Assembly: GCF_034119845.1 (NCBI RefSeq) | Contig: NZ_CP139420.1 | Location: 3,040,001 to 3,104,000, forward strand | DNA length: 64,000 bases | Reading direction: 5' to 3' | Origin: Flavobacterium sp. NG2 | GTDB taxonomy: Bacteria; Bacteroidota; Bacteroidia; Flavobacteriales; Flavobacteriaceae | Program-made: the position numbers and the translations under genes | Notes under the pieces: model-generated | Database searches by the model: none | Told to the model about the DNA's origin: nothing | What the model saw: only the letters and a program-made list of their open reading frames with translations | In this document: positions 1 through 64,000 of the stretch, piece by piece | Numbering within the stretch: position 1 is the stretch's first letter | Layout: the number at the start of each line of letters is the position of its first letter

Positions 1-3000
1 GGTGGGGTGGGGGGTGGTGGGGTGGTGTGTGGGGGTGGGGGGGGTTGGGGTGTTGGGTGGTGGGGGGTGGGGTGTTGGTTGGGGGTGTTGGTGGGTGGGT
101 GGGGTGGGTGGTGTGTTTGGGTGGGGTGGTTGGGGGTTTGTGGTGTGGGGTGGGTGGTGTGGGGGTGGGTTGGGGGGGGTGGGTGTGGGTGGTTGGGTGG
201 GGGGGTGGGGGGTGTGGTGGTTTGGTGTGGGGGGGTGGTTGGGTGGGGGTGGGGGTGGTTTGGGTGGGGGGGGGGGTGGTGGGTGGTGGGGGGTGGGGGG
301 GGTGGGTGGGGTTGGGTTGGGTGTGTGGGGTGTGGGGGGGGTGGGTGGTTGGGGGTGGTGGTGTTGTGGGGGTGGTGGGTGGTTGGTTTGGGGTGGGTGG
401 GGGTGTTGTGGGGGGGTTGGGTGGGGGTGTTTGGGGTGGTGGGGTTGGTGTGGGGGGGGTGTGGGTGTGGGGGGGTGGTGGGGGGGGGTGGGGGGTTGGG
501 TGTGGGTGTTTGGGTGTGGTGGGGTGGGGGGGGTGGGGTGGGGTGGGGGGTGGGGGGTGGTGGTGGGTGGGGTGTTGTGGGGGGGGGGGTGGGGGTGGGG
601 GGTGGGGGGGGGGTGGGTGGGGGTGGGGGGGTTTGGGGGGGGTGGTGTGGGGGGGGGTGGGGTTGGGTGGGGGGGGGGGGTGTGGGGGGGGGTGTGTGGG
701 GGGGGTTTGTGGGGGTGGGGTGGGTGTGGGGGTTGTGTGGTGGTGTGGGGGGTTGGGGTGTGGGGGGGGGTGTTGGGGGTTGGGTTGTGGGTGGGTGGTG
801 GGGTGGGTTGGGTGGGGGGGTGTTGGGGTGTGTGGGGTTGGGGGTTGGGTGGTGTGGGGTGGGGGGGGTGTGGGGTGGGGGGTTGGGTTGGTTGGGGTGG
901 GGGGGGTTTGGTGGGGGTGGTGGTGTGGGGTTGGGGGGGGTGGTGGTGGTGTGGGGGGTGGTTGGGGGGTGGGGGTGGGGGGGGGTGGGGGGTTGGTGGG
1001 TGTGGGTGTGTGGGGTGGGTTGGGGGGGGTGGGGGTGGGGTGGTGGGGTGGGGGGTGGTTGGGGTGTGTTGTGGGGTGGGTTGGGTGGGGGGTGTGTGTG
1101 TGGTGGGGTGTTGGTGGGTTGTGGGGGGTGGGTGGGTGGGGGTTGGGTGGGGGTGGGTGGTGGGGGGTGTGGTGGGGGTGTGGGGGGTGGGTGGGGTGGT
1201 GGGGTGTTGGGTTTGGGGGTGGGTGTTGGTGTGGGGGGGTTGGTGGGGGGGTGGGGGGGGTGTTGGGGTGTTGGGTGGGGGGTGGGGTGGGTGTTGGGGT
1301 GTGGGGGTGGGTGGGGGGGTGGGGGTGGTGGGTTGTGTGGGGGGTTGGTGGGGGGGTGGGGGTGTGGGGGGGGTGGTGTGTGGGGGGGTGGGTGGGGGGG
1401 GGTGGGGTGGTGTGGGGGGGGGTGGGGTGTGTTGGTGGGTGGTGGTTTGGGTTGTGGGGTGTGGGTTGGGGGGTGTTGGTGGGGTGGGGTTGGTGGTTGG
1501 GTGGGGGTTGGTGGGGGGGGGTGGGGGTGTGGTGTGGTGTTGTGTTGGGTTGGGGTGGGGGTGGGGGGGGGTGGGTTGGGGTGGTGTGGGGGTGTTTTGG
1601 GTGGGGTGTGGTTGAGGGTGGGTGGGGGTGGTGGGGGTGTGGTTGGTTGGTGGTGGGGGGGTGGGTGGTGTGGTGTTGGTGGTGGTTGTGGTGTGTTTGG
1701 TGGGTGGTGGTGGGGGGTTGGGGTGGGGGTGGGGGGTGTGTGTGTTGGGTGTGGGGGGTGTGGGGGGGGGGGTGTGGGGGGGTTGGGGTGGTTTGGGGGG
1801 GGTGGGTGGGGGTGGGTTGGTGGGGTGTTGTGGGTGGGGGTGGTGGGGTTGGTTGGTGGTGGGGGTGTGGGGTGGGTTGGTGGGGGGGGGGGGTGGGGGT
1901 GTGTGGGGGGGGTGGGGGTTGTGTGGTGGGGGTTTGGGGGTGGGGTTGTGGGTGGGGGTTGGTGGGTGTTTTTGGGTGTGGTGGGTGGTTGGTGGGTGGG
2001 GGGGGGGTTGGTTGGGGTTGGGGGGGTGTTGGTGGGTGGGGGGGGTGTGGGTTGTTGTGGTGGGGGGGTTGGTGGTGTGGGGGTTGGGGTGGGTGTGTTG
2101 GGGTTTTGTTGGTTTGGTGGGGTGTGGTTTGGGTGGTTGGGGGGGTTGGAGGGGTTGGGTGGTGTGCGGGGGGGGTGTGGGTTTGGTTGGTGGTGGTGGG
2201 GTTGGTGTGTTGGGGGGGGTGTGGGTGTGGGGGGGTTGGTGGGTTGGTGGGGTTTGGGGGGTGTGGGGGGGTGTGTGGTGGGGGGTGGGGGGTGGGTGTG
2301 GGGGTTGTGGTTGGGTGGGGGGTGGGGTGTTTGTAGGGTGGGGGGTGTGGTGGTGGGGTGGGGTGGGGGGTTGTTGGTGGGTGTGTTTGGTGTGTGTTGG
2401 TGTGTGGGGGTGGTTGGGGGGGTGGGGGTTGGGTGTGGGTGGGGTTTGGGGTTGGTGGGTGTTTGTGGGTGGTGTTGGGGTGGGTGGTGGTGGTGTTGGG
2501 TGGTGGGGTGGGGTTGGGGTTGTGGTTGGGTGGTGGGGGGTGGGTTTTGTGGTTGTGTGGGGGGGTGTGTTGGTGGGGTTGTGGGGTGGGTGGTTGTGGT
2601 GGTTTGTGGGTGGTTGGGGGGTGTGTGTGGTTTTGGGGGGTGGGTGTGTGGGGTTATTGGTGGGTGGGGGTGTGGTGGTTGGGTGTTTTGGGTGGTGGGT
2701 GGGTGTGTGGGGGTGGTTTTGGTTGGTGTTGGTGGGTTGGTGTGGGGGGTGGTGTGGGTGGGTGTTGGTGGGGTGGGGTTGTTTGGGTTGGGGTGGGTTG
2801 GGTGGTGTGGTGGGGGGTGGGGTGGGGGGGGGTGGGTTGTGGTGGTTTTGGGTGGTGTTTGGGGTTGGTTGGGTGGGGGGGTGGGGGGGGTGGGGTTTGT
2901 GGTGGTGGGGGTTGGTGGTGTGTGGTTGGGGGGTTGGGGTGTGTTGTGGGGTTGTGGGGGTGTTGGGGGGGGTGGGGTGTGTGTTGGGGGTGTTGTTGGT

Positions 3001-6000
3001 GGGTGGGGGGTGTGGGGTGGTGTTGTGGTTGGTGTTGGGGGTGGGTTGGGGTGTGTGGTTGGGGGGGGTTTGGGGTTTGTGTGTGGTGGTGTTTGGGGTG
3101 GGGTGGTGGGGTGGTTTGGTGGGTTGGGTGTGGGTGGGGTGGGTTTGTGGTTTTGGGGTTTTGGGGGGTTGGGTGGTGTGTGGTTTGGTTGTGTGGGGGG
3201 TTGTTGGTTGGTGGGTGGGTGTTGTTTGGTGGTGGTGTTTGTTGGGGTGGTGGGGGGTGGGTGGTGGGGGTGTGGGTGGGTTGGTGTTGTGGGTTGGTGG
3301 GTGTGGGGGGGTGGGTGTGGGTGGGGTGTTGGGGTTGGTGGGGGGTTGTTGGGGTGGGTGTGGTTGTGTTTGGGGTTGGGTTGGGGTTGTGGGTGGGGGG
3401 GTGGGGGGGTTGGGGTGGGTTGGGTGGGGGGGTGTGGGTGTTGGTGGGTTGTTGTGGGTGGGGGTTGTGTTTTGGGGGGGTGGGGGTTGTTTGGGTTGGG
3501 GTGGGTTGTGGTGGGTTTGGTGTGGGGGTGTGGTGGGTGGGGGTGGGTGGTGTGGTTGGGTGGGGTGGTGGGGGGGTGTGGGGTGGTGTGGGTGTTGGGG
3601 TGTTGTTGTGGGTGGGTGGGTGGTTGTGGGGGGGTGTGGGGGTGGGGGGGTTGTGGGTGGGTTGTGGGGGTGTGGTGTGGGGGGTGTTGGTGTGTGGTGG
3701 TGGGTGGGGGTTGTGGGGGTGGGGTGTGGGGTGGGTGGGTTGGTGTGGGGGGGTTGGGTGTGGTGGGGTGGTGGTTGGGGTGGGGGGTGTGTGGGTGGGG
3801 GGTTGGGGGGTGGGGGTTGGGTGGGGGGGTGGGTGGTGGGGGGGTGGGTGGGTGTGGGTGGTGTGGGTGGGGTGTTGGGGGTGGGGGGGGTGGTTGGGGG
3901 GGTGGGGGGTGGTGGGGGGGTGGGGTGTGGTGGGTGGGGGGTGGGGGTGGTGTGGGTGGGGGGTGGGGGTGGGGGGGTTGGGGGGGGTGTGGGTGGGGGT
4001 GGGGGGTTGTGGGTGGGGTGTGTGGTGGGGTTGGGGGGGTGGGGTGGGGTGTTGGTGGGGGGGTGGGGGGGGTGGGGTGGTGGTTGGGTGGGGGGTGGGT
4101 GGGTGTGGGGGGTGGTGTGGTGGGTGGGTGGGTGGGGGGGTGGTGGGGTTGGGGGGGTGGTGGGGGGTGTGGTGGGTTGTGGGGGGGGGTGGGGTGGGGG
4201 GGGGGGGGGGGGGGTGTGGGGGTGGTGTGGGTGGGGGTTGGGGGGGTGGTGGGTGGGGGGTTGGTGGGGTTGTGGGTGGGGTGGGGGTGTTGGGGGGGGT
4301 GTGGGTGTTGGTGGGGTTGTTGGTGGTGGGGGTTGGGGGGGTGGGTGGGTGGGGTGTTGGGTGGGGGGTGGGTGGGGGGGGGTGGTGGGGGTGGTGTGGG
4401 GGGTGTGTGGGTGGGTTTGTGGGGGTGGGGGGTGGGGTGGGTGGTGGGGGGTGGGGGTGGGGGGGGGGTGGTGGGTGGGGTGGGGGTTGTGGTTGGTGGG
4501 TTGGGGGGTGGGTGGGTGGGTTGGGGGTGGGGTTGGGTGGGGTGGGGTGGTTGGGGGTGTTGGTGTGGGTGGTGTGGGGGTGGGTGGTTGTGGGGGTGGG
4601 TGGGGGTGGGTGTTGGGGGGGTGGGGTGGGGGTTGTGGGGGGGGGGGGTGGTTGGGGGGTGTGGGGTGGGTGGGGGTGGGTTTGGTTGTGGGGTGGGGGT
4701 TGGGGGGGGGGTGGGTTGGTGGGTGGTGGGGGTTGGGGTGGGGTGGGGTGGTGGGTTGGGTGTGTGGGTGTGTGGGGGTGGTGGGGTGGGGGTGGGGGGT
4801 GGTGGTTGGGGGGTGGGGTGGGGGTTGTGGGTTGGGGGGGTGTGGGGTGGGGGGGGGTGGGGTTGGGTGGGTGGGTGGGGGTGTGGGGTGTGGTTGGGTG
4901 GTGGGGGTGGTGGGGGGGGTGGGTTGGGTGGTGGGGTGGGGGGGGGTGGGTGGGGGTTGGGTGGTGTTGGTGGTGGGGGGTGGTTGTTGTGGGGGTGGGT
5001 GGGGTGTGTGGGTTGGTGGTGGGTGGGTGGGGTGTGGGGGGTGTGGGGTGTTGGGGGGTGGGGTGGGTGGTGTGGGTGGTTTGGGTGGGGGGGTGGGGTG
5101 GTGTTGGGTGGGGGTGGTGGGGGGTTGGGGTTGGTGTTGGGGGGGTGGGTGGGGGTGGTGGGGGTGGGTGGGTGGGGGGTGGGGGGTGTTGGTGGGGGGT
5201 GTGTGGGGTGGGTGGGGTGGGTGTGGGGGGTGGTGGGGGGGTGGTGGGGGTGTGGGTTGTGGGTGGGTGGGTGGGTTGTGGGGGGGGTGGTGGTTGTGTG
5301 GGTGTGGTGGGGTTGTGGGGGGTGGGGGGGGTGGGTGTTGGGGGGGGGGTGGTGGGGTGGGGGGGTTGGGGTTGGGTGGGGGGGTGTGGTGGGGGTGGTT
5401 GTGGGTGGGTTGTGGGGTGGTGGGGTGGGTGGGGTGGGGGTGTGGGGGGTGGTTGGGGGGGTGGGTGTGGGGGTGGTGGGGTGGGGGGGTGTGGGGGTGG
5501 GGGTGGTGGTTGTGGGGGGTGTGGGTTGGTTGTGGGGGGGGGGTGGGGGGGGTGTGGGGGTGGGGTGGGTGGTGGGTGTGGGGGTGGGGTGGGGGGGTTG
5601 GGGGGGTGGGTTGGTGGGTGGGGGTTGTGGGGGGTGGTTGGTGGGGTGGTGGGGGGGGGTGTGGGTGGTGGGTGGGTTGGGTGGGTGTGGGGTGGGGGTT
5701 GTGGTGGGGGGTGTGGGTTGGTGGGGGGTGTGGGGGGGGGGTGGGGGGTGTGGGTGGGGTGTGGTGTGGTGTTGGGGTGGGTGGGGGTGTGGTGGGTGTG
5801 GTGGGGTTGGGGTGTGGGGGTGGTGTGGGGGGTGGGTGGGGTGGGGGGTGGGTGGTGGGGGGTGGGTGGGGTTGTGTGGGTGGTGGGGGTGGGGGTGTGG
5901 GGGGGTTGGGTGGTGGGGTGGGGTTGGGGGGTGTGGGTTGGGGTTGGGGTGGTTGTGTGGGTGTGTTGGGTGGGTTGGTGGGGGGTGGTGTGGGTGGTGG

Positions 6001-9000
6001 GGGGGGGTTGGTGTGGTGGGGGTGGGTGGTGTGGGGGGTTGGTGGGGGGTGGTGGGGTGTGGGGTGGGTGTGGGTGTGGGTGGGGGGTGGGGTGTGGGGT
6101 GTGGGGGGTGGTGGGGTTGGGGTGTGGGGGGTGGGGTGGGTGGGTTGGGGTTGGGTGTTGGTGGGGTGGGTGGGGTGGTGGGGGGGTGGGTGGGGGGTGG
6201 TGGGGGGTGGGGTGGTGGGGGGTGTGGTGGGGTGGTGGGGTGGGTGGGGTTGGGTGTGGGGTGTGGGGTGGGGGGTTGTTGGGTGTGGGGTTGGGGTGGT
6301 GGGTGTGTGGGTGGGGGTGGGGGGGTGGGTGGGGTGGGTTGTGGTTGTGGGTGGGGGGTGGGTGTGGGGGTGGGGTGGGTGGGTGGTTGGGTGGGGTGGT
6401 GGGGTTGTTGGGGGGTGGGTGGGGGGGTTGGGGGGTGGGGGTGGGGGGGGTGGGGGGTGGGGTGTGGGGTGTTGGGGTGGGTGTGGTTGGGGGGGGGTGT
6501 GGGTGTGGGGGTGGGTTGGGGTGGTGGGGTGTGGGGTGGGTGTGGTGGGGTGGTGGGGGTGGGGTGGGGTTGTGGTGGGGTGTTGGTGGGGGTGGTTGGG
6601 GTGGGGGGGTGGGGTGTGGGGTGGTTGTGGTGGTGGGGTGTGGTGTGGTGGGTTGGGGGTGTGTGGTGGTTGGGGTGGTGGGGGTGGTGTGGGGGTGGGT
6701 GGGTGGGTGGTTGGTGTGGGGTGGTGGTGGGGGGTGGGGGGTGTGTGTGGGTGGTGTTGGGGGGGTGTTGGGGGGTGTGGGTGGGTGGGGGTGGGTGTGG
6801 GGTTGTGGGGTGGGGTGGGGGGGGGTTGTGGGGGGGTGGGGGTGTGTGGGGGGTTGGGTGGGTTGTGGGTGGGTGGGTGTTGGGGTGGTGTGGGTGGTGG
6901 GGGGTTGGGGTGGGTGTGGGTTGTGGTGGGGTTGGGTGGGGTGGGGTTGTGGGGGGGGGGTGGGGGGGTGGTGGGGGGTGGGTGGTTGTGGGGGTGGTGG
7001 GGGGGGGTGGTTGGGGTGGGTGTTGGTTGGGGGGTGGGTGGGGTGGGGGTTGGTGTGGGTGGTGGGGGTGTGGTGTGTGGGGGGTGGTGGGTTGGGTGGG
7101 TGGGTGTTGGTGGGGTGTGGGTTGGGTGGGGGTGGGGTGGGGTGTGGGGGGGTGGGTGTGGGGGTTGTGTGGGGTGTGGTGGGGGGGGTTGGTGGGGGGG
7201 GTGGTGGGGTGGGGTGGTTGGTGGGGGTTGGGGGGTGGGTGTGGTGGGTGGGGGTTGGGTGGGTTGTGGGGGGTGGGTTGTGGGGTGGGTTGGTGGTGGG
7301 TGGTGGGTGTGGTGTGGGGGTGGGTGTTGGTGTGGGGGGTGGGGGTTGGGGGTGGTGTGTGGGTTGGGGTGGGGGGTTGGTGGGTGTGGTGGGGGTGTGG
7401 GGTGTGGGTGGGGGTGGGTGGGGGTGTGGTGTGGGGGTGTGGTGTGGGGTTGGGTGGGGTGTGTGGGTGGGGTGGTTTGGTGGGTGGGGGTGGTGTGGGG
7501 TGGGGTTGGTGGGTGGGGTGGGTTGTGGTGGGGGTGTGGTGGTTGGTGGGTGTGGTGGGGTGGTTGGGTGGGGTGGTGTGGTGGGGGTTGTGGGGGTGGG
7601 TGTTGGTGTGGGGGTGGGTGGTGGGGGGTGGGTTGGGTGGGGTGTTTGGGGTGTTGTGGGGTGGGTTGGTGGTGGGGTGTGTTTGGTGGGTGGTGGGGGG
7701 GGTGTGGTGGTGTGGGGGGGTGGGTGTGGGGTGTGGTGGGGTGTGGGTGGGGGTTGGGTTGTGGGTGGGGTGGTTGGGGTTGTGGTGGTTGGTGTGTGGG
7801 GGGTTGGTGGGTTGGGGGTGGTGTTGGGTGGTGTGGTGTGGGTGGGGGTGGTGGTTGGGTGGGGGGGTGGTGTTGTGGGGTGGTGGTGGTGGGGTGGTTG
7901 TGGTTGGGGTGGTGTGGGTGTTGGGTGGGGGGTGGGGTGGTGGGTGGGTTGTGGGTGTGGGTGTGGGGGTGGTGGGTTGGGGTGGGGTGGGGTGTTGTGG
8001 TGGGTGTGGGGGTGGGTGTGTTGGGTTGGGGGGTGGTGTGGGGTGGGGTGTTGGGGGGTGTGGTGTGGGTGTGGGTGTGGGGGGTGTTGGGGTTGGGGTT
8101 TGGTGTGGTGTGGGTTGTGGGTGGGGGTGGTGTTGGGGTGTGGGGGGGTGGGGTGGGGGGTGTGTGGTGGTGGGGTGTTGTGGGGGGTGTTGTGGTTGTG
8201 GGGTTGGGGTGTGGTTGGTGGGTGTTGGTGGGGTGGGGTGGGGGGTGTTGGGGGTGGTGGTGGGTGTGGTGTTGGTGGGGTTGTGTGGGGTGGGGGTGTG
8301 GGGGGTGTGTGTGGTGTGTTTTGTTGGTGGGGTGGGTGTGTGGTGGTGGTGGGGGGGTGGGGTGGGTGTGGGTTGGGTTGTGGGGGGTGTGGGGGGTGGT
8401 TGTGGTGTGGTGGGGGTGTGTGGTGGGGGTGGTGGTGGGTGGTTGGGGTGGTGGGGTTGTTGGTTGTGTGGGGGTTGTGGTGTGTTGTTGTGGGTTGTTG
8501 GGTGGGGGTTGTGGGGGTGGGGTGTTGGGTGGTGTGGGTTGTGGTGGTTGTGGGGTGTGTGGTGGTGTGGGGGGTTGGTTGGGTGGGGGTGTTGGGGGGT
8601 TGGGGGTTGGTGTGGTGTGTGGGGTGGTGTGGTTTGGGGTGGGGTTGTGGTGGGTTTGTTGTGGTGTGGTGGGGTGGGGGTTGTGGGGGGTTTGGGTGGG
8701 TGTGGGGGTGGTGTGGTGGGGGTTGGTGGGGTTGGGGTGGGTGTGTGGGGGGTGGTTTGTTGGTGTGTTGGGTGGTGGGGGGTGGTGTTGTGGGGTGGTG
8801 TGGTGGTTTGTGGGGGGTGGGGGTGTGGGGGTTGTGGTGGGTGGGTGGGGGGTTGTGGGGTTGGGTGTTGGTTTGGTGGGGTTGTGGTGTTGGTGGGTGT
8901 GGGTGGGGTGTGGGGTGGGGTGGTGTGTTGTGGGTGGGTTTGGGTGTGGTGGGGTTTGTGGGTGGGGGTGTTGTGGGGTGTGGTGGGGTGGTGGTTGTTG

Positions 9001-9240
9001 TGGGTGGTGTGGTTGGGTGGTTTGGGGTGGGGGGTGTGGGTGGGGGTTGGGTGGTGGGGGGTGGGTGGTGGGGTGGGTGGGGGTTTGGTGTTTTGTGGTG
9101 GGTGTTGGTGTTGGGGGGGTGTGGTGGGTGTTTGGTTGGGGGTGGGGTGGTGTTTGTGTTGGTTGGGTGTGGGTTGTGTGTTTGTTTGGTGTTGTGGTGT
9201 GTTGGGTGGTTTGTTGTTGGTTGTTTGTGGGGGGGTTTGG
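1..9240. other. G/T-only base-calling artefact
   Basis: This stretch is almost exclusively G and T. The first A is near 1,615 and the first C near 2,167, and only a handful of either occur before 9.2 kb. There is no repeat unit, no codon structure and no recognisable protein. The very long plus-strand reading frames (up to about 3,125 codons of Gly, Val, Trp, Cys, Leu) are open in all three frames because TAA, TAG and TGA each need an A. I read it as failed signal at the start of a raw single-molecule read. The trend toward normal composition to the right and the adapters further on support this. Nothing here should be annotated as a gene. Confidence 0.9.
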
Positions 9241-12200
9241 TGGGTTGTTAGGTTTTGTTGTGGGGGGTGGTGGGGGGTGGTTGGTGGTGTGTGGATGGGG
9301 TGGTGTTGTGTTGTTTGGGGTGGTAGGTGGGGGTTGTGTGGGTGTGTGGTTGGTGTGGTTTTGGTTAGGTGGGGTGGGGTGTGAGTTTGTGGGTTTGTTG
9401 TTGGGGTGGTTGGTGGGTTTGTGGTAGGTTTTGGGGTTTTGTGTGATAGTTGGTTGGTGGGGTGGGTGTGGGGTTTGTGTTGTGGGTTGGTGTTTTGGTG
9501 GGTTGGGGTGGTGTTGTGTGTGGGGGGTGGTTTGGTGGGTGTTGTGGTGGGGTTGGTGTGGTGTTGGGGTGGGTTGGTGTGGTGGTTTGTGGTTGTGGGG
9601 GTTAGGTGTGTTGGGTGAGGTGTTGTATGGTTGGGTGGTTGGGGTTGGTTGTAGGGTGATGGTGTTGTGGTGGGGGGGGTTGTTGTTTGGTTGGGGGTGG
9701 TTGGTTTGTGGGGGTGGGGGGTGGGGGGTTGAGTTGGGGGGTGGGTGGGTTGGGTGGGGGTGTGGTGTGGGTTGTTGGTGTTGTTGGGGTGTTGGTGTGG
9801 GGTTGTTTGGGTGGAGTGGTTGTGGGTTGGGGTGGTGGTTTGTTTGTTGTGGGGGTTGTGTATGGTGGTTGGGTTTTTTGGTAGGAGGTGGGGGGGGTTG
9901 GGGTTGTGGGGTGGGTGTTGTTGATGGGTGAGGGGTGGGGGTTGTTGTTGGTTGGGGGGTTGTTGTGGTGGTGGGGTTGTGGGGGGGTGTGTTGTGTTTG
10001 GTGGTTTTGTGGTGTTTGGGGTTGGTGTTATGGTGGGGTGGGGGTGTGGGGTGGTTGTGTGTGGGGGGTGGGGTGGTGGTTGGGTGTGTGGGTGGGTTGT
10101 AGTGGGTGTGGGGTGGTGATGGGTTGAGTGTGTGTTGGTGGTTGGTTTGGGTGGGTGTTTTGGGTGGTGTGTTGGGTGGTTTGTGGTGGATGTGGGGAGG
10201 GTGTGGTGTGGGAGGGTTGGGTTTTGGTTTGGGGTTGGGTGGGTGTTGGGGTGGGGTGTGGTGGTTTGGGTTGGTGGGTGGGTGTTGGTTGGGGTGGGTG
10301 TGGGTTTTGGTGGGTGTGGTTGGTGTGGGTTGGTGGGGTTGTTGTGGTGTGTGGGGTGGGTGTTGGTGGTGGTTGGTGGGGGTGTGGTGGGTTGGTGTGG
10401 TTTGTGGGGGGGGTGGAGGTTGGTGGGGTGTTTGGTGGGGTGGGTGTTGGGGGGTTGTGTGGGTTGTGTGTGGTGGGGTTTGGTTTTTGTGGGGTTGTGT
10501 TTGGGGGGTGGGTGGGTGTTGGGGTTTGTGGTGGTTGGGTTGGGTGGGTGGTTTTGTTGTTTGGTGGGTTTGGTGGGGTGAGTTGAGTATTTGGTGGTTT
10601 GGGGGTGGGTGGTGGTTGGGTGGTTGGGGTGTGTGGTGTTGGTGTAGGGGTGGTTTGTGTGGGTGGGGGGGGTTGTGGGGTTGGGGTGTTGGTTGGGGGG
10701 GTGTGGGGTGTGGGTTGTGTGTGGTGGGTTGGTGGGGGTGGGTTGATGGTGTGGGTGTTTGTGGGGAGATGTGTGTGTGAGTGATTGGGGTTGGGTTGGT
10801 GGTAGGGTGGGGTGGTGTTGGGTTGGGTGTGGGTATTGGGTGGGGTTTTGGGTGGGTGTTTAGGGGGTTTTGGTGTGTTGTTAGGTGTTGTGGGGTATGG
10901 GGGATGGGTATGGGTTGTATGGGGTGTTGTGATGGGGTTGTGGGGTGTAGTTTAGTAGGGGTAGTTGGTGGGGGTTAGGGTGTGTGGTGGTTTGGTGGTG
11001 GTTGGGTTGGATGGTTTTTGGTTAATTTTAGATGTGGGTGTGTTTTGGGGTAGTTGGGTGGTTGGGGTTTGATGGGTTAGGGGTGGGTGGTTTGTATGGG
11101 TTGGGTGGGTGGTTGTGTTGGGGGAGTTGTTTGGAAGGGTTTGGGGAGGTTGTAATGGTTGAGGTGGTTGTTGGGTGGGGGTAGGTGTGATTGGTGTTTG
11201 TGAGTTTTGGGTGTGTGGTATGTGTGGGGGTTGGAGAGGGTTAGTGGATTTTGGTTTGTTGTTTGGGTGGTGTGGTTGTTGGGTGTAGGTATGTGGGTGT
11301 TAGGGGGGTGGGAGTTGTGTATGGTTGGTTTTGGGTGTTTTAGATTGGGTATGGGTTGTGGGGGGGTGTGTTTGGAATATGAGGGTTGGGGGGTTGGGTT
11401 TAGTGGTAGTGTTGGGGTGGGGTATGTTGGGTGTTGGAGGTTGGTGGGGGGGTTGTGAGTGGGTGGTTGGGTGTTGGGGTGGGGGTTTTTGTGGGTTGAT
11501 TGTGGGTGGATTTGTTGGGTATATTAGGTTGTTGGGTGTTTGGGTTGGGTGGTTGTTTGGGGTGTGGTAGGTTTATGTGATGTTATGGTGTATGTTTGTA
11601 GGGAAATGGTGTGGGGTGGTATGAGGGTGGGAGGTGATTAGGGGGTTGGATGAGTGGGGTTTTTGTGGTTGAGGGGTTGGGGGTGAGTGTGAAGGAGTGG
11701 TTTGGTTGTTTTATGTTGGTTTGGGGTTGATTTGTGGGTTGAGGTAGTGGGGGGGTTGTGTGGTTTTTTAGGGTTGTATTATTGAGGGGTCTTGAATTTG
11801 GGGGAATGGTGTGGTGGTTGGAGAGTGGGTTGTTGTTATTGGGTTTTTGTAGTGGGGTGAGTTGTGTGGTATTTGATGGTTTAAGTTGAAGTGTGATTTG
11901 AGTTGTATATTGGGTTGATTGTTGATGAGATGTTTGGTGATGGTGGAATGGTGGGGGGGGGGGTTAATTATTGTATTGTTGGGATTGTGGTAGGTGAGTT
12001 GGAGTTTTGGAATGGTATTTGTGTTTTGTTGTTGGGGTTGGTGATGTATGTAGTGGGGGTGTTGTGTGAAGAGTGGGGTGGAGTGTGAATGGAAGATGAG
12101 TGGAATTTTGAATGATTATGTTTGATAGTAGGATTAGGGAGTGTTGTATGGAGGGGATAAGGTAGTGTGTTTATTGAAGATATATGGGTGATGGGGTAGG

Positions 12201-14910
12201 TTTGGTTGATGAAATAGGGCAGTGATGGAATGGGGGTTTGTGTTGAGTTGGGGTAATGTGTAGTATGTGTTTTTTATGGTTTGATATGGTTGGGAGTGGT
12301 TATTAGGGTGTGGAATAAGTGATTTGTTGGGTGGATTGGGATGGGTAGTGTTAGTTGGTATTTGGGGGGGGGTTTTGTGGTGGAGAGTGTTGTTGAAGTT
12401 GGTGAGTGGGTGAATGTGGTGTAGGTGGGGTGGAGGTTGGGTAGTGTGTGTTGGGTGTGGGTTTTGAAGTAATGTATTTGGGGAGTGATTAGTGTTTTGG
12501 GTAGTGGTGGGTTGTGGGTGGTTGATTAAAAGGATGGTGGATGTTTAAGGGTGTGAGGGGAGAGTTTGAGTGGTTTGTGTGGGGATGTGGAAATTGGTGG
12601 GTTGGGGGTATGGAGTGTTGATGTGGGGTGTTGGTGTATAGTTGTGGTGGGGGTTTATTTAGTGGTGGTTAATTTTTGTGGGGATTAGTAGTGTTTTGGT
12701 GGTGTTGGGTTTGGTGTTTTTTTGTTAGTAGGGTTGTTTATTGAGTGGAGTTGAGGGTGTTTGAGATGTGGAATTTGTTTTTTGATAATTTGATGGATGG
12801 GAGTTTTTTTGATTTTTGGGAATTGGTTGAGTGAATTTTAAGTATAAGTTGGGGAGTAAATTGTAGTAGTGTGGGGAATTAGATTTATGTGAGGGGATTG
12901 TATTGAGGGTTTTAGAGATGTTTGGGGGTTAGTAGTGGATTTTGCAAAGTTAGGGATGATGATAGGAGTGAGATGTGATTGTTTAAGGTAGGGGGGTGTG
13001 ATTATGTTTAGTTTTTTTGAGGGGGGGGGTGGTATGTTTTAAATGGGATTGTGGGAGGATTGGGGTAAAATTTGAGAGGGGTGGTTGTAGGGAGAGGTAG
13101 GGGTATGGGGTATGGGTTGTTTTTTAGAGTTTGAGGTTGGGAGTGTAGTTTGGTGTGGAGTAGAGGGTATTTGTTTGTGGTTGGGGTGGGGATATGGGGG
13201 TGTTTGGGGGAAAATGTGGTGTTAGTGAGGATAGTAGGAGATGAGTTATGAGAAGTGGTAGTTGTATGAGTTTTTGTGTAGGGTTGGATTTTTTTATTTT
13301 TAGGGATAAGTTGTGGGTGGGAAGTTTATGGGTTATATGGGGGGTGGAATTGGGTGTGTAGGGATTGATATTTGAAGGGGAAGATTTGGGTTATTTGGGG
13401 GGGATATTTAAAGAGTTTATATATGTTTTGTTGGGAACAGTGGGGTGAGTTGTTTTTTTTGGGGGAAAGTGGTTGGGAAGTGATTGGGGGGGGTTTGGTG
13501 AATGGGTGTTGGTGTTATTTAGTTTGAGATGGGGAAGGTAAAGAGTTGTTGAGTGTTTGGTTGGGATAGGGTGAGGGGGGTGTTTTGGTGGTTTTTTAGG
13601 GTAAGAGTAAAGAAGTTGTTGAAAAAAAAATGGGTTTGGGGGTTATTTTGGTGTATTAGGAATGTGGGTGGTTGGTTTTTTGGTGTTTGATGATATGAGT
13701 TGTTTAAGTTTGTGTTTGATTGATTTTTATAGTTTTGGTAGTTGAGTTTGTGTTATAGTTTAATGAGTGTGTGTGGTTTTTTTTGTATGAGTAAAATATG
13801 GGTGTTTTATGGGGGGGGTGGTGGTGGTTTAATTAAGGGGGTGGATGTGTGTGGGGGTGATATTGGGTTGGAGGGGGGGAAATTAGATGTTAGGTGATGG
13901 TTGGGGGGTTGGATTTGTTGGAGTTTGATGGTGGTTGGTAAATTTAATTGGGAGGGGGTGAATTAATGATTTAAGTGGGGATGGGAATGGGATGGGGTTG
14001 ATTGGTAGAAGTAGTGTGTGATTTTTGGGTAGTTGAGTTAAGTTTAGATTGTGGGTGTGTAGAATTTTTTTAATGGATTAAGGGGGAAGAGTGGAGGAGT
14101 AATGGTGTTAGGTAGGTATGGTTATAGGAGGAATTTTGTTGGTTAAGTTGTTTTGTTGTTAAATATTTATTGTGTTTTAGTATAGGATTAGGGTGTTAGG
14201 GAAATTTAAATTTGATGGTTTAAGGGATTTTTTATAACTATGGTGATTTATTTATGTAGTGGGGTATGTGAGATGGTAGGGAAAAGGATGGGTGTTTTTT
14301 GAGGAGGATTTTTTGTGGGTATTGATGGGTGATGATTTTAATGGGATTGGGTGGTGTTTTAGTTAATGGGTAGTTTGGGGGTTTTTTGGTGTGATGTTAT
14401 ATAATGATGGAGTTGAGGAGGGTTTTAGTTTTTATTTTATGGTTGTGGGTTTTTGGGGTTGAGTTTGGTTAGGTGGTTGGGGTTAAGGTGATAGGTTTGT
14501 TGTAGTTTGGAGTTAATTTTTTTAAGGTTTATTGGTAAGTGTAAAGGTAGTTGTTGTAAAAAAAGAAAAAGAAAGGGGAGTTAAGTGGTTTAAGAGTGAA
14601 GGTTTGAGTTGCGATTTGTAAGTGGGTTAAGTTTGGGGTGTATGGAGGGGGGGGGATGTTGAAGGGGGATTTAAGTTTTTTTATTGAGTAGGGAAGGGTG
14701 TTTTATTTAATTAGGGATTAAGAGTAGGTTATGTATTATGGTAGATTGTAGAGTGGAGGTGAAGGGGAGGGTTTTGGGTGGATTTGGTTTGGGGGTGGGT
14801 GGTAATTGGATTTGTATAATTTAATTTTTGGTTGTAGTTTGTTAGGAGTGGTGGTGGGGAGGGATTAGTGATTTTTATTGGTGGGGTTATTTTTTTGTTT
14901 AATATGATGA
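9241..14910. other. G/T/A transition zone of the same artefact
   Basis: A appears from about 9.25 kb and becomes steadily commoner. C remains nearly absent (isolated cases near 11,791, 12,218, 12,944, 13,438, 14,237 and 14,611) until about 14.9 kb, where all four bases become normal within a few dozen bases. No gene or RNA is recognisable. The stepwise return of A and then C looks like progressive recovery of signal channels in a read, not a biological composition gradient. Confidence 0.85.
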
Positions 14911-15579
14911 TTTTTTATGCCCACTAGACGTGGATTTGCGATAGGGTATGGGGAAAACGGACAAGCGGGGGGTTGAACCTTATTATAGCGGATTATATGT
15001 CGGAGTTTTTGGGCCTTGGGGCGTCCATCAGTGAGCGTTGCGGGCGCTTTGGCCAAATAATAAAAAGCATTCTTCTAAAAGACTACCCGATCTTGTTAGG
15101 TCCATAATGCAACTCAACTGATTCAAATGCGACCAATCCGAATACTATGAGTGAGAAAATTCCTCATTGCGGCAAAATACCGGCGACTGAGAGTGCTATG
15201 AATAAGGCGGTATTTCTTACGCGGTTCTGTCCACAAATGCCGAACTACTTTGGAGGCCAACGGTAGTTGGACTGCGTGTACTAGCGTGTCATGAGTACCA
15301 CCATCGTGAATTATAATAGCAACCATTCGCGTAAAGAAGTTACCAAAGAATAACGAAAATCTATTTGCTATACCTATGTCGCTGGGAGGTATACCACTGA
15401 TTTTGCCACAAGGCAGCCATGAGGCCCAACCACTTTACAACTAGGTAAAATTGTGGAGAAAAATTGGAACTTTATTCAAAACATACCCAAAGGCTTTTGA
15501 ATTTCACAAAGGTTCGATGCAACCATCGTCAAATAAGGCAGTTTATGATTTCCTAAAGGTCAGGGTGAACCACAGCGTT
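14911..15579 (-). repeat. Pass 0: tail of a backward raw-read pass
   Basis: From about 15,000 the sequence aligns, with many indels, to the reverse complement of about 39,350 down to 38,776. The piece at 15,040-15,100 matches the reverse of about 39,290-39,360. The piece at 15,480-15,545 mirrors 15,640-15,720 across the adapter. It therefore carries part of the NADH dehydrogenase gene in plus orientation, broken by read errors. Everything to the left of it dissolves into G/T-rich calls. Not a separate locus. Confidence 0.85.
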
Positions 15580-15630
15580 ATTCTCTTCTCAACAACAACA
15601 ATCGAGTGGAGGAAAAAAAAATACTCACAG
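15580..15630 (+). other. Uncut SMRTbell adapter, copy 1
   Basis: This is an error-containing version of the PacBio hairpin adapter: a CT-rich start (ATTCTCTTCTC), the AACAACAACAA core, GGAGG followed by an A run, and an ACTCACAG tail in place of AGAGAGAT. The flanking sequences are inverted copies of each other, as expected either side of a hairpin that was read through. Confidence 0.93.
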
Positions 15631-18600
15631 ACTGGATGCAAAAGAAATTGTATAATCAACAACTGCCTTATTTCGACCGATGGTTGAGCCATCGAAACCT
15701 TTGTCGCAATATTCGCAAAGGCCTCCTATGGTTGTTTGTGAATAAGACCTTGCACAATATTTTCTCCCAAAACTTTTACCTTGGTTGTATAGCTGTGGCC
15801 ATCAAGGAGCCCTTGTGAATATCTCTGTTGCCATGACAAGCGACATCGCGCCTATTAGCTAAGAGATTTTCCTACCCGTGTATTATGGCTTAAATTACAT
15901 GTTCCGCGGAATGCTTTCCGCTTTTCATTTCATTATCGAATCGGGGGCTAATGCCTGCACCAAAGCCCCGTGTACACCTGAAGGGTGGAAAAAACATCCA
16001 AATCACTCGTTGCCGCCTCAAAAGTCAGTCGGAATTTGTGGTAACAGTTCGACCGTTATAGTGTTTTTAACACGCCACATGTTGTCCCAAATACGCACAT
16101 CCTAAGCCTACCATGAATTTTCGATCGCCGCAATCGAGATTTCTTCTCACTCATAGAGTCAGGACTTCGGGTCGCCACTTTGAATGCAGATTGATGTGAG
16201 CATTTTGGAAATATTCAAGATCGGGTTAGTCTTTTGAAGTATCTGGCTCTTTTTTCATTTCTGGCCAAAGCCCAGCCATCTCTATACTCCTGTGGTCCGC
16301 CACCCCCAAGGACAATGTAATAAGACTTGCTCTTTCAGCTTATATCGTTGGTTAAAAAACCGCTATGCTCAAAGGTTTTCCAAAATCAAACTTCGTATAT
16401 TCAACGCTTGTGGGATGTTTTCAGCTGCCATGCGGGGGCGTCTAGTATCTTTGTTACCAAAAATAATGCGTTTTTTGCCCCATGTTGCCAAGGACCAAAT
16501 ATAATCATAACGCAAGCGCCCCTAATGGCAGTATGGTGATGTGGTTGGTTTGTGTCAATTTCGCGTACATTTTAGACCTAAAAGATAAATTATCATATTT
16601 CCAGAATCACTTTTCGCCATAGTTATAAGCCAATCGACCCGTGTCGTCGAGAGTCCACCTGTTGCTACTTGATACAGTAAGGTTTGAAAAGTTTAGGTAA
16701 TAATGTTTTATCTCAACATAAGCACCACGTGTACAGCTTTTGTTTCTAAGGCTTTCGCCAAAGCGAGATGCCCTGCAAAACCACCGCCATGTATAACTAA
16801 TTCTAGGTAATGAGGTATTTTGGAATATTCATGATTTACGATAGGTTAGAGGTTATGAGTCCGTTAGAAAAGGCTTATTCGTTAAGGGTAATATGATTGA
16901 TTTGCGTGTAATCGGCTTTGAAGTTACGTAAGTATTTCAGTCGATGATGCAGTTAACCAATTAATCCGGTAAACTCTTCAACGACCTTACTAAACCTCCA
17001 TTCTCTCAACCTATTCATTCGTTCTTGTTTCTTCTAGTTCTTCAACCGAAAGCACATTAAGGAAATGATGAGATGTTGCTCTAATCGCTTACTCTACTTT
17101 GTCTACAATTTCGCGTCATTCGTGTGTCGTTTTCATAATCAAATTGCAATGGCTCTTTGATGATTAGAATGATTGTAAAATGTCCTGGTTTTCTTGACAA
17201 CGCAAGCCTTTTTTATCATATGATCGCGGACACCGTCAATGACGATAGGTATACAGACAATAGGCCTATGTTTGTTTGGAGTAAGGTGGGCTGTTCCTGT
17301 TTCGAACAGGTTTGAAATTGATTGGGTAGGTCCTTGCGGAAAGTAGCATCACCTTCCGTCCTGTAGTGCTATTGTTATAGCACAGTAATCGATGTAGGGT
17401 GTACTTCTTTTTTCGGTTTCATCTAACTCCGTTTGAACGAGCCAAGTAGCGTTTCAACTGTAATGCTCCGGCCATACGCGCATAATAACGAGGCAACAAG
17501 CCCGCTGCATGGTTTCTTTTGGCCGCCTACAATAATATATTATTGAGTTTAGGTCCCACAGATCAGCCTACATTTTTGATACTAACAGTATCGAACCGCT
17601 CAATCTTGCATTTAAAACATGAAACATGGCCACCACATCCCCAAAATATGTTTGAATGGTGGATACAAAACGTCCATGGTGTCGGGGTAAATTGTGATCG
17701 GATGTCAGAACCGTCAAATTTGCCAATGTCATTATACCCCGATAACGTCTATGAAGTTAAGGCGCCAAAAACACGAATAACCACGTGTGATAAACAAATA
17801 TATAGACCAAAGGATTGCGTTGTTTAATCATTCCCAGAAAAAAAATGTTTCTATAATAATGTTGGGGTACGAATTGTACTCCATTTTTTCATAACTATAG
17901 AATTGGTTTAGCTGTTCACGAGCCTGCGATTAGCTGAAGTTTGAGGGCGAGTTTTGAGTGAGTCTATGAGGGCCGTGTGGTGAGCTTGCTAGGCGCATTA
18001 CTTCCGTTAATACTGCGTTTTAAGGCACTCAACCAGCATGGGCAGTTTGCTCCCACACCTTTTGTCCTTCAATTTCAAATGCCGGCACTTCTCAGTATTC
18101 GGTGCGTACGAGGTTCTGTCAAATAACGTAACTTGTACAAGAATATCTTCTTCCACCTCAAAAACACAGATAAAGGCATTTCAATTACTCGTATTCTACT
18201 TTCAGAAGGTCTGGTAACTATAGCATCGATTCGGTGGTACGTAATGCCACCATAAAAGAGGATAATGACCAAAAATTGCGAGCGGAATAGATAAATAGGC
18301 TAATAATCGTTTTTATTTCTGCATAAAGAGCAGGCGGCACTCCTACTTCTTCCATGTGTTTTTCAACACGCAAGAGGCTGTTTGTGCTTACACACCATCT
18401 CTGAGCTTCAAATTGTGCCCACAGGATTAGCTGATTTGTCCAGAATCGAACCCGTCCATAGTAAAAGTGCGAACAATCAAAACCAACTGTTTAATACCTG
18501 CATTAGGAGTACAAATACGCAGCGTTACAGGCTGCCAGTGTTTTGTTTTTTTGCGTCAACGTCAATGATCTTTAGGACTCTCTCCATGCGCGCAAGGAGA

Positions 18601-21600
18601 CCTTTTTGTGCATGAGCACACCGTGAGCAGGAAGTGCAGCCTTAATATATGTGGGAACAATTCTAAAAACACTAGATGAAAATCCACCACACTCTCACCT
18701 CATTTTTTTGCAGACCGTAGCCAGTATAAAGTATAGTCTAGAAAATAAAGCTTCGCGCAGTTTTCCGGAATTCTAAGCGCATAACACAATGTACAGTAAA
18801 GCAGAAAGTCAAAAAAGCAAAAGAGAAATTGTGGTCACATTTTGGCCGAAAATGAGCCTCGCGATATGGGTTACTTTATGATACTAATATCAATAGACTT
18901 TTAGCTGTTAAGTTTTATGTTAGAATAAAAATATGCTCAGGTTTTCATTGATAATTGCCATCGGAAGTGTTGAAAAACAGTTGCGGCTTATTTTTGAAAA
19001 ATTAGTAGCCTTAAAAACATACTCGAAGAAGAATTTAGCAAAGACTGGTAGTCGAAAAAGAAATAGTCCTTGAAGTGGCAAAACTATAAGTCGTAATCGG
19101 GTAGTAAATTTAGGTGTCGGTTAGTCGCAATAGAAATCATTGTGGACCTCCATTTTTGACTGTCTTTTTGGATTTTCGAAAAAAATGAATGTTTGGAGGC
19201 GTTTCTATTTGGAATATGACGAATTATATTAAAGGATATAGAATAGCATTCGGCCTATGGAACAGAGTAGTTCGTTTTTTCCTACAATATTGTGACTTAT
19301 ATTCAACGCATTTGCGATTAGTCTGTACAAAGATTTTTGGTCTAATCACTATGCTTGTCTTTAAAAAATCAACGACCTTAGTGTATGTCAATTTCTAAAC
19401 TACAGTATTTAGGACCAATGTAAAAAAACCTAAATAAATGGAGGCAAATGCTCATTCTTAGTGAACACTATCTGACTTCGGCCGTATTGGCTCCTATGTG
19501 TATTGTTTTATTCATGAAGGGAGTGTGAATTGATTACCAATATTCATCTCATTCAGTAAGTTTTCAGATCCCCCTATAAGATAAAATTTGGGAGGCGAAT
19601 GTGCCTTGTAACAGTTGATCGCACCAGCTCATATGATTGGCGAATAATGATTGTTTTGGGTTTACGCACTAGATGGGCCAAGAATAGCGCAACTACCTAT
19701 GGTAGCAGGAGCGGTATTGTAGCGCGAATGAATTATATGGCAACACACAATACTATTTCTAGCCGGCTGTTACTTTAGCAATTGGTATTTTCTATTTTAT
19801 TGTTGGTAGCGGTAATTACTCTGCCGATTACTATTTCAAAATGCAGCATTAACCAATAATTTTTTTAACCAAAAAAATCCGCACATTGCTGTGAGGCATG
19901 TGGTGGTAGATGTAAGATCTGATTGTGTGTATTCCTAGCCCAGATTGAAGCGGCCATCCTTAGTGGTCGCGGCAGTTCTCGCCACAAAGATAGAGCGGAC
20001 AGCTGAAATAGTCTCGCCGCCCTAAAAAAAAAGTGCGTAATATATAAGTTATAGCCACTAGTGTTTTGATAAAGCTTTGAACCTTGTAATTCCCTTTTGT
20101 TTGAGTATCTATTTGATGCAATCGCGCTTATGTTCCCGGTTCTATGACAGTAGAGACGTGCAATTATTCGAAATTTCCTTTTGTAGTTGTGTAAAACCAA
20201 ACAATGTGGAGCCTAACACATCATAAACAGCTAGTGATTTGAGTGAGAAGTTCAGTGTGGACCGTAGAGACATGAAAAGCTATCTACTGGATAGGATGAT
20301 ATTGTAAAAGAGGTTGCAAAAATTCTAAGTCAATTGGTTTCCTACATGACTCTAATCACATGATGACTCGACAACACAATACAATGTAAACCTTGTTGTG
20401 TATCGTTTAGTGTTTACAAATTATTTACGGTCATAGATCCAAGCCCACACAACATAGGTAAGAATTAGGTTGAGCGTGTTTGTAAAAGGATTACCTTATG
20501 GAGTGTTAGTTTGACCTGGAGGATTAGGAATACCAATAACAATTCACTGTGGTTGGTGAAGATAGGTGTTTAGTTAAAAGTATGATCTACATGAAATTAA
20601 CCGAGAGTACAAACCAAAAAAATCAATTTGGAGATTTTCCCGAAGCATGATAAAATGGGAGGTCTTGAGATAGTTCTTAAGTCCATAGGTCACCAATAGT
20701 TATGAAAACTACAATCTAATATTCTCTAAGAAACTCCGTCGGGGGGGGGGGTGGGGGGGGGGATTAATGGTTGTTAAATTATTATGACTGACTACATTTG
20801 AGATTTATAAACATTTTTATACAACCTAAAACCATCTATTAAATCTAGGAACTACAATCCAGTTCCATTTAGAACCACATCTCCGAATAGTTCAATGAGT
20901 CAATGTGATATCATGGCAAATTAAGAGTTCCAAGATTTACTAAAGAACTCACGATCCAAAGACGACTGAGTTTATTTCCATTCCATGAAATATAACTCTA
21001 GAGTTGTCAAAACATGAGAGACTTCTAGACACTTGATATATGTGATTTCCTGATATATTCAGCACCAAAAGGTATTATTCAAATTCCTGTCATGGTCGTA
21101 ATTGGATCTAATTCGATTACCATACACATCTCAGATATTTGAATTTTGACAATCCTGTTAAATTGTGAGAATTGATAAATCATTTTTACCTAAAAACATC
21201 TATAATTCTCTAGATTGCTTTGCCCTCCATTAAATTTGATAGATGTTCAATAAATTTTTCCGGACTACGCAGAGTAAGTTAGAGTACTTAAACTCCGACA
21301 AATTGCTAAACGGCAGTAAGTGTTATTCTGCTCACCAACCAACTCTTTTGAGTTTACATTAAACTAGTACTAACATCTAATTCTGTTAGTTGGTTTATAA
21401 GCCACAATTAAACAGTTTCAAGTGTTATTTAACCCTGTTTACATGTAAAATGTAGTAAGCAAATGTGATATCACACCTCAAATACTGAAGGTTTCTCTAG
21501 GCTACAAACATTAAATGACGTAAGCTTCTTATTAGTACAATTTAATGATTTTAAATTCGTCAAACCAGTTACAAGCTAGTGAAGAAAGTAGTTAGTATAA

Positions 21601-24600
21601 CAATTCAAACCCTGACAAAAAAAAAAATATTTGTAAAACCGCTAATCCCTGACTAAAGAGTTATTATTGCGGTAAAACTTAACTGTCCCAATTCTTGTAG
21701 TTAGAGTGCTTCTCTATTCTTGGATTTGTTCCGTCACTGAGTTAGCAGCAACTTTAAAATAATTTCCAGTCTAAAATTTTTTGCGTGTTGTAGTACTAGA
21801 ACTCGCCGCTAATAACTTCGCTTAAAATTAGCATCTAGGAATATTCACTATCTTAGTGCAACAACATTATTCAAAATAAATCTAATGCTATGTTACTAAA
21901 AAGTAGTTTTTCCTTCATTTGTAAGATTTTGGAGCAAATATACCACAAAAACTACCACTACATAGTTTCCTACTTTAAATAATTTTAAACAAAAAAAAGC
22001 CTCACAATCCCTGTGAGGCTTTCTATTTCTATAAAAAGTGTGAATTATGTTTTTCTCAGAGTTTTCCCATTTAGCCTTTCTAGAGCTGCGAATACATCAT
22101 GAGTGTTGACACCTCAAAGTCGCCGCTGGTGCGTTAGTACGATGCTGATGAATATTTTCAGTTGCTGCTTTCACATTTTTCTCTTCTTACTTCACGGAAG
22201 ATAAGCTGGGTGAGTATGCTACTTACTCTTTTGAATCTCTTGTTGAATTCAATGTACTTTGAAATCTGCAGATTCACCTTTGTTTTCAATTTCTTACCGT
22301 CATCGTTGTGTCATGGTGACGAGTAGAATGAAAGCAACGATAGCACTCTCCATAGTTCTACAAGTAGCTCCTTGTGTCAACAATCTCAGAGAGCTCTCCG
22401 TTGTGGATAGTTTCCAACAGCGAATGAATCTTCGTACTGATCCCAGGTTAGCAGTGAGTTTGTTTGTGACCTAACGAAAATTATACGTCCGGCTACAGCT
22501 AATTGCTATATACTACAACGGCAAGTTGTTGCACCAACGTTTACAAACTCAGGTGGGTGTTTGATGTGCTTAGGCCCAAGCATATGTCCAAGATAGTCGA
22601 TGAAGTCCTTCATTTCCTTCTGCTATTTCCATACGAAAAATACCCAAAAGTTTGTGTTTTTCTAACGAATACCTGGAGGTTTAGAAACGACCGACTGGGT
22701 ATTGAAGCACGTAATATCAGTCCCATGGTTCTTGAAGAATTGTTTGGAGACCTAATGACATCTTACGATCGTCCATGCTCATCGATTTAAGATCTCCCGA
22801 GCTTCGATTACATCACCTCCGTTTACGAAATCTTGAGCAGAACGTAAATGAGTAGACCATGAACATTTCAAAAACGTGGGATTAAACCGTCAACACCTTC
22901 ACGACTTCGTATGAAAGCTCCGTTATTCAGCGATAACTCCAACTTTACCAGTAAACGTTATCACACAAGAGTTAAGTTTGACATCAAGTGTCATCCCATG
23001 TGGTGACGTGCGTTAATTGTTTTCAATTCCTAAGTGATTCTTGTTATGTCCTCAGCTTCGAAAGCAGATGACATACGTGTAAATTTTGGATCGTAATGCA
23101 AGACCTCAGATGTGGTGAGTTGATCTAGACCTAGAAAGGTCAGTATAAGTGGAATTTAATCGCTTCGAACACCACCTAAGTCAATAAACACACGGTAAAA
23201 GTAATGTTATCTTAACAAAACACCTTCTATTACTTGTCCTTTTTGTACTATAATTGACCCATGAGTTCTTTCTTTATTGATACTTCAAGTATCCGCCTTC
23301 AAATAAGCGAGCTTTGTGAGATCAACACGTTTTTAAAATTCGTGGTGTGATGTTCACAACTTTGAATTCCTTAGTGTTGGTTTACGTAAACTGTCATAAT
23401 CTCGAATTGGTGTAATCATCAATTTGCAGACCCAGGTAAGAACGCTTCGAGTCCGAAAACGTCAACGAGCATAACCACCTTAGTTCTATACATGTAACAT
23501 AACCATTAACGATGGCTCCCGTGTCAGTAGCAGCGATAAACGCGATCCCATTGATTTGATGTACGCCTGTTCTGTGAGTACAAGTCTATTTGACCTGTGG
23601 TAATCCGCTACGGAGGTCAATCAAGTACCGCGACAGATCCCACTCACCTCCCCAAACACCAACTTTGGAAGTTGGGTGTAACGGAATTCGTGTTTAAAGA
23701 GTCGAAACACCGCTGACTTCATGCTTTGCATCAACTATGAACGTCGCTATCAGAATTCGTACACACCTACACCATCGACTACTTCTTCGTGATCTGGTAG
23801 CGTTAAACGTTTTTGATACTAAGTCGTCAGAATTCGTGCAAGTGTTGTTCATCTATCTACTTCAATTCCTTCTTCGAATTGTCCAGTTAATATGTGCTAT
23901 ATACGCTTCTGTCTTGATTTTCAACATGCTATTAAAATGTTTATTCGCTGCCGTAGTTCTATGAGAGAAAACAACAGAATGGTTTTATAATAATATACCT
24001 ATGGAAACCTTATCACCAAAAGACTGCAATATGAATACATTTTTAGTGTAACGACATAAGAAAATACTACATAATTACCACAAACAAATACAAACACCAT
24101 AAAGTATCTTTTCCTTTTTTGGAGCATAATCCCGGTTCTCTTCTCACTCCAGCCCTCATGCGCCGTGAGCGCTCCGCCCAAGCTCACTACAATTCCGCGC
24201 CTTCTCTATATTGAGTTGGTGTTTTCTAATTATTTATTAATGACTCTTACGCGAAAAAAATTACTCTTGTTATTTTTATGAAAGATAAGGAGATATTTGA
24301 TCAACAAATAAATCAAGCCGGCTTATTCAACTATGGGTATATCTGCAAGATTTGTGGTCGTAACAGATAATGTGCCAAACGAAACAAAAAAGAAGACAAA
24401 AAAATGAAAAATGTTAAAAAACCGTTAACAAATAAAGTAATCATAAATCATAACTGAAGGGAAACGGGTGGGAATCGCAACTTACGATACTTTTATGATA
24501 CCATAGTTCTCAAAACAATAATTATAAATGACTTGCATTTGGCTAGTTTACTCATTTATTAATGCAGGAAGTGACTGGTTATTGCTTTTGCAAACTATAA

Positions 24601-27600
24601 TCAAAGCTAACTCACAAATTCAAGATCAATTTGATTACAAAATTACTTCAAATTTGTTATAGACTTGAACAATTTAAAACTCGAATTTCAAAGTCAAAAT
24701 CATCGTACTAATAGGAAAAAATAAAAAAAGCTTTACGATATCACAATACATTTTTCAGTACTGTGATAAAGCTGATAAATCTATATTCTTTTTGCAGACA
24801 AATTTAATTTTTACATCCAGAATTCTTCTGATTGAAATCTTGATCAAAGATATAAAATAAAAAATAGGCGACCCATTTTACTAGATGGAAAAATCTTCGT
24901 GTTCTGATGAAATTGTCAAAATTAATTTAGAACAGATTTCGATCATAATTTTATAATATGCTCCAATATAAATCGGAATTTATTCTCAAATAGTTATATA
25001 GAATTTTGACGAACTATCGTGAATATTATTTAAAATATTATAATTAATCACAAAAGCCATTTTTAAACAAATATTTATGTTTTTTTTGATAGATTTTATC
25101 GATCTATATGTATAGATAAAGCATTTAGACAGTATTGAAACTAAAAATTTGTATTAGAATATTTATGATACTAACTACTTACGAACTGTTGACTTATGTG
25201 TTCCAGCTACATCTAAACGATTTTTGATATCACTCAAATATTAAAAAATTCAATTATAATACAATAACGAAATAAAAGATTTAATATTGCGCCTTCAAAG
25301 ATACGAACACCAAAATTTAAAATAACAAAGATTAACTAAAAACCGCTCCACGAAGAATCCTAGACTCCACGAAGAATACCCTCGCTCCCGCCCATACGGT
25401 CATGCTTTGATGATAATCGAGACGTGATGGACTGCTCCCGAAAGACAAAATACTATCGAATGCTGCGCAAATTCTCGCTGCCAATTTTTACATGTGAATA
25501 ACAAATGCGCCTAAAAGTATACTGACTTTTCGACAAAACATTTTTTAACCCCAAATCTGTGCAAAATCCAAACATACCGAGTATAATCTTATTGCTGATA
25601 TTTGAGTCACCATACTAGAAAACACTATCAGACACGTTAGTCTAAAGCACTTTTCATTTCGTACCAACAATATACAAACCTATCAAACGCCGCTAGAGAA
25701 TTAGATTGGAAACCATCGTGTATTGTACGCGGTAATAATTCGATTTTTAATAGCCTTAAAAACAGAGTACCAAATACCTAAGTTTTACAGTTCCAATATA
25801 ACCCAATGATAAACGATTTATTAAAAAAAACATCACCAAAACATTTTCTTTTTCTACACTGTTAAAGTGTTTGCCGATGTTTACCCTAAAACGATGAAAA
25901 AAATTCTCAGCAAGAAAGTCGGGAAGTTTGAAGGGGTGTATTAGACTTGTTTTTGTTTTCACATCGACAAATAGAAATGAAAACACCTCGATTTGCCGCG
26001 AAAAGATGGGATAATGATTTTGATAGTTTTATGATCAAGCAACTCGATATATTTATCTAGCGTTGAAGAAGTGAATCCTGTGATAAATGAGAACGATATA
26101 TGCGTTATACAATCCTGCCTGGGGAAAAACTGTAATCTTTCTCCATAAACTTGGGTGCTTCAAAGAAATTGATCGAAACATCCATACTGCAAAAGATCGA
26201 GATCGTTATTTTATAGAAAACTACCCCAACATCGCCTCAAAAATCAACGACAAACTAATATCAAGGACCTTGAATGACTCATATCCTAAGTAAAAGCAAA
26301 TAGCAAATATAATAAAATTCCTTGTTATTGATAACGTGTCAAATATGCGCATATTGGTGACAAATTTGGTACGATAAAGGTGGAATCTAAATGAAAAACG
26401 ATTATTTGTTTAACAAGCTCTCTCAGAATTAGAAACACTGGAAAAATACAGGTGTGGAATTGAAAGTGCCGCCCCTATTATCGATTATATGACAACGAAT
26501 GAAATAAATCTAATTCTCCTAAAAAGCCTACCTCTTGGACCCACTTAAGAATTTCCTATGCAATTCACTCAACCTTCCATTCTTGGATTAATAGATCTCT
26601 AGCATAGGGCTTATACCGTCTCGGTACGATTATCCGAACGAGGTAGCATTTTGTACCCAGGGCACGACCCACGTTGGATTTAGCCGAAATCTTAATTCAT
26701 GCTCGTATGTTTGGGGATCATACCCTAAAACCTTAAGCGGGTGGCACCCCATTGTTTAAAAACGTAAACTGAGGGCACACCCTTTATATTAGTAAAAGTA
26801 AAACAGTTCAAATGCAAAAAATGCCTTTGTTTTAGACCACGATTGTCCTGTTTTGGTGTGGTAAAATTGATAATACAACATATTTTGTCCAAAGAACTTA
26901 GCGTGAGTAGTGATGACTCCTAGTTTAAAATTACAGACAAAGTTCCCTCCTCCCGAGCTTTGCTCAATAATTAGTAAGCAATTATTAATATAAATTAGTC
27001 ACTAATCAATTAAATGTTGGATTGTGTGTTTTTCAATACATTATCTCCCTGTCAGTCATCTCTATTGTCAATAACATGTTGCAGTTTTACTGTTTTTCTG
27101 TCATTTACTCTTAGATAAATATGTTCGACCTAGTACTGTTAGTGGGCTTGTGTGCGGCATCGGTTTATTAGCGTGCCCTAGTGCAGAGGGTGGGTGATTG
27201 TGTTCCATCAATTTATCATATTCCGCCTACTGTTGGATCAGCGTCACCGGAGGTTTAACTTACCCTACCAGTGGATGAGGAGATCATAGTACTAGCTAAT
27301 ATGTTTTATCTCTGGCCAGAGGGAATTAAATTTAAAACATTATGAGGGCGAGTGATTAAGTGGTACTATGTACAAATGCTCGAATGCTACAAGACCTGTG
27401 CGTTAATATGGCGAATCTGTTTAACAATAATAGAACAAATGTAAAAAAAAGAACCTATTTTTTTATTGCTATCAACCAGTGCATTCCGCTCAAAGAGGAC
27501 AAGCCATACCCAATCAATGCAAGAACACTACAAACAACATCTGGATCCGCACAATCTGTTTAAATAATAGTTTCCTTTTTCAGGAGGACACACTCTAACG

Positions 27601-27604
27601 GTGG
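15631..27604 (+). repeat. Pass 1: error-rich direct copy of about 38,776-50,580
   Basis: Colinear degraded copy of the right-hand genome segment, offset by about 22.8-23.0 kb. Approximate content: NADH dehydrogenase 15,650-16,830 (-); PlsC-like 16,980-17,880 (-); NUDIX 17,980-18,690 (-); DUF4268 18,790-19,230 (+); DoxX-like 19,430-19,850 (+); LRR protein 20,040-21,940 (-); rpsA 22,030-23,950 (-); AbiC-like 24,410-25,330 (+); Crp/Fnr 25,790-26,290 (+); DJ-1 26,390-27,000 (+); GlcG-like 27,000-27,400 (+); start of the propeller gene 27,430-27,600 (+). No frame stays open for more than about 100 codons, because insertions, deletions and substitutions occur every few bases. The genes should be annotated once, in the clean copy. 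Confidence 0.93.
20741..20762 (+). other. G/T insertion burst in pass 1
   Basis: A 22-base run of G with one T interrupts the degraded LRR gene copy. It has no counterpart in the clean copy near 43,515 or in the inverted copy. It has the same composition as the first 9 kb and is best read as a short episode of the same signal artefact. Confidence 0.85.
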
Positions 27605-27644
27605 ATCTCGCTCATCAACTACAAACAGAGGAAAAAGAGAAGAT
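27605..27644 (+). other. Uncut SMRTbell adapter, copy 2
   Basis: Degraded hairpin adapter in the same orientation as copies 1 and 3: ATCTCGCTC, a CAACTACAAAC core, AGAGG, AAAAAGAGA and AGAT. The sequence before it ends at the equivalent of about position 50,580. The sequence after it restarts as the reverse complement of the same point, so this is the right end of the library insert. Confidence 0.92.
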
Positions 27645-30600
27645 TACACACAGACGTAGCTGTCAATTCCTCATAAAGTAATTTTATTTCGGGGGATAGT
27701 AGGTTCGGACTGGGGGGTTGGGGGGGATTTCCGCCTGAGAAGTTGTCAATCGTTGAGCGACGAATGTTATTACAAGATTATACCGTTGAATTGGTTGGTA
27801 AGTCTGTCATTCATTATTTTATTTAAGTGGAGCTTATCAATACAGTAAGCTCCAATTGTTCAATTCGTGACTGTTCATTAGACCACCACTTTTTCCAATC
27901 ACCAATAAGTGCATTCTTATTGGTTATTGGCATCGCCATCCTGAAAAACAGAATCCATTATTAAGATTCGATGTTATAAATAATCCCTCTGGGTGAGGAC
28001 CTAAGCTCCGCTGGACAATGTACACCGTTTTGCGTTTTTGAAGCCAGCAATACACCATAAATATAGCCTCCATTCGGAGTAACCTTTAAGTGACACAGCA
28101 GCCTGACCAACTGCTATATTGTCATAATTTTAGCGTCTCGGTTTCTGTGCTTGGTGTATAGCGGGAAAGACTGCATTTAAGCGTGAAGGTGTAGTCTGAC
28201 TGTTGGATATAGTAAGCAAGGGTAAATACAACATTCAAAAGTTTAAGGTGTAATGAATCATCGCTTATGTAGTTTATGATGATAATTGTCAACAGCTAGA
28301 TGAACCGATTGTCCTGTATTTAAGATGGACCGTCTCTAGACATAAGACCCAGCTTCCCTTGGAAATATATCCCTTTGTTGGTCATTCTTGCGCAACCATA
28401 ATAAACAAGCGTCTATACCAATGCATTCTTCGTTTGGGAAATGCCTTTTCTGTTGTGTGCTTGTGTTTTCTAATGGTGCCAGGACTGTCGTCGCGTTCAA
28501 AACGATAGCTTCAAACAGACACTCGACATGTTAGCGTTGAATTAGCTTTCAAGAAGACAATCAATGGTTTGTCAGTAAAATCCCAAATTCCTGACCACCT
28601 GGGAAAATTTCCAGCATATTCTTTGAGTTACAGCTCAAGACGAGGTGACCTAGGTGGCAGTGTATGTTCTTATCATACATTGAACGGATGTGGCGTTTTA
28701 AAATCTGGTACTTTACTGGTGGCTTAAGCCCTCCCTTAAAAAAATTATGTTACCTTAATTTTCGGTTGTCATTAAATATAATAGGGAGAGAATATTCTTC
28801 GAGTCCTATAAACCTTTTTTTTCTCCATTTTCCTTATTCATCTGTTTATAAAAATATACGTTTTTTTCTATTTTGGTTTAAAATTTTTATAAAAAATTGT
28901 AAAACCTTAGAAAAAGATTGTACAAGGTCTACTCTAGATTTATATAACAATGGTTGTTGCCTTGGTAGTTCTTAAATCAGAGATGGCCTTTGAACTTGCG
29001 ATTGGTGTCGTTTTGATTTTTGAGTGCGATGTTGGTAGTTTCCTTGAAATAAGATACGTTCTTTGTGCTGTGATGCTAGTTCTAGCATTCTGGCTTGTCC
29101 TACTACCAAAGCTTTTTGAACAATCGATAAAACATGTTTCCTTACAACAGCAGAGTCCGAGAAACCAATTTATCTTTCAGTGATCAAAGATCTTCACTGT
29201 CTTCCAAACTAAAATTTAAATCAAGCTTATTGATTCAAAAACTATAAATATCCATAACCACCTATCTTAGCGCAAATAAGCTGTTTTCTGGCCGGTTTAG
29301 GTCAAGTAAAATTCCAAAACACCGTCTTTTACAAAAACCTTCAAACTACAGACTTCTCCTTCACTAGCATATTCCTTGTCTTAATCTGTTAGGGTTAAAA
29401 GATCGGCAAAACACTGCTAACTCAGTTAGATAATGAAATGTTTGGATTGTGCGGTGAAATAAATCTTATCATTTGATTTGACTGTAAAAACTTTACGCTG
29501 TTTAAATAGGGTTTGTATATGTTAAAAATCCAAATTAACGTAAACTAAGTACAATAAAAAAGTTCTCACAATCGTATCCTCTTAGCTTGATTGCTTTGTT
29601 ATTCGTTGGTACGAAATAAATTGCATTTGACTACCGTTTGATTGTTTTATAGCTTTGTAAAATCCAAATAAATCCCACATATATATATCGGGAGCGTTTG
29701 AGATTTGACACAACACCGATTGGGGTAAAAAATTTTGTAGAAAGTCTATACTTTTAGACGAGTTCGTTTAATAAACTTTAAATGGCCAAAGTCAAGAAAT
29801 TTGCCAGCACTTAGAAGATATTGTACTCGTCAGACATGAGATTCCACGGTATCGATCTAATCGACAAGCCATCCAAAAGTATTCGCGAGCGTGTACTCTC
29901 GTGATCGAGTTTCTTCGTGAGCGGTTTTAGTTCAATCTTGTATGATTATGTCTTCCCGTAACCATTTGAAGCCAATTTAATGCGCCTTTTATTGGATTAT
30001 TGTACTTAATAATTGAATGTTTATTGCTTTGGACGTATTCATCTCTAAAATCGTTAGATCTACGCTAACCAAATAAGTAATTATTCGTAAGTATTAACTA
30101 GCAATAAAAGTTCTAAATAAAATTTTGTCTGCAAGACTGTCTATAGCTTTAATATCATAGATAGAGATCGTTAATAACTTTCAAAAAAACATAAGTTGTT
30201 TTTAATAAAGTTTGTGAGATAAGTTATAATATGTAAAAGAATATCATCCGTTTGTTCGTAAAAATATTCTTAAATTCTCTGATATAAATATCAAGATCCT
30301 TAGATGAGAATATTCATAAAATTCATGATCGAAATCTCGGTCATAATTTAATTTTCGATCTTTCTTTTTTGTTTTTTCTTCAGCGGCAACAGAGAGCATT
30401 TGTAAATATGTGTGAATATCAGGGTATGCTTGTGGGTAACATGCGTTGATATAAGTTGATCCAAATTGCAGCCCTTGAAATTTCTGGCGATGAAAAGTTA
30501 TAATGTGGGTAGCCAATAACGGTTTACTTGTCTTTTCTCCGTTAACTAACATTCTGAAACAATGTATTTGGTAGATTAGTATAGCCTTTTTCTATTTTTT

Positions 30601-33600
30601 CACTATTGAGGACTTGAATTTCTGAATTTGATAATTCGAGTTTGAATATTGTCCGAACAAGTCTATAAAAATTCTGATCGTAATTTTGCTGAATAAATTA
30701 TCTTACGTATTGTGAGTTAGCTTTGATTTGTGCTTTGAAAGCTATTTAAACAAGTGCACTTCCAATGATACGTAATACAAAGAGTCTAAACATAGTTTGC
30801 AAAAGGTTCTCCATCTTCATGAATTATTCTGCTTTGCAGCAAATATTGGTATCACTAAAAGTACTAGTTCTGTTGCGATTGAAAAACAAAGTTTCAATTA
30901 AAGTTCTTGGTGTTGGATAAGGTCATTTGTGTTATGTACAAGTAGTTGTCTGTATTCTATGGTGTGTTGCGTTGGCCAACCTACGTAGATTGACAAACTA
31001 TATCTTCGCAGAATAGACCCAAAGATAGTAGATTTATGAGGATTGTTTCTTTTTTAGTGTGCATCAAATATAGCCTTTTATGTCATAAAAATCTCTCTTG
31101 AGTAATTTTTTTTGTAAGATTCCCAGATAAACTAACTATAGAATAACATCACCTACAACAGCCTAGCCGGATGAGCCGGTATCCTGCGGTAGTCCCGGAG
31201 ACGTCGGACGGATGATTTAGGCGAGAGCTGATGGGAGTGTGTTGGTGTAAACGGGGGGCTTTTTGCTCTAATAAGAAAGCCAGGAAAACCGGTGATATAT
31301 GGTTATGTTTTGTGGTTTTGTGGAATTATCAGTAGTATTTGCTTGGTTGTTAACTAAAAATGTAGTAATTGTTGCAGTCCGTTTGGGGAATAAGAGTTTC
31401 CTCGAGTTTTCAGGTTAAGTATGACAAACAAGCTTCTGGTGTTTCTCATCACTCATATACGCAAACAACCAAATAAACAAATGTTTTAATCAGCATGTCT
31501 GAACAAATCCAATACCCAAAGAATTTTAGCAATTTTAAACTCACAATTTGCGAAAATATTATTAGTAGAACAACACTTGCAAGAATTCGAAAATTAGTAC
31601 AAAACGGTGTATCGACGACAATCAAGGAAGAATAGTAGATGGGTTGTTTTAAATTACTAGAAACTTATCTGTGGGATATCAAGCTAATCTGAAGTGGTTA
31701 TGCTCTTTAAACGAATTCCGTACAACCCAAACTTAAAAAGTTTGATACGTAAAGAGGTTTAATTGACATCCGTGAGGATAAAAACATCAATTATATTGTC
31801 TCACAGAAAAGCGCTACTAGCAATTGCTGATAGATATCGCTGCATGAAACTGAGAAATCGGTAATTGGTTGTTAAATGTAAACTATAGGAGATCTTACGT
31901 TTCGATCGAACGTGCGTTACCTTCTCATATTGATGTTAATCCAATTAGAGATATGACTTACAGTAAACACAACTATGACTTCAAGTTGTAATCAACCACG
32001 AATTTAAAAACGTTGTTGGATCGCTCAAAGCGCTTATGAAGCGGATATTGAAGTACAAAAGAAGAAATCCTTGGTCAAATTACAAAAAGACAAGTATTAG
32101 AAGTGTTTTAAAACCAGTACTTCTTACGGTGTGTTTATTACTATGTTGATGATTAATCACATTACTGACCTTTCTTGTCTAGAATCAACCACCCATCTGA
32201 GGTTCTTGAATTGATCAAAAATTTAAAACGTTGTAATCCTTGATTCGATGATGAAACAACAAAATCCAATAGGATTGAAAGACAAATAAAAACGCTCACT
32301 ACCAGGGGAGGCACTTGATGCAAACTTAAACATTGGTATAAAGGTTTCTGGTAAAGTATCGTTATCGCTGATACGGAGCATTTCATCGTGTTGCTGACGT
32401 GTTTGAAGTTTAATCCACGTTTTCTGAAAGTCATGGCTACTCATTTACGTCTGCTCAAGATTTCAAAGTAGGGATAATCGAAATCAATCTTAACATTAGA
32501 TAAGAAAGATCGTAAGATACATGAGATCAAACAATTATCTCAAAGCCTGGACTATATTACTCTAAATACCCTGTAGGTCTAAACATACAGTATCGTTAGA
32601 AAACTTCACAACGGTGTATTGTTTTCGTAATTAAAGAAGAAATTGAATAATCTACATCTCTGAATTATCTGGACCTAAGAAAATGCAAACACCCAGCTAG
32701 GTTGTAAACGTGTGGAAATACTGACGTTGTAGGTATTAAAGTAGATGTGAAGGACCGAAATATCGTTAGTCACTAACAACACTGGCTAACCCGGATCAGT
32801 TACAAGAGCTGTCGCGTTGGATCATCCTCAACAAATCTCTGAGAGTTGACAAGTGTCGTCTGATTATGGGAATGATATCGTTGCTTTCATTCCTTCTCGT
32901 CACCTTGAAAAAGAAGACGGTAAAAATTGAAAAAAGGTGGAATCTGCAGATTTCATAGTAATGAATTCAACAAAGAATGCAAAAGAAAGTACATCTCACA
33001 CTGCAGCTTCACGTGAAGAAGAGAGAAAAAGTGAATGCTGCAACGAAAATACTTCATCTGCATCACGAACGCACCAGCTCGAATTTAGGTTGACAACATG
33101 GATGTATTACTCTTTGAAAGCGTAAAATGATAATTCGGAAAAATTAAATTCTCACTTTTTTATCATAAAAGCCTCTCAGGATTGACTTTTTGTGTTTATA
33201 ATTATTTAAAGTATAAAATATTTGATTTTTGTTGTATATTTGCCATAATCGACAAAAAAAAAACTACGGTGATATTGGCAGTATGTAGGGTTAAGAATGT
33301 GTCACAATATGAATATTCCTGACTACTTTAAAGGCGAAGTTATTAGCGCGAGTTCTATAAGACAACCGCAATATTTAGCTGAAATTATTTTAAGTTGATG
33401 CTAAAGTGACGGACAATCCAAAATGAAGCACTACACTAATAGAAGTACGTAAGTTTTACCGCAATTAACGTTTAGTAGGAATTACGAGTTTTTACAAATA
33501 TTCATTTTGAATTGTTATACTAACCTTACTTTCTTCACTAGATGTAACTGTTTGACGAATTTAAATCATTAAATTGTACTAATAAAGACTTACTCTTCAT

Positions 33601-36600
33601 TTAATGTTAGTGCCAGAAACCTTCAGTAGTTGTGGTGTATCAAAATTTGCTTACACTAAAGTACGGGAAAGTACCCGGGAAACTTTGAATTGTGCTGTAA
33701 CCATCGAACAAATTAGAGGTTAGTAGTTTAAGGAACTCAAATGGTTTGTGACAGAAGAAACTTACTGCGTTAAAGTTGTCGGTGGTAAGTACTCTTTCTT
33801 ACTCTGCGAGTCAGAAAATTATACTCTAATCAAATTTTAAGGGAGCAAATAATCTAAAATATAATTTTATAATGATTTATCATTTCTCATTTTAACAATT
33901 GTCAAAATTTAAAATATCTAGAATTGATGGAAAATCAATTAGATAAATTAGACTTGACAGGATTGAAATAATCTTGGTGCTATGTATATCAGAAATAATA
34001 GTTTCAATAATAAAGTCTCATCATGTGAACAAATCTAGAGTATTTTTCATTTATGAAATTAACCACGTCCGTATGTGATTCTTTAGGAAATCTTGAACTC
34101 GAATGGGGCCAGATAAGAAATACGATTTTATCTTGTATTGTCTAAAAACTGGATGGATTCTATTTATTAGAGGTTTTAGTGGTTTAAATATGTTTTTAAT
34201 CGAAATTCGTAGTCATATTAATTGTTCTTCAGTTCGTACGAGTGTGATTAGATTTAGATGTAAATTGTATTAATTTTACTTTGACTTAAAACCTATCAAG
34301 ACCTTTTATCTGCTTCGAAAACTCTCCAAATATTTTTTTTGGTTTGAAATTCGTAATTTCACTGTAGAATCCATGGTAACTTACTCCTATCTTTAAAAAA
34401 CCAAGGAATCGTTTTTGGGGATTCCTAATCTCCAGTCAAAATAACTCAATAAGTATCCGTTTACAAACCACCTAATCTTACTATTTGTGTGTATGGATGA
34501 TGACTAAATATTTTAAAAATAAAGCTTACACAAAAGGTGACATTATTGTGTTGTAATCTTCAGGATAGTTAAATTGAAACAAGTGACTTAATTTTTCAAC
34601 CTATTTACAATTCAGCCTTATCCAGTATATACGTTTCTAAGTCTCACGGTCAAAAAAGAAATTCTATATAAAATCATACTTTTATGATATGTTACCACTT
34701 GTTTTGTTTTACCAACTAATACAAGATAATTTCGAAGATTGACGTACTATCTGAGATAATCCCGAAATTACATTATCAAAAGAGATACCAAACAAAGATT
34801 TTTCATTCTAATTGATCAAAATCTAGTGTAACGAGATTTCCCTCTTGTTTTAACTATTTCCAGCGGGCCGCTCGTGCTTTGCCATGAAAGACCCCCCACA
34901 AGATGCCCTTCCATCTGCTAAATACACACAACGACCTTACATTAACAAAAAATCCTCACACAATGTAGGCATTTTTTTGGTTAAAAAAATTATGTTATTC
35001 TGCATTTTGAAATATAATCGCAAGTTATTAAAACCGCTACCATAAAATAAAAAGAAAATAAATAGGCTAAATAGGATCGAGCGCTATAAGTAATTTTGTG
35101 TTGCCCATATCATTTCTTAGAGCTACAATACCGCTCCTGCTAAAATAGTATTGCGCTATAGTGCCCATCTAGTGATAACCCAAAAACAATCATTATTCCG
35201 CCAATCATATGCGGTGCATATAATTACAAGGTAACATTCCCCTCCAATTTTTTCGATAGGATGAAATCGACTAAATAGTGAATTATGGTAATAATTCAAC
35301 TCCCTTCATATAAAAATACACCTAACATGGCGACAAATCGATAGTTAAATAAGATGAGATTTGCCCCATTATTAAGGTTGTTACTGGTCCATAATACTGA
35401 ATTAAAAGGGATACACTAAGTTGATTTTTTAAAGCAAAAGCATAGTATTAACCAAAAATATTGGTCAGACTACTAAAATAGTATTATAATAGAATATGTA
35501 GAAAAAAGAACTATCTGTAAATAAACGAATGCTATTCTAGACAGCTTTAATTATGCTCATAATCAATATAACTCCAAAGCATTCATTTGTTCGAAAAAGA
35601 ATCTTAAAAGGTCCTCATGTGGTCCGAGTCTATTAACCGAGACCACTAATTTTCTACCAATCACGTATATTTGGCCACTTTCAAGACAGAGTTCGGGTGC
35701 GAATAAAATCTGATAAATTCCTCTTCATATGTTTTTTAAGGCTACTAATTTTCAAAAGAAGCCGAACGTTTTTCATCACGTCGTCTCAATATCAATGTAA
35801 ACCTGAGCTTTTTATTAATCACATAAAACTTAAAAGAAAAAGTCCTTTTGATGTTTAGTAGCATAAAGGACCCATTTCGAGGATAGGTTTCGGCTAAATA
35901 CCCAAAATTCTCTTGATTTTTGACATCTGCTTTAACCGTCATTGTTTATCATTGAGTAAGAAAACTGCGAAGCTTATTTTCTAACATAGTATATGAGCTA
36001 CGTCGCAAAAATAAATTTGATTAGATTTTTCACTATTTTTTAGAAATGAGTTCCCCATATTTATTAACGAACGTCCTGCTACGGTTGGCTCATGCAAAAT
36101 GCTCCGGTAGCAAGGAAACTAAAAAATATTACGTTGAACCAACAAAAACAAAATCTGCAGCCTAATGAGGTTATTGATCCTAAAGCATGACACAGTTGTT
36201 TGATTGTGCGCAAATTTATATAAGCGTTCAGTCTGAACAATCGCTTTTCCTGGGCAAATTTGAAGCAGAAAGGGTTTTTGCACAAACACCTGCGTGAAAC
36301 ACATAAAGAATAGAGTGCCGCCTATTTTATCGAAATAAAAAAAATTTTTCGCCTATTTATATGCCTCCTAGCATTTTGGTTTAATCCGTTTATGACTTAT
36401 ACAAACGAAATCGCATTTGTTCCTGACCCTTCTGAATAGATCATAATGAATTGCCTTACTGTGTTTTTGATGAAAGAAAGTTTTAAAAGTACGTTGACCA
36501 ACCTCGTACAGCCAACCGATATTGAATCCGCATTTAAAGGGAAGACAAAGTGGTATGGGACAACGGCATGAGTGATGAATTAAAAAATATAAAATGTAAT

Positions 36601-38735
36601 AGGCACATCATGGTAACACGAAATATAGAATCAAAGCAAAAATAGTCACTAAAGACGTATCGAAGAGTTGTAACAGCGTAACCATCGATATTATGAAAAA
36701 ATGAGTACCTTCTGCCCCAACTGTATAAGAAACATGTTATTGGGATTAAAAACCATCCTTTTGTCATATATTGTTTTCAAAAGTGGTTAATGGCTGTTTT
36801 GCGCCTTAACCATAACGTGGCGTGGTTATTGAATTGCAATTTTGAAGGTGCTGTATTCATTAAAAATTACCCAATCCAATGCTTTTTGTATCCAACCAAC
36901 CATCAAACCTATTTGGCATGTGCCATTGTCAGGTTTTAATCAAGTTGAGCTCGACGATATATCAAAATGTACTATCTTGTACGAAACTCAAATATTTATA
37001 TTACGGCCAAGAAACAATCTACGGGCTTTCCTCGTATATGCGGATCCGACCATTACAGTTAACGTACTTTGCGTTCAAAAGGAGTAAATGAACCGAAAAA
37101 AAAAAGAGAAACCCTTACGATACTGAGAAATAAAACTACACTTCTGGACATGTGATTACTTTTCCCAAGAACTACCAATCATGTAAACCTTTCAACAGGA
37201 ACACCCACTTATCAAACAACATAAGCCTATTGTACCTATCGTCCAATACGTTTCCCGGTTCATTTGATAAAAAAGGCTGCGTGTCAGAAAAAAGGAATTT
37301 ACATCATTTATCATCAAGAGCCATTGCAATTTGATAAAAAAACGACACATTGACAAAATTGTAAAAAGTAAGTAGGCGATAAGCAACATCCAACATTTCG
37401 TAAAGTCTTCCGTGAAAACGAGAAACAAAAACGATTTGAATAGTTGAGAGAATGGAGGTTTAGTAAGTCGTTAAGAGTGTAAACGGAGTAATTGGTTAAA
37501 CTGCATTTAATCGACTGAAATAAGTAACGTAAAGTCTAACCGATTAAACAATTAACCTATTACCCTTTAAACGAATAACCTTTTCTTAACCGATGAACCT
37601 CTAACCTTATAAATCTATGAATATTCCAAATACCTCTTTAACCAGAAGTTGTTATCATTGGCGGGGGTTTTGCAGGAATCGCTTTGGCGAAAGCCTTAAA
37701 AAAACAAGCTGTACAAGTGGTGCTTTTTGGATAAAAACATTTACCATACTTATTCAAACCTCTACTGTATCTAGTAGCTTCAGTACTCGAAGACGGTTCG
37801 AATTGCTGATCCTTTGCGATAGTGATTCAGAATATGAATATATTTTATTTGAGGTTTAACCAATGGTTCGTGAAAGTGACAGCCCAAAACCAAAAAATAA
37901 GTACTGAAATAGGACTTGCGTATGATTATTTGGCGTCTTGGCAACTTGGGCAAAAACGAATTATTTTGGTAGCAAAGAAATAGAACGCAAACTGCCTGCG
38001 AATGAAAAACTTCCCACAATCGTTGAATAATTCGAAGTTTGATTGTGGAAACTTTGAGCAACGGTATGTAAAATACCAACGATATTGCTGAAAGAGACTA
38101 GTCTTATTAGAGTTTATCCTGGTGGTGGCGACCTAACAAGTAGAGTTGCTGGCGCTTTGGGCCGAAATGATAAACAGCCATTCTTTCAAAAAGAAAACTG
38201 ACGACCCGATCGTGATAATTTCCAAAATGCACATCAATCTGATGCAAAGTGGCGACCGATTCCGGAATACGATAGTGGTGACCTCTCGATTGCGCCGAAA
38301 AATTCTTGGAGACTGTAGGAGTGCGTATTTGGCAAAATGTGCGGTAAAAAACTAGAACGGTCGAACTGTTACCACAAATTCCGAAACTGACTGTTGAGGC
38401 GGCAACGTGATTTGGACGGCTGGTGTGCAAGCGGCTTTGTGGCATGTAGGACCCCCGATTCGTTTAATTGAAAAAGCGGAACGCATTCGCGAAAATGAAT
38501 TTTAGCCAAATAAAAGGACGAAAACTATTTGCTATAGGCGATGTCGCTTGTATGAAACACTGATTTTCCACAAGGCGCCTATAGCCCTACACTTTACTAA
38601 AGATATGGGAGAATATTGTGAACTTTGCAAAACAACATGACTTTTGAAATGGCGACATAGTCGATGCAACAAATCGGTCAAAAAAGCATAGTTTTTGAGT
38701 TACCTAAATTTCTGTTGAGACGCACATCTTGTGGT
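27645..38735 (-). repeat. Pass 2: error-rich inverted copy of about 50,580-38,776
   Basis: Reverse-complement degraded copy of the same insert. Approximate content, with strands reversed relative to the genome: propeller start 27,650-27,880 (-); GlcG-like 27,900-28,350 (-); DJ-1 28,350-28,855 (-); Crp/Fnr 28,950-29,550 (-); AbiC-like 30,000-31,000 (-); rpsA 31,494-33,130 (+); LRR protein 33,250-34,830 (+); DoxX-like 34,980-35,410 (-); DUF4268 35,540-35,940 (-); NUDIX 36,030-36,630 (+); PlsC-like 36,720-37,440 (+); NADH dehydrogenase 37,617-38,730 (+). A G-rich burst at 27,691-27,726 is a further artefact. All frames are broken by read errors. Confidence 0.93.
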
Positions 38736-38775
38736 ATCTCGCTCTACTACAACAACGGAGGAAAAAAAAAGATAC
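38736..38775 (+). other. Uncut SMRTbell adapter, copy 3
   Basis: The clearest adapter copy: ATCTCGCTCTACTAC, then AACAACGGAGG, an A run and GATACACA. The sequence on its left is the reverse complement of the sequence on its right. This is the centre of the apparent giant palindrome and the left end of the real insert. Genuine genome sequence in this window therefore starts at about 38,776. Confidence 0.95.
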
Positions 38776-39888
38776 ACACATAACTGTTATGTCAAAATGA
38801 AATTTAGGTAAATCAACAACTGCCTTATTTCGACGATGGTTGCCATCGAACCTTTGTCGCAATATTCAAAAGCCTCCATGGGTTTGTTTGAATAAGCTTC
38901 ACAATATTTTCTCCCAAAACTTTACTTGATGTAAAGCGGTGGCCCATCATAGGATGCCCTTGTGAAAATAGCTGTTTCCATACAAGCGACATCGCCTATA
39001 GCAAATAGATTTCTACCCTTATTATTTCTTAAATCATTTACGCGGAATGCGTTCCGCTTTTTCAATTAACGAATCGGGGGCTAATCCATGCACCAAAGCC
39101 CTGTACACCAGCAGTCCAAATCACCTCGTTGCCGCACTCAAAAGTCAGTTCGGAATTGGTGGTAACAGTTCGACCGTTATAGTTTTTTACACGCACATTT
39201 TTCCAAATACGCACCCTAAGCTCTCCAAGAATTTTGCGCCGCAATCGAGATTCTCATCATAGGATTCAGGAGTCGGTCGCCACTTTGAATCAGATTGATG
39301 TGCATTTTGGAAATATCAAGATCGGTTAGTCTTTTTGAAGAATGGCTTTTTTCATTCGGCCAAAGCGCCAGCCAACTCTACTCCTGTGGTCCGCCACCCA
39401 CAGGACAAAATTAATAAGACTTTCTCTTTCAGCTATATCGTTGGTTAAAACCGCTTGCTCAAAGTTTTCCAAATCAAACTTCGAATATTCAACGCTTGTG
39501 GGATGTTTTCATCGCCATGCTGTTGCGTTCTATTTCTTTGTTACAAAATAATTCGTTTTTGCCCAGTTGCCAAGACCAAATAATCATAAGCAAGCTCCCC
39601 TATTTCAGTATTTATTTTTTGGTTTGGGTGTCAATTTCTCGAACATGGGTTAACCTAAAATAAAAATTATCATATTCTGAATCACTTTTCGCATAGATAG
39701 CACATCGAACCGTCTTCGAGGTCCACTGTTGCTACTTGATACAGTAGAGGTTTGAAAAGTATGGTAATTGTTTTTATCCAAAAAGCACCACTTGTACAGC
39801 TTGTTTTTTAAGGCTTTCGCCAAGCGGATTCCTGCAAAACCACCGCCAATGATAACAATTCTAGGTAAGAGGTATTTGGAATATTCAT
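38776..39888 (-). CDS. Type II NADH dehydrogenase / FAD-NAD oxidoreductase, 3'-truncated, raw sequence
   Basis: Peripheral membrane NADH:quinone oxidoreductase family (single-subunit, FAD-binding, not proton-pumping). The start at 39,888 gives MNIPNTSYL followed, after a correction, by a VIIGGGFAG dinucleotide-binding motif and ALAKAL. A second conserved segment (AIGDVACME, then a GHPM-like piece and AFEYCDKGSMATI), typical of the family near the FAD-binding C-terminal part, reads from about 38,990 down to 38,820. The frame is broken many times because this is one uncorrected read pass; the mirrored copy at 37,617-38,730 breaks at other places. The gene runs into the adapter, so its membrane-anchoring C-terminus is missing. 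The breaks should not be read as real mutations. Confidence 0.7.
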
Positions 39889-40055
39889 GATTTATAAGGT
39901 TAGAGGTTAATCGGTTAGAAAAGGCTTATTCGTTAAGGGTAATTGGTTAATTGTTTAATCGGTTAGAATTTACGTAATTATTTCAGTCGATTAAGCAGTT
40001 AACCAATTAATCCGTTAAACTCTTAAACGACTTACTAACCCTCCATTCTCTCACC
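39889..40055. repeat. Intergenic run of degenerate GGTTAATCGGTTA-type units
   Basis: The gap between the two raw-read genes is filled with short related pieces such as GGTTAGAGGTTAATCGGTTAG, GGTTAATTG and their reverse forms TTAACCAATTAATCCGTTAA. They can pair with one another over long distances. The same arrangement is visible in pass 1 (about 16,840-16,990) and pass 2 (about 37,450-37,615), so the unit itself is real even though individual bases are not reliable here. Confidence 0.5.
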
Positions 40056-40875
40056 TATCTATCGTTCTTGTTCTTCTAGATCTTCACCGAAAGCACATTA
40101 AGAATGATGGATGTTGCTCTATCGCATACTCTACTTTTTCTACAATTTCGTCATGGTGTCGTTTTCATAATCAAATTGCAATGGCTCTTTGATGATAAAT
40201 GATTGTTAAAATTCCTTTTTTCTTGACACGCAAGCCTTTTTTATCAAATGAACGCGGAAACCGTCAATGACGATAGGTACAACAATAGGCTTATGTTGTT
40301 GATAATGTGGGCTGTCCTTTTCGAACAGGTTTAAATGATTGGTAGTTCCTTGCGGAAAAGTAATCACCCATCCGTCCTGAAGTGCTAGTTTTATATTCTC
40401 AGTATCGTTAGGGTTACTTCTTTTTTTTCGGTTACATCTACTCCTTTTGAACGCCAAGTACGTTCAACTGTAATGGCTCCGGCATACGCCATAATACGAG
40501 GCAACAAGCCCGCTTGCATGGTTTCTTTGGCCGCTACATAATAAATTATTGAGTTTAGGTTCCCACAGATAGCCTACATTTTTGATACTATCAGTACGAC
40601 CGCTCAAACTTGCATTAAAAACATGAAACATGGCCACCACATCCGCAAAATAGGTTGATGGTTGGATACAAAAAGAACATTGGTTTCGGGTAAATTTTAA
40701 TGATTCAGAACCTTCAATTTGCAATGCATTAACCCTCGATAACGTCTAGAGTTAAGGCGCCAAAACACGAATTAACCACTTTTGATAACAATATATGACC
40801 AAAAGGATTGCGTTTTAATAATCCATAAAAAAAATGTTCTATAATAATGTTGGGGTACGAATGTATCATTTTTCA
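40056..40875 (-). CDS. PlsC-like 1-acyl-glycerol-phosphate acyltransferase, raw sequence
   Basis: Likely membrane-associated lysophospholipid acyltransferase of phospholipid synthesis. Readable pieces, in order on the minus strand: VPQHYYRTFF near the start; LQIEGSESL; YFADVVAMFHVFNASL; a stretch leading to AGLLPRI and AITVERTW; then ALQDGWVITFPQGTT (the family's FPxGT motif, about 40,330-40,390), KPIVVPIVIDGF, and a C-terminal acidic tail ending near 40,056. The pieces lie in different frames because this segment is one uncorrected read pass. The HX4D catalytic motif is not cleanly readable. It lies just downstream of the NUDIX gene on the same strand, so an operon is likely. Limits are approximate. 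Confidence 0.65.
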
Positions 40876-40957
40876 TAACTATAGATTGGTTTAGCTGTTC
40901 ACTATCCTTCGATTAGCTTATTTTAGTGCTAGTTTTGATTGATTCTATATTTCGTGT

Positions 40958-41608
40958 TTATCTTGATAGTCGCATTACATCCTTTAATACTTCTTTTAAT
41001 TCACTCAACATCATGGCAGTTGCTCCCCATACCATTTGTCCTTCAATTTCAAATGCCGGCACTTCAATATCGGTGGCGTACGAGGTTGTCAAACGTACTT
41101 TTACAATAATTTCTTCACTCAAAAACACAGATAAAGGCAATTCAATTACTCGATCTACTTCAGAAGGGTCAGGAACAAATGCGATTTCGTTTGTACTAAT
41201 TCCCATAAAAGGATAAACCAAAAAATTGCTAGGCGGAATATAAATAGGCGAAAAATCTTTTTTTATTTCGATAAAATCAGGCGGCACTCCTACTTCTTCA
41301 TGTGTTTCACGCAAGGCTGTTTGTGCAAACACACCATCTTCTGCTTCAAATTTGCCCCCAGGAAAAGCGATTTGTCCAGAATGAACGCCTTCATATAAAT
41401 TGCGAACAATCAAAACCAAATGTGTTAAACCTGCTTTAGGATACAATAACATCATTACGGCTGCAGTTTTTGTTTTTTTGGCTTCAAAGTCAATATTTTT
41501 TAGCTCTTCCATTCGCTCAAAAGGAGCCATTTTAGCATGAGCAACCGTAGCAGGAAGTTCAGCCTTAATAATATGGGGAACAATTTCTAAAAAATAGTGA
41601 AAATCCAT
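40958..41608 (-). CDS. NUDIX hydrolase, CoA pyrophosphatase type
   Basis: Protein of 216 residues starting at ATG 41,608; a TTG two codons upstream is possible but less likely. NUDIX hydrolases of this group cleave CoA or its oxidised forms into phosphopantetheine and 3',5'-ADP. The fold's signature is present: LIVRNLYEGVHSGQIAFPGG (about 67-85) resembles the CoA-pyrophosphatase motif ahead of the NUDIX box, and the box ends in RETHEEVGV (about 100-108), whose glutamates bind the metal. It is the first uninterrupted frame to the right of the raw-read region and precedes the PlsC-like gene on the same strand. The substrate is inferred from family motifs only. Confidence 0.88.
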   Translation of the reverse strand: MDFHYFLEIVPHIIKAELPATVAHAKMAPFERMEELKNIDFEAKKTKTAAVMMLLYPKAGLTHLVLIVRNLYEGVHSGQIAFPGGKFEAEDGVFAQTALRETHEEVGVPPDFIEIKKDFSPIYIPPSNFLVYPFMGISTNEIAFVPDPSEVDRVIELPLSVFLSEEIIVKVRLTTSYATDIEVPAFEIEGQMVWGATAMMLSELKEVLKDVMRLSR

Positions 41609-41701
41609 AATCAAATCTTATTTTTGCAGACCGTAGCCAATATAAATATAGTCTAGAAAATAAAGCTTCGCAAGTTTTCTTAATTCAAATCGCATAAAAC
41701 A

Positions 41702-42136
41702 ATGTACAGTAAAGCAGAAAGTCAAAAAATCAAAAGAGAATTTTGGGTCACATTTGCCGAAAAATATCCTCGCAAATGGGTACTTTATGATACTAAAATC
41801 AAAGACTTTTCTTTTAAGTTTTATGTTGATAATAAAAAAGCTCAGGTTTTCATTGATATTGAGCATCGAAGTGATGAAAAACGTTCGGCTTATTTTGAAA
41901 AATTAGTAGCCTTAAAAAACATACTCGAAGAAGAATTTATCAAAGACTTGGTATTCGAAAAAGAATATGTCCTTGAAAGTGGCAAAACTATAAGTCGTAT
42001 CTGGGTAGAAAAATTAGGTGTCGGTTTTAGCAATAGAAATCATTGGGACACCATTTTTGACTTCTTTTTCGAAAAAATGAATGCTTTGGAGCTTTTCTAT
42101 TTGGAATATGACGAATTTATTAAAGATATAGAATAG
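41702..42136 (+). CDS. DUF4268 domain-containing protein
   Basis: Protein of 144 residues, divergent from the NUDIX gene with about 93 bases between starts. The sequence FSFKFYVDNKKAQVFIDIEHR followed by a helical stretch rich in Glu and Lys and a C-terminal NRNHWDTIFDFFFEKM matches what I know of the DUF4268 family. Its members occur alone or at the end of longer proteins in many Bacteroidota, and their function is not established. It is highly charged and has no signal peptide or membrane segment, so it is probably cytoplasmic. A one-domain, full-length form is seen here. No function can be read from the sequence. Confidence 0.75.
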   Translation: MYSKAESQKIKREFWVTFAEKYPRKWVLYDTKIKDFSFKFYVDNKKAQVFIDIEHRSDEKRSAYFEKLVALKNILEEEFIKDLVFEKEYVLESGKTISRIWVEKLGVGFSNRNHWDTIFDFFFEKMNALELFYLEYDEFIKDIE

Positions 42137-42289
42137 CATTCGTTCTATTTAACAGATAGTTCTTTTTTCTAAATATTTACTTATAATCAACTCATTTCTA
42201 GTAGTCTGAACAAATATTTTTGGTCTAATCACTATGCTTTTGCTTTAAAAATCACTACCTTAGTGTATCAATTTCTAAACTACAGTATT

Positions 42290-42712
42290 ATGACCAATGT
42301 AAAAACCTTAAATAAATGGGCAAATGCTCATTCTTATTTAACTATCGATTTTGTCCGAATTGCTCTAGGTGTATTTTTATTCATGAAGGGAGTTGAATTT
42401 ATTACCAATATTCAATATTTAGTAGATTTAATATCCCCTATAGATAAAATTGGAGGCGGAATGTTCCTTGTACATTATATCGCACCAGCACATATGATTG
42501 GCGGAATAATGATTGTTTTTGGGTTACTCACTAGATGGGCAATAATAGCGCAACTACCTATTTTAGCAGGAGCGGTATTAGTAGCTCTAATGAATGATAT
42601 GGCAACACACAATCTATTACTAGCCGCTGTTACTTTAGCAATTTGTATTTTCTTTTTATTTTATGGTAGCGGTAAAAACTCTGCCGATTACTATTTCAAA
42701 ATGCAGCAATAA
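42290..42712 (+). CDS. DoxX-like small integral membrane protein
   Basis: Protein of 140 residues from ATG 42,290 (MTNVKTLNKW); an upstream GTG at 42,263 would add nine unlikely residues. Four hydrophobic segments are visible: about 22-42 (FVRIALGVFLFMKGVEFI), 62-84 (ending in GGIMIVFGLLTRW), 87-103 (AIIAQLPILAGAVLVAL) and 108-128 (LLLAAVTLAICIFFLFYG). The layout and the GLLTRW-type turn fit the DoxX family of inner-membrane proteins. Their roles vary (quinol oxidase subunits, redox or thiol stress partners) and cannot be narrowed here. A strong hairpin terminator follows within 50 bases. Confidence 0.75.
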   Translation: MTNVKTLNKWANAHSYLTIDFVRIALGVFLFMKGVEFITNIQYLVDLISPIDKIGGGMFLVHYIAPAHMIGGIMIVFGLLTRWAIIAQLPILAGAVLVALMNDMATHNLLLAAVTLAICIFFLFYGSGKNSADYYFKMQQ

Positions 42713-42732
42713 CCAATAATTTTTTAACCAAA

Positions 42733-42766
42733 AAAATGCCTCACATTGCTGTGAGGCATTTTTGTT
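42733..42766. terminator. Hairpin terminator after the DoxX-like gene
   Basis: Ten-base perfect stem ATGCCTCACA / TGTGAGGCAT with loop TTGC, flanked by an A run on the left and TTTTTG on the right. It could work in both directions for the converging DoxX-like and LRR genes. The core stem GCCTCACA/TGTGAGGC is the same as in the hairpin at 44,658. Confidence 0.85.
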
Positions 42767-42791
42767 ATATGTAAGGTCGTTTGTGTGTATT

Positions 42792-42876
42792 CCTAGCCCA
42801 GATGGAAGCGGCATCCTTGTGGCGGCGGGCATTTATGCCGCCACAAGATAGAGCGGACAGCTGGAAATAGCTCCTA
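42792..42876 (+). repeat. Flavobacterial-type intergenic repeat, copy A
   Basis: GC-rich relative to its surroundings. It opens with TAGCCCAGATGGAAGCGGC, continues into an 11-base perfect hairpin (42,816-42,826 with 42,837-42,847, CTTGTGGCGGC/GCCGCCACAAG) and ends in GATAGAGCGGACAGCTGG. Related ends are found in copies at 46,715 (reverse) and 54,220. No coding capacity. Confidence 0.7.
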
Positions 42877-42903
42877 AAAAAAGAGCGTAATATAAGTTAA
42901 CCA

Positions 42904-44580
42904 CTAGTTTTTGATAAACTTAGACCTTGAAATCCCTTTGTTTGTATCTATTTTGATAATGTAATTTCCGGTTCTAAGACTAGATACGTCAATATTCGAA
43001 ATTTCTTTATTAGTTGGTAAAACCAAAACAAGTTGGCCTAACATATCATAAACAGCTATTGATTTTATTAGAATTTCATTTTTGACCGTGAGACTTAGAA
43101 AAGTATCTACTGGATTAGGATGAATTGTAAAATAGGTTGAAAAATTAAAGTCAATTGTTTCCAATGAACTATCACATGAAGAATCTACAACACAATCAAT
43201 GTAACCATTTTGTGTAGCTTTATTTTTAAAATTATTTACGTCATAATCCCATACACACAAATAGGTAAGATTAGGTGTGTTTGTAAAAGGATACCTTATG
43301 GTGTTATTTTGACCTGGAGGATTAGGAATACCAAATAACGATTCACTTGGGTTTTTAAGATAGGTGTTAGTTAAAAATGGATTATCACTGAAATTAACCG
43401 AATTCAAACCAAAAAAATCATTTGGAGAGTTTTCCGAAGCATGATAAAAGGTCTTGATAGTTCTTAAGTCCAAAGTCACAAATTTATTAAAACTACAATC
43501 TAAATCTCTAATAAACTCCGTAGTTAATGTTGTTAAATTATTATGACTACAATTTAGATTAAAAACATTTTTAACAACTAAAACCTCTAATAAATTAGAA
43601 CTACAATCCAGTTCCTTTAGAACAACATCTCCAATAGTTAAATTAGTCAATTTATTATCATGGCAAATTAGAGTTCCAAGATTTACTAAAGAACTCACAT
43701 CCAAAGACGTGAGTTTATTTCCATAACATGAAAAATACTCTAGATTTGTCAAATGAGAGACTTCTATACTTGAAATATTATTTCCTGATATAATCAGCAC
43801 CAAAAGATTATTCAATCCTGTCAAGTCTAAATTATCTAATTGATTACCATCACATTCTAGATATTTTAATTTTGACAATCCTGTTAAATTGAGAATTGAT
43901 AAATCATTACCTAAAACATCTATAATTTCTAGATTATTTGCTCCATTAAAATTGATAGAAGTCAATAAATTTTCCTGACTACGCAGAGTAATAAGAGTAC
44001 TTAAACCCGACAAATTTAACGCAGTAAGTTTATTCTGCTCACAAACCAACTCTTTGAGTTTACTTAAACTACTAACATCTAATTCTGTTAGTTGGTTAAA
44101 GCCACAATTAAAAGTTTCAAGGTTATTTAACCCAGTTACATTTAATGTAGTAAGCAAATTTTGATCACACCACAAATACTGAAGGTTCTCTAGGCTACTA
44201 ACATTAAATGAAGTAAGCTTATTATTAGTACAATTTAATGATTTTAAATTCGTCAAACCAGTTACATCTAGTGAAGAAAGTAGGTTAGTATAACAATTCA
44301 AAACCTGAATATTTGTAAAACTCGTAATCCCTACTAAAGAGTTAATTGCGGTAAAACTTACGTCCAATTCTTTTAGTAGTAGTGCTTCACTTTCTTGGAT
44401 TTGTCCGTCACTGTTAGCATCAACTTTAAAATAATTTCCAGCTAAATTTTTTGCGGTTGTATTACTAGAACTCGCCGCTAATAACTTCGCCTTAAAATTA
44501 GCATCAGGAATATTCACTATCTGTGAAACAACATTATTCAAAATAAATAATGCAATTAATAAAAAGTAGTTTTTCTTCAT
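42904..44580 (-). CDS. Secreted leucine-rich-repeat protein with T9SS sorting domain
   Basis: Protein of 558 residues from ATG 44,580 (MKKNYFLLIALFILNNVVSQ, a signal peptide). Residues about 20-75 hold a cap (IPDANFKAKLLAAS) and a calcium-loop-like DANSDGQIQESEA, followed by about 15 short repeats of the pattern LTxLDVSxLxNLxxLxCxxNxL (about 80-370). The C-terminal 75 residues (from about FTIHPNPVDTFLSL, then YDMLGQLV, LRTGNYIIKI) form a type A C-terminal domain recognised by the type IX secretion system. The protein is therefore expected outside the cell or on its surface, with binding or adhesion as the likely role; no enzymatic domain is seen. PorQ of the same secretion system is encoded in this window. 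It stands alone between two hairpins. Confidence 0.88.
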   Translation of the reverse strand: MKKNYFLLIALFILNNVVSQIVNIPDANFKAKLLAASSSNTTAKNLAGNYFKVDANSDGQIQESEALLLKELDVSFTAINSLVGITSFTNIQVLNCYTNLLSSLDVTGLTNLKSLNCTNNKLTSFNVSSLENLQYLWCDQNLLTTLNVTGLNNLETFNCGFNQLTELDVSSLSKLKELVCEQNKLTALNLSGLSTLITLRSQENLLTSINFNGANNLEIIDVLGNDLSILNLTGLSKLKYLECDGNQLDNLDLTGLNNLLVLIISGNNISSIEVSHLTNLEYFSCYGNKLTSLDVSSLVNLGTLICHDNKLTNLTIGDVVLKELDCSSNLLEVLVVKNVFNLNCSHNNLTTLTTEFIRDLDCSFNKFVTLDLRTIKTFYHASENSPNDFFGLNSVNFSDNPFLTNTYLKNPSESLFGIPNPPGQNNTIRYPFTNTPNLTYLCVWDYDVNNFKNKATQNGYIDCVVDSSCDSSLETIDFNFSTYFTIHPNPVDTFLSLTVKNEILIKSIAVYDMLGQLVLVLPTNKEISNIDVSSLRTGNYIIKIDTNKGISRSKFIKN

Positions 44581-44654
44581 TTGTAAGATTTTGGAGCAAA
44601 TATACAACAAAAACTAACACTAAATATTTTCCTACTTTAAATAATTTTAAACAA

Positions 44655-44687
44655 AAAAAGCCTCACATCCCTGTGAGGCTTTCTATT
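44655..44687 (-). terminator. Hairpin terminator of rpsA
   Basis: Stem AAGCCTCACA / TGTGAGGCTT (44,658-44,667 with 44,672-44,681), loop TCCC. On the minus strand it is followed by a run of seven T, just past the rpsA stop codon. Confidence 0.88.
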
Positions 44688-44703
44688 ATAAAAAAGTTGA
44701 GAA

Positions 44704-46479
44704 TTATTTTTTCTCAGATTTTTCCATTTTAGCTTTCAAAGCAGCTAATACATCATTGTTGTCACCTAAAGTCGCAGCTGGTGCGTTAGTAGATGCAGAT
44801 GAAGTATTTTCAGTTGCAGCTTTCACATTTTTCTCTTCTTCTTCACGGAAGATAGCAGTGTGAGATGCTACTACTCTTTTGAATTCTTTGTTGAATTCAA
44901 TTACTTTGAAATCTGCAGATTCACCTTTTTTCAATTTCTTACCGTCTTCTTTTTCAAGGTGACGAGTAGGAATGAAAGCAACGATATCATCTCCAAATTC
45001 TACAGTAGCTCCTTTGTCAACAATCTCAGAGATCTCTCCGTTGTGGATAGTTCCAACAGCGAATGAATCTTCGTACTGATCCCAAGGGTTAGCAGTAGTT
45101 TGTTTGTGACCTAAAGATAATTTACGTCCTTCAACATCTAATTCTAATACTACAACGTCAAGTTTTTCACCAACGTTTACAAACTCAGATGGGTGTTTGA
45201 TTTTCTTAGTCCAAGATAAGTCAGAGATGTAGATTAATCCATCAATTCCTTCTTCTAATTCTACGAAAATACCAAAGTTTGTGAAGTTTCTAACGATACC
45301 TGTATGTTTAGAACCTACTGGGTATTTAGAAGTAATATCAGTCCATGGATCTTGAGATAATTGTTTGATACCTAATGACATCTTACGATCGTCTCTATCT
45401 AATGTTAAGATTTGAGCTTCGATTACATCACCTACTTTTACGAAATCTTGAGCAGAACGTAAATGAGTAGACCATGACATTTCAGAAACGTGGATTAAAC
45501 CTTCAACACCTTCAGCAACTTCGATGAAAGCTCCGTAATCAGCGATAACTACTACTTTACCAGAAACTTTATCACCAATAGTTAAGTTTGCATCAAGTGC
45601 ATCCCATGGGTGAGCGTTTAATTGTTTCAATCCTAATTGGATTCTTGTTTTCTCATCATCGAAATCAAGGATTACAACGTTTAATTTTTGATCTAATTCA
45701 AGAACCTCAGATGGGTGGTTGATTCTAGACCAAGAAAGGTCAGTAATGTGGATTAATCCATCAACACCACCTAAGTCAATAAACACACCGTAAGAAGTAA
45801 TGTTTTTAACAACACCTTCTAATACTTGTCCTTTTTGTAATTGACCAATGATTTCTTTCTTTTGTACTTCAATATCCGCTTCAATAAGCGCTTTGTGAGA
45901 TACAACAACGTTTTTAAATTCGTGGTTGATTTTCACAACTTTGAATTCCATAGTTTTGTTTACGTAAACGTCATAATCTCTAATTGGTTTAACATCAATT
46001 TGAGATCCAGGTAAGAACGCTTCGATTCCGAAAACGTCAACGATCATACCACCTTTAGTTCTACATTTAACAAAACCATTAACGATTTCTCCAGTTTCAT
46101 TAGCAGCGATAACTCTATCCCATGATTTGATAGTACGCGCTTTTCTGTGAGACAATACTAATTGACCTGTTTTATCCTCACGGATGTCAATTAATACCTC
46201 TACAGTATCACCAACTTTTAAGTTTGGGTTGTAACGGAATTCGTTTAAAGAGATAACACCTTCAGACTTAGCATTGATATCAACGATAACGTCTCTATCA
46301 GTAATTCTAACAACAACACCATCTACTACTTCTTCTTGATCTGTAGCGATAAACGTTTTTGATACTAATTCTTCGAATTCTTGCAAGTGTTGTTCATCAA
46401 CTACATCAATACCTTCTTCGAAATTGTGCCAGTTAAAATTTGCTAAAAACTCTTCTTGTGATTGGATTTGTTCAGACAT
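44704..46479 (-). CDS. rpsA: 30S ribosomal protein S1
   Basis: Protein of 591 residues from ATG 46,479 (MSEQIQSQEEF); a longer frame exists but its extra 19 residues are not S1-like. It binds mRNA on the small ribosomal subunit and helps translation initiation. Six S1 (OB-fold) domains follow one another at about 50-113, 130-198, 215-285, 300-370, 387-457 and 474-542, with the classic GVFIDLGG-DGLIH, GAFIEV-GLIHVSEMSW and GIFVELEEGIDGLIYISDLSW segments. The C-terminal tail is Ala/Thr/Ser-rich and charged. It is a single-gene unit with its own terminator. In Bacteroidota, S1 matters more than in proteobacteria because Shine-Dalgarno pairing is weak. Confidence 0.97.
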   Translation of the reverse strand: MSEQIQSQEEFLANFNWHNFEEGIDVVDEQHLQEFEELVSKTFIATDQEEVVDGVVVRITDRDVIVDINAKSEGVISLNEFRYNPNLKVGDTVEVLIDIREDKTGQLVLSHRKARTIKSWDRVIAANETGEIVNGFVKCRTKGGMIVDVFGIEAFLPGSQIDVKPIRDYDVYVNKTMEFKVVKINHEFKNVVVSHKALIEADIEVQKKEIIGQLQKGQVLEGVVKNITSYGVFIDLGGVDGLIHITDLSWSRINHPSEVLELDQKLNVVILDFDDEKTRIQLGLKQLNAHPWDALDANLTIGDKVSGKVVVIADYGAFIEVAEGVEGLIHVSEMSWSTHLRSAQDFVKVGDVIEAQILTLDRDDRKMSLGIKQLSQDPWTDITSKYPVGSKHTGIVRNFTNFGIFVELEEGIDGLIYISDLSWTKKIKHPSEFVNVGEKLDVVVLELDVEGRKLSLGHKQTTANPWDQYEDSFAVGTIHNGEISEIVDKGATVEFGDDIVAFIPTRHLEKEDGKKLKKGESADFKVIEFNKEFKRVVASHTAIFREEEEKNVKAATENTSSASTNAPAATLGDNNDVLAALKAKMEKSEKK

Positions 46480-46559
46480 GCTGATTAAAAATTTGTATTC
46501 TGCGTTCGCTTGAGTTTCTTGAGTGAGAGAAAACAACAGAAGTTGTTTGTATAATTAAT

Positions 46560-47030
46560 TGATACCTAGTGGAAACTCTTATTCACCAAAAGGACTGCAA
46601 AATTAATACATTTTTAGTTAACTACAAAGAAAATACTACTGATAATTACCACAAAACCAAAACATAACACCATATATAAACGGTTTTCCTGTTTTTAGGA
46701 GCAAAATGCCCCGTTTTCACAACACACTCCCCTCCTGCTCTCGCCTTTATCTCTCCGTCCCGAAGCATCGGGACTACGAGGATACCGGCTCCATCAGGGC
46801 TAGTTTTTAGGTTTTGTTTTCTATAGTTAGTTTTTATGGGGAATCTTACAAAAAAAATTACTCTTGTGTGATTTTTATGAAATAAAAGGATATATTTGAT
46901 GCAACTAAAAAAGAAACAATCCTTCATAAATCTACCTATATTTGGGTATATCTGCGAAGATTTGTTTCGTAACATATAAGTTGGTGGCAAACGAAACAAA
47001 AATAGAATACAGAAAATAATGTAACTTAAA
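46560..47030. other. Intergenic region between rpsA and the AbiC-like gene
   Basis: About 550 bases without a credible gene, containing the divergent control regions of the two flanking genes and the repeat copy C. A 117-codon minus-strand frame (46,646-46,999) lies across the GC-rich repeat and shows no family features, so I do not call it. Confidence 0.6.
46715..46804 (-). repeat. Flavobacterial-type intergenic repeat, copy C
   Basis: On the minus strand it opens with CTAGCCCTGATGGAGCCGG, has a perfect 7-base hairpin (GTCCCGA/TCGGGAC, 46,757-46,774) and continues into GAGATAAAGGCGAGAGCAGG. The ends resemble copies at 42,792 and 54,220, while the hairpin sequence differs. That is the behaviour of a dispersed repeat with a variable centre. 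Confidence 0.65.
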
Positions 47031-47032
47031 AA

Positions 47033-48019
47033 ATGAAATTATCAAAAACAAGAACTTTAATTGAAACTTTGTTTTTAATCGCAACTGTACTAGTACTTTT
47101 AGTGATACCAATATTTGCTGCAAAAGCAAATAATTATGAAGATGGAGATCATTTTGCAAATATGTTAGCTCCTTTATTAAGTTTCATTGGAAGTGCACTT
47201 GTTTATATTGCTTTCAAAGCACAAATCAAAGCTAACTCACAAATTCAAGATCAATTTATTAAGCAAAATTACGATCAGAATTTTTATAGACTTGTAGACA
47301 ATATTCAAACTCGAATTTCAAATTCAGAAATTCAACGTACTAATAGTGAAAAAATAGAAAAAGGCTATACTATTCTACAATACATTGTTTCAGAAACTGT
47401 TAGTAAAGCAGAAAAGTCAAGTATACTTTTTGGCATACAAATTTTAATTTTTAATCCAGAAATTATTGCTGATGAAATTTGGATCAAATTATATAAAGAA
47501 GTTAAAAAAAAAGCATACCCAGATTTTACAATATTTAAAAATGCTTTCTTGTTGGCAGATGAAGAAAGTCGAAAATTAATTTATGAACGAGATTTCGATC
47601 ATGAATTTTATGAATATTCTCAATATAAGGATCTTGATATTATATTATCAGAGATATTTATGAAATATTTTTACGAACAATCGGATGAATATTATTTAAA
47701 ATATTATAATTATATCACAAAACCTTTTTTAAACAAATATTATGTTTTTTTTGATAGTTATTATCGATCTATATCTATGATATTAAAGCATATAGACAGT
47801 ATTGAAGACAATAAATTTTATTTAGAATATTTTATTGATAGTCTAACTACTTACGAACTATTACTTATTTGGTTTGCAGTAGCATCTAAACGATTTAGTG
47901 ATGAATCACGTCAAAGAATTAAAAAATTCAATTTATTAAGTACAATAACTACAATAAAAGGAATTAAAATTGCGCCTTCAAATGATTACGGGAAGCACAT
48001 AATACAAAGATTGAACTAA
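47033..48019 (+). CDS. Putative phage abortive infection protein (AbiC-like)
   Basis: Protein of 328 residues. Two membrane segments sit at the N-terminus (about 8-30 LIETLFLIATVLVLLVIPIF, and 45-62 APLLSFIGSALVYIAF). The connector KAQIKANSQIQDQFIKQNYDQNFYRLVDNIQ is characteristic of the family annotated in Pfam as putative AbiC-like abortive infection proteins. The rest is a cytoplasmic, helical, Tyr/Phe-rich domain. By family, such proteins stop phage spread by killing or arresting the infected cell, but few have been tested and the toxic activity is unknown. It is a single gene between rpsA and a regulator, with very A/T-rich codons and a GC-rich repeat on its upstream side, consistent with but not proof of acquisition by transfer. 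Confidence 0.75.
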   Translation: MKLSKTRTLIETLFLIATVLVLLVIPIFAAKANNYEDGDHFANMLAPLLSFIGSALVYIAFKAQIKANSQIQDQFIKQNYDQNFYRLVDNIQTRISNSEIQRTNSEKIEKGYTILQYIVSETVSKAEKSSILFGIQILIFNPEIIADEIWIKLYKEVKKKAYPDFTIFKNAFLLADEESRKLIYERDFDHEFYEYSQYKDLDIILSEIFMKYFYEQSDEYYLKYYNYITKPFLNKYYVFFDSYYRSISMILKHIDSIEDNKFYLEYFIDSLTTYELLLIWFAVASKRFSDESRQRIKKFNLLSTITTIKGIKIAPSNDYGKHIIQRLN

Positions 48020-48536
48020 AAACCCCGCTCCACGAAGAATCCTAGACTCCACGAAGAGTACCCTCGCTCCCGCCCGAATACTTTCGGATGGCTTGTAGAT
48101 TAGATCGATAACGTGGATTTATCCATGCTCCTCGAAGAGTACCAAATACTATTCTAAGTGCTGCGCAAATGTCTCTGACTTTGCGCAATTTTAACAGTTT
48201 AATTAAACGAAATCGTCCTAAAAGTATACTGACTTTTCTACAAAACATTTTTTACCCCCAAAATCGGTGGTGTCAAAATCTCAAACGATACCGATATATC
48301 TTATTGCTGATAATTTGGATTCTACCATAGCTATAAAACACAATCAACACGGTTAGTCAAAAGGCACATTTCATTTCGTACCAACGAATAAACAAACGCA
48401 ATCAAACGCTAAGGAGATTAGATTGTGAGAACCTCTTTTTATTTGTACTTTCGTTTAAGTTAATTCTGGATTTTTAAAATCCTAAAAAACATATTACACA
48501 AAATAGCGCTAAGTTTTTACAGTTCAAAATAACCCA
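48020..48536. other. Intergenic region with short direct repeats
   Basis: About 517 bases without a credible gene. The left part is GC-rich and carries the direct repeat CTCCACGAAGA twice (48,028 and 48,047, 19 bases apart) and a hairpin CCCGAA-TACT-TTCGG near 48,074-48,088. The right part is A/T-rich and should hold the promoter of the Crp/Fnr gene. A 68-codon minus-strand frame at 48,042 is judged spurious. Confidence 0.55.
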
Positions 48537-49109
48537 ATGATAAACGATTTATTAAAAGAAAACATCACCAAAAACATTTCATTTTCTACCACTGAGTTAG
48601 AAGTGTTTTGCCGATATTTTTACCCTAAAACGATTAAGAAAAAGGAATTTCTGCTAGTGCAAGGAGAAGTCTGTAAGTTTGAAGGTTTTGTATTAGACGG
48701 TTGTTTTAGGATTTTCACAATCGACAAAAAAGGAAATGAAAACACGCTCTATTTTGCCGCTAAAGATTGGTGGATAATGGATATTGATAGTTTTATGAAT
48801 CAATCAAGCTCTGATTTAAATATTCAAGCTTTGGAAGACAGTGAAGTCCTTTTGATAAATAGAACTGATAAATTGGCTTTATACGAATCCATGCCTGTTG
48901 TAGAAAAACTGTTTAGAGTCATGTCTCAAAAAGCTTTGGTTGCTTGGCAAAGAAGATTGATTCGAAACCATAGCCATACAGCAAAAGAACGCTATCTTTA
49001 TTTTATAGAAAACTACCCCAACATCGCCTCAAAAATCAACGACAAACAAATAGCAAGTTACCTTGGAATTACTCATGAATTCCTAAGTAAAATCAAAAAA
49101 GGCAACTAA
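48537..49109 (+). CDS. Crp/Fnr family transcriptional regulator
   Basis: Protein of 190 residues. A cyclic-nucleotide-binding-type beta-roll spans about 20-115 (KKKEFLLVQGEVCKFEGFVLDGCFRIF is its typical first half), then a long dimer helix and a C-terminal helix-turn-helix (DKQIASYLGITHEFLSKIKK, about 168-187). The N-terminus has no cysteine cluster like that of oxygen-sensing Fnr, and the phosphate-binding Arg-Ser of true Crp is not evident, so the signal is unknown. This short form is common in Bacteroidota. It is followed after 90 bases by the DJ-1 operon in the same direction, with a perfect palindrome in between, making local control likely. Confidence 0.88.
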   Translation: MINDLLKENITKNISFSTTELEVFCRYFYPKTIKKKEFLLVQGEVCKFEGFVLDGCFRIFTIDKKGNENTLYFAAKDWWIMDIDSFMNQSSSDLNIQALEDSEVLLINRTDKLALYESMPVVEKLFRVMSQKALVAWQRRLIRNHSHTAKERYLYFIENYPNIASKINDKQIASYLGITHEFLSKIKKGN

Positions 49110-49131
49110 AATAAAATTCCGTTTTTTTATA

Positions 49132-49149
49132 GAGTTGAACTTGTTCAAC
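49132..49149. promoter_or_regulatory. Palindrome, probable Crp/Fnr operator
   Basis: Perfect inverted repeat AGTTGAAC-TT-GTTCAACT, 18 bases, located between the regulator gene and the DJ-1 gene 50 bases ahead of its start. Its half-site TTGAAC and central symmetry resemble sites of the Crp/Fnr family (TTGAT-N4-ATCAA). The degraded copy in pass 2 (about 28,912-28,932) preserves most of it. There is no U-run right after it, so a terminator is less likely. Confidence 0.55.
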
Positions 49150-49199
49150 TATTTTCTCATAAGGTTTTACAAATTTTGTACTATAAAATTTTAAACTAA

Positions 49200-49877
49200 A
49201 TGAAAAACGTATTATTTGTTTTAACAAGCCACTCAGAATTAGGAAACACTGGAGAAAAAACAGGTTTTTGGATAGAAGAATTTGCCTCTCCCTATTATTA
49301 TTTAATTGACAACGGAATTAAGGTAACACTAAGTTCTCCTAAAGGAGGCCAACCTCCTATTGACCCCAAAAGTAATGTACCAGATTTTCAAACACCAGCA
49401 ACCATCCGATTCAATGATGATAAAGAACTACAATGCAAATTGGCTAAAACCTTAGCTCTTGAGACTGTAAATCCTAACGATTATGATGCGATATTTTACC
49501 CAGGTGGTCACGGACCACTTTGGGATTTATCCGAAAACAAAACTTCGATTGCTCTTATTGAAAGTTTTTACAAAGCCCTAAAACCTGTAGCAGCTGTTTG
49601 TCACGCACCTATAGTTTTGAAAGAAGCTAAAGACAGTAATGGCACACCATTAGTAAATAAGAAAAAAGTAACGGCATTTTCAAATTCAGAAGAAATGGCC
49701 ATTGGTTTAGACACGATTGTTCCTTTTTTGGTTGAAGAAGAATTGAAAAACAAAGGCGGATATTTTTCCAAAGGGGAAGACTGGGAATCTTATGCTATTG
49801 AAGACGGTCATTTAATTACAGGACAAAATCCGGCTTCCTCCCTAGCTGTTGCACAATTATTATTTAATCAATTATAA
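49200..49877 (+). CDS. DJ-1/PfpI (Hsp31-like) family protein
   Basis: Protein of 225 residues of the class I glutamine-amidotransferase-like superfamily. It shows the features of the larger Hsp31/glyoxalase III-like branch: TGFWIEEFASPYY (about 21-33) with the conserved acidic residue, YPGGHGPLWDL (100-110), and the nucleophile elbow AAVCHAP with Cys134 followed by His135. Members degrade methylglyoxal, repair glycated proteins or act as stress chaperones; which of these applies cannot be decided here. No signal peptide, so it is cytoplasmic. It is the first gene of a tight run: the GlcG-like gene begins 7 bases after its stop. It probably answers to the neighbouring Crp/Fnr regulator. Confidence 0.9.
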   Translation: MKNVLFVLTSHSELGNTGEKTGFWIEEFASPYYYLIDNGIKVTLSSPKGGQPPIDPKSNVPDFQTPATIRFNDDKELQCKLAKTLALETVNPNDYDAIFYPGGHGPLWDLSENKTSIALIESFYKALKPVAAVCHAPIVLKEAKDSNGTPLVNKKKVTAFSNSEEMAIGLDTIVPFLVEEELKNKGGYFSKGEDWESYAIEDGHLITGQNPASSLAVAQLLFNQL

Positions 49878-49884
49878 ATAAGAG

Positions 49885-50373
49885 ATGAATTCACTTAAAC
49901 AATTAAAATTTTGTATTGTTGTATTTACAATTGCATTATACACCCATTCAGTACAAGCACAAATTACAAACGACATTAGTCATGAAGAAGCATTTAAAGC
50001 TTTACTAACAGCAAAGAAAAAAGCAGAAGCGTCCAAAGTACCTGTAAATATTGCTGTTGTAGATGCTGGTGCCAACTTAAAAGCGTTTCTCCGTATGGAT
50101 GGATCATATTTAGGTAGTATTGATGTAGCCATCAAAAAAGCAAAAACGGCTCGCTACTTTGACATCGACACCGGAGATTTAGGTAAACTAACCCAACCAG
50201 GAGGGATTATTTATAACATCGAACTCTCTAATAATGGATTAATCTCTTTTCCAGGAGGGGTGCCTATAAAAAATAAGGAAGGCAAAATTATTGGTGCTAT
50301 TGGAATAAGTGGTGGTACTATTGAACAAGATCACGAAATTGCAACAATTGGAGCCTTATCTGTAATTGAATAA
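49885..50373 (+). CDS. Secreted GlcG/HbpS-type heme-binding family protein
   Basis: Protein of 162 residues. Residues 1-25 form a signal peptide (cleavage expected after VQA), so it is exported to the periplasm or beyond. The mature part has the GlcG/HbpS fold pattern: AFKALLTAKKKAEASKVPVNIAVVD, AGANLKAFLRMDG, AIKKAKTARYF, a glycine-rich GGVPIK stretch and IGAIGISGGTIEQDHEIA near the end. Relatives bind heme or sense redox stress (HbpS), or are encoded with glycolate genes (GlcG). It is translated just behind the DJ-1 gene and 20 bases ahead of the propeller gene, so all three are probably one transcript. Heme binding is inferred from the family only. Confidence 0.87.
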   Translation: MNSLKQLKFCIVVFTIALYTHSVQAQITNDISHEEAFKALLTAKKKAEASKVPVNIAVVDAGANLKAFLRMDGSYLGSIDVAIKKAKTARYFDIDTGDLGKLTQPGGIIYNIELSNNGLISFPGGVPIKNKEGKIIGAIGISGGTIEQDHEIATIGALSVIE

Positions 50374-50393
50374 GGCTACTCATAAAAACAATA

Positions 50394-51923
50394 ATGATGA
50401 ACAAGATTAAAAAAAATATCCTATTAGGTTTTTTATTGCTATCAACCATTTGCATCGCTCAAACGATTGACAATCCAATACTCCAAAGGCAGGATTTCAA
50501 AAACACTACAAACAACACAGTAACCGTCACAAACTATAAAAAAGGAAATACAAATTACCTTTATGCAGGAGGTGACAGCGGAACAATTGATGTTTTTTCT
50601 ATCGATAAAGCGGGAACTTTGACTGCTGTGAGTAACCATAAACTTACTAATGACAAAGGGCCTGCAAGGGGGCTTGTTGCAGATTCGGTTGATGGTAAAG
50701 ACTACCTATTTGTAGGGAATAAAGGTGCTAATGCTGTTGAAGTATTTAAAATTCAAAACGATGGTTCTCTCAACCGCGTTTTTGTAGTTAACGATACTGA
50801 CCAAACTCATTTAGGCGTAGTCATCACTTTACAAGTGGTACATATGAAGCAATCGTCCTATCTTTTTGTTGGCGGATTAGAAGACAATCCTGGATTAAGC
50901 TCTTTCAAGATAAATAGTAACGGATCATTGACTCATATTCAGTCGCAAAAAGACGACGATAAAATTCATACCGATGGTATTATAGGAATGTTTACCCATA
51001 AAATAAAAGATAAAACGTTTTTATATACTGGCGGTTTTCAAGACAATGGCGTTAGTAGTTTTAGAGTATACGAAAATGGAACCTTCAAAAATATAAACAA
51101 TATAGATGACAACACTACTGATAGATATCTTACTGGAACCTATCCTGTAACAGGTATTACATTAGGAGGAAATCACTATGTAGTTGTGGGACATAGGCAC
51201 CATAAATATTACAAAAGAGGTAATTTTATCAAAAAGAAAGATTTTGTATACCATGGTGATGCTGTGAGTGTTTTCAAAATAAATAACAAAGGAGCACTTA
51301 TCCCTCACTCTACTCTAATTGATGATGATAAGACAATGCTTTCTGGGCAAACAAGAATAGAAATCCTAAGGATTAGTGATAAAGAAGCTATTGTTGCGGT
51401 AGGAACTAGAGACGACGAAAGTATTCAACTGTGTAAATTAGACGCCGCTGGAATTCTAACTCCTTTACATTATTTAAAAACGGGATATCCAATATATTAT
51501 GGTTTGAGCTCTTTAAAAATTGACGAGAATCTTTTCTTTGTCGCTGGCTCAGTTAGATTTGATACTAAAAAATTAGTTAGCTATAAAGTATCTCCTGAAA
51601 ACACGAACACTAATGGAAAGGTTTTAAGACATATAGTTAACCTGAAATTCAAAGAAAATACAAACGAAAAAGAAGTTAGCGAGGCACTTTCGACTTTTGA
51701 AAACTTAAAAAATAAAATTCCAGAAATCCAGAATTTAGAATGGGGATTAAACGACAGTACAGAAGGACATAGCAAAGGTTTTAAGTATTGTTTTACCATT
51801 ACGTTTAAAGATGTTCATGCAAGAGAAATATATCTTTTTCACGAAGCCCATTTACAATTGGTAAGCAAAGTAGGCCCGTTACTAGAGGATGTTTTTATTA
51901 TGGATTATTGGACTAAGGAATAA
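50394..51923 (+). CDS. Secreted beta-propeller protein with C-terminal Dabb domain
   Basis: Protein of 509 residues with a signal peptide (KKNILLGFLLLSTICIAQ). About seven similar units follow from residue 45 to 400, each with a [YF]L[YF]xGG strand and a [SV]x[FV]KIxxxGxL strand (YLYAGGDSG..IDVFSIDKAGTL; YLFVGNKG..VEVFKIQNDGSL; YLFVGGLED..LSSFKINSNGSL and so on), as in lactonase-like seven-bladed propellers. From about residue 411 to 507, LRHIVNLKFKENT through DVFIMDYW forms a Dabb (stress-responsive alpha/beta barrel) domain. I do not know this fusion as a named family. Catalysis is not evident. It is the last gene of the DJ-1/GlcG run and ends at a probable terminator. Confidence 0.78.
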   Translation: MMNKIKKNILLGFLLLSTICIAQTIDNPILQRQDFKNTTNNTVTVTNYKKGNTNYLYAGGDSGTIDVFSIDKAGTLTAVSNHKLTNDKGPARGLVADSVDGKDYLFVGNKGANAVEVFKIQNDGSLNRVFVVNDTDQTHLGVVITLQVVHMKQSSYLFVGGLEDNPGLSSFKINSNGSLTHIQSQKDDDKIHTDGIIGMFTHKIKDKTFLYTGGFQDNGVSSFRVYENGTFKNINNIDDNTTDRYLTGTYPVTGITLGGNHYVVVGHRHHKYYKRGNFIKKKDFVYHGDAVSVFKINNKGALIPHSTLIDDDKTMLSGQTRIEILRISDKEAIVAVGTRDDESIQLCKLDAAGILTPLHYLKTGYPIYYGLSSLKIDENLFFVAGSVRFDTKKLVSYKVSPENTNTNGKVLRHIVNLKFKENTNEKEVSEALSTFENLKNKIPEIQNLEWGLNDSTEGHSKGFKYCFTITFKDVHAREIYLFHEAHLQLVSKVGPLLEDVFIMDYWTKE

Positions 51924-51969
51924 TAAGTTTAAAGGAGTTATTTCAGGACGGGACACAAAGTAAAAATCT

Positions 51970-52008
51970 ACCCCTCTTTAAATCTTTTTTAAATGAAGGG
52001 TGTTTTTT
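51970..52008 (+). terminator. Probable terminator of the stress cassette
   Basis: Imperfect stem, ACCCCTCTTTAAA pairing with TTTAAATGAAGGGT with one bulge, followed by GTTTTTTAT. It lies 47 bases after the propeller gene. Confidence 0.6.
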
Positions 52009-52129
52009 ATTCCCATCGATAATTCCTCCTGTACTTTATTAGTACAAACTGAAAAAATGTCATTTTTTTCTAAAAATTTAATAAAATTTTAAATAAAACA
52101 ACATCTTATTTTTCTCTACAACTTACTTA

Positions 52130-52161
52130 TTGTCATATTGTTAGCTATGGCATTTTCTTTG
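52130..52161 (+). promoter_or_regulatory. Possible Bacteroidota-type promoter of hsp20
   Basis: TTG at 52,130-52,132 and TTTCTTTG at 52,154-52,161, separated by 21 bases, approximate the group's -33 TTG and -7 TAnnTTTG elements (one mismatch in the latter). The predicted leader to the ATG would be about 40 bases. Confidence 0.35.
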
Positions 52162-52209
52162 CGGATTATTAAGTAATTAAAATGATGTTTAACTTAAAAA
52201 TTTATTATT

Positions 52210-52647
52210 ATGACAATTGTTAGATACCAAAATCAGTTTCCTAGTTTATTTGACAGATTTTTTAATAATGATTTTGACAGTTGGAATAGAGACAATTTTT
52301 CAATGACAAACACAACTTTACCTTCTTTGAACATCAAAGAAAATAGTGATGCTTTTTTTGTTGAAGTTGCTGCCCCTGGATTTGAAAAATCAGATTTCAA
52401 TATTGAACTGAATGATGATTTATTAACCATATCTTCAGAGAAGGAAGTCAAAAATGAGGAAAAAGAGGAAGAAAGAATTACCAAACAAGAATTTAGCTAC
52501 CAATCTTTTACTCGTTCCATAAGACTACCAGAACTAGTTGAAGAAGATAAAATTCAAGCCAAGTACGACAACGGAATTTTATCAATTACGATCCCAAAAA
52601 AAGAAGAAGCTAAACCAAAACCTATAAAAAAAATAGCAATTAAATAA
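52210..52647 (+). CDS. Hsp20/alpha-crystallin small heat-shock protein
   Basis: Protein of 145 residues. ATP-independent holdase chaperone that binds unfolding proteins as large oligomers in the cytoplasm. The alpha-crystallin domain spans about 37-135: LPSLNIKENSDAFFVEVAAPGFEKSDFNIEL at the start, a charged KNEEKEEERIT loop, and the hallmark YDNGILSITIPK near the end. The C-terminus holds an I-A-I motif (KKIAIK) that docks neighbouring subunits. The N-terminal arm is short and Phe/Asn-rich (FPSLFDRFFNNDFDSW). It is a single-gene unit with its own terminator at 52,739. Length and motifs are normal for the family. Confidence 0.95.
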   Translation: MTIVRYQNQFPSLFDRFFNNDFDSWNRDNFSMTNTTLPSLNIKENSDAFFVEVAAPGFEKSDFNIELNDDLLTISSEKEVKNEEKEEERITKQEFSYQSFTRSIRLPELVEEDKIQAKYDNGILSITIPKKEEAKPKPIKKIAIK

Positions 52648-52738
52648 TTTGCGTTTCTATAACAACAAAAAACACACAGCTGAAAGTTCATAGATTTGGT
52701 AAGCAGACGTAAAGTCTGTATGGTTTTAGCTTTTGTTT

Positions 52739-52781
52739 AGCCACAGACCTGCCTCGGTAGATAGGTCTGTGGCTTTTTTTA
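52739..52781 (+). terminator. Hairpin terminator after hsp20
   Basis: Perfect 12-base stem AGCCACAGACCT / AGGTCTGTGGCT (52,739-52,750 with 52,763-52,774), a 12-base loop, then a T run. Confidence 0.9.
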
Positions 52782-52801
52782 TCTTAATGAAAGAAGAAAA
52801 C

Positions 52802-53113
52802 TTAATTAGAAATATCCTCTAATCCCCATTTATCCAAACTTCTCAAAATAGCTTCAAGTGATTTTCCTCGTTCAGTTAGTTCATATTCTACTTTTGGTGG
52901 CACAACGGGGTATATTTTTCTGGTAATAAGACCATCTTTTTCAAGTTCCCTCACTGTTTGAGTAAACATTTTATTAGAAATTTCAGGAATCATTTTTTGT
53001 AATAATCCAGAGCGCAAAGCTCCATCTAATAAATGGAACAAAAGAAGAGGTTTCCATTTGGTACCAATCAAATTCATTGTATAATGCAAAGGACAATTTG
53101 TTATTTTACTCAA
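52802..53113 (-). CDS. HxlR-family winged-helix regulator
   Basis: Protein of 103 residues, about the usual length. It reads NCPLHYTMNLIGTKWKPLLLFHLLDGALRSGLL, then KMFTQTVRELEKDGLITRKIYPVVPPKVEYELTERGKSL, the full HxlR pattern with recognition helix and wing. The conserved Cys7 just ahead of PLHYTMNLIG corresponds to the cysteine that senses electrophiles or oxidants in several relatives. No ATG is in frame, so TTG at 53,113 is the probable start; the frame stays open further upstream without another good start. It is transcribed away from the VOC gene with a shared 122-base control region containing a palindrome, the standard arrangement of such a regulator with its target. Confidence 0.88.
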   Translation of the reverse strand: MSKITNCPLHYTMNLIGTKWKPLLLFHLLDGALRSGLLQKMIPEISNKMFTQTVRELEKDGLITRKIYPVVPPKVEYELTERGKSLEAILRSLDKWGLEDISN

Positions 53114-53155
53114 AATATAATCATTTAAACCATTGATATTCTTAAATTTACTCGT

Positions 53156-53184
53156 TTTGGTAACTATACCACAATTTGGTAAGT
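53156..53184. promoter_or_regulatory. Candidate HxlR operator
   Basis: Two copies of TTTGGTAA[C/G]T start at 53,156 and 53,175 (19 bases apart). The first overlaps an inverted repeat GGTA-ACTA-TACC (53,159-53,170). They lie between the divergent genes and just upstream of, or next to, the -33 element of the VOC promoter, a fitting position for a repressor. Confidence 0.45.
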
Positions 53185-53186
53185 TA

Positions 53187-53217
53187 TTGTCATTAAGGCA
53201 AATATAGTCTAATTTTG
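53187..53217 (+). promoter_or_regulatory. Bacteroidota sigma-type promoter for the VOC gene
   Basis: TTG (53,187-53,189), a 20-base spacer, then TAATTTTG (53,210-53,217), a perfect match to TAnnTTTG. Transcription would start at about 53,222, giving a leader of about 15 bases to ATG 53,236. This also argues against the TTG at 53,215 as translation start. Confidence 0.6.
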
Positions 53218-53235
53218 CAATCTAAATTATATGAT

Positions 53236-53748
53236 ATGACAACTAATACAAATTATCCAAAATCATTTTCGCATATTGGAATCACCGTTCCCAGCATTCA
53301 TCAAGCAGTAAAATTCTATTCAGAAGTAATGGGATGGTATGTTATTATGGAGGCTTCCAAAGTAAAAAAAGAAAAAGAAACAGCCATCGGTCAAATGTGT
53401 ATTGATGTATTTGGGGAAGATTGGGAAGAATTTGAGATTGCACATCTCTCCACTTCGGACGGAATAGGTGTTGAATTGTTTTCGTTTCCAAATGGTGTAA
53501 AAGAAGCGCCAGAATTTAATCCATTTAATACGGGTCTATTTCATTTTTGCGTACAAGATCCTAACATTGAAACTTTGATAGATAAAATTGTCGCTTATGG
53601 TGGAAAACAAAGAATGCCTATTAGAGAATATTATCCTGAAGATAAGCCTTTTAAAATGTGCTATGTTGAAGATCCTTTTGGGATTGTTTTTGAAATCTAC
53701 ACACATAGTTATGAACTGACCTATTCATCAGGTGCTTATGCAAAATAA
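53236..53748 (+). CDS. VOC (glyoxalase/dioxygenase fold) family protein
   Basis: Protein of 170 residues starting at ATG 53,236 (MTTNTNYPKSF). Two beta-alpha-beta-beta-beta modules of the vicinal-oxygen-chelate fold are visible: SFSHIGITVPSIHQAVKFYSEVMGW (His13 as first metal ligand), GVELFSFPNG, LFHFCVQDPNIETLIDKI, and YVEDPFGIVFEIYTHS with the last glutamate ligand. Enzymes of this fold are lyases, isomerases or ring-cleaving dioxygenases acting on small reactive molecules, and the substrate cannot be inferred. It is adjacent and divergent to the HxlR regulator, which suggests induction by an electrophile or by its substrate. No signal peptide. Confidence 0.85.
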   Translation: MTTNTNYPKSFSHIGITVPSIHQAVKFYSEVMGWYVIMEASKVKKEKETAIGQMCIDVFGEDWEEFEIAHLSTSDGIGVELFSFPNGVKEAPEFNPFNTGLFHFCVQDPNIETLIDKIVAYGGKQRMPIREYYPEDKPFKMCYVEDPFGIVFEIYTHSYELTYSSGAYAK

Positions 53749-53804
53749 ACTGTTATAGACTAAAGATGGAATTTTCAATGGTCAAGATTAGTTTTTTTTT
53801 ATTT

Positions 53805-54105
53805 GCCACAGATTTAAAGAAAGTGGTCGGACTTTGACAAAGAGTTGCTAACTTGGAAAAAGACCACAAATTACACAAATTAGCACAAATTCAAAAATGT
53901 ATTAAATTGAATTACACAAATTTCTAATTAATATCAAAATTATTATCTGCAAAAATCTGCCAAATCTGCGTGCTTATTTTTTGCACGCAGATTTACACAG
54001 ATTTTTTTTAATAGAAATATTTGACAAACACACATTTAGACAAAGAGTTAGATAGAATTAAAAAGATTAAAAAGATTAAAAGGATTAAAAGGATTAATCT
54101 GTGGC
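53805..54105. repeat. Intergenic element with inverted ends and internal hairpin
   Basis: Begins with GCCACAGATT (53,805-53,814) and ends with AATCTGTGGC (54,096-54,105), exact inverted copies. Inside are ACACAAATTAGCACAAATT-type repeats, a perfect 12-base hairpin AAATCTGCGTGC/GCACGCAGATTT (53,962-53,994) whose motif echoes the ends, and a tandem run of four to five ATTAAAAAG/ATTAAAAGG units (about 54,056-54,096). No reading frame and no target-site duplication that I can see. Confidence 0.6.
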
Positions 54106-54219
54106 TAAATTTATAAAAGCTAATAACTATTGTTATTAAACATATTTAACTCCATAAATCGGGACATTTGAATTTTTGTTCCGATTTTTTTATTATCTAA
54201 TTTTTGTTGTGTACTCGAC

Positions 54220-54365
54220 TTTCGCCCCAGACCGCAGCGGCAGCCCCGAGAATTTGATGGCTATTTTTTACAGCCGATAGAGAGCGACCGGAGGAAGCTC
54301 CTCTAGTGGCTAGTAAAAAAAGCCAGCGAATGGAGGGCTATAGCGGAGTGCTGGAATTGGCGCAT
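54220..54365 (+). repeat. Flavobacterial-type intergenic repeat, copy B
   Basis: GC-rich island with CCCCAGACCGCAGCGGCAG near the start and GATAGAGAGCGACCGGAGG plus AAGCTCCTC further on, resembling both ends of copy A. It contains small hairpins (GGCT..AGCC at 54,259-54,275; GAGGA-AGC-TCCTC at 54,291-54,303) and a second, related end GCTATAGCGGAGTGCTGG, suggesting a composite or duplicated copy. Confidence 0.55.
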
Positions 54366-54434
54366 AAAAAAACCTTTGAAAATACAGTCTTGCGAATGAA
54401 TTTAAAAAGGTCTTTTATTTATTTGAGGTAACTT

Positions 54435-55124
54435 TTAGCTATTTGCTTTTTGTACTAAGTCTAAAACTAAGGCCAATTGCTCTTCTCTTGTCATGTTTGA
54501 ATTATCGATTTCGATAGCATCAGCAGCTTTTATAAGTGGCGAATTGTCTCTATGGGTATCAATATAATCTCTTTCGACCACATTATTGAATACTTCGTCA
54601 TAACTCACGCTATCCCCTTTTGCGACCAGTTCGTCATAACGCCTTTGTGCTCTAGTGGCTGCACTTGCAGTCATATAAATTTTAAGTTCGGCATCTGGAA
54701 ATACAACGGTACCAATGTCTCTACCATCCATTACTATTCCTTTGTTTTTGCCCATTTCCTGTTGCTGCTCGACTAGTTTTTGACGCACTTCGGCCAACTC
54801 GGCCACTTTGCTTACAAAACTAGAAACTTCGATGGAACGGATTTCTTTTTCAACATCTACATCATTAAGTATCATTACGGCAAATCCCAACTCAGGCTTA
54901 AACTGAAATTGCAAGCGAATATAAGGCAAACTATGACGCAACGATTCTTTGTCAAAAAAACCATCGGCTATATAACCGTTTTGCATCGCAAAAAGAGTTA
55001 TAGCGCGATACATAGCCCCCGTATCCACGTACACATATCCTAACTGACTCGCCAATTGTTTGGCTAAGGTACTTTTTCCTGTAGATGAAAAACCATCTAT
55101 CGCTATGGTAATTTTTGAACTCAA
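54435..55124 (-). CDS. cmk: Cytidylate kinase
   Basis: Protein of 229 residues, normal length. It phosphorylates CMP and dCMP with ATP in pyrimidine nucleotide recycling and supply. The P-loop GFSSTGKST is at 11-19, YVDTGAMYRAITLFA follows, and the C-terminal half has MDGRDIGTVVFPDAELKIYMTASAATRAQRRYDEL and a RDYIDTHRDNSPL segment typical of the CMP-binding and lid regions. No in-frame ATG exists; TTG at 55,124 places the start seven bases after the porQ stop, so translation is probably coupled to porQ. Confidence 0.95.
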   Translation of the reverse strand: MSSKITIAIDGFSSTGKSTLAKQLASQLGYVYVDTGAMYRAITLFAMQNGYIADGFFDKESLRHSLPYIRLQFQFKPELGFAVMILNDVDVEKEIRSIEVSSFVSKVAELAEVRQKLVEQQQEMGKNKGIVMDGRDIGTVVFPDAELKIYMTASAATRAQRRYDELVAKGDSVSYDEVFNNVVERDYIDTHRDNSPLIKAADAIEIDNSNMTREEQLALVLDLVQKANS

Positions 55125-55131
55125 ACTGTTG

Positions 55132-56151
55132 TTATTGAAAATTAATGGTCAATCCAAAAAGACTCGTATTTCCCGCCAATGTATATCTAGAATAAGAATA
55201 ATTGAATTTTAATTTATTCATTTTTAATCCTAATCCTACCGACAATCCAGAAAATGTGCGTTGTTCAAGAATTTTTAATTCTTGTGCTCTTCTGAAATTG
55301 TAACTCAATCTTAAATTAAAGGCTTTTTTAGGAAATAATTCTGCTCCTAAAATCACGTGTCTAAAGGTGTTTCCAAGAAAGGAAACTTTTTCTTCTGTAG
55401 TCTCACCATCAAAAGAACTCTCTGCTCTCACAGGATTTGAAAAAGAGATATTCCATTGTTGTAAGTTTTCCAAGGTAAGGTGCCAGCGTATTGGAACATG
55501 TTCTAATTCCTGAGATACACCAAAAATTACCTCCATAGGCAATTGCTCTCTAATCCCTGAATAAGTCGTAAACTGAGTTCCTATATTTCGAATTGCCAAC
55601 GCCCAATTGACATCATTTTTTTCATCAATATAAATGGCACCTAAATCTATTGCTCCTCCCAATGAAGTATAGGTTTCTAAACTGGAAGAAATAAACTTAG
55701 CATTAGCTCCCAAGTGCAACGTAGTATAAGGAACATTATAAGAATACCCACCTGAAATGGCTATTTCACTACCAGTAAATGAGTTCGTTTGCTGACCATT
55801 TTCATCATATCCATCAAAATCACCGTAATTGATATAATTGACACCAGCATGAAAAGTTTGCAGATGGCGGTCATAAGTATAGGCATAAGAAGCGGTACCA
55901 TAAGTGACTTCTCCAAAATAACTTCCGTAATTGATCGCGAGATGATTGTGCATATCAGGATTAATGGATGCGGGATTAAAAATCCCTTGATTCACATCTT
56001 CATCGTAAATAGTAATTATCTTTCCACCTAGCGCAGCTTGTCTAGGAGAGGTAACCAAATTTAAAAATTGATAAACACTCTTACCTCCTATTTGAGAATA
56101 GGAAAAAGAACAAAAGAATAAAAACAAAAAAACAATCTGCCTTTTAAACAT
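55132..56151 (-). CDS. porQ: Type IX secretion system protein PorQ
   Basis: Protein of 339 residues from ATG 56,151 (MFKRQIVFLFLFFCSFSYSQ, signal peptide cleaved near residue 19); the longer frame adds 27 non-signal residues. Predicted outer-membrane beta-barrel of the FadL-like PorV/PorQ kind. It shows GGKSVYQFLNLVTSPRQAALGG near the mature start, FNPASINPDMHNHLAINYGSYFGEVTYG, and a C-terminal run of alternating strands ending in phenylalanine-glutamine. In known systems PorQ works with the PorZ/PorU attachment complex at the cell surface. The LRR protein in this window carries the matching export signal. It is followed immediately by cmk. Confidence 0.92.
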   Translation of the reverse strand: MFKRQIVFLFLFFCSFSYSQIGGKSVYQFLNLVTSPRQAALGGKIITIYDEDVNQGIFNPASINPDMHNHLAINYGSYFGEVTYGTASYAYTYDRHLQTFHAGVNYINYGDFDGYDENGQQTNSFTGSEIAISGGYSYNVPYTTLHLGANAKFISSSLETYTSLGGAIDLGAIYIDEKNDVNWALAIRNIGTQFTTYSGIREQLPMEVIFGVSQELEHVPIRWHLTLENLQQWNISFSNPVRAESSFDGETTEEKVSFLGNTFRHVILGAELFPKKAFNLRLSYNFRRAQELKILEQRTFSGLSVGLGLKMNKLKFNYSYSRYTLAGNTSLFGLTINFQ

Positions 56152-56239
56152 GCTAAATATGGTTTTAATAAAACGCAGTTGCGAAGATAAAATTAATATG
56201 CAATAATTACTTGCTTTTTTATTGAAAATCAAATAATAA

Positions 56240-56290
56240 TAAAGAAACCAAAACTAGACCTTTGAATTTGTAGTCTAATTTTGGTTTTAT
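56240..56290 (-). terminator. Hairpin terminator of lon
   Basis: Fifteen-pair stem AAACCAAAACTAGAC / GTCTAATTTTGGTTT (56,245-56,259 with 56,273-56,287), a single G-U pair in minus-strand RNA, and a 13-base loop. It lies between the lon stop and the porQ start and separates the two transcripts. Confidence 0.78.
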
Positions 56291-56314
56291 ATAAAAAATA
56301 ATGCAAACTATAAG

Positions 56315-58765
56315 TTATAGTTTTTTAGCATTTTTTACTTTTTGATTTGTAATAGCAATTTCCAATACCTCATTCATCTCCTTGACATAATGAAAGATAA
56401 GACCATCTACGTATTCCGGTTTGATTTCATCAACATCACTTTTATTTTCATGACATAAAATTAATTCTTTAATATTAGCTCTTTTGGCAGCTAATATTTT
56501 TTCCTTAATTCCACCTACAGGAAGCACTTTACCTCTTAAAGTAATTTCACCAGTCATGGCAATATTTTTCTTTACTCTTTTTTGGGTAAATAAAGAAACT
56601 AATGAAGTCAACATTGCAATTCCCGCACTTGGACCATCCTTGGGCGTTGCTCCTTCTGGCACGTGTAAATGAATGTTGTATTTGGTTAAAATTTCAGGAT
56701 CTAAACCTAATAATTCGGTATTAGCTTTTATGTATTCCAAGGCAATTGTCGCAGATTCTTTCATTACTGTACCTAAGTTCCCTGTGATTGTCATCCCTCC
56801 TTTACCTGGAGAAATCAAAGACTCAATAAACAAGATATCTCCTCCAACACTAGTCCAAGCCAAACCGGTAACTACTCCAGCCACATCATTTGATTCGTAT
56901 TTATCTCTTTCTAAACGAGGTACACCTAGAACTTCAACAATGTCGGCATCAGTTACTTTTTTATTATACTCTTCCTCCATCGCAACTGATTTAGCAGCAT
57001 TACGAATTACTTGAGCAATCTTAGCTTCCAAGCCACGAACCCCAGATTCACGAGTATATCCTTCAACGATTTTTTCTAATTGTTTTTTACCAATAGTCAA
57101 ATCCTTGGACGTTAATCCGTGTTCTTTTAATTGACGTGGAAACAGGTGCTGCTTGGCAATTTCTACTTTTTCTTCAATCGTATAGCCAGACATCTTTATC
57201 ACCTCCATACGGTCGCGTAAAGCAGGCTGAATCATCGACATATTATTTGAAGTAGCAATAAACATCACTTTAGATAAATCATAGCCCAATTCAACAAAAT
57301 TATCATAAAAAGTGCTGTTTTGCTCAGGGTCCAAAACTTCCAACAAAGCAGAAGACGGATCTCCTTGATTGCTATTGGATAATTTATCGATTTCGTCCAA
57401 CACAAAAACAGGATTTGAGGTTCCAGCTTTTTTCAAACTTTGGATAATTCGACCTGGCATAGCACCAATATACGTTTTTCTATGCCCTCTAATTTCTGCT
57501 TCATCACGTAATCCTCCAAGAGAAATACGGACATATTCTCTACCTAAAGCTTCAGCTACAGAGCGTCCAATAGAAGTTTTACCCACACCTGGAGGTCCTG
57601 TCAAACAAATGATTGGCGATTTCATATCGTTACGCAATTTTAAAACTGCCAAATGCTCAATCATTCTCTTTTTCACCTCTTCGAGTCCAAAATGGTCTCT
57701 GTCTAATATTTTTTGTGCTCTCTTTAAATCAAAATTATCTTTAGAGAATTCATTCCAAGGCAATTCTAATAAAAGTTCTAAATAATTTCTTTGAATCCCA
57801 AAGTCTGGTGCTTGTGGATTCATACGACGCATTTTAGATAGTTCTTTTTCAAAATGTTTTTGACATTTTTCGTCCCATTTTTTAGTTTTGGACTTCGCCA
57901 ACATTTCGTCCATTTCCTCTTCCTGAGATGTTCCACCCAATTCCTCTTGGATAGTTTTCATCTGTTGGTGCAAGAAATATTCTCTTTGTTGTTGGTCTAA
58001 ATCAAAGCGAACTTTAGATTGAATGTCGTTTTTAAGTTCCAATTTTTGCAACTCAACATTCATGTATTTCAAAGTCTCTAATGCTCTATCTTTAAGGTTG
58101 TTAATCGCTAGTAAGTCTTGTTTTTCTTTAACTGATAAATTCAGATTTGAAGTCACAAAATTAATTAAGAAAGACTGGCTTTCAATATTTTTTATTGCAA
58201 AAGTAGCTTCGCTTGGAATATTTGGGCTCTCTTTGATAATTTGAATCGCTAAATCCTTAACTGATTCTAAAATCGCCAAAAATTCCGAATTTTTACCTTT
58301 AGGTTTCTTCTCTAGAATATCTTTGATATTCGCAGTCATATAAGGCTCTTCAGTAACAATCGATGAAATTTCGAATCGTTTTTTACCCTGTAATATTACT
58401 GTAGTATTTCCATCAGGCATTTTTAGAACACGTAGAATTCTAGCTACGGTTCCAATTTGATGGATATCATTTTTTGTAGGCTCTTCAACATCTTCGTCAA
58501 TTTGAGCAACTACACCAATAATTTTTCCTTCAGCATTTGCATCATCAATTAATTTAATTGATTTATCACGTCCTGCAGTAATAGGAATAACTACACCTGG
58601 AAATAAGACCATATTTCGCAATGGAAGAATAGGAATCGTTTCAGGCAATACTTCATTCATCATTTCTTCCTCATCTTCAGGAGTTAGTAATGGGATTAAT
58701 TCGGCTTGAGAATCGATCTCTTGAAGTGACAGATTGTCAATAGTACTTATTTTATGATTTGACAT
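56315..58765 (-). CDS. lon: ATP-dependent protease Lon
   Basis: Protein of 816 residues, normal for the family. Cytoplasmic AAA+ serine protease that removes damaged and short-lived regulatory proteins. Domains in order: substrate-binding LON domain (about 43-235, starting [22 protein letters not shown]), coiled-coil middle with [15 protein letters not shown]+ module with Walker [10 protein letters not shown] and Walker [10 protein letters not shown], and a C-terminal peptidase domain with [11 protein letters not shown] (catalytic Ser713) and GGIKEK (Lys756). All catalytic residues are present. Upstream, TAACTTTG at 58,813-58,820 (minus strand) fits a -7 element, though a well-spaced -33 TTG is not clear. 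Single-gene unit. Confidence 0.98.
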
Positions 58766-58949
58766 ATATGTAATTAAGTCATTTTGTCACCAAACAAAAA
58801 AATATTTGGAAACAAAGTTAATAGATATGGTGTTTTATATAACTGATAATCAATTGATAATAATTTACCCCGATTACCTTGATGTATTAAAGTCAATCAT
58901 TATGCCATAAACAAAATGATACATCTATGCTTATTCTAATTTAGTAAAT

Positions 58950-60269
58950 TTAGTGCTCTTTTTTGGGGATTTTATTTAATAAAACCACTGCAATGATAAA
59001 AAAGAAAGCTAAAAATACAATTGCTAATCTAGGGCTACCCGTAATTTGGTCTATTAGTCCGTAAACCAACATTCCTATTACAATTCCAATTTTTTCAGCC
59101 ACATCATAGAAACTAAAAAAAGAGGCCGTGTCCTTCGTTTCAGGTAATAACTTTGAATAGGTTGAACGAGACAACGATTGAATTCCTCCCATGACAAGTC
59201 CAGCTATAGTAGCCATGATATAAAAATGTATGGGCAAAGTGATGAAGTAAGCCAGAATGCAAAACACGATCCATATACAATTGATTCCTATTAAAGTGGG
59301 TATATTTCCCCATTTATTAGAAGATCGAGAAGTTAAAATAGCTCCTAAAACAGCTACAATTTGTATCAATAAAATACAAATAATCAACCCAATGGTGCTT
59401 TCCTCTTTTGAAGACCATTGAATTTCTTGTGCTCCAAAATAAGTTGCTACTAACATCACTGTTTGCACCGCCATAATTGATACAAAAAAACTTTTTAAAT
59501 ACGCTTTTAAGCGAACATTTTCTTCTAATAATAACCAAACTTTTTTAAGCTCCTTAAATCCATTAAAAATAATGGCTTTGGTTACTTTATGCTGCGAATT
59601 ATTGTTTCCTTTTGGCAAATAATAATACGAATATTGGCTGAATAAAACCCACCACACTCCTACCATTACAAAGGAATAGCGCATGGCTTTCATTGATGCC
59701 TCACCTGCGGTTCCTGTAATACCAAAAAGTGTTGGTTTCATTATCATCGTTAGATTAATAATCAACAAAACAACGCTTCCAATGTATCCTAATGAATATC
59801 CTTTGGCACTAATTTGATCTTGTTGTTCAGGAAAAGCAATGTCTGGCAAATAGGAATTATAAAAAACCAAGCTCCCCCAATACCCTATTAAGCCTAAAAA
59901 ATAAAATCCTAAACCTAAATATATGTTTTCCAAATCAAACCAATACAAACCCATACAAGACAAAGCGCCTAGGTAACAAAAAAACTTCATAAATGATTTT
60001 TTGTTACCTACATAATCAGCAATTCCAGATAATAAAGGAGAAATGAAAGAAACCACTAAAAATGCAGTAGCCGTAATGAAACTAATCAAGGCCGTATTTT
60101 TGAGATGTAAACCAAAAACATTTATATAATGATCATCATTTGAAAATAAAGCTTCATAGAAAATAGGAAACACTGCCGAAGCAATTGTAAGTGTGTAAAC
60201 CGAATTAGCCCAATCATAAAAAGCCCAAGCATTCAATAACTTTTTATCTCCTTTTTGTAAATCATTCAT
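58950..60269 (-). CDS. MFS permease, Atg22/UMF1-like
   Basis: Protein of 439 residues with 11-12 hydrophobic segments spread over its whole length. The start NAWAFYDWANSVYTLTI followed by FPIFYEALF is the hallmark of the Atg22-like branch of the major facilitator superfamily. The loop after the third segment has GIADYVGNKKSFMKF, and the second half has GGIQSLSRSTYSKLLPETKDTASFFSFYDVAEKIG, also typical. Bacterial members are uncharacterised transporters of small solutes; amino acids are suggested by the yeast relative, and the substrate here is unknown. It is separated from the M48 gene by a terminator and so has its own transcript. Confidence 0.85.
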   Translation of the reverse strand: MNDLQKGDKKLLNAWAFYDWANSVYTLTIASAVFPIFYEALFSNDDHYINVFGLHLKNTALISFITATAFLVVSFISPLLSGIADYVGNKKSFMKFFCYLGALSCMGLYWFDLENIYLGLGFYFLGLIGYWGSLVFYNSYLPDIAFPEQQDQISAKGYSLGYIGSVVLLIINLTMIMKPTLFGITGTAGEASMKAMRYSFVMVGVWWVLFSQYSYYYLPKGNNNSQHKVTKAIIFNGFKELKKVWLLLEENVRLKAYLKSFFVSIMAVQTVMLVATYFGAQEIQWSSKEESTIGLIICILLIQIVAVLGAILTSRSSNKWGNIPTLIGINCIWIVFCILAYFITLPIHFYIMATIAGLVMGGIQSLSRSTYSKLLPETKDTASFFSFYDVAEKIGIVIGMLVYGLIDQITGSPRLAIVFLAFFFIIAVVLLNKIPKKEH

Positions 60270-60329
60270 AAAATTATTTTTAACGAATTTATTATTTTTT
60301 AATTTGATTACAACCTATATTCCTTAAAA

Positions 60330-60362
60330 AATAAAAAGCCAATTCTTTCGAATTGGCTTCCT
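60330..60362 (-). terminator. Hairpin terminator after the M48 peptidase
   Basis: Ten-base stem AAGCCAATTC / GAATTGGCTT (60,336-60,345 with 60,350-60,359), loop TTTC. On the minus strand it is followed by TTTTTATTTTTT. Confidence 0.88.
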
Positions 60363-60387
60363 GATAAACTATCCTGTTTTTTTTTAT

Positions 60388-61203
60388 TTATTTGAAAACA
60401 ACTCCAAATTTAGCTGCAATAGCTTTTGCTTCAGGAACCATTGCTTTTAAGTTAGCAATTCTAGTCGCATCAGATGGATGTGTACTTAGCATTTCAGCGG
60501 GAGCTTGTCCATTTGAACCTGCAGACATTCTTGTCCAGAAATTGATTGATTCCTCTGGATTATACCCTGCAATTGCCATCAATACTAATCCAATCTTATC
60601 AGCTTCAGTTTCATGACTACGGCTAAAAGGTAACATCACTCCTACTTGAGATCCCATACCGTAATATTGTTGCCACATCGCTTGTTTTTCAGCACTTTGA
60701 CCACCTGTTGCAACAGCAACACCTACAGCACCTAGCGATTGTATTTGTGAAGCACTCATACGTTGTGCACCGTGATTAGCTAATGCATGTGATACTTCGT
60801 GTCCCATAACCGTTGCTAAACCTGCATCATTTTTAGCTATAGGCATAATTCCAGAATAAACTACAATCTTACCTCCAGGCATACACCAAGCATTTACTTC
60901 TTTATTATCTACTAGTTTGTATTCCCAACGGTAATCTTTTAAATATTCCGTTTGCCCAAGAGATGCTAAATATCTTTCGGCAGCACTTTTAATTTTAAGA
61001 CCTACCGTTTCAACTTTCTTTGCATCAGTTGTTCCAGTAATCACTTTGTTTTCTTTCAAAAACTCACCGTATTGTTGAAAAGAAGATGGAAACAATTCAC
61101 TATTTGAAACAAAATTCAACGTTTTTTTTCCTGTAAGAGGATTAGTTGCGCAAGAAACCATCAAACCGATAGTACAAATACCTATAAATAAATTCTTTTT
61201 CAT
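60388..61203 (-). CDS. M48 family metallopeptidase, lipoprotein
   Basis: Protein of 271 residues with a lipoprotein signal: hydrophobic segment, then MVSC with Cys18 as the lipid-bearing residue. It is therefore anchored to a membrane on the periplasmic side. The zinc-protease motif HEVSH is at 135-139, with the third ligand in the SHETEADKIG segment (Glu198), as in LoiP/BepA-like M48 peptidases that work on outer-membrane protein quality control. The family's GGKIVVYSGIM strand precedes the motif. It starts 36 bases after the GH31 stop on the same strand and may share its transcript, ending at the terminator at 60,336. All ligands are present. Confidence 0.93.
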   Translation of the reverse strand: MKKNLFIGICTIGLMVSCATNPLTGKKTLNFVSNSELFPSSFQQYGEFLKENKVITGTTDAKKVETVGLKIKSAAERYLASLGQTEYLKDYRWEYKLVDNKEVNAWCMPGGKIVVYSGIMPIAKNDAGLATVMGHEVSHALANHGAQRMSASQIQSLGAVGVAVATGGQSAEKQAMWQQYYGMGSQVGVMLPFSRSHETEADKIGLVLMAIAGYNPEESINFWTRMSAGSNGQAPAEMLSTHPSDATRIANLKAMVPEAKAIAAKFGVVFK

Positions 61204-61239
61204 TGTTATATATTTTATTACAAAAATAAACTATTTGAA

Positions 61240-63639
61240 CTACACTCCAACAATATGTAGTACAGTAAATTCTTTATCAACTATTAGATAATTATACAAA
61301 TCTAAAGTCTTCTTGTCAAAATCTAATGTTTCGTTATTGATTTCGATGCTTTTAACTTTAAATGGAAGCCCTATTAAATTAATTTTATATTTCGAATAGG
61401 CTGTTTCAAATTTACCTTCCTTGTGCAACTGAATATTCAATTCTTTCTCTTTTCCGATAACTTTGAAAGTTAAGAAACTATACCTTCCTTTTTTATAATC
61501 ATACCCATCTTGGGCATCTTCATATACTACCGATTTTTCTTTACCTTCTTTGTAATATACATCTAAAATTAATTCATCAAACTCTAATTCTCCCACATAT
61601 TGCTGGACTGGGTATTTAGGAATGATAGCTCCCGCTTTTACAAAAACTGGAATTTCATCAAATTGCGCATCTACCCACATTTCTTTCCCTCCATTAACCA
61701 TCTTGTTTGTCCAGTAATTATACCATTGTCCTCTTGGCATATACATTCTTCTACCTAAAGAATTAGGTTCTAATATAGGACAAACTAATATTTGATTTCC
61801 AAATACAAATTCGTCATTTCTATAATGTGTTTGAATGTCCTCTTGGTCAAAATAAACTAAAGGTTTCAGCATTGGTAAACCTTCTTCGATATATTGCCAA
61901 AACATGGTGTATAAATACGGTAATAATTGATAACGAAGGTTAACAAACTTTCGAGTAATATCAATTACCTCCTCATCAAATGCCCATGGCTCTTGATGTC
62001 CATGATCTCCTGACGAGTGTGTTCTACAAAAAGGATGAAATACTCCTAACTGAATCCAACGTGCATACAATTCACCTGAAGGCTGTTCTGCAAATCCACC
62101 TATATCCGAACCAGTGAATCCCATTCCTGATATATTCATTCGTTGTACTTGAATATTAGCTATCCAAAGGTGTTCCCATGTAGCCACATTATCTCCTGTC
62201 CATGAGGATGTATACCGTTGTGCACCTGCATAAGCGGAGCGCGTTATCACAAAAGGCCTTTTAGGATATATAAATCGTTTCACCCCATGATAAGTAGCCC
62301 TAGCCATTTGTGTCCCATAAATGTTATGTGCTTTACGATGACTACAAGGGTTTCCATCATAATGATGACGAACATCGATTGGAAAAGTTTTATTTGGTAC
62401 CTCCATTACGGCAGGTTCATTCATGTCATTCCAAACCCCTTTTACTCCAATATCCGAAACTAATTCTTTAAATAATCCCGCCCACCATTCTCTAACTTCG
62501 GGATTTGTGTAATCAGGGAAATTACATTCTCCAGGCCACACTTTTCCTTTCATATAAGGGCCGTCTGCTCTTTTACAAAAATAGTCTTTAGCTAAAGCCT
62601 CTTGATAAACAGAATATTCTTTATCTATTTTTATCCCTGGATCAATGATAACAATTGTTTTAAATCCATCGGCCGCTAATTCAGCAACCATTCGTTTTGG
62701 GTCGGGAAAATGATTTTTATCCCAAGTAAAACAACGAAAACCATCCATATAATCGATGTCTAAGTAGATGGCATCACATGGAATTTTCAATTCTCTAAAC
62801 TTTGCTGTTATTTCTTTTACATTACTCTCTGGGAAATAACTCCATTTACATTGGTGATAACCAAGTGTCCAAAGTGGCGGTAACTCAGGTTTACCCGTTA
62901 AATCTGTATAAGAGGTAACCACGTCTTGCATTTTTGGTCCGTAAATGAAATAATAATTCATCTCACCACCTTCAGCCCAAAAACTAGTTACATTACGTCT
63001 TTCATTACAAAAATCAAAAAAAGTTCGAAATGTATTATCAAAGAATATTCCATACGCTTTTTTATTATGCAAGCCTATATAAAAAGGGACTACTTTATAC
63101 AAAGGCTCCTGATCTTTTTGAAAAGCATACTGGTCAGTGGCAAAATTTTCCAACCTTTTGCCTTTTAGATTCATTTGAGTCGCTTTGTCCCCAAGTCCAT
63201 AGAAACATTCACCCTCGCGGGAAGCTTTACTCATTTTGACAATATTCCCACCAAATTCATAACTTTCTTCCCAATGAAATCCGAGTTCATCTTCTAGAAT
63301 CACATTACCATCTATATCAAAAATCGAAAGTCTTAAATCTACTTTTTGTATCCTACAAATTACTTTACTAGTCTGAATTTCGAAATGATCTTTCTTTTCA
63401 GTCACTTCCAAAAAATTATAACCATGAGAATGATACTTATCAATTGCATACGAAAAATCATTACTGAAATATCCTTTCGTAGTGAATCTGAAACGTAACA
63501 TACTATCTCTAAGTACAGTTACTTTTAAAATTACACTATTATTAGTATGAAAATAAACAGAATCTACTTCGTGCTCAAAAGAAACAATTTTTGAAGGATA
63601 TAAATCTCCTTTATATTCTAAATCTGTATTTGTAATCAT
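61240..63639 (-). CDS. Glycoside hydrolase family 31, probable alpha-glucosidase
   Basis: Protein of 799 residues. Retaining exo-acting alpha-glycosidase of the GH31 clan. An N-terminal beta-sandwich (about 30-250, with FYGLGDK and AYGIFFDN typical of the family) precedes the (beta/alpha)8 barrel. The catalytic nucleophile lies in GVWNDMNEPA (Asp405), the general acid in SSWTGDN (Asp483) and a substrate-binding aspartate in FTGSDIGGF (Asp512). A C-terminal beta domain holds RRMYMPRGQWYNYWTNK. There is no signal peptide, so it probably acts in the cytoplasm on maltodextrin or glycogen-derived oligosaccharides. The upstream neighbour glgB points to glycogen metabolism. Alpha-glucosidase rather than alpha-xylosidase is my inference. 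Confidence 0.92.
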   Translation of the reverse strand: MITNTDLEYKGDLYPSKIVSFEHEVDSVYFHTNNSVILKVTVLRDSMLRFRFTTKGYFSNDFSYAIDKYHSHGYNFLEVTEKKDHFEIQTSKVICRIQKVDLRLSIFDIDGNVILEDELGFHWEESYEFGGNIVKMSKASREGECFYGLGDKATQMNLKGKRLENFATDQYAFQKDQEPLYKVVPFYIGLHNKKAYGIFFDNTFRTFFDFCNERRNVTSFWAEGGEMNYYFIYGPKMQDVVTSYTDLTGKPELPPLWTLGYHQCKWSYFPESNVKEITAKFRELKIPCDAIYLDIDYMDGFRCFTWDKNHFPDPKRMVAELAADGFKTIVIIDPGIKIDKEYSVYQEALAKDYFCKRADGPYMKGKVWPGECNFPDYTNPEVREWWAGLFKELVSDIGVKGVWNDMNEPAVMEVPNKTFPIDVRHHYDGNPCSHRKAHNIYGTQMARATYHGVKRFIYPKRPFVITRSAYAGAQRYTSSWTGDNVATWEHLWIANIQVQRMNISGMGFTGSDIGGFAEQPSGELYARWIQLGVFHPFCRTHSSGDHGHQEPWAFDEEVIDITRKFVNLRYQLLPYLYTMFWQYIEEGLPMLKPLVYFDQEDIQTHYRNDEFVFGNQILVCPILEPNSLGRRMYMPRGQWYNYWTNKMVNGGKEMWVDAQFDEIPVFVKAGAIIPKYPVQQYVGELEFDELILDVYYKEGKEKSVVYEDAQDGYDYKKGRYSFLTFKVIGKEKELNIQLHKEGKFETAYSKYKINLIGLPFKVKSIEINNETLDFDKKTLDLYNYLIVDKEFTVLHIVGV

Positions 63640-63772
63640 ATTTACTATTTATTGTAAGTTCTTGTCATTAATATTGCAAATTTACAAATACCTTAATGCA
63701 TCCAACTTGAATTTAGGACTTTATTGATGAAAAGATTGCTGTTGTTTTAAAAGAAAAAAGCTTAGAAATGAA

Positions 63773-63806
63773 ATATCGGTATTAATTCATAAATTAATAC
63801 CGATAT
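63773..63806. terminator. Long hairpin between glgB and the GH31 gene
   Basis: Perfect 15-base stem ATATCGGTATTAATT / AATTAATACCGATAT with loop CATA, 27 bases past the glgB stop. On the minus strand only a weak T-run follows, so it may attenuate rather than end transcription into the GH31 gene. Confidence 0.6.
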
Positions 63807-63832
63807 CACAAAAAAGTTCAGTTATAAAAAAT

Positions 63833-64000
63833 CTATGAAATTTTAAAAACAGTAACGCTCAGTGGAGCTAACACCAATTCTGCAGAATAATCTCTTCCGT
63901 CATAAGGAGAAGATTCTATTGTAATTTTATCAGGGTTGCTAATCCCACTTCCACCATATATTTCAGCATCACTGTTGAAAATTTCTTTTAATTTTCCTTT
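63833..64000 (-). CDS. glgB: 1,4-alpha-glucan branching enzyme, 3' end only
   Basis: The last 55 codons are inside the window and the frame stays open to its right edge. The end KEIFNSDAEIYGGSGISN, then ITIESSPYDGRDYSAELVLAPLSVTVFKIS, matches the C-terminal beta-sandwich of glycogen branching enzyme (the YGGS segment and the final hydrophobic L-A-P-L-x-V strand). The enzyme makes alpha-1,6 branches during glycogen synthesis. The catalytic domain lies outside the window. With the GH31 gene directly downstream on the same strand, a glycogen synthesis and turnover locus is likely. A GH13 amylase with a similar C-terminal domain is a less likely alternative. Confidence 0.75.
   Translation of the reverse strand, partial: KGKLKEIFNSDAEIYGGSGISNPDKITIESSPYDGRDYSAELVLAPLSVTVFKIS

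Follow-up and report, generated by a model that had tools for sequence, protein, structure and literature searches.

The locus and its flanks

The window, i.e., the whole stretch of DNA analyzed here, comprises 64,000 nucleotides of Flavobacterium sp. NG2 (positions 3,040,001 to 3,104,000 of contig NZ_CP139420.1); for larger context, 280 kb around the window were taken. The contig has a total of 4,154,274 bases and is the only one of an assembly rated as 99.99% complete with 0.1% contamination. Without the extra sequence described below, the locus encodes, in this order, a DUF3810 protein, an NDH2-like oxidoreductase, an acyltransferase-domain protein, a Nudix hydrolase, a DUF4268 protein, and a DoxX-domain protein (Pfam). 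In the assembly, this gene order is interrupted by 107,189 bases, corresponding to 2.6% of the contig. From left to right, this extra sequence consists of a raw forward pass over a local segment (the insert) that breaks off at position 7,069 of the insert, noise over 76.2 kb, the tail of a reverse pass, an adapter, a forward pass, a second adapter, a reverse pass, a third adapter, and a forward pass that turns clean at ∼40,939 of the window (Table 1).

Table 1. Segments of the window, in window coordinates
Feature	Position	Strand	Characteristics
Base-calling noise	1–14,919 (continues left to genome 2,978,700)	.	Identified by composition
Pass 0, end of a reverse pass	14,920–15,581	−	Insert ∼12–729; match ∼0.77–0.78, deletions 0.14 per insert base
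Degraded SMRTbell adapter 1, at insert start	15,582–15,616	+	Score 51.0
Pass 1, full forward pass (aligned from 15,625)	15,617–27,604	+	Insert 2–11,831
Degraded SMRTbell adapter 2, at insert end	27,605–27,644	+	Score 46.5
Pass 2, full reverse pass	27,645–38,735	−	Insert 1–11,831, reverse strand
Degraded SMRTbell adapter 3, at insert start	38,736–38,773	+	Score 44.5
Pass 3, start of a forward pass (aligned from 38,792)	38,774–40,938	+	Match 0.95–0.98 to the clean left copy
Correct chromosome	40,939–64,000	+	40,939–41,538 identical to the left flank; true insert ends at ∼50,578

The size of the extra sequence was determined from its two flanks, in which base 2,974,000 of the genome (left flank) corresponds to 3,081,189 (window 41,190). 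The flanks have 600 identical columns in common, arranged as three blocks of 200 columns (genome 2,973,750–2,974,349 and window 40,939–41,538), and the left copy of the insert (genome 2,971,558–2,978,550) is 95.2% identical to window 38,792–45,815. When the two copies are compared block by block, bases are missing predominantly from the window copy before 40,939 and predominantly from the left copy from 2,974,350 rightward. From this cross-over, we conclude that the clean chromosome enters from both sides, up to ∼2,974,350 of the genome on the left and from ∼40,939 of the window on the right, and everything between is extra. A sequence-only reading of the window had described its left 38.7 kb as an untrimmed raw read fused to a correct contig. 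The attribution to a raw read holds, but the right edge lies at ∼40.9 kb, i.e., ∼2.2 kb further right, and the extra sequence starts ∼66 kb to the left of the window (at ∼2,974,350) with correct chromosome on both sides. Thus, the artefact sits in the middle of the 4.15-Mb contig and not at its left end.

The junction region is matched in at least 120 of 121 genomes of the genus, the genome of NG2 included. Five relatives were picked by hand among the stronger junction matches, and the following counts refer to these five and not to all 120. The genes flanking the join adjoin in all five; the genes for the NDH2-like protein, the acyltransferase, the Nudix hydrolase, and the DUF4268 protein lie within 5 kb in all five, and the DUF3810 gene is adjacent in four. 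The DoxX gene, which follows the DUF4268 gene in NG2, was found in none of the five, and the gap between the NDH2-like and acyltransferase genes is ∼1.5 kb in three of them (L116, L117, and L118) compared to ∼0.15 kb here. In one of the five (L115), one unbroken alignment runs across the join from genome 2,971,376 to window 42,135. To the right of the join, an S1 protein encoded at window 44,704–46,536 has up to 97% identity to those of named Flavobacterium genomes. Eighty loci around S1 proteins were collected, and the first 25 of these were compared with the joined locus; among the matches listed (the first 14 per locus by position), none was to the left flank, a result that does not bear on contiguity. 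A plasmid collection contained no match to window 50,400–64,000.

The surroundings of the extra sequence hold several other elements. Window 42,904–44,610 (−) encodes a leucine-rich-repeat protein with a C-terminal Por_Secre_tail sorting domain, whose reading frame stays open over 568 codons in the clean copy. A Flavo-1 RNA (RF01705, Rfam, 72 bits) lies at window 42,791–42,871 (+). Genome-wide, Flavo-1 has at least 112 matches at E ≤ 0.001, with 150 of 1,180 first-look candidates scored, and at least 103 above the family cut-off, and the copy in the window shares up to 98% identity with others; Flavo-1 here looks like a high-copy dispersed repeat. Because of the artefact, one true Flavo-1 locus is seen three times (at 2,975,599, at 3,059,933, where it is below the cut-off, and at 3,082,791). 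Another dispersed repeat of ∼326 bp occurs with 93% identity at window 53,801–54,123 and genome 2,900,166–2,900,489. To the left of the artefact, a local repeat family with units of ∼300 to 380 bp and 86 to 95% identity occupies genome 2,960,535–2,962,811; its units are in tandem from ∼2,961,700, with one more copy at 2,960,535.

Repeated passes over one insert and the adapters between them

Comparison of the window with itself by BLAST identified a 22.6-kb palindrome at 27,811–50,397 with 79.8% identity, and a direct repeat in which 15,034–26,534 is a copy of 38,142–49,356 (11.5 kb, 80.7%); the many further matches within bases 1–12,000 are due to the two-letter alphabet there. By comparison with the clean locus, the repeated unit is an insert of 11,831 bp that extends from genome 2,971,558 to window ∼50,578. 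Passes 1 and 2 both span the whole insert, and their insert ends agree within ∼2 bases. Pass 0 starts at insert position 12 and pass 3 at position 1, so that both share the insert start. Around the adapters, the insert is read in the order reverse, forward, reverse, forward, with 2 to 33% of insert bases mis-read. These observations bear out the proposal of the sequence-only reading that the same 11.8 kb is read forward, backward, and forward, to which the tail of pass 0 adds a further reverse portion. The NDH2-like gene contains the start of the insert; all 434 codons of this gene are present in the left copy, and in the right copy the adapter interrupts it.

The 280 kb were scanned by local alignment with the 45-base SMRTbell adapter, using the sequence given in Table 1 of PMC10936554. 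The three top places on the + strand are exactly the three turning points (scores of 51, 46.5, and 44.5), i.e., an adapter lies at all three turns and in one orientation throughout. No other unrelated place on the + strand scored above 33.5, and scores on the − strand did not exceed 31.5; 10 shuffled adapters scanned over 203 kb gave a maximum of 41.5. While the single scores exceed the shuffled control only modestly, the coincidence of the adapter places with all three turning points settles the identification. Degraded adapters in one orientation had been placed at 15,580, 27,605, and 38,736 from the letters alone, with spacings of ∼12.0 and 11.1 kb, and our alignments agree with this: all three are on the + strand at the intervals listed in Table 1, and their aligned starts are 12,023 and 11,131 bases apart. 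A search of the NG2 genome for a 20-base adapter core with up to three mismatches returned two matches, both at adapters of the window (two of the three), and the reversed control also returned two. With the 45-base adapter and up to three mismatches, none of 395 genomes of the phylum was matched, including that of NG2, whose adapters carry indels. Because this search is blind to the indel-bearing adapters of NG2 itself, its outcome says nothing on the frequency of such cases.

Accuracy was measured per pass in pieces of 600 bases against the clean locus. Over the first ∼7.3 kb, pass 1 matches 0.91 to 0.96 of the insert bases with 6 to 15% insertions; beyond this point, it becomes increasingly rich in deletions, with the match falling to 0.67 and deletions reaching up to 20%. 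Pass 2 matches 0.73 to 0.93, and deletions outnumber insertions in 16 of its 19 pieces. Thus, the mode of divergence (insertions, deletions, and substitutions) changes along the read. Deletion-rich stretches are less typical of such long reads than insertion-rich ones. Overall, the error profile, with insertions, deletions, substitutions, and broken frames, fits a continuous long read, the deletion-rich part being the less typical component. The left forward pass (match of 0.90 to 0.98) and pass 3 are more accurate than most of passes 0 to 2 (0.67 to 0.96) and may be partly polished. The consequences for coding capacity are evident from the 28 open reading frames of at least 120 aa in the window, nine of which lie in the noise, none at 10,781–40,957, and 19 at or to the right of 40,958.

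A 76-kb stretch nearly devoid of C

The noise has a length of 76,220 bases, of which 51,049 are G, 23,885 T, 1,279 A, and only 7 C, and the A's lie mostly at both ends. At its left edge, C is lost abruptly and then A gradually; at its right edge, A and then C return, i.e., in mirror order. In the window, A rises gradually rightward through the noise, and C reappears at 14,920. The 65,991 letters that consist of G and T have an entropy of 0.88 bits per base at order 0 and 0.85 at order 6, and their order is close to random. Neighboring calls are not independent, as the autocorrelation is −0.15 at lag 1 and −0.08 at lag 2. Among long lags, the largest autocorrelation is 0.015 (∼4 SD); it is the extreme of ∼33,000 lags, and we take it as no signal of periodicity.

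We also considered that the C-less calls represent the insert unchanged, with C deleted, or with C replaced. Four fragments of 1,000 bases beside the two switches were each subjected to five transformations and compared with 20 block shuffles. Only one of the 20 tests beat the best shuffle, by 0.2 points, as is approximately expected by chance, and these options were rejected. Two of the four sequencing dyes possibly share one laser, and we conjecture that calls restricted to G and T come from such shared-laser dyes.

Sequence made of G and T only has no stop codon in any frame on either strand, which results in giant stop-free frames. In the noise, the longest forward frame spans 22,532 codons, compared with 23,025 codons, counted from stop to stop, for a reverse frame. 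Stop-free frames lie at window 1–9,251 and genome 2,981,786–3,049,384.

Origin and significance of the extra sequence

Several lines of evidence bear on the origin of the 107 kb. A SMRTbell is a circle in which the two strands of an insert are closed by hairpin adapters. A polymerase that continues around this circle reads the insert, the adapter, the insert in reverse, the adapter, and so forth; normally, the adapters are found and the read is cut there. We consider it highly probable that the 107 kb are a single PacBio polymerase read, derived from one SMRTbell with an insert of 11,831 bp and placed untrimmed in the consensus. This explanation is supported by adapters at all turns, equal insert ends, error-like divergence, clean flanks, and relatives without the insertion, and the same observations uphold the suggestion of the sequence-only reading that missed adapters were read through and that the structure is not a palindrome. 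We suggest the following sequence of events. Within one read, the signal would have failed for ∼76 kb and then returned. The adapters would have been too degraded for the adapter finder, and the read would not have been split into subreads; the degraded state of the adapters would explain why they were missed. Because the two ends of the read map in one direction to one locus, the assembler would have taken it as a bridge and treated the untrimmed read as unique sequence, so that ∼7 kb of the locus would have been duplicated, flanking ∼100 kb of nongenomic sequence.

The noise and the left raw copy very probably belong to the same read as the adapter passes, as judged from their position and the shared insert. 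Alternatively, two or more raw reads or unplaced contigs could have been joined, with the noise stemming from one and the adapter passes from another, in which case the stretch would still be an artefact. That no adapter is recognizable inside the noise and that the left forward pass differs in accuracy from the passes to the right of the noise would suit such a join. However, the left raw copy and the right passes stem from the same insert, C and A are lost and regained in mirror order, and unrelated reads would need to overlap within the G/T noise. We, therefore, regard a join of several reads as unlikely. Altogether, it is nearly certain that the 107-kb stretch is an assembly artefact of one of these two kinds, i.e., a single read or joined reads.

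Two other explanations have only a minute probability. Biological inverted-repeat amplification yields one segment in alternating orientation, as seen here; adapter sequence, sequencing-error divergence, and C-less noise are not expected of it, unlike what is found. If the 11.8-kb segment were truly palindromic or amplified in tandem inverted form in the bacterium, this would account for the alternating inverted and direct copies, but not for adapters at all three turns, passes that depart from the clean locus to the extent given above with additional insertions and with indels throughout, broken frames that leave no open reading frame of at least 120 aa across the passes, the adjoining 76 kb nearly without C, and flanking genes that lie together in every inspected relative; its copies are neither nearly identical nor under coding constraint. 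Similarly, palindromes from whole-genome amplification (multiple displacement) yield the same forward/reverse structure (PMC6218980), but need no adapter at a turn, whereas here every turn carries one and successive turns reuse the same two insert ends instead of being adapter-free and at varying positions.

Chimeras that result from missed adapters are already described in print (PMC4134206 and PMC6218980). According to PMC4134206, the high error rate occasionally prevents the correct identification and removal of adapters, resulting in forward-adapter-reverse chimeras; adapter sequence was present in 620 of 217,502 subreads, and such chimeras can give false hairpins and small spurious contigs. 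As described for Pacasus (PMC6218980), missed adapters give the same palindromic read structure and can affect assembly. The chimeric subreads of PMC4134206 share with our case the order of insert forward, adapter, and insert reverse as well as the false hairpins in assemblies; by contrast, the outcomes named in that report are false hairpins and small contigs of spurious sequence, and our case comprises four passes, of which two are full-length, plus 76 kb of noise inside a single-contig chromosome. The palindromic reads treated by Pacasus (PMC6218980) likewise have alternating inverted copies in one read; those arise in amplification, whereas here adapters lie at all three turns and the insert ends recur. 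The unusual aspects of our case are its size, its survival in a single-contig assembly of such high rated completeness, and a frame that remains free of stops over 22,532 codons.

The structure is not a biological feature and has neither biological function nor biological novelty. With its recognition, a giant inverted repeat and a duplication of ∼7 kb can be dismissed as false, along with 76 kb of noise; for users of this genome, this means that all of the 107,189 extra bases, ∼2.6% of the sequence, are artefact. Completeness and contamination scores, with the values of 99.99 and 0.1 reported for this assembly, are blind to such an error. Gene finders could call giant false proteins in the noise, and such proteins could enter databases. 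Tentatively, and with somewhat less than even confidence, we suggest that NG2 may exemplify a broader, so far unscreened class, in which whole raw polymerase reads with signal-loss noise persist in single-contig genomes that represent their species. If so, these genomes would have inflated sizes, duplicated genes, and stop-free frames of >20,000 codons that gene finders might accept, and the class would be detectable by screening simply for long stretches of two or three letters together with indel-tolerant adapter matches.
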